Positions 1 to 32,386 of a stretch of DNA of 32,386 nt are shown here, in pieces. The notes beneath the pieces were generated by a model. The model was not told where the DNA came from. It did no database searches and saw only the letters and a program-made list of their open reading frames with translations. Numbering within the stretch: the stretch's first letter is position 1; each line of letters opens with the position of its first letter. Origin of the DNA: a virus; IMG/VR virus record IMGVR_UViG_3300042691_033936, positions 1 to 32,386 of that record. The stretch is one strand, 5' to 3'. The position numbers and the translations under genes are program-made.

Positions 1-12
1 TCTTTCATACAT

Positions 13-43
13 AAAAGATAAGAAATAAGGGTGAATAGTCAAA
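13..43 (-). promoter_or_regulatory. Bacteroidota-type promoter firing out of the window
   Basis: On the minus strand TTTG (positions 43 to 40) is followed after exactly 19 nt by TATCTTTT (20 to 13). This matches the known Bacteroidota -33/-7 pattern, TTTG then about 19 nt then TAnnTTTG, in all but the last base. It starts right after the terminator at 44-75, where a new transcription unit would be expected. Possible ATG codons at 12-10 and 8-6 suggest a gene that begins at the window edge, but too little of it is present to call. Confidence 0.4.
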
Positions 44-75
44 CAACAAAAAACCCACCTTTTTGGGGTGGGTTT
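44..75 (-). terminator. Rho-independent terminator of the minus-strand operon
   Basis: A 9-bp perfect stem (AAACCCACC at 51-59 with GGTGGGTTT at 67-75) has a 7-nt loop. Read on the minus strand it is followed by a T-rich run, TTTTTTGTTGTTT. It lies 40 nt beyond the stop of the 196-residue gene and so closes the left-going late transcript. Confidence 0.85.
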
Positions 76-115
76 AATAAAATTTATAAAAATCTTTTTT
101 ATTTAAATCGTATTT

Positions 116-706
116 TTAATTTCTTTGGTATCCGGGTCTTGTTGGGTCCGCATCAGAATAACCAATGGCTATTCTTGTAATAAGACCACTAATTAGTGTG
201 ATAAAAGGACTAGTAATTTTTGTTATATTTAAAAAGTTTTTTAAATCATTTGCTGTTACAATTTTTTTATTTTTTATTTGATCAATACTTTTTTCATATT
301 TTTCAATATCTCTTTCTAAAAATTCAATTTCTCTTGCCTTTCTTCTATCTTGTTTTTTTTGTTGTGATTTCATTCGTATTGATGCTAGTGTTCTTTTTAT
401 ATCATCTAACTTCATTTCAATATTAGTTTTTATACTATTAACCTCTTCAATTACACTATCTTCTAAATCACCAATTTTGTTTTTTACTCTACCCATCATT
501 CTACCACTTCTTTTATTCAATTTTTCAAATTCTGTCTTTAACTCCTCTCTTTTTAACTCTAACTCATCAACTTCATTTGAAATGTTGTTGGGTATGTTGT
601 TTGGTATTTCGGATGCTGGTAGTGTTTCCATTTCCTCCTGTTCTCTAATAACTCTTCTTACAATTCTTGTAAGATCTGATTCAGTTAATTTTATAATTCT
701 TTTCAT
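116..706 (-). CDS. Putative virion protein with N-terminal tag and coiled coil
   Basis: I do not recognise a family for this 196-residue protein. Residues 3 to 22 form a basic amphipathic tag (core TESDLTRIVRRVIRE) ending in I-R-E. That fits the (I/L)-x-E consensus cut by T4-type prohead proteases, so the tag may be a capsid-targeting or prohead propeptide (inference). Residues about 45 to 155 are highly charged, heptad-like and Lys/Glu-rich, probably a long coiled coil. Residues about 160 to 182 are hydrophobic (FITLISGLITRIAIGY) and could be a membrane-active segment. The start ATG overlaps the stop of the upstream gene as ATGA, so the two genes are likely translationally coupled. A terminator follows the gene. 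An internal head protein or a scaffold-like protein would fit; both are speculative. Confidence 0.75.
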   Translation of the reverse strand: MKRIIKLTESDLTRIVRRVIREQEEMETLPASEIPNNIPNNISNEVDELELKREELKTEFEKLNKRSGRMMGRVKNKIGDLEDSVIEEVNSIKTNIEMKLDDIKRTLASIRMKSQQKKQDRRKAREIEFLERDIEKYEKSIDQIKNKKIVTANDLKNFLNITKITSPFITLISGLITRIAIGYSDADPTRPGYQRN

Positions 707-1188
707 GCGGTTAATTCGTCATTATTTTGTTTATTCATAGCATATTGATTACAATAACTATCCATTATTTTTTCTCCATCTGAGCTTAATTTATATCTTT
801 TGTGTTCTACGTCTCGTTTTTTTGTTACATCCATTGATTTTTCTAAAGAATAGAATTCTACAGCATTGAGCACTTGAACTACTTTATCTTTACAAAAATA
901 TTGTCCTCTTGATTTTTCGGTGTCTCCAGCGTATGTGTAATCAAAACTAAGATAATCTGAAGGTGCTTGAGTACCTGATTTTACGTTGGTTGCCTCAGGA
1001 TTGCCCTCATATTTAATATTAGTTGCGTCGATACCCCCAATTTTTTTTCCGTCTTCCATAGCATACAATCCAAGTTTTTCACTACCTGAACCATTTGACT
1101 CAAAAAGATAATGTTTTTTTGATGCTGATACATGCATCTCTAAGATTCTATTTTTTTCTTCTTTTGATAATGATAAAATATTTTTCAT
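703..1188 (-). CDS. Putative virion protein with N-terminal propeptide-like tag
   Basis: This 161-residue protein has no recognised family. I chose the ATG at 1188 rather than one 10 codons upstream. The upstream extension reads MFFFIFINKK and overlaps AT-rich spacer, whereas the shorter form begins directly with the helical tag (LSLSKEEKNRILEMHVSASK). The tag ends at residue 30 in L-F-E, which again fits a T4-type prohead-protease site, followed by the Gly/Ser linker SNGSGS. The remainder is polar with two Cys (in YFCKDK and SYCNQY) and looks like a small globular domain. It is coupled by a 4-nt overlap to the 196-residue gene, which carries a comparable tag, so both products may be packaged in the head. 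A TATTTATA element lies 9 nt upstream of the start. Confidence 0.75.
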   Translation of the reverse strand: MKNILSLSKEEKNRILEMHVSASKKHYLFESNGSGSEKLGLYAMEDGKKIGGIDATNIKYEGNPEATNVKSGTQAPSDYLSFDYTYAGDTEKSRGQYFCKDKVVQVLNAVEFYSLEKSMDVTKKRDVEHKRYKLSSDGEKIMDSYCNQYAMNKQNNDELTA

Positions 1189-1197
1189 TTTTTTATT

Positions 1198-1205
1198 TAT
1201 AAATA
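1198..1205 (-). promoter_or_regulatory. TATTTATA element upstream of start codon
   Basis: Perfect TATTTATA on the coding (minus) strand, 9 nt before the ATG at 1188. It is embedded in the longer palindromic-looking TATATTTATAAATA (1207 to 1194), so TATAAATA is also present on the coding strand here. It is one of six perfect copies found next to starts in this window. Confidence 0.4.
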
Positions 1206-1231
1206 TAAAGAAAAACAAAAAAAATTAAATT

Positions 1232-1834
1232 CTACCAAATTTTTTCTTGTTTCATATAACCTAAAACACAAGTATAAGAGTCGGCCATGTCGAAACACTC
1301 TTTTTTAAGGGTATTGTTTTTTGTATAATGCCAGGTAATTTGTGGTTCTTTGTCAGATACTTTTTTCCAAATTAATTCTTTTTTGTCAACGTCTTTTGGC
1401 AGTCCTCCAAATAAAACCTGTTTACCTTTACCATTATTTTGAACAAATTCAGGCCAAGCAAATTTTCTTGAATTATATGTTGATATATATGATGGCACTA
1501 TCCCTAAAATATCATAAATTGATTTTGTAATCATTGAATTATATCTCAATAGTGTCCCTACTGTCCAAATATTGTTAGAATTTAATAGTGGTTCTTCTAT
1601 TATAACACTAGTTATACCTAATTTTGTGTAGTTTTGTAACTTTTCTTCAAATGCGGTTACTTTCATTAACAGTTCTTGAACTTTATCTTCAACTTTTGGT
1701 TTAATAACCGGAGAAAAATGAGTTAATTCTAATAATTCTTGTGTTTTAATATCAAATATAGACCATCCAATTGTTCGTGTTGACACATCAAGACCTAAAA
1801 CTTTAGGGGTATTTTTTAATTTTGTTTCTTTCAT
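1232..1834 (-). CDS. RuvC-like (RNase H fold) Holliday-junction/branch nuclease
   Basis: This 200-residue protein has the acidic-residue layout of RuvC-type nucleases. A first beta strand carries Asp16 (VLGLDVSTRTIGWS), a second strand ends in Glu80/Glu81 (SVIIEEP), and a C-terminal helix has Asp182 and Asp185 (FDMADSYTC). Such enzymes resolve Holliday junctions or trim branched replication and packaging intermediates using two metal ions; in phages this supports recombination and DNA packaging. Length is slightly above bacterial RuvC (about 170). The gene lies 11 nt downstream of the homing endonuclease and 43 nt upstream of the tagged virion protein, so it is embedded in a late unit. That fits a role at packaging, as for T4 gp49. 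The substrate cannot be told from sequence; a RuvC-like nuclease of other function remains possible. Confidence 0.8.
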   Translation of the reverse strand: MKETKLKNTPKVLGLDVSTRTIGWSIFDIKTQELLELTHFSPVIKPKVEDKVQELLMKVTAFEEKLQNYTKLGITSVIIEEPLLNSNNIWTVGTLLRYNSMITKSIYDILGIVPSYISTYNSRKFAWPEFVQNNGKGKQVLFGGLPKDVDKKELIWKKVSDKEPQITWHYTKNNTLKKECFDMADSYTCVLGYMKQEKIW

Positions 1835-1845
1835 GCTTTATGTTT

Positions 1846-2523
1846 TTAATTATATTCCCATTTAAAACCACCGGCGGTTTTTTGGTTTCTTACATTTCTA
1901 CAAACTTCGGAAATATGTCTAATTTGTAAAGACTTTTGTGCTTCAGATATTGAATCCCAAATTTTAATCAAATTACCATTCAAATCAATTTGTTTAACTT
2001 TTTTCTTACTTGTTGACGATTCTGATAATTTTTTACATCTTTTTTCATCAAATTTTTTATTTTTGTTTGGTGATTTTCGTCCTTTAAGTGATTTTGATAG
2101 GTTTTCTCTGTGTTTTTCCGATCTTTCTTTTCCGTTGTTTAACCAAGGTATTGGTTTACCTTTTTTTGTGTTAGACATTTTCAATTTAGATTCTTCGGTA
2201 TGTTTTCTTCCTTTTGTTGATGGTGGTTGATCTCCTCCATTTGTTCCATTTGTTAAATTACATCCTATAAATTTATAATAATTTATGTAAAATTTTTCCC
2301 AATATTGCCACTCTTTTTGTTCTACCGAATCAATTATAAAAATTTCAACCCCATTGTTACTATCTATCAATTTTCTTATCCACCTATCCTTGTAACTATC
2401 ATGTAAAAATCTTTCATTTATATGTCTTTTAAGTCTTCTGTTAATGTCTGTAGTTTTACCAACATACCTAAGTTCGTTAGTGTTTTTTTGAACCAATCCA
2501 TAAATAAAAACTATATCAACCAT
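1846..2523 (-). CDS. GIY-YIG homing endonuclease with NUMOD3 and NUMOD1 domains
   Basis: This 225-residue protein starts with a GIY-YIG nuclease domain (residues about 4 to 95). Visible motifs are IYG at 7-9, YVG at 20-22 followed by KT, catalytic Arg29/30, Glu76 in WEKFYI and a conserved Asn in CNLTNGTNGG. Two NUMOD3-type DNA-binding repeats follow, KGRKHTEESKLKMS (about 104-117) and SEKHRENLSKSLKGR (about 135-149). A NUMOD1-like helix-turn-helix region at about 175-225 begins KQIDLNGNLIKIWDSISEAQ. This is the architecture of phage free-standing (Seg-type) or intron-borne homing endonucleases. Flanking genes look intact, so it is probably free-standing and mobile by cutting sister phage genomes nearby. 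A TATTTAT element sits 4 nt before the ATG. Confidence 0.92.
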   Translation of the reverse strand: MVDIVFIYGLVQKNTNELRYVGKTTDINRRLKRHINERFLHDSYKDRWIRKLIDSNNGVEIFIIDSVEQKEWQYWEKFYINYYKFIGCNLTNGTNGGDQPPSTKGRKHTEESKLKMSNTKKGKPIPWLNNGKERSEKHRENLSKSLKGRKSPNKNKKFDEKRCKKLSESSTSKKKVKQIDLNGNLIKIWDSISEAQKSLQIRHISEVCRNVRNQKTAGGFKWEYN

Positions 2524-2573
2524 AATAATAAATATTAGGATAATACAAAAAAGTTTAGTAGTAATATCTGACG

Positions 2574-4784
2574 CTAAAAATCCAATTTAATAGGATACTG
2601 TTGAATACCTTGTCTTTTTTGGGGTGACTGTATCTTAGAAATAACCATAAGTTCTTTATCCACATTGTAAAGAGCAACTTCAGTTACGTAAATTGGTTTA
2701 CTATTATCCCAAGTTGGATTAGATGAATCAAAGAATTGTGTCTGACCTAAATTACATAAGAAATTCATTACATATATTGTTGCTTGAATATCTGTTTCAA
2801 CATTTCCAAAAAAGAAAAATTCATCACCAAAATTCATGGTCAACCCTGTTTGTCCTATTTGTGGTAAATCTATATAATTTTCTAAGTGATAATATGGTGC
2901 ATTGTCATACATATCTTTTGTAATCTGTATAGTTGTCCCTGTCATTCCACTTTGATTTAAATAACCTGAAATTGTTGTTCCACTTATTTGTGCATTTACA
3001 TCAATTTCTCTCCACCTTGATGGGTCAGGTCTAGTCGTTCCTGAAAGAACTTTTTGTGCAATTATTTTTACATCATTGGATGTAAATCCTGATAGTGTTG
3101 TTGTTGAGTCGTTTAAAAAAGGAAATTCATTTCCAAATCTAACTAATAGGTCCGAAGCTCCGGGTAATAAACTTTGGTCATTTCCACTGATTGTTGTGTA
3201 ATAGTTACAATGTAGTGAATTAGTAAAAGCAGTACTGTTAAATCTATATGTAACATATAAAGTTTCTCCATTACCACTTAATAGTCCTACCGTACCACCT
3301 AAAACACCATTAAAGGTATTTGGTGTTATTAAACCTAATTTTGGTGCTGGTAAAGTCCAAGTTCTATTAGTTTTATAATTTAGTGATGCAACAATCTCAT
3401 CATCATCAAATACAATCATCTTCAAATCAGGAAATACTTTACCAACTCTATTTGGTGATCCGTTACTATTAGCATGTGTGTCCCATAAATGATAATATCT
3501 AATTCCAGGATTATTTATGTCCGCGCCTCTTTTTGATTTTATGTAATGTATTTCAAATAAATTTTGTGTTGTAAATCCTGATGGGTCTGTGTAAAATGTT
3601 TCACCAATAACACCATTAGGATTTTTGTGCCACATTAGCCAAGGTAAAGTTAATTTAAAATTTCTTGCTTGTCCTGTGTTTCCTGGATTTGCAGGATCAA
3701 AATCTTGCATTGCAAATTTTTCCCCATAGAAATTATCTATTGATTGGTTTGTATAGTGAAGAACTGCGATTGCTTTTTGATCTACAGGTGGTACTGTTAT
3801 TTTTTCACCAAAAGAATTATAAAAATAGACAGAATCGGTATCTCTTTGTCCGTCGTTACTATTATAACCTAAATACTCTTTTGTTCCGGTGTATCCTGTT
3901 GATTTATAATTATTAAAATCTTGATAGGTATTATTAAATAGTCCAGCCGGTGATTCAGTCCACGGTATATTCATATTCCATATTTTTACATCACTCTGAG
4001 ATAAATCACAGTTTGTTTCAAAATTAAAAACATCTGTTGCCCAATATGGTTGTGGTGTAAAACTATCATATATAACAGTCATACCAGAAGGGTAGAATAG
4101 TACCGATGAAGTACCACTAAAACCTAATGCCGATATATTTGGTAATTGTCTATCAACTTGGATGGTAACTGTTGATGCGGTTGAGGTGTTTCCTGTAACA
4201 TCAACAACTAAATATGTAAATAACTGCCCATTACCAGTAAAAGGACTAATTGATGGTCCTGTATATAATGTTATAAACATACCTGGAGTAACTGTACCTG
4301 AAACGGTAGGGTTAACGGATGTTGCAGATAAAGTTAAAACTGTACCTGAAGTTAAACCCGAATTTTGAACAACAAAGTTTGGATTTATTGTATATGCCGA
4401 AGATGTTATGGCACTATAAGTTATAGGTGAACCTGTGGATCCACTAAAAAAACCTCTTGGTGCTGCCGTGTTATAAACATTATCTATGTATGAATTATCA
4501 AAAGGAATACCAAAAGTACTACCCGATGTAGAATCTAAAAATAGTGGATATTTTACGTGTAATCTGTTTTTTTCAGGTGTTGGTGATAAACTATGTGCGT
4601 TGTATTGTGGCATTAAAACGTTTAAATCAACGGGATCTAAACCACTTACACAATTATAACAAACCTCACTATCCCCTACTTGAAAATATGCAATATCAAA
4701 TTTACCTTGTGATATTTTTTTTCTAGCTGCGTCAGTGAGTAACGTGTTTATTAATGCTGATGTATTTTTAATTATGTAAGACAT
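2574..4784 (-). CDS. Tail fibre/baseplate-attached structural protein (736 aa)
   Basis: The N-terminal 40 residues (NTLLTDAARKKISQGKFDI, then YFQVGDSEV) resemble the start of phage tail-collar/fibre proteins, where a short helix is followed by a conserved G-D. The extreme C-terminus (YVTEVALYNVDKELMVISKI) resembles the 'E-aliphatic-G-L-[YF]-D' strand that normally follows in the same small domain. The 600 or so residues between them, rich in Ser/Thr/Gly and Asn, look like an inserted beta-structured receptor or decoration region. This split-domain reading is inference. The gene is separated by 30 nt from the upstream fibre gene and carries a perfect TATTTATA element 4 nt before its ATG. I see no enzyme motif. 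Confidence 0.75.
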   Translation of the reverse strand: MSYIIKNTSALINTLLTDAARKKISQGKFDIAYFQVGDSEVCYNCVSGLDPVDLNVLMPQYNAHSLSPTPEKNRLHVKYPLFLDSTSGSTFGIPFDNSYIDNVYNTAAPRGFFSGSTGSPITYSAITSSAYTINPNFVVQNSGLTSGTVLTLSATSVNPTVSGTVTPGMFITLYTGPSISPFTGNGQLFTYLVVDVTGNTSTASTVTIQVDRQLPNISALGFSGTSSVLFYPSGMTVIYDSFTPQPYWATDVFNFETNCDLSQSDVKIWNMNIPWTESPAGLFNNTYQDFNNYKSTGYTGTKEYLGYNSNDGQRDTDSVYFYNSFGEKITVPPVDQKAIAVLHYTNQSIDNFYGEKFAMQDFDPANPGNTGQARNFKLTLPWLMWHKNPNGVIGETFYTDPSGFTTQNLFEIHYIKSKRGADINNPGIRYYHLWDTHANSNGSPNRVGKVFPDLKMIVFDDDEIVASLNYKTNRTWTLPAPKLGLITPNTFNGVLGGTVGLLSGNGETLYVTYRFNSTAFTNSLHCNYYTTISGNDQSLLPGASDLLVRFGNEFPFLNDSTTTLSGFTSNDVKIIAQKVLSGTTRPDPSRWREIDVNAQISGTTISGYLNQSGMTGTTIQITKDMYDNAPYYHLENYIDLPQIGQTGLTMNFGDEFFFFGNVETDIQATIYVMNFLCNLGQTQFFDSSNPTWDNSKPIYVTEVALYNVDKELMVISKIQSPQKRQGIQQYPIKLDF

Positions 4785-4788
4785 ATGT

Positions 4789-4796
4789 TATAAATA
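4789..4796 (-). promoter_or_regulatory. TATTTATA element upstream of start codon
   Basis: Perfect TATTTATA on the minus strand, 4 nt before the ATG of the 736-residue tail protein gene. There is no Shine-Dalgarno sequence in the 30-nt spacer. Confidence 0.4.
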
Positions 4797-4814
4797 TGTA
4801 ATTTTATTTTTTAT

Positions 4815-6425
4815 TTAAAGAGCAACTACCAAACCTGTCCTTGAAATTTCAATTGTGTTTGGTGTAGTATTGTTTATTACTGTTTGGCAATTCAATGGTG
4901 TTATAGAAACATTTGTAAGTGTTATTGTATTTTTTATTTTTCCACTGGCAGGACACCTTTTATCAGAAGAAATTGGTGTAAATATTTTCAATATATTTGT
5001 AATATTAACCGTACCCCCATTGGTTATTGTTGCTTGATATGTTTTTGTAAATGCGGTTGTATATGTAAGTCCTCCTTCACAACTAGGTCTTGGTGTTGTT
5101 TGTGTTATTAATCCTGAATTTATTGGTGAAGAAAGTGTTGCGGTACCTGTTGTTGAACCAGATATTGTGTTTTGTAAATTTGAAAGAACACTAACCACTG
5201 TTGATAGTGAGGTTTCTGCGGTTAATGTTGAAGAAACATTTATTGTAAATGATACAGTTGAGTTTGATGGTAAGTTAGGTACTGATATCATCCATTTTTT
5301 TGTAGTGCTAGTAGTGTTAGGAATGATAACATTATTACCTACTTGTATTTGTTGTAAATTTAAATTAAATGTGTTACTTGATGATGTGTTATTTAAAGTT
5401 ATTGGATTAGTTGCTACCGCATTTGTTGAGTCTTTTACGTACACCAAATAATTACCAGCACTTAACCCAAAAAATATGTTCGGTGAATTTTGATATGAAA
5501 ACCCATCTAAAGAATATGAGTAAGGTGGGATACCACTTTGTACATTAATAGTTATAGATCCGTCGTTGGAAGATGCGCAAGAAGGATCATCTTTTAGGAC
5601 ATTAAAGGTTATCGGTGGTGTAACGCAAGTTCCTGATGTTACTGTTATTTGTTGGGAATAAGAACCGCTAACAATCCAACTACCTGCAGGATAATCAACA
5701 GGAAATGGAAAATTAGGTGTACTAGTACCTGTCCATCCACTAACCATCCATCTTGTTTGACCTGTGTTGTAATATATTGTGTATGATGGTGTCACACTTG
5801 TCCAAGTTTGGTACCCATTATATGTGTCTCCACTTGAGAAATCAACTTGTACTAATGATGTTAATATACTAGCGTCATACTGTGCAATATTCATACATAA
5901 ATTCACAGGTAACGGTATTGGTGGGGGTGGTGGTATAATACAATCAACACATTCATCAAATGGTCCGTTCTGTATAATTGCAAAATTGTTGATGTAACTT
6001 TGTGTATTATATAATGTTATACCACTACTTATCCAACAATCATTTTGTGTTGTTAAGTTATATATTTTTCCGGGAATAAAATTTGATGGTAAGTCCGCTA
6101 AATAATAAACTTTAGTATTGTCTTTACAATTTTCAAATTCTTCCAAATAAAAACTATCAAATCCAACGTTACATGTTGTTGTTGCAGTAAAATCACCATA
6201 ATAATCAACAACAGTTGCTGTATAACTTCCAGGACTGACATTTGAAAGAAATGTTCCTTGTTGTCCATTATTCCATGTTACATTATATGGTGGTGTACCT
6301 CCTGTTATGTATAAAGCAATAAAACCATTTGTAGCATCAGGAGTAGACACATTAATACTATCACAATCTAAACCTAAAGGTAAAATTGTTATAATATTAC
6401 AACTATTTCCACTTAATAATCCCAT
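4815..6425 (-). CDS. Tail fibre/adhesin with two SprB-like repeats (536 aa)
   Basis: Residues about 20 to 85 (GLDCDSINVS, ITGGTPPYNVTWNNG, SNVSPGSYTATVVD) form a clear SprB-type immunoglobulin-like repeat, the module that fills Bacteroidota gliding adhesins. A second copy occurs at about 275 to 345 (DDPSCASSNDGSITI, SGIPPYSYSLDG, GLSAGNYLVYVKDS). Between them is a short proline tract (about 163-173, PPPPPIPLP) separating domains. The C-terminal 190 residues are Ser/Thr/Asn-rich beta structure without a recognised family. No signal peptide is present, as expected for a cytoplasmically assembled virion protein. The start codon lies 3 nt after the stop of the 174-residue gene, so the two are coupled. 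The likely role is a distal tail fibre or baseplate decoration that contacts the host surface (inference from context). Confidence 0.8.
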   Translation of the reverse strand: MGLLSGNSCNIITILPLGLDCDSINVSTPDATNGFIALYITGGTPPYNVTWNNGQQGTFLSNVSPGSYTATVVDYYGDFTATTTCNVGFDSFYLEEFENCKDNTKVYYLADLPSNFIPGKIYNLTTQNDCWISSGITLYNTQSYINNFAIIQNGPFDECVDCIIPPPPPIPLPVNLCMNIAQYDASILTSLVQVDFSSGDTYNGYQTWTSVTPSYTIYYNTGQTRWMVSGWTGTSTPNFPFPVDYPAGSWIVSGSYSQQITVTSGTCVTPPITFNVLKDDPSCASSNDGSITINVQSGIPPYSYSLDGFSYQNSPNIFFGLSAGNYLVYVKDSTNAVATNPITLNNTSSSNTFNLNLQQIQVGNNVIIPNTTSTTKKWMISVPNLPSNSTVSFTINVSSTLTAETSLSTVVSVLSNLQNTISGSTTGTATLSSPINSGLITQTTPRPSCEGGLTYTTAFTKTYQATITNGGTVNITNILKIFTPISSDKRCPASGKIKNTITLTNVSITPLNCQTVINNTTPNTIEISRTGLVVAL

Positions 6426-6428
6426 TTA

Positions 6429-6953
6429 TTATCCGAAGTCAACTATATTATAGTAAATTTTTATTTTTAATGATCCATCACCTCCGGTTGGGTCTGAAAC
6501 TGTTGTACTTAATAGTAAGTTAGAATTAACTGTTGTTAAGTTTGATTGTGTGTCCATATTACTTACTAATATTGCATTGTCAGATCCCTCTATATAAAAT
6601 TCTTTAGTTACTCGTTTGTTCGTGTTATCGACAAGGACTATTAGGTTACTAGTATAAGGTGAAGAGTTATAAGTATATTCAAAATAAACTTTAAAATCGT
6701 AGTATTTGTTTGCGCCAGGTGCCGGTAGTATCTCCACAGGTAAAGAAAATAATGTTAATGTTTCGCCGCTAGTTATTGTAACCGCACTATAATATTGGTA
6801 TCCTCCTATTGTTGTTGCAATCTGATTTAATTCCGCCTTATAAGAAGATCCCGCCGGATCTTGAGACACATCATTTGTGTCCACAATATGTATCAACGTT
6901 GTGGGTGTTATTGCCGTTGATTGAGCTAATGTTTGATCTGTTAATTTTGCCAT
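6429..6953 (-). CDS. Small tail/fibre structural protein (174 aa)
   Basis: The N-terminus (LTDQTLAQSTAITPTTLIHI, then VDTNDVSQDPAGSSYKAELNQIA) is a pattern I associate with phage tail-fibre and appendage proteins: a short segment with 'LIHIVDTND-S-PAGSSYK' preceding a beta-rich domain. The remaining 120 residues are beta-structured with many Thr/Asn and end in a Gly-containing strand. It lies 18 nt downstream of a 95-residue paralog gene and 3 nt upstream of the 536-residue SprB-domain gene, within the fibre block. It may be an adaptor or chaperone-like attachment protein for the neighbouring fibre. Function beyond 'virion structural' is not readable. Confidence 0.7.
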   Translation of the reverse strand: MAKLTDQTLAQSTAITPTTLIHIVDTNDVSQDPAGSSYKAELNQIATTIGGYQYYSAVTITSGETLTLFSLPVEILPAPGANKYYDFKVYFEYTYNSSPYTSNLIVLVDNTNKRVTKEFYIEGSDNAILVSNMDTQSNLTTVNSNLLLSTTVSDPTGGDGSLKIKIYYNIVDFG

Positions 6954-6971
6954 TTTTTATTCTTTTATTTT

Positions 6972-7259
6972 TTATTGAAAATTATATTCTGTTCCATCCA
7001 TAAATTCAAAGTAATTACCATCTTGGAACTGTTTTCCATAAGCTGAAAATACTTCACAGTATGTACATCCTGCATTATCCACCAATTTTACTACATATGA
7101 AGTATATGTTTCATATATTGAGGGTAATGTGAAAGTATAAGGGGCGGTTGTTATTGTATCTATCAATTGACACACACCTCCTGAACATATATCACACACA
7201 TAAACATTATAGGGTGTTGAACCTGATGTTATTGAATTTATTGTTATATCTATTGCCAT
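6972..7259 (-). CDS. Single-domain SprB/Ig-like small virion protein, paralog 1 (95 aa)
   Basis: This 95-residue protein is essentially one SprB-like beta sandwich: ITINSITSGSTPYNVYVCD, then CQLIDTI, then VVKLVDNAGCTYCEVF. A short Gly/Asp-rich tail (GNYFEFMDGTEYNF) follows. The same layout is seen in the 146- and 96-residue proteins encoded at 9560-10000 and 10012-10302, so the three are paralogs. Five Cys residues are present; the other two copies also carry several. A perfect TATTTATA element stands 5 nt before the ATG. Likely a small decoration or tip protein of the tail fibres (inference from neighbours). Confidence 0.75.
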   Translation of the reverse strand: MAIDITINSITSGSTPYNVYVCDICSGGVCQLIDTITTAPYTFTLPSIYETYTSYVVKLVDNAGCTYCEVFSAYGKQFQDGNYFEFMDGTEYNFQ

Positions 7260-7264
7260 TTTTT

Positions 7265-7272
7265 TATAAATA
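7265..7272 (-). promoter_or_regulatory. TATTTATA element upstream of start codon
   Basis: Perfect TATTTATA on the minus strand, 5 nt before the ATG of the 95-residue protein gene, inside a 19-nt intergenic gap with no Shine-Dalgarno sequence. Confidence 0.4.
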
Positions 7273-7278
7273 TTTTTT

Positions 7279-8895
7279 TTATGTACAATTTCCGTTTACG
7301 TTACAAAATTCTGTAATTTTACCGGTGTTATCCACCTCATATATTTTAGTATCATACTCAATATAGTCAACATATAATGGAATTGTTAAATTAGTATCTT
7401 CATACACATAAACTCCCGTTTGTATTGTTGTGTCGGCAGAAGAGGTATACCAACTGTACGGTACACCATAATTTGTAAGTTCACATACAGGACAAGAAAG
7501 TGAGTATTCAGCCTTACCTCTCCACTGAATATAACTTAAAGTTACTTCTGGTTTTAATAAACATTCCAAACAAGTAGTATATGTTGTTGCCGTTGTTGTT
7601 GCTGTAAATACGTCTTGATGCGAAACCAAATAACCCGTTGGTGGAATATAATTAACAAAATTTCCAATGTATGTATAACATTCTCCTGATGGTGTTTGTG
7701 AAACACATAAATCAGTGAAGTTTGTTGGTGGATATGCGGTTTGTATAATCATTGAATTATTAGTACATGATGTGAAAACAAAACTTGTTCCTGATGGGTA
7801 AGTAATTGGTGTTGGTGTAATTTCCGTTGCCGATATTGATACCGTAAATGCAGTACAAGGGTCAACTATTGGAACAACACATTGAGAACAACCTCCACTA
7901 TATAATTCAAATATTTGTTTAATAATTCTATTAGGTGAAGTATTTGATAATGAATTGGTGTATGTTACACATTGTATTTGATCTGAGTTAAAGTCATTCA
8001 ATTGAGCTAAGAATGTTGTACCAGTTGTAACTCCAGAACCACTAAATATTAAAGGATCATTAACATAATACTTATCGTTTGTTTCACAATCAACAAGTTC
8101 TTTAACACTTGAACAAACAAAATAACCACTATCTAGAATAAAAGTCACGGTATTTGCCGATGGTGGTCCCAAAGGTGTTGGTGGTGGTGTTGGTGGTGGT
8201 GTAGGTGTTGGTGTGGGTATAGGTATTATTTCTGTAGCACTTATACTAGCCGTAAATGCAGTACACGGGTCCGGTGTTGGTGTAGGGGTCGGTGTAGGGG
8301 TCGGTGTGGGTGGTGGTGTAGGTGTTGGTGTGGGTACGGGTATTTCACATTCAAGTAAAACGTCAAAATCTAAAACACCACAAGGGTCAGGTGTAGGTGT
8401 TGGTGCAGGAACACAACTACCTTCGGTATAAATGGTTGAACTAAAGTCAGGGCAAACCGAATTTGTTGGGGAAGACCCAAAAAAGAATACAGTACCTCCT
8501 AACCCGTCTCCTATACACCACTTATTTGAGTCATAAAAAATATAACCAACGCTTGTTCCTCCGGTCCAATATGGCTTCGCACTATAACTACCCACAATGG
8601 TATATGTTCCATTGTATCCCGTATACGCACTTAATGGAATATCAACACAAACCAATTCGTCGCAACAATAACCACTACAAGGGGGGTCTAAACATCCCAT
8701 AATTGATGTTGCGGTGCCGTCAAATGAAAATGGTCCAAAGGCCGTTACACCAGAAACTATAGTGTAACACCCGTCCATAATATTTGTATCTCCTGTAATT
8801 TCAAACGAAGATAAATAAGTTGTAGAACCAAGCCAAGAAGTAGCACTATATACTATTTGTGTATAACAACAACTACTTAATATAATATCCGCCAT
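7279..8895 (-). CDS. Cys-rich fibre protein with Pro-Thr linkers (538 aa)
   Basis: Several small Cys-containing domains are joined by Pro-Thr repeats. Pro-Thr tracts lie at residues about 162-169, 185-208 and 224-244 (PTPTPTPTP type). They follow repeated short modules DPCGVLDF, DPCTAFTASISATEI and, later near residue 350, DPCTAFTVSISATEI, so there has been internal duplication. The N-terminal 140 residues carry many Cys (SSCCYTQIVYS, CLDPPCSGYCCDELVC). The C-terminal region has more Cys pairs and ends in NGNCT. PT linkers are typical of extended extracellular proteins and would give a flexible stalk. The gene is divergent from the plus-strand glycosyltransferase gene. Probably a tail-fibre or receptor-binding accessory; no enzymatic motif seen. 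Confidence 0.75.
   Translation of the reverse strand: MADIILSSCCYTQIVYSATSWLGSTTYLSSFEITGDTNIMDGCYTIVSGVTAFGPFSFDGTATSIMGCLDPPCSGYCCDELVCVDIPLSAYTGYNGTYTIVGSYSAKPYWTGGTSVGYIFYDSNKWCIGDGLGGTVFFFGSSPTNSVCPDFSSTIYTEGSCVPAPTPTPDPCGVLDFDVLLECEIPVPTPTPTPPPTPTPTPTPTPTPDPCTAFTASISATEIIPIPTPTPTPPPTPPPTPLGPPSANTVTFILDSGYFVCSSVKELVDCETNDKYYVNDPLIFSGSGVTTGTTFLAQLNDFNSDQIQCVTYTNSLSNTSPNRIIKQIFELYSGGCSQCVVPIVDPCTAFTVSISATEITPTPITYPSGTSFVFTSCTNNSMIIQTAYPPTNFTDLCVSQTPSGECYTYIGNFVNYIPPTGYLVSHQDVFTATTTATTYTTCLECLLKPEVTLSYIQWRGKAEYSLSCPVCELTNYGVPYSWYTSSADTTIQTGVYVYEDTNLTIPLYVDYIEYDTKIYEVDNTGKITEFCNVNGNCT
7842..7861 (-). repeat. Internal duplication in 538-aa gene, copy 2
   Basis: This 20-nt stretch matches 8250-8269 with a single mismatch. 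It encodes the DPCTAFT part of the duplicated module DPCTAFTxSISATEI, indicating a recent internal duplication within the gene. Confidence 0.7.
8164..8342 (-). repeat. GGTGTn hexamer tracts encoding Pro-Thr repeats
   Basis: Two tracts (about 8164-8223 and 8272-8342) consist of GGTGTT/GGTGTA/GGTGTG/GGGGTC-type hexamers on the plus strand. They are read as (ACC/ACA CC)n on the coding strand and give alternating Pro and Thr. A shorter tract lies at 8388-8409. The unit is near-perfect at the DNA level, so the length can change by slippage while keeping frame. Several GGG/GGGG runs on the template strand could also fold. Confidence 0.85.
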
Positions 8896-8913
8896 CTAAA
8901 AATTACTTTATTA

Positions 8914-8921
8914 TATAAATA
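8914..8921 (-). promoter_or_regulatory. TATTTATA element upstream of start codon
   Basis: Perfect TATTTATA on the minus strand, 18 nt before the ATG of the 538-residue gene, in the divergent spacer shared with the plus-strand glycosyltransferase gene. Confidence 0.4.
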
Positions 8922-8955
8922 ATTGATTATTCATTTTATTAAACATTTTATTTAT

Positions 8956-8963
8956 TATTTTTG
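8956..8963 (+). promoter_or_regulatory. Possible -7 element for the glycosyltransferase gene
   Basis: TATTTTTG at 8956-8963 is a perfect TAnnTTTG, the Bacteroidota -7 motif, 12 nt before the chosen ATG at 8976. A TTTG at the usual 19-nt spacing is not present (the bases there read ATTT), so the promoter would be weak or differ from consensus. Confidence 0.3.
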
Positions 8964-8975
8964 GTAAATGAATTT

Positions 8976-9563
8976 ATGTTTGATAATCCATTAGAATTAG
9001 ATAGGTCGGGTAAGTGTGTTTTAGTCGGTAATGGTCCTTCCGTTATGTACAGTAAATTGGGTAATAAAATTGACCAATTTGATGAGGTTTTACGTTTTAA
9101 TGAATGTAAAATCAAAGGGTTTGAAGAATATACCGGAACAAAAACAACTATTTGGTCAACTTTTGGTCGTGGTGTTTTACCTAAAGACGAGGAAGTAAGA
9201 CCAAATAAAGTAATATTTACACATGGAGAGTATGGGAAACCCGCTTACACGCCAGATAAATTATGGAGAATACCTTTAACCTATTATAATAATTTAAGGT
9301 CTAAAATTCAAGCCGAATCAAAAAAACCAGACCCTTCTGTTTTGTTACCTTCTAGCGGTATTTTAATTATAAAATGGTTATTAGAAAACGTATATGATCA
9401 TTTACACATCATAGGTTTTGATAGTTTTTCTAAAGACATTAGTAATAAACATCATTATTGGAATGAACAAAAATTTACTAAACCAAAAGAACATGACGAT
9501 GAATGGGAAAAAAACTTTATTCAAAATCTTATAAACGATAAAAAAATTTTTATTCTATCTTAA
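8976..9563 (+). CDS. GT29 (sialyltransferase-family) glycosyltransferase
   Basis: This 195-residue protein carries all the GT29 landmarks. An L-type motif has GKCVLVGNGPS (12-22) and IDQFDEVLRFN (32-42), followed by GTKTTIW. An S-type motif reads LPSSGILIIKWL (124-135), then HIIGFD (144-149). A VS-type motif is H159-x4-E164 within HHYWNE. Family members transfer sugars from CMP-activated donors, classically sialic acid. The enzyme lacks a signal peptide or membrane segment, unlike eukaryotic Golgi members. I prefer ATG 8976 to a TTG 15 nt upstream because the ATG follows a -7-like element. It is the only plus-strand gene here. It is divergent from the 538-residue fibre gene, and its stop overlaps that of a convergent gene, so it looks like an inserted moron. 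It could modify host surface glycans or the phage's own Ser/Thr-rich fibres; donor and acceptor are unknown. Confidence 0.85.
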   Translation: MFDNPLELDRSGKCVLVGNGPSVMYSKLGNKIDQFDEVLRFNECKIKGFEEYTGTKTTIWSTFGRGVLPKDEEVRPNKVIFTHGEYGKPAYTPDKLWRIPLTYYNNLRSKIQAESKKPDPSVLLPSSGILIIKWLLENVYDHLHIIGFDSFSKDISNKHHYWNEQKFTKPKEHDDEWEKNFIQNLINDKKIFILS

Positions 9564-10000
9564 CAAGGGCACAAATTACCTAATTCAGATATTATACCAC
9601 CAAAACTAGATATTACATTTGGTGTGGTTGATGAAGAAAAGAAAAATTCTGTTGGGTAACTAACTGTTGTTGTGATTGTTGAACCGCTAGGACAACAAGG
9701 GTCATATGAAAAACTTATAACACCTGGATGTCCCCATTTCACTTTATATTCACTACAAACACATGTTCCAGTGTATCCTGTTAAACAATTTTGTATTTCA
9801 TCATGAACACATCCATTAGTATCTATAAGTCTTAATAATAGTGTTTCTTCACTAGGAAAATAATTATCACTATCTATTATAACACTTGGAGGGATTGAAC
9901 AATTTCCCGACACAAAAAAACAAGAGGTTCCTCCTGTGTTACAAAGAAAAATATCGTATGGTGATTGACCACTAGTTACTCCTGTTATTTCTATAATCAT
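9560..10000 (-). CDS. SprB/Ig-like small virion protein, paralog 2 (146 aa)
   Basis: Residues 1 to about 75 repeat the fold of the 95- and 96-residue neighbours: IIEITGVTSGQSPYDIFLCN, then SCFFVSG, then LLLRLIDTNGCVHDEIQNC. A further 70 residues are Cys- and Ser/Thr-rich (TCVCSEYKVKWGHPG, SYDPCCPSGS) and end in NLCPC. The ninth-to-last bases before the ATG read TATTTATTATT, identical to the 5' flank of the homing endonuclease gene. Its TAA overlaps the TAA of the convergent glycosyltransferase gene within a shared TTAA. Likely a tail-fibre decoration protein; no enzyme motif is visible. Confidence 0.75.
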   Translation of the reverse strand: MIIEITGVTSGQSPYDIFLCNTGGTSCFFVSGNCSIPPSVIIDSDNYFPSEETLLLRLIDTNGCVHDEIQNCLTGYTGTCVCSEYKVKWGHPGVISFSYDPCCPSGSTITTTVSYPTEFFFSSSTTPNVISSFGGIISELGNLCPC

Positions 10001-10011
10001 AATAATAAATA

Positions 10012-10302
10012 TTAACCAAACACAATACCTTCTCCGTCCTCTGTTGTTAAAATAAATCCGTCTTCAGTAATTATAAAATATGTTTCAACAGCACAATCTA
10101 TTGTCTTAAAAGTAGAACATCCATTACTATCAACTACTTTCACTAAAAAACTAGTTGCGGTTGAATAAAAGGTTGATGCGGTATAAGTACCTCCTGTAGT
10201 ACCCAAATATGAACAGTTATTACCATTTTGATCACATAAAAAAAATGTAAGTGGTGGTACACCTCCAGTAATTCCTGATATGGTAAAAACTTGAGTACTC
10301 AT
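10012..10302 (-). CDS. SprB/Ig-like small virion protein, paralog 3 (96 aa)
   Basis: This 96-residue protein is a single SprB-like domain: TISGITGGVPPLTFFLCDQN, then CSYLGTT, then FLVKVVDSNGCSTFKTIDC. The tail is a short tandem of similar strands (ITEDGFILTTEDGEGIVFG) and resembles the GNYFEFMDGTEYNF tail of the 95-residue paralog. Tails with repeated 'TEDG' strands are common at phage fibre tips, so it may be a tip or capping protein (inference). The start overlaps the stop of the 757-residue gene by 4 nt (ATGA), so translation is coupled to that large structural protein. Confidence 0.75.
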   Translation of the reverse strand: MSTQVFTISGITGGVPPLTFFLCDQNGNNCSYLGTTGGTYTASTFYSTATSFLVKVVDSNGCSTFKTIDCAVETYFIITEDGFILTTEDGEGIVFG

Positions 10303-12572
10303 ATAAAATATGACGGATCGTAAATAGTTGATGAGCTTGTACTACCTATATAACCATATATTAAAATATCCGACCCTGTGGTTCCGCCTGTAAATTGATT
10401 TGCATAAATTTCAAAATCTCTAGCATCTGATGGGTTATTTAATACAATATTATATCTAAAACTATATCTTCGGTTGTAACTCAAATTTAAACCTAAAGAA
10501 GTGTTAGTAAATTTGGGGTAATTAAAATCAAAAGTTTTTGCACTAAATGTCGGCACTAATGTTGGTGTTAATCCTGTGTATATTTGTGTTTCATTTAAAT
10601 AAGACGGGATTTCAATATAACCTTCTTTTGTTGTTGCACTTATTGTTGTTACACCGCTACACGCAATATTAACTTGATAAAAAGGATCTGTGTATTTACT
10701 ACCGGATGTAGTTGTTCCTGTAAAATTATTTGTTGTCGCAGTAGAAGATGGGTTTATTATGTCTATAAAATTTGTTTTAATGCTACCAGAAATATTACAT
10801 AAAGGGTCATAAGTTAACCCATCAGTGATTGTTGGCATTGTTAATTGCATTGTATAATTAGGTCCAGACGTGCCTGTTGTCACAGTACTTGATGGGTGAA
10901 AATAAAACCTTCTTACTGTTGTTCCATCTCCACAATTCGTAGAACCGGTATTTGATGGGATTCCTAAAGCGTAATACCTATAATATCTAATGTCTGTATT
11001 ATCAAAAGGAGTGCCGCTCCATGGTCCTGATGATGTTAGACATAATTGTCCAGATGTAAATGTAGTACTTCCTGTTAAAACTGTTAAATATGAGTTATAG
11101 TATGTGTTAAAATCACTTATATTATTAAATTCTAAATTAACAACCCCTTGAGTTCCCCCACTAACGTATTTAGTATATGTTATTGTGTTTGTTGTGGGTG
11201 TTGCACAAATTAGTGAAACGTTTCTTGTGTTAGTTTGTGTAAACGTTATTGAATTAATTCGTAATGTTCCTGAACTTACATTTATAAATGGATTAATCGG
11301 GCTCGTTAAAACTGAATAGGCATCAATGCTACGATAAGCGGTAGTACTTAGTATGTTTTGATTATTTTCATCAGGTGCAATATATTTAGAAAAATCATCA
11401 GTTTTATTTGTACACCCACTAATTTTGAAAGTAATAATATTAGTATTACACAGGCCGGTTGCTGAATTAATTGTTGATGCTGAAATCTTATATGGTGTAC
11501 CATTTAATAAACACGTATCTTGATCAAAAGTGTTTAAACAAGTGAAGTAAACATCCCAATTTGTTTGTGTGTTTGCAGAATTTGGTATTACTTCTAATTT
11601 TATGGTGTCATTTATGTTTTGTGTAAGACCTGTAAAGCAATTAACTTTTTTTACAAAATATATAGGTGAAAACGTATCCGCACTTTTAGGTAATTTAGAT
11701 AAACTAAAATCACTACTTGTTAGGTTTGACCCAACTTCAATATCTTCAATCACTAGTGGTTCTGTGTAAGCCGAACCATAATACGTAAGTCTTAACCTAT
11801 CAGGTACCGAGTAACCTCTAAATTTCCAAGCAAAATAATTAGTTATACCTGTAAACAAAAATGTACCCTCTAAACTTTGTGGGATAACACCAGCAGCAGC
11901 ACCTGAAAAACTTACTCTATGTTCATAGTTTGCATCATCACTTGACCCATCTCCGTTATCACAAGTAAATGGATTAACAGTGACAGTTGTTGCAGAAAAA
12001 CACTCTAGTTCTGCAGGAATATTTCCTGTTCCACCTGTTTGTGAAAATGTTAGTCCGCTAATTTTTACTTTATCTATTACCGGTACGTATGTTCCTGCTT
12101 GAGCAAATATGGCTGTAGATCCAGTAAGTGGGTGCGTAAAAGAATAAGGTATAAATTCAGAACCAAATCCTGATATATAAACAGGATTTGTAGTATCTCC
12201 CGTTTCATACCAAAAAATTCTATAATCGGTAATATTCGCCTGACAAGATCCTGTAAGATTTCCAGCAACCAATCTACCAATAGTAGACGCACTGTATGAA
12301 TTAAAATCTAAATCACAAGTTACGCAAAAATTATTATCCTGAACAGGAATGTCACAATAACAACCAGTACCGATATCAAAAATTCTAATTTGTGTAGTAC
12401 CATCAGGAACATTATTTATGTAATATGGACATTGATTACCTGTTATTGCGGATAAATTTATGTTAGTTGTAAATGCACTAACAAAACTATCAACATCACT
12501 GTATAGATTAATTATACCACCTAATGGTGTTGTTCCTGTATAAGATAAACATGTTACCGCTGAAAAAGGCAT
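10299..12572 (-). CDS. Large tail/fibre structural protein (757 aa)
   Basis: No family is recognised for this 757-residue, Ser/Thr/Asn/Tyr-rich protein of low charge, which looks all-beta. The first 90 residues contain a Cys cluster (CYCDIPVQDNNFCVTCDLDF) ending a small domain. Later segments repeat the style 'CxTxxTVNPF..CDNGDGSSDDANYEHRV' and 'LNTFDQDTCLLNGTPYKISA'. It lies 8 nt downstream of the SprB-repeat gene and overlaps the small paralog 3 gene by 4 nt, placing it inside the fibre/adhesin block. A long fibre or baseplate-peripheral protein is the simplest reading. There is no signal peptide and no catalytic motif. Confidence 0.75.
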   Translation of the reverse strand: MPFSAVTCLSYTGTTPLGGIINLYSDVDSFVSAFTTNINLSAITGNQCPYYINNVPDGTTQIRIFDIGTGCYCDIPVQDNNFCVTCDLDFNSYSASTIGRLVAGNLTGSCQANITDYRIFWYETGDTTNPVYISGFGSEFIPYSFTHPLTGSTAIFAQAGTYVPVIDKVKISGLTFSQTGGTGNIPAELECFSATTVTVNPFTCDNGDGSSDDANYEHRVSFSGAAAGVIPQSLEGTFLFTGITNYFAWKFRGYSVPDRLRLTYYGSAYTEPLVIEDIEVGSNLTSSDFSLSKLPKSADTFSPIYFVKKVNCFTGLTQNINDTIKLEVIPNSANTQTNWDVYFTCLNTFDQDTCLLNGTPYKISASTINSATGLCNTNIITFKISGCTNKTDDFSKYIAPDENNQNILSTTAYRSIDAYSVLTSPINPFINVSSGTLRINSITFTQTNTRNVSLICATPTTNTITYTKYVSGGTQGVVNLEFNNISDFNTYYNSYLTVLTGSTTFTSGQLCLTSSGPWSGTPFDNTDIRYYRYYALGIPSNTGSTNCGDGTTVRRFYFHPSSTVTTGTSGPNYTMQLTMPTITDGLTYDPLCNISGSIKTNFIDIINPSSTATTNNFTGTTTSGSKYTDPFYQVNIACSGVTTISATTKEGYIEIPSYLNETQIYTGLTPTLVPTFSAKTFDFNYPKFTNTSLGLNLSYNRRYSFRYNIVLNNPSDARDFEIYANQFTGGTTGSDILIYGYIGSTSSSTIYDPSYFI

Positions 12573-12580
12573 ATATTTTA

Positions 12581-14992
12581 TTATGGTTGGTTTATTTCAA
12601 AAGTGTATCCTGACATACCACAACTTATTGGTGGTGGTAATGGTGTTGGGGTAGGTGTTGGTGTTGGGGTAGGTGTTGGGGTAGTTTCACAATTAACGTC
12701 ATACACAATCTCTAAACCTAAACTAAAGGGTGCGTCAGACAAAGGATCATAATCACCATTACAATTAGATTTAATTTGTAATGTATTATTAATTAAATCA
12801 ACAGAATAACTTCCAACATCACTAATACTTGAAAGTATGTTTTCTATAGTAGATTGCCAAAGCGTGTCTTGTGGAACATCATTTAACGTAGTTGCGGTGT
12901 AAAAACTTTGGGTATATGCACTACCATTTATATTTACTTCAGCAGTAAACACTGCCCCGCTAAAGACACATCCGGTGTACCCTGATGTTATGTCCAAATA
13001 ACCTTCATTTAACATATCTGAAAACCCTCTTTGATTACCTGTTGTTGTCACAAAAGTGTTATTACAAAGTGTATAGATGTCATAATAAGTCACTAAATTA
13101 GAATTGCAATTTAAAATAAAGGAGTGGTTTTTAAAACATCCGTTTGAATCACTAACAAGAACACTATATGTACCCGCAGTTAGTCCGGTTACGGTACTAC
13201 CTGTTTGGACGCCAGGTACGTTGTTTGACCAAGAATAACTGATTGGTGGTAACCCATCAAAAATATTAACAGTTGCTGTTCCATCACCTGAACCCGTACA
13301 AGTTGTTGTTGATATTGTGCTTAATAAACTTCCTGATGTACTAATTATCACTTGTTCTGTAACTGAACACCCACTTTGGTCGGTTACTGTAATATTATAA
13401 CTTCCAGCATATAAATTTGTAAAAGTATATGAAGATAAAGTACTATCAATAATTGGTGGTACTCCACTAACTACATAATCTAAAAATCCAGTATAACCAC
13501 TACCTACCTGTATTTCTAATGCCCCATTATTGTAACCACAAGTTGACCCTGTTGTTGTTGCACTTATTGTAAACTTTTGTTGCGATGTAACATTAATTAC
13601 GTTTGAATATACACAATTACTACTAGATGCTGATATAACTAAAAGGTAATTATCATTTGCCAATAGTGGTGAGGTATAACTTAAAAAAGGACCGGTCTCT
13701 ACGTTTACAATACCACTAGTTTGTCCTGATAAATAATAATTATATATGTTATATCCACCTGATAAATTAACTTGTATTTGACCATTATTTTGTGAACAAT
13801 TAGAATTAGTAATTGTTGTATTAACAACATTGAACCCATTAGGTGTGATTAAAAAATCATTCAAAGTAAATTCACAAAAATTAGCATCTCTAACAACTGT
13901 AGTATAATTACCGTTAGTTAATCCTGTAATTATAAAGGTATCCGAAAGTGTGTACCCAATTTGTCCTGTATTTGCCGAATAATAAAATGGTGCAGTACCA
14001 CCAGTTAAAGTGTAGGTGATAGTACCATCAGACATAAAACAAGACGGAGGTAAAGAAGTGACTAACCCTAACCCTATTGGGTCAGCTACCCCTATTGTTT
14101 CATATTTTGTAGTTGAGCAACCTAAATTATCAGTAACAGTACAACTATAAGACCCCTGAGTCAGTCCTGTAATCAACTGAGTAGTTTCTCCATTAGACCA
14201 AAGATATGTAAAAGGTGCGGTACCTGTTACACCTGTTACGGCTAACTTACCTTTGTCAATAACACAGTTAGATGTATTAACTTTCCATAAACCAAAATCA
14301 ACCCCTGTACTAGGTATTACAACACCGTTACCTGTTGTTGCAGTAACATTACCGAAATCAACAAAATTCACATAATAAACACCTGAAGATAAATTAGTAA
14401 ATTGATATGGTTGTGTTGGTGTTGTCACCACGTCATATAAACTTCCGTCTTTATATAATAATAAATTATATGGTGAAGAACTTGTCGTTGCACTCACATA
14501 AAAGGATCCATTATCTAAACCACAAGTTGTACCTGAAACACCATATAAAGAAGCCCTGAAACAACCACTAATTATTACGTTAACGTAAATATCTTCATTT
14601 ACCCCACCAGATGAATCATTAATTCTAAACGTATAAGTGTCTGCACTTAAACCACTAAATGTAAATGGACCTAAACCTGTTTGTGACGGAATACCTCCAG
14701 GTATTTCGTTATTAATAGTATATATAGGGGTACCATTATAGACATCAATAATTGCGGTACCTGAAGAAGAGTAACATGTTCCTGTTACTGAAAATGAATA
14801 ATCTAATGGACCTAAATTACAGTCAATTGAACATGTGCTAGCCGTGTTAGCACTTATACCTACGGTTGTACTTGAGTATGCTGCGTCTATACAAACTGTT
14901 TGTAAAGATGTTGCAAATCCATTTGTTTTTATTCCGCAACAATTTATATACTCATAAAAACCACCAAGCGTTATACCACTAATACAAGCCAT
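12581..14992 (-). CDS. SprB-repeat adhesin-like tail fibre (803 aa, seven repeats)
   Basis: At least seven SprB-type immunoglobulin-like repeats are visible, at residues about 66-140, 145-226, 238-301, 310-382, 388-468, 473-550 and 556-628. The clearest are TAPFTYLWSNGETTQLITGL with TQGSYSCTVTDNLGCSTT, and FDGLPPISYSWSN with LTAGTYSVLVSDSNGC. Hallmarks are C-x-xx-DG/NG starts, 'PPYxYxWSNG' cores, 'GLxxGxYxVxVxDxxGC' ends. These repeats are known from Bacteroidota gliding/adhesin proteins (SprB, PF13573). A C-terminal domain (about 630-770) and a (TP)n tract (about 775-790) follow. No signal peptide or type IX sorting domain is present, so it is a virion protein rather than a secreted adhesin. 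Its start overlaps the stop of the 983-residue baseplate gene by one nt, suggesting attachment to the baseplate. Likely a host-contact fibre. Confidence 0.88.
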   Translation of the reverse strand: MACISGITLGGFYEYINCCGIKTNGFATSLQTVCIDAAYSSTTVGISANTASTCSIDCNLGPLDYSFSVTGTCYSSSGTAIIDVYNGTPIYTINNEIPGGIPSQTGLGPFTFSGLSADTYTFRINDSSGGVNEDIYVNVIISGCFRASLYGVSGTTCGLDNGSFYVSATTSSSPYNLLLYKDGSLYDVVTTPTQPYQFTNLSSGVYYVNFVDFGNVTATTGNGVVIPSTGVDFGLWKVNTSNCVIDKGKLAVTGVTGTAPFTYLWSNGETTQLITGLTQGSYSCTVTDNLGCSTTKYETIGVADPIGLGLVTSLPPSCFMSDGTITYTLTGGTAPFYYSANTGQIGYTLSDTFIITGLTNGNYTTVVRDANFCEFTLNDFLITPNGFNVVNTTITNSNCSQNNGQIQVNLSGGYNIYNYYLSGQTSGIVNVETGPFLSYTSPLLANDNYLLVISASSSNCVYSNVINVTSQQKFTISATTTGSTCGYNNGALEIQVGSGYTGFLDYVVSGVPPIIDSTLSSYTFTNLYAGSYNITVTDQSGCSVTEQVIISTSGSLLSTISTTTCTGSGDGTATVNIFDGLPPISYSWSNNVPGVQTGSTVTGLTAGTYSVLVSDSNGCFKNHSFILNCNSNLVTYYDIYTLCNNTFVTTTGNQRGFSDMLNEGYLDITSGYTGCVFSGAVFTAEVNINGSAYTQSFYTATTLNDVPQDTLWQSTIENILSSISDVGSYSVDLINNTLQIKSNCNGDYDPLSDAPFSLGLEIVYDVNCETTPTPTPTPTPTPTPLPPPISCGMSGYTFEINQP
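12631..12684 (-). repeat. GGTGTn/GGGGTA hexamer tract encoding Thr-Pro repeat
   Basis: Plus-strand hexamers GGTGTT, GGGGTA, GGTGTT repeat and encode the (TP)n tract near the C-terminus of the 803-residue fibre protein. The tract has the same unit as the tracts in the 538-residue gene about 4 kb away, giving potential homology between the two genes. Confidence 0.8.
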
Positions 14993-17943
14993 TAACTACA
15001 ATTTATTTGAATGTTTATACCAATATTTAATGATAAAATTTTATTTGTGAAGTCATCGTAACAAGTACTATTACTTATAGTTAAAACATTACCACTAAAA
15101 AAATAATTAAGCCCATAATTATGAAGACCTTGTAGTTTTTCATTTATTGCATTTACTACTTCACTATTTGTTGGGAAATCGTTATATCCGTATCCAACAT
15201 AAAATTGTTCTTGAACTAATATTTGGTTATCTAATCTGCAGTCAACATACCATGTAGAAACCATAGAATTTAAGTCGCATTGACTTTGGGTGTACCCACT
15301 AACTGTGAGTATCTTATTTAATATGTTTATTAACACACCTGCAGGTGATTGTGAAGGTAATTCACATTTAAGAGTTTGATCAATACAATCATAAACGAAT
15401 GGTTGTCCATTGTACTCACAAGGTACACATTCAATAGGTATGAAAACACAACCTCTTTGTCTTCTCCAAACAAATTTTTGTCTGTGGAATATTGAATTAT
15501 CTAATTTTTGACCCGTTAACCAAAGTGTTGTTGACGGCACAACCTGTTCTAATAATCTTTGCCAATAATCACCTAAACCTAAAGTATAATCAATAAGTTT
15601 TTGATATGTAAATTTGTTAGTTGGGAGTCCAACGGTTTCTTCAGATTGTAAATATCTCCAAAAAACTGATTGTAATGTTGGGTAACCTCCAGTTTTCCCG
15701 TCAAATATTGTTTGTCTATTTCTTACATTTATAAAATTATTATAAAATGACTGAGCAAATTCAAAAAACGTTTTTTCTTTTGGTTTTGGGTTAATAGTAG
15801 TCCAATCAATATTTCCCGGTGTTGGGTATGGTGCGGTAAGCGCCGAATTAGGTATTGGATATCCGTTTTTAACCGAAAGTTCCCAAATATCATAAGTTAT
15901 ACCTTGGCCAACATTGGCATATAATTCTATATTTTTAGAATTTATGACTAACTTGTCATCGGTAACATTATAATTAACTCCGTTAAAATTTTCTTTACTT
16001 GTTCTATTCCCAACAGTGTTACTTGCCCATGATTTTTTATTATCACTTATTTTTGTTAATGTATAACCCATACCACCCATAAAATCAGGATTTCTGAATT
16101 TATTCATATATTCTTGTCCAAAGGTAAATGGTTGTAATTTTGTTTTTAAAGATAAATTTCTTGGATCAAGTGATGAATTTTCTTCATCAATAACTTCAGG
16201 TGATCTGTGTTTAGGACTTTTTTCAAACCAACCCGACCCTTTTTGGTAGAATGTATTTTCAGTAGGTCTTGGACTTGTTGGATACCCATCTTTATCTATC
16301 CCATAATCTTCTCTAGTATTACTATTAAAGTTTAAAACCCCCTCAGCAGTATACCCAGTGTAATTCACTCCTTGAATAGAATACACATCGTTAGGGTTAG
16401 GTAATGGGCTTTCTATATATATTGTTCCTCCAGATATTTGAGCGTATTTTTCCTCAAACTCATCCATCCTTATTTTACCGTCCGCAACATAGATAACTTC
16501 ATTGAACTCAACTAATGCTTCAGGTGCACCTATAAATCGCATAATATACTCAAGAGATTGTCTTGTACCTTTGGATTTAAACATATACGCAGAATTCAAG
16601 ATAACGTTTCTAAAATACTGGTAATTTAACTCTGTCGGTGAATCGTCTTTAGATTTACCTGTGTATATTTTTTTACTTGAACTTGAAAAGACAGAATCTA
16701 AAAAATTTTCATTTGTTATTGGTGAAATATCAGAATTAATACCTAAAGTTTGTGCAAGATTTGTTAAAAGTTGTGATGGAATATCATTACCAACATTATA
16801 ATTAACTGAAGTCATGTGTGATAAAGAATCTACAAACTTTTTTACTTCATCAAAACTTCTACCATATATCTGTAGTATTTTTTCCATCTTTTTATCTGAA
16901 GTATCAAACTCTTTAAAAGAATTGGTTGTTAAAAATCTAGATATTAAATTTGTTTTTTGTTGGTCAATAATTTTCCCTATCTCACTTAATCTTTGTAAAT
17001 AATTTTCAAAATTAGTCGTACTTATATCTAAATTCCATTGGTCAATTAAAGGCCAATTTATTTTCTTTACAAAATTTTTAATTTTACCGTCTCCCCCCGT
17101 TTCAGAGTATTTAAAAACTGCTGTATATTTAGGTACAATATTTCTATTTAATAAGAATTTTTCAACCTCATCAAATTCTAAATTAAAAATATTTTCAACT
17201 GTCAGATTATTTGGTTTAATCATGATTGTTCTAGTGTGTGCAGTTGCTCCAGAAAACGGATCACCCTTAACTGTCATATTTACAACATCACCCTGTAACT
17301 GTTCTGAAGGTGTAAATGTAATTATTTGGTATTCTTCACTAAAATCGTTAGTATAAAATGCGTAACTTGTATAATTGTTTGTTAAATCTCTATACTTAGA
17401 GACAGGTATTGGTGCAGTCTCTATTGTCCTTGCGGCGTTTACGGTATAATCAATATTAAATGGATTTCTAAATGCGGTAGTGTTCATGTCAAAATTAGTG
17501 ACATCTTCTAAAGGATCATAAAAAGCGTTAAATGCCGTCTGTGCTGTTATTGACCCAAAAATATATTCTTCGGTAATAAGTGCCGCTGGAAATTTATTTA
17601 TTATTCCAATAACCGACGATGATAATCTTTTTTGTAAAGAACCGTAGGTACAAAAACTTGTTAGCTGTGTTAAATCAAAATTAGGGTATATCTTAAAGTT
17701 TTTCTGTATGATTGACTTTGTTTCTTCAATATCAGTAATATTAAGTGTTTGTAGATTTTGTGGTGATGAAAACACACCAGTATCAAAGCTTCTATTATTT
17801 TTGTCTTTTACGTTATTAGTAAATTCAAAATTAGCATTAGTAAGTCCACCACCAGCAACGGTTTGAAACCCAACTAAGTCGTTAGAAAACGTTTCAGAAC
17901 CTACGGGTGGTGCTGGTGGGTAAAAATATTTTTTAGTAGCCAT
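14992..17943 (-). CDS. Baseplate wedge protein, candidate gpI/gp7-like (983 aa)
   Basis: Residues about 450-482 (FKSKGTRQSLEYIMRFIG, then VEFNEVIY) resemble the 'K-G-T-xx-[AS]-[IL]-x-x-[IV]-x-x-[LF]-G' core of P2 gpI-type baseplate proteins. These, with gp25 and gp6/J, make the wedge of contractile tails. The protein is much larger than gpI. The N-terminal 300 residues are beta-rich, about 300-450 are helical, and about 500-820 are mixed. From about 831 a Cys-rich extension follows (CVFIPIECVPCEYNG) with a C-terminal domain (FPTNSEVVNAINEKL, TISNSTCYDDF, GINIQINC). That last domain looks like the end of the 803-residue neighbour, so it may be a fibre-docking module. One-nt overlaps on both sides indicate tight coupling. 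The gpI assignment is inference; T4 gp7 similarity is not directly visible. Confidence 0.7.
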   Translation of the reverse strand: MATKKYFYPPAPPVGSETFSNDLVGFQTVAGGGLTNANFEFTNNVKDKNNRSFDTGVFSSPQNLQTLNITDIEETKSIIQKNFKIYPNFDLTQLTSFCTYGSLQKRLSSSVIGIINKFPAALITEEYIFGSITAQTAFNAFYDPLEDVTNFDMNTTAFRNPFNIDYTVNAARTIETAPIPVSKYRDLTNNYTSYAFYTNDFSEEYQIITFTPSEQLQGDVVNMTVKGDPFSGATAHTRTIMIKPNNLTVENIFNLEFDEVEKFLLNRNIVPKYTAVFKYSETGGDGKIKNFVKKINWPLIDQWNLDISTTNFENYLQRLSEIGKIIDQQKTNLISRFLTTNSFKEFDTSDKKMEKILQIYGRSFDEVKKFVDSLSHMTSVNYNVGNDIPSQLLTNLAQTLGINSDISPITNENFLDSVFSSSSKKIYTGKSKDDSPTELNYQYFRNVILNSAYMFKSKGTRQSLEYIMRFIGAPEALVEFNEVIYVADGKIRMDEFEEKYAQISGGTIYIESPLPNPNDVYSIQGVNYTGYTAEGVLNFNSNTREDYGIDKDGYPTSPRPTENTFYQKGSGWFEKSPKHRSPEVIDEENSSLDPRNLSLKTKLQPFTFGQEYMNKFRNPDFMGGMGYTLTKISDNKKSWASNTVGNRTSKENFNGVNYNVTDDKLVINSKNIELYANVGQGITYDIWELSVKNGYPIPNSALTAPYPTPGNIDWTTINPKPKEKTFFEFAQSFYNNFINVRNRQTIFDGKTGGYPTLQSVFWRYLQSEETVGLPTNKFTYQKLIDYTLGLGDYWQRLLEQVVPSTTLWLTGQKLDNSIFHRQKFVWRRQRGCVFIPIECVPCEYNGQPFVYDCIDQTLKCELPSQSPAGVLINILNKILTVSGYTQSQCDLNSMVSTWYVDCRLDNQILVQEQFYVGYGYNDFPTNSEVVNAINEKLQGLHNYGLNYFFSGNVLTISNSTCYDDFTNKILSLNIGINIQINCS

Positions 17944-18851
17944 TAACTAACTATGTTTGTAAAGTTTTTACTGAAGTCAAAACCTGTTGTTTTTTCTTGT
18001 CTAACTTCATATAGTAACTCATTAAAGTTATCTCTAACTTCAAATAAGTTATATTGTTTATATATATTATTATTAGTATCGTACATAGTGTAAACACCAT
18101 CTTCAATACTTTTTGTTTGGTTTCCATATAATGCAATCGCCAAAGTATCAATATCGTGTTCCGCCATCTGAACATCAATAGTTATTGGATCAAAAAAAGT
18201 ATTAGTAATAATAATATTTTGGTTAGGTTGCCCAATAAATGGTGTTGCTGCAGGTTTATTTGTTGGTGACGAAGATGGTGAAAGTGTACAAAAAATTAAA
18301 TCAGTTCCTCCATCCACATAACGGTATCTTATAGATTTTTGAGAGGTATTAACTTGCTCTGTAACTACGGGTTCGCAGAAAAAAGAAGAAGTTATAACTC
18401 TATAAAAATTAGTAATTTTAGTTCCATCAGAATTTAAATATTCAACTCTAAAACCAACCAAACCTTGATTTATAAATTTATTCCTATAATCACTTGGGAC
18501 GTTGTTAATGTCTATTACAATACCTTTAACGTTAGGTAGTGATGAAAGTACTCCACAGTCAGTTATTGTGGTTCTAATTTCTGCAGGTCTAATAAACAAA
18601 GTGTAAACACCTAATCTATTAAATTCTGTTGTGGGTAATTTTAAATTGTATAATCCACCTAATACCTCAACATCCGCATTTCCACCAGTATCTGCATTAT
18701 GAAAATATGGTGTTAGAATTGATGCTGCGTTTAATTTTTTTAATGTAAAATCGGTTGTTACATCTCTTGTTGGTGAGTAATGTAATATAATTTCTACATC
18801 TGTAGGTGAGACATCTGCGGGTCTAACTGTTCCGTATGTACCAAGTGCCAT
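17943..18851 (-). CDS. Baseplate-associated structural protein (302 aa)
   Basis: I do not recognise a family for this 302-residue protein. It begins MALGTYGTVRPADVSPTDVE and has a mixed beta-rich body. There is a Ser/Pro/Thr-rich loop near residue 195 (SPSSSPTNKP), and a C-terminal segment (AEHDIDTLAIALYGNQTKSI, then YKQYNLFEVRDNF) predicted helical. It is the first gene after a 34-nt gap that holds a TATTTATA element 10 nt before the ATG. Its stop shares one nt with the start of the 983-residue gpI-like gene. Position between the PKD-domain protein and the gpI-like protein suggests a baseplate wedge or fibre-connector component. Confidence 0.75.
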   Translation of the reverse strand: MALGTYGTVRPADVSPTDVEIILHYSPTRDVTTDFTLKKLNAASILTPYFHNADTGGNADVEVLGGLYNLKLPTTEFNRLGVYTLFIRPAEIRTTITDCGVLSSLPNVKGIVIDINNVPSDYRNKFINQGLVGFRVEYLNSDGTKITNFYRVITSSFFCEPVVTEQVNTSQKSIRYRYVDGGTDLIFCTLSPSSSPTNKPAATPFIGQPNQNIIITNTFFDPITIDVQMAEHDIDTLAIALYGNQTKSIEDGVYTMYDTNNNIYKQYNLFEVRDNFNELLYEVRQEKTTGFDFSKNFTNIVS

Positions 18852-18861
18852 ATTTTTATTT

Positions 18862-18869
18862 TATAAATA
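18862..18869 (-). promoter_or_regulatory. TATTTATA element upstream of start codon
   Basis: Perfect TATTTATA on the minus strand, 10 nt before the ATG of the 302-residue gene. It lies in the only gap between 12.6 and 22.6 kb that is longer than 10 nt. Confidence 0.4.
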
Positions 18870-18885
18870 GTTTATTTTAATTTTT

Positions 18886-20031
18886 TTATGCGTTGTTAAT
18901 CTTGAAAAATCCGTATCCGTATTTTTGTAAATCACCAATATTATCAACCTCACCTAATCTATTAAGGTTTTCAAATGGACTATATTTACCCCTTTCTAAA
19001 TAAACATCGGTTATTATTTCAGGTGCACTTACAAAATCTAAAAGATATTCATCTTTAGTTATTTTTGTTAAATTAATATCATCACATGTTATTCCTGAAC
19101 TACTCATAACATATAATGTTCTACCATTTGTAAAATCATAATACGTTATATTGTTAATTGTATAAGAAGTATAATCTGTAGTAATTTGATCCACCATACC
19201 AAACATTGCCCCTTTTTTTGTTATAACATAACCTGGCGTATATGATTGTGGACCCCAACGTTTTAAATCGTTTAATTTAGAGGTTGTAAACCCTGAAACT
19301 AAAAATGGGACAGTAGTATAACTACTAGATATTTGTGCCTGACAAGTATTAACAGAATCTCCCGTAAAGATATAATTGTACGAATTAGTAATACTTGACC
19401 ACGCACCACCTTGTTGATTAAACATGTATGTTCCTAAAGGGTTTGTAACAGTGACTCCTGTTGCCGGTATAGAAATAGGTTTTTCTATTACGTTTGTTCC
19501 CCAAAGATTAGTACCTGAAAAAGTTATAACAAATTGACCGTCATTTATATATGTGTGAGTTAATTGTCCACTAGTTAATTGTTGTGTTGCACTACCATCT
19601 CCCCAATCAACATAAAAAGTTGTTTGTGTTAATAAACTTACTGTAGGATCACCTGATGTATCATATAGTGTTATTAAATAAGGATTGAATGTGTTTGCAG
19701 AATAAAGAAAATTAGTAATTATGTCTTTTTGTAAAACATTACCATCAAACTCTGAATAATAACCAATATCATTAAATTTTTGTGTAAGATATATTGGTAT
19801 GGTTAACCCAGTTATTAAAGAACTTGGTTCGCAAGAAGCACAAATACCACAAGTTAATTGGTTACACCCACAAGTGTTTGTGTTGCCAGTTACTAAATAT
19901 GTTAATCCTGTATAAGCATTAAAATTATATGATAATGCACCATTAATTGTGTCACTAGTATATGGAAAAGATAGTAAATCACTACTTAAAACTCCGGGAG
20001 TAATCTTTATATTATAATTATAATAAATCAT
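18886..20031 (-). CDS. Baseplate-associated protein with PKD-like domain (381 aa)
   Basis: Residues about 135-190 contain a PKD-type beta-sandwich signature: FYVDWGDGSATQQL, then LTHTYINDGQFVITFSGTN. The W-G-D-G and H-x-Y residues are diagnostic of the fold, which mediates protein-protein or glycan contact in surface proteins. A Cys cluster precedes it at about 53-69 (CGCNQLTCGICASC), possibly a metal or disulfide knot. The C-terminal 130 residues are mixed and end in KYGYGFFKINNA. The start ATG overlaps the stop of the 278-residue gene by 4 nt, so the two are coupled. The likely role is a baseplate-peripheral protein. The exact T4 counterpart cannot be named. Confidence 0.75.
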   Translation of the reverse strand: MIYYNYNIKITPGVLSSDLLSFPYTSDTINGALSYNFNAYTGLTYLVTGNTNTCGCNQLTCGICASCEPSSLITGLTIPIYLTQKFNDIGYYSEFDGNVLQKDIITNFLYSANTFNPYLITLYDTSGDPTVSLLTQTTFYVDWGDGSATQQLTSGQLTHTYINDGQFVITFSGTNLWGTNVIEKPISIPATGVTVTNPLGTYMFNQQGGAWSSITNSYNYIFTGDSVNTCQAQISSSYTTVPFLVSGFTTSKLNDLKRWGPQSYTPGYVITKKGAMFGMVDQITTDYTSYTINNITYYDFTNGRTLYVMSSSGITCDDINLTKITKDEYLLDFVSAPEIITDVYLERGKYSPFENLNRLGEVDNIGDLQKYGYGFFKINNA

Positions 20032-20864
20032 TGTTCATTTACATATTCATACCAAACCACGGGGTTTGTATTATCCCCAACTCTAAATAGGGTTGGTTGT
20101 TGATTTAATACAGGTATTTCCTTGTATATTTTATATTCATATGTGTTGTAATCTAATACCACTTTATAGAAAAAATATTGACCTTTATCAAAATTAAATT
20201 TATTTAATCCATTTAAATTAGATTGTGGTTCGTTCATCATTCTTGTAAACCCGCCCTTTTTTGCGTTAAAAAATTTACAAGACATATAAAATTCATTTTG
20301 GTCTAAAAAAGTTGTTTGTTTTAACCAATATATAAAAAACCCTTCTTTATCGGCACCAACATAATCTAAAATAAATTTTGGTTTTTTTACTTCTACGGGT
20401 ATTTGTGCAACACCTAAAGTTCCCGGCTCTTTTAATCCTTGTTGTGTTGGTATTATTATACTTATTAATGCTTTTTGGTCTTGGAAGTTTTTAGTGTTAT
20501 ATAAATCAAGTTTAAAAAAACTACCTTTGAAAGAATTTGAAAAGAAATATATTTCATTGTCAAAAAACCCAGCATTTTCATAATCATCTAACCAATTTGT
20601 TTGCGTTGCTGTAGTTATTGGTGAATTTTGATCAAAAAAATTGAACATATAGTTTATTTCAGTAATATCCTGATTAGTGTCCCAAGAAGAGTGAGCAAAC
20701 CTTGTGGTCTCAAAATCGTTAATTGGGTTTATTACTTTTTCAATGGTCTGTCTTTCAAACTCCTCCACTAACTCTTCCCTACCCTCCAAATCAAAATCAA
20801 TTTTTATGGGTATGTTGATAAACTTATCGTTAGGTGTAAATTTTATTTTGTAGTAGTTATTCAC
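20028..20864 (-). CDS. Baseplate-associated structural protein (278 aa)
   Basis: This 278-residue protein has no recognised family. It is aromatic-rich (many Phe and Tyr), with an acidic helical stretch near residues 28-45 (EGREELVEEFERQTIEKV) and beta strands after it. Its start lies 8 nt inside the end of the 568-residue gene, and its stop overlaps the start of the 381-residue gene by 4 nt, so it is made as part of one coupled string. Context suggests a virion structural role in or around the baseplate. No catalytic, membrane or signal motif is visible. Confidence 0.72.
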   Translation of the reverse strand: MNNYYKIKFTPNDKFINIPIKIDFDLEGREELVEEFERQTIEKVINPINDFETTRFAHSSWDTNQDITEINYMFNFFDQNSPITTATQTNWLDDYENAGFFDNEIYFFSNSFKGSFFKLDLYNTKNFQDQKALISIIIPTQQGLKEPGTLGVAQIPVEVKKPKFILDYVGADKEGFFIYWLKQTTFLDQNEFYMSCKFFNAKKGGFTRMMNEPQSNLNGLNKFNFDKGQYFFYKVVLDYNTYEYKIYKEIPVLNQQPTLFRVGDNTNPVVWYEYVNEQ

Positions 20865-22563
20865 AATTATCTATAGTTATAGGGGTTATAAGTGTTGTTT
20901 TAACACTTGTACTTCTTTTCACCGGATACTGTAAAAATATTATGTTTTTAAATGGGTAATGTGCGCCATTAGTAAAGGGATAATTAACACCAATATTATC
21001 ACCATCTATATATCCATAGTCATATAAATCTCTCCAAAAAAATGATTCTTCATATTGTGAATACCAAGCATATGTTGGTATGTTATCAACTTCGGAAGCA
21101 TTTCCAAATTCTAAATAATCACTAAAGGTTCTTATTTTAATACTATTATGTGGATTATAAAGATACCCACTAGGTTCATTCAATGATGAGTTATCATAAA
21201 AAACATTATAGTTAAACGAATATTTGTGAAAAATTTTAGAAACAATATATTCTTTTTGTTCGTAATCATTGTATTCACAAAAATCGCCTTTTATAACATC
21301 ACCAACATTCAAAGGTTCGTTGTAATAAAAAGTTTGACCGTTTGCGTTATAACTACCTACGGGTATTGAATCTTTGTTATTTGTTGATGTATGGTCCCAC
21401 CATGAATCATATGTATTTTTTAAAAAATTAAATCCCCACCCAATATCTATTGCTGTGTTTTGACCAACTGACGGTTGATTAAAAAATCCAAAATACCCTT
21501 TATTGATAATGGTCACAAATAATTCAGTTAATGGTTTACCATTATTATCTTTTAGTCCGTTAATATTAATATCTTTTACAAAATTAAAAGAGTGGTTTTG
21601 TGTACTTTCTTTTATTGAAACTCTTTGAACTTGGTTTGGTGTTATTGCCGAATACTCTAACTTTTTCTTTGTAAAAAATGGGTTATTATCAAAACCCGCC
21701 TTTGTAATATTACAGTCATTTACGTCTGTTAATATTTTATGCAATCTAACATAATATCTAGATTTTGTTTCTGCACTATTTTTTAAGTTAGTTAGTCTTT
21801 TAAAATTACCAAAAGTGCCCGGTAATATATCATTAACGGGAAACTTCATATCATAAATTGTAAAAACATTTTTTTCTGTTCCGTAATTTTCATCACCCAA
21901 ACTATAAACTTGAAAAGTATTCCTATTGTTTATAGTGATATTTAATTCCACATAATCGTTAGGTTGTAAATTGTGGTTTCCTCCACAATAGAAATAAACC
22001 AAAGACCTGCCTCCAACAATTTTATTTTCTAAAACAAATGGAATACCTTGTTCAACATTAAATGTGTTAGTTACTGAAAAATTCTCATTAGTATAAGACA
22101 TTGTTTGGGCGGTTGTGCTACTAAAAGGATAAGTAACATAAAAAGACCAATTATATGTATTAGCACTTTTAGGAGCATAATTAATGTGACCATTAATTCC
22201 GCTAACCCTAAAAAAAGAAAATTCGTCAAATTGTGGGTAACCTTCCCAAGGCGAACCAGGTAATGATAATGCATTATTAACCGGATTCGTGTAATATAAA
22301 TTATTAACAAATGGCGTGTAGGTTGTTTTTCCCGATATCGTGTTATTTAAAATATTGGATATTTTACCAGAAACCCTAAAAAAAGTACTACCTTGTCTTT
22401 CTATATTAAATCTTTCTTCGGCATCTACAACAATTGACCTATCACCCTCAACCATAGTTCTTCTAACCCCACTCAAAGGAACCTGCAAACTAACATCTTT
22501 GTCGGTGTTTCCCGCAAATCTTTTAGATCCTAAAACTATCCTTATGTCGTTTTCATTACCCAT
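20857..22563 (-). CDS. Baseplate-associated structural protein (568 aa)
   Basis: I recognise no family for this 568-residue protein. It opens with MGNENDIRIVLGSKRFAGN and continues as an Asn/Tyr/Phe-rich, largely beta-structured chain. There are repeated aromatic stretches in the C-terminal third (AWYSQYEESFFWRDLYDYGY), which could form trimeric or sugar-contacting surfaces. It has only three Cys and no transmembrane segment. The start shares one nt with the stop of the 1652-residue gene, and the end overlaps the 278-residue gene by 8 nt. Stoichiometric co-translation with both neighbours points to a common baseplate sub-assembly. Confidence 0.72.
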   Translation of the reverse strand: MGNENDIRIVLGSKRFAGNTDKDVSLQVPLSGVRRTMVEGDRSIVVDAEERFNIERQGSTFFRVSGKISNILNNTISGKTTYTPFVNNLYYTNPVNNALSLPGSPWEGYPQFDEFSFFRVSGINGHINYAPKSANTYNWSFYVTYPFSSTTAQTMSYTNENFSVTNTFNVEQGIPFVLENKIVGGRSLVYFYCGGNHNLQPNDYVELNITINNRNTFQVYSLGDENYGTEKNVFTIYDMKFPVNDILPGTFGNFKRLTNLKNSAETKSRYYVRLHKILTDVNDCNITKAGFDNNPFFTKKKLEYSAITPNQVQRVSIKESTQNHSFNFVKDININGLKDNNGKPLTELFVTIINKGYFGFFNQPSVGQNTAIDIGWGFNFLKNTYDSWWDHTSTNNKDSIPVGSYNANGQTFYYNEPLNVGDVIKGDFCEYNDYEQKEYIVSKIFHKYSFNYNVFYDNSSLNEPSGYLYNPHNSIKIRTFSDYLEFGNASEVDNIPTYAWYSQYEESFFWRDLYDYGYIDGDNIGVNYPFTNGAHYPFKNIIFLQYPVKRSTSVKTTLITPITIDNCE

Positions 22564-25500
22564 TATACGTTCAAAATATATTTAGTTATGTATCTGTTTA
22601 TTGCTGTTTTACCTACATTCAAACCAAAATAAAAATGGTATGGGGCGCCAACAACATATTTATCAGATTGTGATGGTGGCCAAGGAGTTGCCGATTGTAC
22701 TCCGTTTGAGTCGGTATTGTATATGTATCCTTTTTGTCCTGTCGGTCCATTATTAAAATATGGTGAAAACGGCGATTGGATAAAACTAAGGTCTTGATAT
22801 TTTTCAGAAAAGAACCCATTACCACTAATGTTTTGGTTTGGGGTTGTAAACCAATCATTTAATTCATTACCAAAAATTGTATTTTGGTCCGCAGAATACC
22901 ATTTATACATTGGGACTTCCTGCGATTTTGGGTATCCAAAATTTGAAGTTAGTGTTGGTGAAAAAACTATAGTTCCTGGTGAGGCCAAAGCCCTTCTTGG
23001 TGTTTCAGAAGAAAAGAAAATACCCATTAGTGGATCGGGTCCTGGCGGTACATATAAATCATTAGGACTGTCATATTCATCTTCGCTGAATGGTATAATT
23101 CCAAACTCAGAATTAATACTGAACATTTGCACAACATCACCATCCATTCTGTCTTCAGTTCTAGAAAATAATTTATTTATTGATGCGTCGCCGGCACCTA
23201 TTATGTTTTGTAAAAAATTACTACTAACTAGTCTTGAAACAAAAAATAATTGTAATATGTCTGCAGTTTCGTTAAATGATGTAGATTTTAAAGTATTAAC
23301 AAAATACGCTTCTAAAGCCGGATTAAAACATATCTCTCTAACAAACTCATCTCTTGAACCCAAATCCATCAAAGTGGTTGGGAAGAAGATGTTATAATCA
23401 TTTATCCCTTTAAAGTCAACGTCTTGCCAGTTACCTGATAAATCTTTCTTTTTTGGTTTTTGGCCAATAAAATAATTTCCGTCATATGGTGTTGATCTAT
23501 AAAATAATGAGTTAGTCGTTCCTTCAGTGTAATAAATAGGTCCTTGTCCTGGTCTAAAATTATTATCAAACGTACCACAAAATTTATATTTTTTTGGTTG
23601 TCCTAAAATATTAAAAATAGTTTTCTTTTTGAATGAATACATGTAAAGTGTGCCATTTACCCAATTATTTTGAAATACGTGTGAGAACACTCCTCTACAC
23701 GCACCAAACATCATTCTAAATCTGGCCTTCCATTCTGCAAAATTAATAATATCTTTACCTATTGACACAATAAAAGGTTTCTGTATAAATTTGTAACAAC
23801 CACCTATAACAACTTTTGGGTCGTTTTCATCACAAGGGTCTTTAACAATAAAATTACCATTACTATCGTAATCATAACACTTTAGTGGTACCATTCCTTC
23901 ACAACTAAAAGTACTCAAAACACTATCTTGAACAGATGGGGTGTCTCCCGTAAAATCTCCTGAATTATTAGTTGAGTCTGTTGCAACGTTACCTGTCGGT
24001 GGATTAGGTGGTGCGTCGGACCCATAATCTTGTTTGTAAATTGCAAAATTATCGTTTTGGTGAAGCGCAAATGAATTGTTTCCAAAATTTTGTAACTTAT
24101 CTGAGGTAGGTAGCCTATCCGATCTTAAAATTAATTTTGGGTTTGCTGAAGTAATATTTAATGTTATTGTTGGGTATTTAGGAGCATATACTCTACCTTT
24201 ATAATTTCCTAAAGATCCAAATATATTTCCGTTAGCGGTTGTACTACCAATGAAAGACCCTCCTTCAACATTACCCTGTTTTAAAGTTGTGTTATCAAAT
24301 CTAATAGTTTGGTTATTATTACTACTATCGTCAACTGAATTAGAAGAAGTGTAAAAACTTAAAGAGTATGCGTTAGAATCAGGTTGAAAGTTTAAATTAC
24401 TTTTATCTAAAGATGAGTAATAACTTAAAGAGGTACTTGTCACTGAAGTAAATTGCGTTGTATCAACTGTAAAATTATATGGATCAAAAAATATTTTACT
24501 ACTTAAATTATTTGTATGTCCTTCGGGTGATTTACTATTTATATACCAACCACCACTACCGCTATTATCTTGTATAGGTATATTCATATAAAAATCACCT
24601 TCAACTTTAACTGTATCACTGTTTAATCCATAACCAAATAATTTTGATAAATCGTATTTAATTTTTTGTTTTTCGGTATATGGATCTACCCCCCTAACTA
24701 AAAATAATATTTCTAAATTTTTCCAAACAGAACCACCCATATCTTTTAATTGGTTGATGGTTACGTCTGAATTATTACCATTTGATTTTTCGTAATAAAT
24801 CTTTTGATATTTTTCTATAAAATACTTTTTTAATAGTGATTGGTTAGCACTTAATAGTGTATTTGTATAATCGGCAGTCATACCTGTTATTACTTGAAAA
24901 TACTCAATTCCTGTTTTGTATTTATATTCTCTCTCTGATGTTGTTGCGGTCAAATAAACCGTAGATTGTCCAAGAGTCGTGTTTGGTTTTATATAATAAA
25001 CAGTTTTTTGATGAACAGTTGTGGAACTTACTGAGGATCCAGTAATGCTATTTGTACCAAATTGGTTGGTTGCTCCACTCACATTATTTATATCATTCAC
25101 TATACCTAAATTATTTGTATCTACAAATGAAAGTATACTTCCAGAGTTAAAATTTGTTAGTGTTCCAGGTTCACATAATAATACCATAACATTATCGGTA
25201 AATGGTTGTGATTGGTAAGTTCCGTTAATTAGAGTAGTTTGAATTATATTTTGAGCAGTTGTGTCAAAGTATCTTTCTCTTAGGTTTGCTAAATTTAATG
25301 ATTGTGAGTATGGAACTCCCTGAGATTGTACGTATTGATAATCAGAAAATATACTAACGACAGGTGTACCTATTTCTGGAGGTGTGGGGTAACCAGCCAA
25401 TGAATATCTGAAACCATTTAAGTCTGCCTGTAATTTATTCTGTTCGGTTTGAGCACCACCAGAATAATCTTCACTATTCATACCAACAGGTACTGTATTA

Positions 25501-27521
25501 GTTTGATCTCCCTGTAATATGCCCCAAGTACTACCCACATTTGTATCCGCCAAAAAAGAACCTCCACTTCTATTATAAACAGTATAATTACCATACGTTT
25601 GAGACCCACCTTGTCCATTCCCTGAAGAAAATACAGTTCCCGTAACATCAGGAGTATCTAAGTCTTCACTCTCACAAGGACAAGCCTCACAATCAGGGTA
25701 CGACATCATTGGTAAATTAATACCTTTAAATTTAAATGCCACTAATAGTGGTGCAACTTTAATTGCAAATGCGGTTGCTGCTCCCGCCATCAATATCGCT
25801 TTAACAAATGACCAAGCAACTAATCCAAAAGCAGGCCAAGCATTAACACCATCAATACCATATAAAACGGCTTGATAAAGTAAAAATGCTGGAAATAAAA
25901 TCGCCAAAAACCATTTTAAGATTGGCCAAAGTAAGGCCATTACGTGTATAATTGGTATAAGAGCCAAAAATACGGGTGTCATTATTGTTACCATCAGATT
26001 GAATAAGAAAAATGTAAAATCAAAATTTCTTACTCCGTCATTTACTGGAAATCTATTTGTTGTTGTGGTACACCTTCTATCGGTTATTTCTTTTATCCCT
26101 AAATGTCTACTTCTATTAAATCCCCACTTCCATCTATCTATAAAATTAGCAACCGTATAAACTTTATTAAATGTAAACTCATAGAATCTATCTTTACAAT
26201 CAATAGCCTCTTGAGCCATTTGTTGACCAACAGCGGTTGTTAAATCACCATAGTCATTCCAATCTAAACTAAATGCGTATGACCTTTTTTGTTGATCTAA
26301 CTGTGTTGAGTTAAAAGTGTCAGGACCATTAATATTAGAACTAGACCACCCCCACTCTTTTACGTTAGGTACCAAATAATCTCCCCTCATTATATCGTTT
26401 TCCATACCAGACTCATTTTGGTATTGGATTCTAAATCTATATTTACCTTTGGTTGGTATTCCCACTGCAGGATCGTTTGATATTACCTGTTCCCCAAATT
26501 CATTTGTAACAACATAATCTAAGTTCATTGGTACTTCTACTAACCACGTACCATTTTCATCAATAACGTCACCTCCGTTTTCTAAAGAAAACTGTTCTAA
26601 AACAGGTCTACCGTTCGCATCATAATCTATTGTTTGTCTTATTGCTAAAATTTTACCTTCACCAGTGACCATATCACAAAGGTTACCTGCATCTTTTTTT
26701 GGTTTACATGTTGTTTTTAAAAAGTCTTCATTTGATGTTGAAAATATTGAACCCATAAAAACCGCCTGCGGTTTTATTTCAATACCTAATTCTCTTAAAT
26801 CAAAATCAACTCTTGTTATACCTATATTACATATTTCTTCTTCCCCCCAAAATGAAGTAACGTCTATATCTTTTTTAAAATTTACAATTTGTGGTAATGA
26901 ATCAATATCTGTTGATGATTTAAATTGGTTTCCATTAAATTGTCCTGGTCCCGCTAAACCCGCTCTTATTAAATCTGCAGGTCTTAAAGAAAAACAACCA
27001 ATGTTTGATAAATCTAAATCCATCATAATTGTTTGTATACCTAATGGAACACCCACAATCATAAAATCACCACTCTCATTGGTTTTAGCGGTAAACTTAT
27101 AATACTTTTCGTAAACTTCTAATACCTCATTCCTTGTTAATAAGTCTTCTCTGTCAGGAAAAGTTCCTGTTGGTGTGTGTCCTCCGTATTCTTTTCTGTA
27201 TGGTAAAAGATTATACCTATACCCGTCCTCGTTTTTTTGATCAATTCTTTTGTATGGATATAATGTTGATATTACAACATCATTTTGGTCAATTTCAGAT
27301 AATGGAATAAAAATAGAAACGTTGGCGTTAGGTATTCCATAACCTCCGTTCACTATTACCCTACCAGCAACCACACCATAGTCGGCACAAAATCTCGTAT
27401 AAACATCTTCTTGTTTTAACTTCAAAGAAAGTATCTCTAAAAAGTCAAAATTTTGATTTATATTTATTCTAATATTTTTATCTACATTAAAATCAGTTCT
27501 GATTCTATAATTATTACCCAT
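22563..27521 (-). CDS. Giant baseplate-region protein with regulatory-like domain and hydrophobic belt (1652 aa)
   Basis: Residues about 44-180 look like a carboxypeptidase-regulatory-like/transthyretin-type beta sandwich. VAGRVIVNGGYGIPNANVSI is followed after an insertion by FTAKTNESGDFMIVGVPLGI. A second similar region may span about 245-390 (WLVEVPMNLDYVV, KGKYRFRIQY). Residues about 498-600 are strikingly hydrophobic (FFLFNLMVTIMTPVFLALIP, IIHVMALLWPILKWFLAILF, FVKAILMAGAATAFAIKVA), enough for three to four membrane-spanning or buried helices. They are followed by a Cys cluster (CEACPC, about 606-612). The last 1000 residues are Ser/Thr/Asn-rich beta structure. It sits directly after the gp6/J-like gene and is coupled to the 568-residue gene. 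Unlike most virion proteins it could contact or enter a host membrane at infection (inference). An SD-like AAAGGG precedes it. Confidence 0.78.
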   Translation of the reverse strand: MGNNYRIRTDFNVDKNIRININQNFDFLEILSLKLKQEDVYTRFCADYGVVAGRVIVNGGYGIPNANVSIFIPLSEIDQNDVVISTLYPYKRIDQKNEDGYRYNLLPYRKEYGGHTPTGTFPDREDLLTRNEVLEVYEKYYKFTAKTNESGDFMIVGVPLGIQTIMMDLDLSNIGCFSLRPADLIRAGLAGPGQFNGNQFKSSTDIDSLPQIVNFKKDIDVTSFWGEEEICNIGITRVDFDLRELGIEIKPQAVFMGSIFSTSNEDFLKTTCKPKKDAGNLCDMVTGEGKILAIRQTIDYDANGRPVLEQFSLENGGDVIDENGTWLVEVPMNLDYVVTNEFGEQVISNDPAVGIPTKGKYRFRIQYQNESGMENDIMRGDYLVPNVKEWGWSSSNINGPDTFNSTQLDQQKRSYAFSLDWNDYGDLTTAVGQQMAQEAIDCKDRFYEFTFNKVYTVANFIDRWKWGFNRSRHLGIKEITDRRCTTTTNRFPVNDGVRNFDFTFFLFNLMVTIMTPVFLALIPIIHVMALLWPILKWFLAILFPAFLLYQAVLYGIDGVNAWPAFGLVAWSFVKAILMAGAATAFAIKVAPLLVAFKFKGINLPMMSYPDCEACPCESEDLDTPDVTGTVFSSGNGQGGSQTYGNYTVYNRSGGSFLADTNVGSTWGILQGDQTNTVPVGMNSEDYSGGAQTEQNKLQADLNGFRYSLAGYPTPPEIGTPVVSIFSDYQYVQSQGVPYSQSLNLANLRERYFDTTAQNIIQTTLINGTYQSQPFTDNVMVLLCEPGTLTNFNSGSILSFVDTNNLGIVNDINNVSGATNQFGTNSITGSSVSSTTVHQKTVYYIKPNTTLGQSTVYLTATTSEREYKYKTGIEYFQVITGMTADYTNTLLSANQSLLKKYFIEKYQKIYYEKSNGNNSDVTINQLKDMGGSVWKNLEILFLVRGVDPYTEKQKIKYDLSKLFGYGLNSDTVKVEGDFYMNIPIQDNSGSGGWYINSKSPEGHTNNLSSKIFFDPYNFTVDTTQFTSVTSTSLSYYSSLDKSNLNFQPDSNAYSLSFYTSSNSVDDSSNNNQTIRFDNTTLKQGNVEGGSFIGSTTANGNIFGSLGNYKGRVYAPKYPTITLNITSANPKLILRSDRLPTSDKLQNFGNNSFALHQNDNFAIYKQDYGSDAPPNPPTGNVATDSTNNSGDFTGDTPSVQDSVLSTFSCEGMVPLKCYDYDSNGNFIVKDPCDENDPKVVIGGCYKFIQKPFIVSIGKDIINFAEWKARFRMMFGACRGVFSHVFQNNWVNGTLYMYSFKKKTIFNILGQPKKYKFCGTFDNNFRPGQGPIYYTEGTTNSLFYRSTPYDGNYFIGQKPKKKDLSGNWQDVDFKGINDYNIFFPTTLMDLGSRDEFVREICFNPALEAYFVNTLKSTSFNETADILQLFFVSRLVSSNFLQNIIGAGDASINKLFSRTEDRMDGDVVQMFSINSEFGIIPFSEDEYDSPNDLYVPPGPDPLMGIFFSSETPRRALASPGTIVFSPTLTSNFGYPKSQEVPMYKWYSADQNTIFGNELNDWFTTPNQNISGNGFFSEKYQDLSFIQSPFSPYFNNGPTGQKGYIYNTDSNGVQSATPWPPSQSDKYVVGAPYHFYFGLNVGKTAINRYITKYILNV

Positions 27522-27528
27522 TAAATTA

Positions 27529-27534
27529 CCCTTT
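27529..27534 (-). promoter_or_regulatory. Shine-Dalgarno-like AAAGGG
   Basis: On the minus strand AAAGGG stands 7 nt before the ATG of the 1652-residue gene. It is one of the few SD-like sites in the window. A TATTTATT element lies just upstream (27545 to 27538), 16 nt before the ATG. Confidence 0.4.
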
Positions 27535-27597
27535 TAAAATAAATACTAATTTTTATTTTTTTTAAAGGTAATTCTAATACTATAAAAATAAATAATG

Positions 27598-29436
27598 TTA
27601 TGAAAAGTCTACCGTTTTAAAGTTTTTAGTTCTAACCTTTATATCTACTTGATCAAATCTAACTTGGTATACTTGGTCAGGTTCAGCAAATATATTGTCA
27701 TCAATTAACTGAATCTCTTTTGTAGCAGGATCTTTATATCTTTGCGATGTTTCAGAAGACGAATATTTTCCACCAATTTTATTAAACACTTTTAAGTCAG
27801 CTATTGTCAAAACTCCTTGTAAATTTTGTATTTGTTTTCTCATTTCTGAAATATTTACACCCTGACCTAAATCTCTATTAGCCGGAGCCATATAATTTGA
27901 AACAATTGAAATAATTTCAGTTATGACTTGTCCTTGATTTCTATCGGATTCCATAACCACTGAGATATCAAATTCTAAATCAATAACTTTAGCATTATCA
28001 ATTGATATATAATCATTAACCATTCTAAACCTTGATAAGTAATTAGCTAAATTATTTTTTAAATTATTAGATGTAACTTGAGTTAGTTTACCATTATTAT
28101 CGTATGATAAAACTTGAATTAAAATTTTATTATTATTTTCAGTTATTGATACTTTTGCAGGTGCACCAAATCTTCCAGGCATAGTATCAATTAATGATTT
28201 ATAGTCGTTTATTGTAACGGCTCTTTTTTGAGCGGCAAAATTAAAAGCAACCATGTTTCTCATTTCTTCTGTTGTTGGTGGGTTTGATCCACCAATGGCC
28301 GCAGTAATGTTATTAACTGTTAATGACTGAATAACATTTCTACTAATTTGGTCATTTGGTCCATTAACAACAAAATCAATAGTACCTATTTGATTTATTG
28401 ATCCTGACCCTACATTACTTCCAGAACCTCCTCCAACTCTATATTGTACAAATATTGTCGTATTAGGTGTAACAGTTAACCCAAGACCGATATTATTTTG
28501 ATAATCTTGTAGTCTAAGTTTAACTCCTGTGTTTGTAAATTCTTTCAATTGTTGTTCTGGCGTTGTTGTACCCGCACCAAACTGAACTTTCATAAATCCT
28601 TCACCCGTATATTCAGTTATAAATCTATTATCGGTACGAATATATTTACCAGGTTTAATACCAAACGCATCCACCGGTTTTGTTGGGTCCTCAACAAAGA
28701 CCATATCTTCTGCCAATGCGTCAACTTCATACCATTTATTTGTTGATCCTTGAAATTCAGCATAACTTGGTACAGATTGAAATGAAGTCCCATCTTTTTG
28801 AATTATTCCTGTAACCCCGAGAACATTTTTTTCAGGAAGAAAAAAATTAAAGAATGGTACAACGTCTGTTGATCTAACAGGTTTTTTAAAGACCTTTGTT
28901 GTCCCTGCAACTACCACCTCTCTTTTTGTGATCACATAGTTTAAAATGTTATTATTTGCATCAAATGTTGGTATTTTAGTTCTATTAACAAATCCTTGTT
29001 GGTCGTACTGTGTAGAAAAATCAATGTCATAAAGATTTTCAAATGAGTTACCCCCTCCAAAAAATTGTGAACCGGCTCTTAAAATTCCCAAATATCTAAT
29101 ATCTTCAGAATCACCAAATGGTGGTACCGTAATAGAAAAATCAACAATAGCAACTGAAGGTCTATAACCTGGTATTTTCAAACCATAAGTTCTAGCAATA
29201 TTATATATTGACGATTTTTGTTGTGCATATTGTAGTACGGTTTCTTGTGCCGTCCTATCTATGTGAAAATGTAAATTATCGGCAATCGCTGCATTTAAAT
29301 CCATTAACACAGAAAACACCGAAGCGTCATTAAAATTTTGTATTAAATCTGGATAATACTTTTGGGTAAAGTTGATGAGTTCATTTCTTAAACCAACAAA
29401 ATCTCTTTCTGTATAAGATAGTTTTTTTTCTGCCAT
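27598..29436 (-). CDS. 6: Baseplate wedge protein gp6-like (baseplate J family)
   Basis: This 612-residue protein has the typical gp6/J N-terminus. LSYTERDFVGLRNELINF is followed by the 'D-x-S-x-x-x-x-L-[ML]-D-L' region (FNDASVFSVLMDLNAAIADN), then the helix HFHIDRTAQETVLQYAQ and the strand GLKIPGYRPSVAIVDFSI. The middle contains the gp6-type Gly/Thr-rich beta domain and GGSNPPTTEEMRNMVAFNFA near residue 395. In contractile tails this protein dimerises, bridges neighbouring wedges and drives the sheath-triggering change of the baseplate. Length is close to T4 gp6 (660). It lies 4 nt downstream of the gp25-like gene, the usual order, and precedes the giant 1652-residue protein. Confidence 0.92.
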   Translation of the reverse strand: MAEKKLSYTERDFVGLRNELINFTQKYYPDLIQNFNDASVFSVLMDLNAAIADNLHFHIDRTAQETVLQYAQQKSSIYNIARTYGLKIPGYRPSVAIVDFSITVPPFGDSEDIRYLGILRAGSQFFGGGNSFENLYDIDFSTQYDQQGFVNRTKIPTFDANNNILNYVITKREVVVAGTTKVFKKPVRSTDVVPFFNFFLPEKNVLGVTGIIQKDGTSFQSVPSYAEFQGSTNKWYEVDALAEDMVFVEDPTKPVDAFGIKPGKYIRTDNRFITEYTGEGFMKVQFGAGTTTPEQQLKEFTNTGVKLRLQDYQNNIGLGLTVTPNTTIFVQYRVGGGSGSNVGSGSINQIGTIDFVVNGPNDQISRNVIQSLTVNNITAAIGGSNPPTTEEMRNMVAFNFAAQKRAVTINDYKSLIDTMPGRFGAPAKVSITENNNKILIQVLSYDNNGKLTQVTSNNLKNNLANYLSRFRMVNDYISIDNAKVIDLEFDISVVMESDRNQGQVITEIISIVSNYMAPANRDLGQGVNISEMRKQIQNLQGVLTIADLKVFNKIGGKYSSSETSQRYKDPATKEIQLIDDNIFAEPDQVYQVRFDQVDIKVRTKNFKTVDFS

Positions 29437-29440
29437 ATTT

Positions 29441-30088
29441 TTAAATATTAATTATTATAAATTCTTTTGACCCAAACGGACTATTATTGTCGGTATACAC
29501 TATAGTTAATTTTGCCGTATAATCTAAGGTATTAGGACCAGGTGTTTTAAATATATCTGTATAACTTTCATCGTTATCGGCCTCAGTATCTTCAAATTGT
29601 TGTCCTACATAATTGTAAAAAGTTTCTCCAGAAAAAGGTGAGATTATAAATTCGGGAACTTGTGTTGGGGTGACATCGTCGAATGGTTGGGTAGCAATTC
29701 TTCTTCTTATAATGTTTTCATTCACTAATTCTTCTGAACTAAAAAAGTCGATAGTTTTTATCTTATCTTGATTATCGGTCTCTTCTGGTGTGTATGGTTC
29801 CACCTTTATATCCGTCACATCTAAGTTTGGTATATATTTTTTGACTTGTGTATCAACCTCTTCTCTTATATTCTCAAAAGTTTCCCCATCCATTGGGTCA
29901 AAAATATATTTATATATTTCAGTTCCAAAATCAGGATCATAATATCTAGTCCCTTTTTGGGTTAATAATAAATGTAAAAGGGACGCCCTTATTTCATCTT
30001 TAGATTGGTATGTCAATCCAAAGTAAGTGCCCGCAATACTATCTTGAAAAGGAAAATTAATTCCAAAAGTATAAACATCTTGTGCCAT
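29441..30088 (-). CDS. 25: Baseplate wedge protein gp25-like (GPW/gp25 family)
   Basis: Residues about 28-62 show the family core: SKDEIRASLLHLLLTQKGTR, then YYDPDFGTEIYKYIF, corresponding to the 'L-x-T-x-x-G-x-R-x-x-P-x-F-G' motif of gp25/GpW. The conserved core bundle then continues (FENIREEVDTQVKKY). At the spot where many members have Glu-Pro-Arg before the last strands, this one reads Ile-Pro-Asn (YIPNLDVTDIKV). The chain is 215 residues against about 130 for T4 gp25. The extra 100 C-terminal residues are acidic and include FSGETFYNYVGQQFEDTEAD. gp25 nucleates sheath polymerisation and joins gp6 in the wedge core. The gene starts 4 nt after a TATTTATA element and follows a strong terminator, so it heads a late unit. 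Confidence 0.92.
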   Translation of the reverse strand: MAQDVYTFGINFPFQDSIAGTYFGLTYQSKDEIRASLLHLLLTQKGTRYYDPDFGTEIYKYIFDPMDGETFENIREEVDTQVKKYIPNLDVTDIKVEPYTPEETDNQDKIKTIDFFSSEELVNENIIRRRIATQPFDDVTPTQVPEFIISPFSGETFYNYVGQQFEDTEADNDESYTDIFKTPGPNTLDYTAKLTIVYTDNNSPFGSKEFIIINI

Positions 30089-30092
30089 GTTA

Positions 30093-30100
30093 TATAAATA
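30093..30100 (-). promoter_or_regulatory. TATTTATA element upstream of gp25-like start
   Basis: Perfect TATTTATA on the minus strand, 4 nt before the ATG of the gp25-like gene. A second perfect copy lies at 30126 to 30119, directly after the terminator stem. This is the expected place for initiation of a new transcript. Confidence 0.45.
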
Positions 30101-30125
30101 TAATCCTCACTAATTTTATATAAAT

Positions 30126-30155
30126 AAAAAAATCACTGATTTCTCAGTGATTTTT
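30126..30155 (-). terminator. Strong (bidirectional) intrinsic terminator overlapping a stop codon
   Basis: A perfect 12-bp stem, AAAAATCACTGA (30128-30139) with TCAGTGATTTTT (30144-30155), has the loop TTTC. On the minus strand it ends in seven T residues, and on the plus strand in five. The left arm contains the TGA stop (30135-30133) of the 77-residue gene, so the last codons of that gene form the hairpin. It separates the ribonucleotide-reductase unit from the baseplate unit. Confidence 0.9.
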
Positions 30156-30366
30156 CTTGTAGGGTTGTATTTCCTCTTTCATGTCTTGGTTTGTATGGAC
30201 AATGTAAACAACCATTACCACAACATTTTCCTCGTTTAATATGGTATTCTTCTGTCATGACCATTCTACCTTGACTATCATAATAAAACTCAGTTGGTTG
30301 AAGTTTTGGTCCAAACTCTCTAACGTATTGTTGTTGTATCCAATCTTTTGATGCTCCTACATTCAT
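30133..30366 (-). CDS. DUF5522-like small Cys-rich protein (77 aa)
   Basis: Residues about 27-58 show the DUF5522 pattern I know from Bacteroidota genomes: FYYDSQGRMVMTEEYHIKRG, then CCGNGCLHCPY. Cys48, Cys49, Cys53 and Cys56 could bind a metal. The function of the family is unknown to me. A 25-residue N-terminal extension and a short charged C-terminal tail (ERGNTTLQEKSLRNQ) flank the domain. The tail codons lie in the terminator hairpin. The gene sits downstream of the ribonucleotide reductase gene, separated only by a possible 26-codon ORF, and may be co-transcribed with it. It was probably acquired from a Bacteroidota host; this supports the host assignment. Confidence 0.82.
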   Translation of the reverse strand: MNVGASKDWIQQQYVREFGPKLQPTEFYYDSQGRMVMTEEYHIKRGKCCGNGCLHCPYKPRHERGNTTLQEKSLRNQ

Positions 30367-30367
30367 T

Positions 30368-30448
30368 TTAGTTAGTTTTTCTTTGGTTATAAAACGCCAA
30401 CAATACTTGGTATGTCAGCGTTATATCATTCCCCCATTGTGCTTTCAT
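30368..30448 (-). CDS. Possible small ORF between RNR and DUF5522 genes (26 aa)
   Basis: An ATG at 30448, 3 nt after the TAA of the ribonucleotide reductase gene, opens a 26-codon frame. It ends with TAA at 30368, one nt before the ATG of the DUF5522 gene. The peptide starts MKAQWGNDITLTYQVLLAFY and ends basic. It fills the 85-nt gap exactly, which suggests coupled translation rather than chance, but such a short frame could be accidental. No homologue is recognised. Confidence 0.4.
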   Translation of the reverse strand: MKAQWGNDITLTYQVLLAFYNQRKTN

Positions 30449-30451
30449 GTC

Positions 30452-32311
30452 TTAGACAATTTCACATGCTCCACCGGCACACGCAGCTTCTCCTCGTAGG
30501 TCGGTGTTATCTTGTAACTCAATAACTTTTGTAAGATCAACATCCGATAATGTTTTAACTAATCTATCAAAATCTTCTTTTGTACAATCTTCAAAAGGTG
30601 CTTGAGTATATGTTCCTCCGTTGTATGGTAATACTGAAAGTCCGTTATAGAAATCTCTGTTATTCCACATCCAGTCACCAACTAAGTCCCACTCATCTTC
30701 TTTAATTGAAACTGTAGCAGATACGTTATGTGTGTTTTGTCCGTTTCTATGACCAGGTTTAATCCATTCTTGAGAAACTTTTTTAACTCTTTCTAACATC
30801 TGAAATACCGATTCATGTCTGATGATAGACCCTTCAGGTGATTTTTGAGGTATTGTGATTACAGCGGTGTCGTGTGGTCTGAAGTATTCGTCTTCAATTA
30901 ATTCAGGGTGGTTAATCGCCAAGTATGAATAGATTGATTCGTTTTTCCCAACACGGATTCTTCTTAGGTAATAATCATTATGCCAAGCGTGAATACCTGA
31001 TGATGTTCCCAATACTAAAGATGATGTTCCTGATGGTTTAACTGTTGTTGTTCTTGCCGATTTATTAATTCCGATAAGTGTTGCAACTCTTTCGTTTTCT
31101 TCTTTAACCATTTTAGCCGCTTTTTTCATATCATAACCCAATACAACACCTGAACCAATACCTGTCATACCTACACCAATAAGTGCGTCTTTTTCAGTTG
31201 TTCTTTTCCAAATATCTCTTAGGTAATGAAAGTCAGTATATCCGGCTTGTAATGTTCCGATGAATGATGCAGCCCTAACTCTTTTATCGAAGTCTTCTTG
31301 TGATTCAATATCAGATGCATTTACCTCACATAGATTACAGAATTGGAACGGACGAAGTGCAATTTCACAACAAGGGTTTGTTCCCCAATCTTTATCATTA
31401 GATAGATAAATTCCTGGTTCTCCTGCCCCTGACAACTCAATACGTTTCCACAAATCCATAAAGAATTCTTTTGTGATTTTGTGACGAAGAAGTACTGCCG
31501 AGTTATTTGCTCTACCTCTTTGTGCGTTTTGTTCCCACCAACTTCCTGACTTACAAGAAATCATTTCTTCATCATCTGCACTAAATAATGAGATAAGTGC
31601 CGCTCTTCTAATACCACCTGCAAGTACCGCATCTGCAATATGACATACGATATCATGAGTTTCAATCGGTGTTAATTTTTCACCATCTTTTTTGTTATCC
31701 AACACTTTTGTGATGTGGTGAATACAATCTTTTAATGGTTGAGGTCCTGGTGCCTTTCCTCCTGATGTTACAAGCATCGCCCCTTTTTGTCTGATGTCTG
31801 AAAAATCAAATATAGGTGTTGATGATTTGTATCCTAAGTACGACTCCATTAATACTTTAATGGCATCTGCCCATCCTTCAATAGAATCACCAATAAGGTA
31901 TCTTCTTGTTCTTTCAGGATTTGGTTTTTTAATATCTGGTAATTTTTCAACGTGGTGTTTTTGAACTGAGTATCCAACTCCTGTTCCACCTAAAAGTAAA
32001 AACATTGTTTCAGAGAATGAGTCGACGTGGTCGATTGGCATATATGCGCAATTATAAACTCTGTTTGGTGAAATCTCAATTGGTTTTCCACCAAATTGTA
32101 ATGATCTCATTGATGGTAATACTTTCTTGTCGTATACCATTTTATATACCTCCTCTATCTCATCTTTGATGTGGGGGTACTTACGTTGGTGCATCTCTTT
32201 GTTACGAGTTACCAACTCTTCCCAAGTCTCTCTCCGGTTCTTTTCGGGTTGAAACTTAGCGTATTTCATAAAGACAGTAATGTCACTTAATATTTTTTGC
32301 GAAATATCCAT
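30452..32311 (-). CDS. nrdJ: Adenosylcobalamin-dependent (class II) ribonucleotide reductase, monomeric RTPR type
   Basis: This enzyme reduces ribonucleotides to deoxyribonucleotides for phage DNA synthesis using a B12-derived radical, with or without oxygen. All key residues of the Lactobacillus leichmannii-type enzyme have counterparts. Cys88 (YNCAY) and Cys325 form the substrate-reducing pair. N312-x-C314-x-E316 (NPCCEI) carries the thiyl-radical Cys. Cys611 and Cys616 in the C-terminal CAGGAC form the shuttle pair, with the same 5-residue spacing as the reference. At 619 residues it is about 120 shorter than the 739-residue reference. The loss includes about 60 residues between the first and radical cysteines, so the allosteric specificity region may be trimmed (inference). 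The frame is complete, with start and stop visible. It is preceded by the end of another gene and followed by the small ORF and DUF5522 gene. Confidence 0.93.
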   Translation of the reverse strand: MDISQKILSDITVFMKYAKFQPEKNRRETWEELVTRNKEMHQRKYPHIKDEIEEVYKMVYDKKVLPSMRSLQFGGKPIEISPNRVYNCAYMPIDHVDSFSETMFLLLGGTGVGYSVQKHHVEKLPDIKKPNPERTRRYLIGDSIEGWADAIKVLMESYLGYKSSTPIFDFSDIRQKGAMLVTSGGKAPGPQPLKDCIHHITKVLDNKKDGEKLTPIETHDIVCHIADAVLAGGIRRAALISLFSADDEEMISCKSGSWWEQNAQRGRANNSAVLLRHKITKEFFMDLWKRIELSGAGEPGIYLSNDKDWGTNPCCEIALRPFQFCNLCEVNASDIESQEDFDKRVRAASFIGTLQAGYTDFHYLRDIWKRTTEKDALIGVGMTGIGSGVVLGYDMKKAAKMVKEENERVATLIGINKSARTTTVKPSGTSSLVLGTSSGIHAWHNDYYLRRIRVGKNESIYSYLAINHPELIEDEYFRPHDTAVITIPQKSPEGSIIRHESVFQMLERVKKVSQEWIKPGHRNGQNTHNVSATVSIKEDEWDLVGDWMWNNRDFYNGLSVLPYNGGTYTQAPFEDCTKEDFDRLVKTLSDVDLTKVIELQDNTDLRGEAACAGGACEIV

Positions 32312-32335
32312 TTTATTTTAATTTAATAATTTATT

Positions 32336-32386
32336 TTAAGATTCTTGTTGTTCTTTTTGTTTTTTTCTTTCTAACAGTTCCTTAAT
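32336..32386 (-). CDS. C-terminal end of an upstream gene (partial)
   Basis: An open minus-strand frame enters from the window edge, encodes 16 residues (IKELLERKKQKEQQES) and stops at TAA 32338-32336, 24 nt before the ribonucleotide reductase ATG. The composition is that of a charged helical C-terminus. Nothing more can be said without the flanking sequence. Confidence 0.5.
   Translation of the reverse strand: MKELLERKKQKEQQES

Follow-up and report, generated by a model that had tools for sequence, protein, structure and literature searches.

Several families of enzymes that attach sugars to Thr-rich proteins, or that belong to family GT29, have been characterized in other organisms. Enzymes of family GT60 transfer alpha-GlcNAc to polypeptides; in T. 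cruzi, they modify Thr of mucins, and a soluble cytosolic relative starts the Skp1 glycan (PMC9472816, PMC8724618). For cytoplasmic Maf enzymes, a direct linkage of Neu5Ac or Kdo to Ser/Thr of flagellin is reported in PMC7591256, which cites Khairnar 2020. Bacterial GT29 proteins have already been described, which contain the GT29 motifs but neither a transmembrane domain nor disulfide cysteines (PMC5811610), and the Arabidopsis GT29 protein MGP2/RCKT1 has been inferred to transfer Kdo from CMP-Kdo (PMC11288761). GT29 in phages is also not new, because GT29-annotated Caudovirales proteins, e.g., A0A6J5NLG3, are present in BFVD. A search of mostly open-access literature retrieved no paper on phage GT29 or on a link between GT29 and fibres.

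The DNA analyzed here, in the following called the window, is an IMG/VR virus record of 32,386 bases that contains a T4-like tail module. It encodes gp25-like and gp6/J-like baseplate wedge proteins as well as a ribonucleotide reductase. The baseplate matches, at 26–30% identity, were to Flavobacterium phage immuto, a Microcystis phage, and the 484-kb uncultured phage LR756508. A fibre gene at 4815–6425 (minus strand) contains an SprB repeat (PF13573), a feature of Bacteroidota gliding adhesins. Judging from this repeat and the baseplate relatives, the host is probably a Bacteroidota bacterium. A GIY-YIG/NUMOD homing-endonuclease-like gene is located inside the tail module at 1846–2523 (minus strand). 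All gene calls are mechanical ORFs.

The GT29 gene and its product

The following features of the GT29 gene were recognized:

8976–9563, plus strand: GT29-family glycosyltransferase gene, 195 aa, soluble, without N-terminal membrane anchor (PF00777, AlphaFold2 model, PDB fold match, dN/dS)
9012–9149, plus strand: L sialylmotif, residues 13–58 (CVLVGNGPS...DEVLRFNE...GTKTT), with N19 and N42 (ST3Gal1 alignment)
9342–9419, plus strand: S sialylmotif, residues 123–148 (LLPSSGIL...IIGF); S126, G128, and F148 are invariant (ST3Gal1 alignment)
9450–9461, plus strand: motif III, H159-H160-Y-W (HHYW); H160 corresponds to H302 of ST3Gal1, H160 and Y161 are invariant
9492–9509, plus strand: VS sialylmotif, H173-D-D-E-W-E178; H173 corresponds to H319 of ST3Gal1 in HDGDFE, H173 and E178 are invariant

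The ORF is open and represents a real gene. As the earlier note had stated for about 32 kb, it is the sole convincing plus-strand gene, and the other plus-strand ORFs of at least 80 aa overlap longer minus-strand genes. It is flanked by 7279–8895 and 9560–10000, both on the minus strand. Full-length copies with 70–83% identity were found on five contigs, including the window. In all five, GT29 has the same position and is opposite in strand to the neighbouring fibre genes, although the L003 contig ends before the partner fibre. Pairwise dN/dS values within this clade were 0.11–0.23, showing that the gene is under purifying selection. In a more distant relative with 51% identity, located on a 195-kb contig (L016/G007), GT29 is also a lone opposite-strand gene among large tail genes.

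Family membership was analyzed at three levels. The PF00777 (GT29) profile matched the window protein in two stretches with 79.7 bits (curated cut-off 23, E 3e-22), and phmmer against the PDB retrieved ST3Gal1 (2e-10), ST6Gal1 (7e-7), and ST6GalNAc2 (1.3e-5). The PHROGs and NCBIfam profiles yielded no significant match. The sialylmotifs L, S, III, and VS are all present and in order. Residues were mapped onto porcine ST3Gal1 using the HMMER alignment and chain numbering, which paired N19 with N150 and N42 with N173 (L), S126 with S271 and G128 with G273 (S), H160 with H302 (III), and H173 with H319 (VS). The mapped residues are invariant in four clade sequences and in four GT29s of LR756508 at 20–26% identity, and V17-G18-N19, R40, and N42 of the L motif are invariant across these 8 diverse phage GT29s. 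H319 is the catalytic base of ST3Gal1, and by alignment H173 is likely to have this role in the phage enzyme. The right order of the L, S, and VS motifs had been noticed before, but VS had been placed at H159-x4-E164. That stretch is motif III, because H160 aligns with H302 and H173 with H319, and the VS motif is H173-x4-E178. The S motif of the phage protein reads VYD where animal enzymes have ICD and thus lacks their Cys, while C14 is present; therefore, the phage protein has no L-S disulfide.

At the third level, an AlphaFold2 model was generated from the window sequence together with viral-locus sequences and one MAG locus (pLDDT 85.2, pTM 0.86). It was aligned with the crystal structures of ST3Gal1 (2wnf; Z 16.1, rmsd 2.6, 176 residues), ST6GalNAc2 (6apj; Z 16.1), and the GT42 enzyme Cst-I (Z 11.1). 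Z scores were 13–16 for GT29 structures versus about 11 for GT42, and 30 of 30 Foldseek matches at E ≤ 0.001 were GT29 sialyltransferases. Thus, in the model, the window protein has the GT29 variant of the GT-A fold. Two other assignments were rejected. GT42 (Cst-I/II) had no profile match in Pfam and is clearly more distant in fold, and the opisthokont Golgi sialyltransferases are characterized by a membrane anchor and L-S disulfide cysteines, which are absent from this 195-aa protein that starts at the catalytic domain. In summary, the profile, the motifs, the fold, and the conserved CMP-site residues all support the proposed GT29 membership.

The regulation of the gene was also considered. 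A T4-like late promoter for GT29 (TATAAATA at 8914–8921) was rejected for two reasons. The window contains 12 copies of the motif where 9.1 are expected, which is no over-representation, and most plus-strand copies are located directly upstream of minus-strand genes, on whose strand the motif reads as TATTTATA. For sigma-70-type promoters and terminators around the GT29 gene, nothing above chance was detected. The coding-strand motif TATTTATA/T was found within 40 nt upstream of 9 of the 24 gene starts in the window (0.9 expected by shuffling), i.e., at 2523, 4784, 7259, 8895, 8976 (plus strand), 10000, 18851, 27521, and 30088, which includes GT29 on its own strand. The motif is a possible promoter or translation element.

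The exchange slot and the Thr-Pro tracts of the fibre

The region around the GT29 gene contains the following features:

7279–8895, minus strand: slot-partner fibre, 538 aa, proposed acceptor; relatives retain the Thr-Pro (TP) tracts under either glycosyltransferase
8275–8334, minus strand: (Thr-Pro)n tract 1 of the fibre, PTPTPTPPPTPTPTPTPTPT (translation, mixed Pro codons; tracts also in full-length homologues)
8176–8217, minus strand: (Thr-Pro)n tract 2 of the fibre, PTPTPTPPPTPPPT (translation)
8896–8975, no strand: divergent intergenic region between fibre and GT29, 80 bp, conserved in the clade (alignment of six relatives)
8961–9562, no strand: exchange slot; L049 and L056 have a single GT60-like (PF11397) gene here, in the opposite orientation (DNA identity breakpoints; contents in 24 relatives)
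9560–10000, minus strand: small fibre/tail protein, 146 aa, convergent with GT29 with a 4 bp overlap, retained in the GT60 phages L049 and L056

A search with the adjacent fibre retrieved 25 loci, 24 of them with real fibre homologues; the contigs of this group are all metagenomic and mostly incomplete. In three of the 24 fibre relatives (L047, L048, L051), a divergent GT29 gene is located about 80 bp from the fibre start. The other 21 contain a PF11397-type gene of 398–415 aa, which is co-directional with the fibre and occupies the slot or belongs to its gene group. It is immediately adjacent in 14 of the 21 cases, whereas in the remaining loci, a GT34-like gene, an HtrL_YibB gene, or ORFs without identity intervene. 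The slot gene matched the PF11397 profile with an E value of 5e-70. PF11397 and GT29 are unrelated families. The PF11397 and PF00777 matches show homology, and the corresponding activities are predicted.

Comparison of the DNA sequences revealed the borders of the exchange. Identity with L049 (74%) ends at the stop codon of GT29 (9563) and begins again at 8960, which is 16 nt upstream of its start codon, so that the fibre side of the intergenic region, up to 8960, is common to the GT60 phages. L056 has the same breakpoints, and identity across both is 68–74%. As these borders deviate from those of the GT29 ORF by no more than 16 nt, the exchanged unit is one gene. The two enzymes were also found to be mutually exclusive. 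In 17 contigs with a relative of the fibre, PF11397 matches a single gene per contig, but it matches none in the five GT29 contigs or in the 195-kb contig, and PF00777 matches nothing in these 17 contigs, while it does in the GT29 contigs. Thus, co-occurrence was observed in 0 of the 22 contigs of the phage group (17 with PF11397 and 5 with GT29). On the fibre tree, the distribution of GT29 requires two changes, and a single GT29 clade was rejected (AU p 0.0002); recombination between fibre and glycosyltransferase could also have generated this pattern. A second putative GT29/GT60 exchange beside a homologous protein (L021/L022 versus L157) is not claimed, because the proteins have no more than a repeat family in common. 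The description of the gene as a lone moron was not quite right, as GT29 is a stable resident of a slot in which a glycosyltransferase is found almost without exception.

The fibre itself retains its TP tracts across the exchange. Every full-length homologue contains 23–35 TP dipeptides, irrespective of the slot enzyme. The Pro codons of the tracts in the window are CCA (11), CCT (4), CCC (3), and CCG (2), and because all four occur, the tracts are not a pure microsatellite.

The association with TP-rich proteins extends beyond this fibre. In seven contigs of 53–214 kb, TP-rich proteins are rare (1–2 each), and the glycosyltransferase is 1–2 genes from one. The chance of this nearness for a random gene is 0.8–5.4% per contig, and these values must not be multiplied, because several contigs share ancestry. 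The single TP-rich protein of the 195-kb contig is two genes from the single glycosyltransferase, and the distance in the 214-kb contig is one gene. Among 80 further GT60 loci, a TP-rich protein is an immediate neighbour in 47 cases (17.5 expected) and not in the other 33. Of 28 GT29 loci, 17 lack any TP-rich protein, some because the contigs end; in 10 of the 11 others it is within two genes (3.3 expected). By sequence, the TP-rich neighbours of the two enzymes form 26 clusters, showing that this is not one conserved gene pair. The association with fibres is not universal, because in the cultured jumbo phages XacN1 and RAS14 no recognized fibre gene adjoins the GT60-like genes, whose neighbours in XacN1 are replication genes. 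GT60-like PF11397 genes are very common in phage contigs, and those of L119–L198 and others often adjoin TP-rich proteins. As at least 591 phage contigs carry such a gene, the question extends beyond a single phage. Taken together, the locus qualifies as a fibre-linked glycosyltransferase slot, i.e., the gene is within 1–2 genes of a protein with TP/SP tracts and is exchanged between glycosyltransferase families.

Sugar donor, acceptor, and alternative explanations

The earlier note had regarded the protein as sialyltransferase-like. However, NeuA and NeuB (PF02348, PF03102) were not detected in the clade contigs (G000–G004), which are fragments, or in the 195-kb contig G007, and hence, a sialic-acid cassette of GT29 with linked NeuA/NeuB was rejected for these phages. 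Therefore, "sialyltransferase" is used here as a family name only. It is rather unlikely that the protein is a true sialyltransferase, which would transfer sialic acid from phage- or host-made CMP-sialic acid to the virion or the host. The fold and the motifs agree with this explanation, and some distant phage GT29s are accompanied by NeuA and NeuB (L010, LR756508, L039) or by NeuA alone (L011, L038), but the clade and its 195-kb relative are not, and GT29 donors are not fixed, as exemplified by the plant enzyme. CMP-Kdo is present in Gram-negative hosts that make LPS. By analogy with the plant enzyme, host CMP-Kdo is the likelier donor. The question concerns the donor, and a true sialyltransferase would be compatible with fibre glycosylation.

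The distant phage GT29s are diverse in organization. In region 3943–11975 of the phage contig L010 (IMGVR_UViG_3300035698_015077), NeuA-like and NeuB-like genes come after an array of about seven GT29-like genes; together, they would form a phage-encoded CMP-nonulosonate pathway with many transferases. In L005 (LR756508.1), four GT29-like genes are clustered with a NeuB homologue at 5976–12792, in a large sugar island that also includes ORFs resembling GDP-mannose dehydratase and GDP-fucose synthase. The GT29 search of genome contigs yielded one distant match, L011. This contig of a Planctomycetia MAG contains tail genes, and in it a NeuA-like gene overlaps GT29 and is followed by a fibre-like gene (3329–4584); this looks like a prophage cassette. 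Fusions of GT29 to a SAM-dependent methyltransferase domain (Pfam) occur in L017, L021, L024, L027, L032, and L035. The methyltransferase domain is N-terminal in most of them and C-terminal in L035, and the fusions possibly combine transfer and capping in one protein.

For catalytic activity, donor, acceptor, and benefit, we infer the following. The soluble, bacterial-type, inverting GT29 of this T4-like phage would act in the cytoplasm of the infected cell. The host would supply a CMP-activated ulosonic acid, i.e., CMP-Kdo, or a nonulosonate in hosts that produce such a sugar. GT29 would attach the ulosonic acid, directly or onto a primed sugar, to Thr/Ser of the (Thr-Pro)n tracts of the 7279–8895 fibre, and this modification would precede tail assembly. 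The slot is modular, as related phages have a homologue of GT60-like polypeptide-GlcNAc-transferases at this site, alone or with further glycosyltransferase-like genes, and a gene swap would alter the sugar coat of the same fibre. Possible benefits are shielding of the fibre, protease resistance, and altered adsorption. The transfer of a CMP-ulosonate onto TP tracts is proposed because of the precedents of GT60 and mucins, Maf and flagellin, and RCKT1 and Kdo. We assign a probability of about 0.6 to the explanation that a soluble cytoplasmic GT29 modifies the mucin-like TP-tract fibre of its own phage with a host CMP-ulosonate as donor. Thus, the suggested glycosylation of a Ser/Thr-rich fibre has gained genomic support from the TP-rich neighbour, the exchange with GT60, and the genome-wide adjacency, whereas sialic acid as the donor has not. 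The genomic pattern suggests that these phages modify the fibres they encode with sugars that can be exchanged for one another.

A more specific version can be put forward tentatively, namely, a bacterial counterpart of mucin-type O-glycosylation, in which an exchangeable slot holds either a GT60-like enzyme or a GT29 that links a CMP-ulosonate directly to Thr. The mutual exclusion of GT60 and GT29 favours direct action on Thr without showing it. Against a modification of the fibre by GT29, the known enzymes of this family use glycan acceptors and not bare Thr, and no priming glycosyltransferase was recognized in the clade contigs, which are incomplete (19–53 kb). If true, direct linkage would represent a new acceptor class for GT29, and a gene swap would give the same fibre a different coat.

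Fibre modules and glycosyltransferases may be co-located for another reason, e.g., modification of the host receptor. GT29 would then modify a host surface glycan (LPS core, capsule, or glycoprotein) to block superinfection, and its adjacency to the fibre would result from the co-evolution of receptor binding and receptor modification. It is known that phages can encode alterations of the nonulosonic-acid capsules of their hosts (PMC12053666, PMC6586298), and a soluble cytoplasmic glycosyltransferase could act on LPS or capsule precursors. Nevertheless, the fibre remains 72% identical along its length despite the exchange, with no obvious replacement of the receptor-binding part, TP tracts adjoin GT60 or GT29 in many different proteins, and no lysogeny genes were recognized in the window. 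We therefore regard host-glycan modification as improbable, though worth keeping in mind. A role in phage DNA hypermodification, with an incidental nearness to the fibre, is very improbable: glycosyltransferases that glycosylate phage DNA exist (Pyle 2024, as cited in PMC12619734), and the GT60-like gene of XacN1 is near DNA polymerase and carbamoyltransferase genes, but no base-modification genes were recognized around the slot in the window, and the strong bias for TP-rich neighbours would be left unexplained. That the protein is an inactive passenger, i.e., a degenerate or regulatory GT29 homologue, can be dismissed almost entirely, because, although the acceptor region of the 195-aa protein is reduced compared with the roughly 270-aa animal catalytic domains, the catalytic and CMP-site motif residues are all intact and invariant, and the gene is under strong purifying selection and was kept in five clade contigs and the 51% identical relative.

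Comparison with known systems

If fibre glycosylation by GT29 is true, environmental phages use an interchangeable, mucin-type glycosylation of tail fibres with enzyme families that are best known from eukaryotic mucin biosynthesis. It would offer a testable system for changing phage surface sugars without changing the fibre and a source of small soluble glycosyltransferases for Thr-Pro tags, and it would bear on the proposed bacterial origin of GT29.

The animal enzymes ST3Gal1 and ST6GalNAc2 share the fold (Z 16), the L, S, III, and VS motifs, and the CMP-site residues with the phage GT29, but the phage protein has only 195 aa and lacks the membrane anchor and the S-motif Cys. The bacterial GT29s (PMC5811610) have the same motifs and likewise lack a transmembrane domain and disulfide cysteines; in contrast to them, the window gene is phage-encoded, located beside a fibre, and in a slot that is exchanged with a GT60-like gene. 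Other phage GT29s (A0A6J5NLG3, LR756508) share the family and the phage location, but occur in arrays with NeuA/NeuB or as methyltransferase fusions, and for them the literature search retrieved no description of a fibre exchange slot. The GT60 enzymes (Skp1 Gnt1, T. cruzi OGNT; PF11397), a homologue of which fills the same slot in related phages, modify Thr of eukaryotic mucins (PMC9472816), but they belong to an unrelated family and use UDP-GlcNAc as the donor. Mycobacteriophages carry glycans on their own structural proteins (Freeman 2023, as cited in PMC12619734); as far as described there, capsid and tail tube are modified by other glycosyltransferase families, whereas the TP tracts of a fibre are the proposed target here. 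Maf and FlmG (PMC7591256) transfer an ulosonic acid to Ser/Thr of a surface protein in the cytoplasm and are mechanistic analogues, but they are bacterial, do not belong to GT29, and have flagellin as the acceptor. What is new, compared with all of these systems, is the setting of GT29, that is, a fibre-side slot that is exchanged with a GT60-like gene.

Follow-up and report, generated by a model that had tools for sequence, protein, structure and literature searches.

A protein of seven SprB-type repeats in the baseplate gene block of an uncultured phage

SprB repeats and repeated modules of phage virions

SprB of Flavobacterium johnsoniae is a gliding adhesin and a type B CTD protein that is bound by SprF (PMC9143113). 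The protein described here, which has 803 residues and is encoded by an uncultured phage, resembles the SprB proteins of Bacteroidota (PF13573) in its repeat family, in the tandem array of its units and in their spacing of about 75-87 residues. It differs from them in several ways. The phage protein has no evident signal peptide or type IX secretion system (T9SS) sorting domain and is encoded in a phage baseplate operon, its repeats, fixed at seven, are no more than 27-36% alike among themselves, and its C-terminal domain is common with a baseplate-region protein. SprB repeats in phages are already recorded in databases. The best viral structure match, A0A6J5LD72 of an uncultured member of the Caudovirales (714 aa, UniProt/BFVD; E=2.6e-24, 30% identity), is annotated 'SprB repeat', as a catalogue entry only, and our search of the openly accessible literature found no paper that discusses SprB repeats in phages.

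Strings of Ig-like beta-sandwich units are likewise found in phage virion proteins, including Hoc, decoration proteins and the gp24 neck whiskers (9occ). The 803-aa protein matches gp24 at E=6.4e-5 and, with Foldseek, Hoc at E=3.7e-7, but all of these proteins belong to other Ig families and hold other virion positions. The tandem BACON repeats of crAssphage likewise show a module associated with Bacteroidota in several copies within one phage protein, although the domain family is a different one and the lineage is crAss-like (PMC6949934). The lake jumbo phages that carry ribosomal protein bS21 have predicted Bacteroidetes hosts, and the main text of their report mentions no SprB protein (PMC9723584). 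Two long relatives of the present phage, of 292 and 297 kb, also encode bS21. Among cultured phages, none encodes the 803-aa protein (tblastn), and the nearest cultured relatives of the gp6-like protein of this phage, those of Flavobacterium phage immuto and Microcystis phage Mel-JY01, are 26-27% identical.

The seven-unit array and its gene block

The sequence analysed, referred to as the window, is the whole of the 32-kb linear IMG/VR virus record IMGVR_UViG_3300042691_033936, positions 1 to 32,386. The phage is best read as large, uncultured, myovirus-like and infecting Bacteroidota. A Bacteroidota host fits because 12 of the 61 Bacteroidota genomes sampled have PF13573 SprB matches and the 14 control genomes have none. 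The SprB gene is housed in a baseplate and tail gene block (Table 1), with the gp25-like and gp6-like wedge genes upstream on the same strand, and the gene order around it is kept in the relatives examined. Its start overlaps the stop of the 983-aa gene in the sequence TAATG, which couples the two genes. The 983-aa and 1652-aa proteins matched no Pfam or PHROG baseplate family and are termed baseplate-region proteins by context. In a more distant relative (locus L049/L050), a homologue of the 1652-aa protein (37%, E=8e-92, 560 columns) has SprB repeats fused on behind it.

Table 1. Features of the baseplate and tail block in the window, with the spans and scores that the host-only SprB profile gives for each unit
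Feature	Coordinates	Strand	Basis or remark	Profile span (residues)	Profile score (bits)
gp25-like baseplate wedge protein	29441..30088	-	homology		
gp6-like baseplate wedge protein (Baseplate_J)	27598..29436	-	homology		
1652-aa baseplate-region protein	22563..27521	-	relative in L049/L050 with SprB repeats fused on the C-terminal side		
983-aa baseplate-region protein	14992..17943	-	C-terminus (about 14998-15342) homologous to C-terminal domain of the 803-aa SprB protein		
803-aa SprB-repeat protein, probable baseplate arm	12581..14992	-	ORF, PF13573 and host-only profile; 38 relatives		
N-terminal segment, residues 1-62 (MACISG..GG.YEYIDCCG)	14807..14992	-	no hydrophobic signal peptide		
SprB-type unit 1, residues 63-144	14561..14806	-	weak	69-134	14.7
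SprB-type unit 2, residues 145-231	14300..14560	-	weak	146-222	14.4
SprB-type unit 3, residues 232-306	14075..14299	-	highest conservation, 73% mean identity in relatives	233-305	54.4
SprB-type unit 4, residues 307-385	13838..14074	-	PF13573 and host-only profile	303-385	46.1
SprB-type unit 5, residues 386-470	13583..13837	-	PF13573 and host-only profile	381-482	20.5
SprB-type unit 6, residues 471-553	13334..13582	-	host-only profile; predicted Ig-like	465-563	39.1
SprB-type unit 7, residues 554-631	13100..13333	-	best Pfam match; predicted Ig-like	558-636	60.5
C-terminal alpha/beta domain, residues 632-768	12689..13099	-	homologous to C-terminus of 983-aa protein (hhalign 89.8%, E=1.8e-6)		
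Variable C-terminal slot, residues 769-803: Thr-Pro linker and ISCGMSGYTFEINQP	12584..12688	-	2-640 aa in relatives		
96-aa single-domain protein, probably SprB-like	10012..10302	-	hhalign 94.6%, E=6.8e-8		
146-aa paralogue, SprB relation unsupported on its own	9560..10000	-	hhalign 9%		
95-aa paralogue of 96-aa protein, SprB relation marginal	6972..7259	-	hhalign 66.5% over 16 columns		
536-aa tail-region protein, two clear SprB units (about 6195-6380, 5358-5618)	4815..6425	-	PF13573, host-only profile, hhalign		

The PF13573 profile matches the 803-aa protein in four stretches (E=1.3e-13, 50.8 bits; curated cut-off 28), and a six-frame search with the same profile found four places in this ORF, two in the 536-aa ORF and none in the 14 control genomes. 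Five repeats from the adhesin of another phage were used to recruit matches, and a host-only profile was then rebuilt solely from cellular Bacteroidota (144 repeats). This profile recognizes exactly seven units in the 803-aa protein, within residues 69-636, and gives 212 bits for the whole protein, with units 1 and 2 being the weakest at 14-15 bits. The maximum in 1000 shuffles of the protein was 8.3 bits for a whole sequence and 11.2 bits for a single domain, and the reversed sequence scored -37.6 bits. The SprB-type repeats that a preliminary description had read in this ORF are confirmed by both profiles, their number of seven by the host-only profile, and the PF13573 search that it had proposed returned a score above the cut-off. 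The same description had denied the protein a signal peptide and a T9SS sorting domain, and this is borne out. No signal peptide was evident by simple hydropathy (0.88, against about 1.7-2.8 in exported relatives), and the sorting-domain library, which finds TIGR04131 in the L011, L062 and L102 proteins, finds no such domain here. The claimed coupling also holds, to a baseplate-region gene, through the TAATG overlap with the 983-aa gene, and the C-terminal domain is common to the two proteins. Attachment of the 803-aa protein to the baseplate is well supported at the sequence level because of this gene overlap and because its C-terminal domain is homologous to the neighbour's end.

Further SprB-like units had been described in four neighbouring proteins. 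They are clear in the 536-aa protein, where there are two, and probable in the 96-aa protein; they are doubtful in the 95-aa protein and find no support in the 146-aa protein taken by itself, although BLAST relates it distantly, as a paralogue, to the 96- and 95-aa proteins. Seven other window proteins served as hhalign controls and gave 0.1-2.9%.

Units 6 and 7 were modelled together with the C-terminal domain from an alignment of 25 sequences (pLDDT 77.6, pTM 0.39). Units 6-7 reach a pLDDT of about 80 and are predicted to be Ig-like beta-sandwiches, with an inter-domain geometry that is uncertain at this pTM. Their model gives Z scores of 8-9 against Ig-like and FN3 pairs, and Foldseek returns Ig-bearing chains including phage Hoc, Salmonella SiiE and the Aureispira grappling-hook protein GhpA. 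Of the structure predictions for each repeat that had been suggested earlier, a usable one was obtained for units 6-7; units 1-5 were modelled poorly. A full-length AlphaFold model built from five sequences was discarded (pLDDT 41.5).

Conserved array, variable tip and probable role

The 803-aa protein has 38 relatives in all, four of them at 59-86% identity over nearly the full length, and 29 proteins form a non-redundant set (<95% identical). Wherever the contig is complete, the number of units (seven) and their lengths are near-constant in these 29, and no unit was gained, lost or replaced in the 38. Mean identity among relatives is highest in unit 3 (Table 1) and amounts to 50-58% in the rest, with units 2 and 5 lowest at 50-51%. 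The nearest neighbour is the same-position unit of another phage for 252 of 252 phage units and a host unit for none, these units not being independent, as near-identical contigs are included and 29 proteins are left at 95% identity. The best host identity of the phage units is 36-49% (average per unit), against 65% for host unit versus host unit. A FastTree of the units groups most of those from phages in clades that contain phages only, with modest support; the units are too short for dating. Exchange of repeats with host adhesin genes, as the preliminary description had suggested, is unsupported with copy number fixed, and for this phage group it is rejected by the nearest-neighbour test. 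Instead, the repeats appear to have been acquired long ago from Bacteroidota surface proteins, without visible later exchange. Cellular genomes gave two weak partial matches (29-36%) among the matches listed, and there was no prophage or host copy among these.

The sequence past residue 768 measures from 2 to 640 residues across relatives and often follows a Thr-Pro linker; in the window, the tip past the linker is very short, at about 15 aa. The tip of about 220 aa in three relatives (L026, L041 and L043) is also present at the C-terminus of the 983-aa homologue of another, L017 (39%, E=4e-30). In L016, a Fib_succ_major domain occupies the tip slot (E=1.6e-16), a domain which we take to be linked to C-type-lectin-like binding proteins. 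End motifs of 21-28 residues are common to the SprB protein and the block's 93-98-aa proteins in relatives. In the window, the short C-terminal end motifs TEDGFILTTEDG.., FEFMDGTEYNFQ and SGYTFEINQP close several tail proteins (10012-10302, 6972-7259, 12584-12688).

On balance, the 803-aa protein is probably a conserved, baseplate-attached Ig-like arm or spacer with exchangeable tips. Arm or spacer is preferred to variable fibre tip because the variable part is the C-terminal extension past residue 768. Seven SprB-family Ig-like domains, fixed in number, would make a semi-rigid spacer, and the C-terminal alpha/beta domain, common with the neighbouring 983-aa protein, would be the platform on which tips are mounted. 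The interchangeable tips would be short peptides, the module of about 220 aa or the lectin-like Fib_succ_major domain. The array would extend outwards from the baseplate, leaving host contact to the tip or to other fibre proteins encoded in the block. Because the window's tip is very short, receptor contact may come from other proteins in this phage. From the sequence, we infer presence in the virion, a spacer role and receptor contact by the tip.

That the whole protein is instead a receptor-binding fibre, with its SprB units touching host glycans, is rather unlikely. Host adhesins do carry SprB repeats, and the low identity of units 2 and 5 would suit such a role, but conservation within the protein peaks in unit 3, the array shows no gain, loss or replacement of units in the 38 relatives, and the hypervariable, exchanged part is the tip. 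The position of the gene bears on another proposal, in which the protein would decorate the capsid as a Hoc-like head fibre of Ig-like domains with weak surface or glycan binding. The top Foldseek PDB match is RB49 Hoc, a weak PHROG match to Hoc-like head decoration was obtained (E=0.0011, 19.8 bits), and phage decoration proteins are matched weakly by profile. However, a Hoc match is to be expected of Ig-like folds generally, the gene overlaps the stop of a baseplate-region gene within the baseplate block, and the C-terminal domain is shared with the adjacent 983-aa protein, all of which makes capsid decoration unlikely.

The phage repeats are truly related to host adhesin repeats, and gliding components including SprB and RemA have been proposed as phage receptors (PMC7345892; PMC13288928). 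Both points agree with track binding or mimicry, in which the SprB units would bind a host SprB-type adhesin or its partners on the gliding track and the virion would be captured or carried. We consider this quite unlikely, as host-like repeats need not bind the host and phage virion proteins often contain Ig-like spacers. PF13573 was found in only 12 of the 61 sampled Bacteroidota genomes, which means that a SprB partner would be absent from many, and it is the C-terminal tip that varies and is selectable, the unit copy number being fixed. Ig-like folds cross-match weakly and often (PF07495, PF13620, PF17210), and the units might accordingly be ordinary Ig-like domains that merely converge on the SprB profile. 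Such convergence is highly improbable in view of units 3, 4, 6 and 7, which reach 39-60 bits on the host-only profile, far over the shuffles, and of a Pfam score beyond the SprB cut-off.

If the protein is a baseplate arm, large Bacteroidota phages of a widespread group would have made a host surface-adhesin module a fixed part of their baseplate. Telling the conserved arm apart from the exchangeable tip points to the site where host recognition may be sought. Since gliding components are suspected as phage receptors, adhesin-like virion modules can be tested for adsorption.

Exported SprB proteins and other genes of these phages

In the 292-kb relative there is also an 819-aa protein (L102:6756-9215(-)). 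Its N-terminus is hydrophobic and signal-peptide-like, it carries a PKD-like domain and a T9SS type B sorting domain (TIGR04131 E=1.3e-11, CHU_C E=2e-15), and the host profile recognizes two SprB units in it. Relatives of this protein make up a separate, widespread phage family and occur on 143 stretches in the IMG/VR scan (L105-L184 are in the family). Among the 73 complete ones, the N-terminus is hydrophobic by a simple test in 66, one or two SprB units are present in 71, and the sorting-domain motif is conserved. The gene lies directly downstream of the tail tube gene in about 25 loci and before a hub-like gene in about 20. Two relatives of the window phage, of 292 kb and 229 kb (G001 and G212), encode both the 803-type and the exported SprB protein. 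A PorP/SprF search in these phages gave no match, and no control matched either. The one report of phage-encoded T9SS cargo that we found concerns Cryophage, with type A domains (PMC7468147), and we found no description in the literature of type B, SprB-bearing phage cargo. It is very unlikely that the gliding-adhesin module acts in two compartments of large Bacteroidota phages, as virion arm and, in these two relatives, also as a T9SS-exported surface protein produced in the course of infection. The two would jointly engage the host SprB-type machinery, on which the arm would dock and which the exported protein would alter or block, for instance to prevent superinfection.

A larger SprB protein, of 1670 aa, is encoded by the 642-kb phage LR756502.1 (L011:13840-18852(+)), the record of which has a terminase match. 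Its N-terminus is signal-peptide-like, and it has PKD, a T9SS type B sorting domain and SprB matches in 14 stretches (311 bits). With as much as 81% likeness among its repeats, it differs from the window's array, which appears old.

Other genes of the window were noted beside the tail block. A class II (B12-dependent) ribonucleotide reductase (30452-32311, minus strand; PHROG E=1.9e-132) adjoins the baseplate genes. A gene of glycosyltransferase family 29, sialyltransferase-like (8961-9563; PF00777 E=2.6e-22), lies on the opposite, plus strand within the tail-fibre block; it is kept in the same place in L008-L010, and a GlcNAc-type glycosyltransferase is encoded at roughly the corresponding position in the 292-kb relative. 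A GIY-YIG homing endonuclease with NUMOD1/NUMOD3 (1846-2523, minus strand) is situated between the tail block and the ORF at 1232-1834, which, judged by eye, is RuvC-like in appearance.
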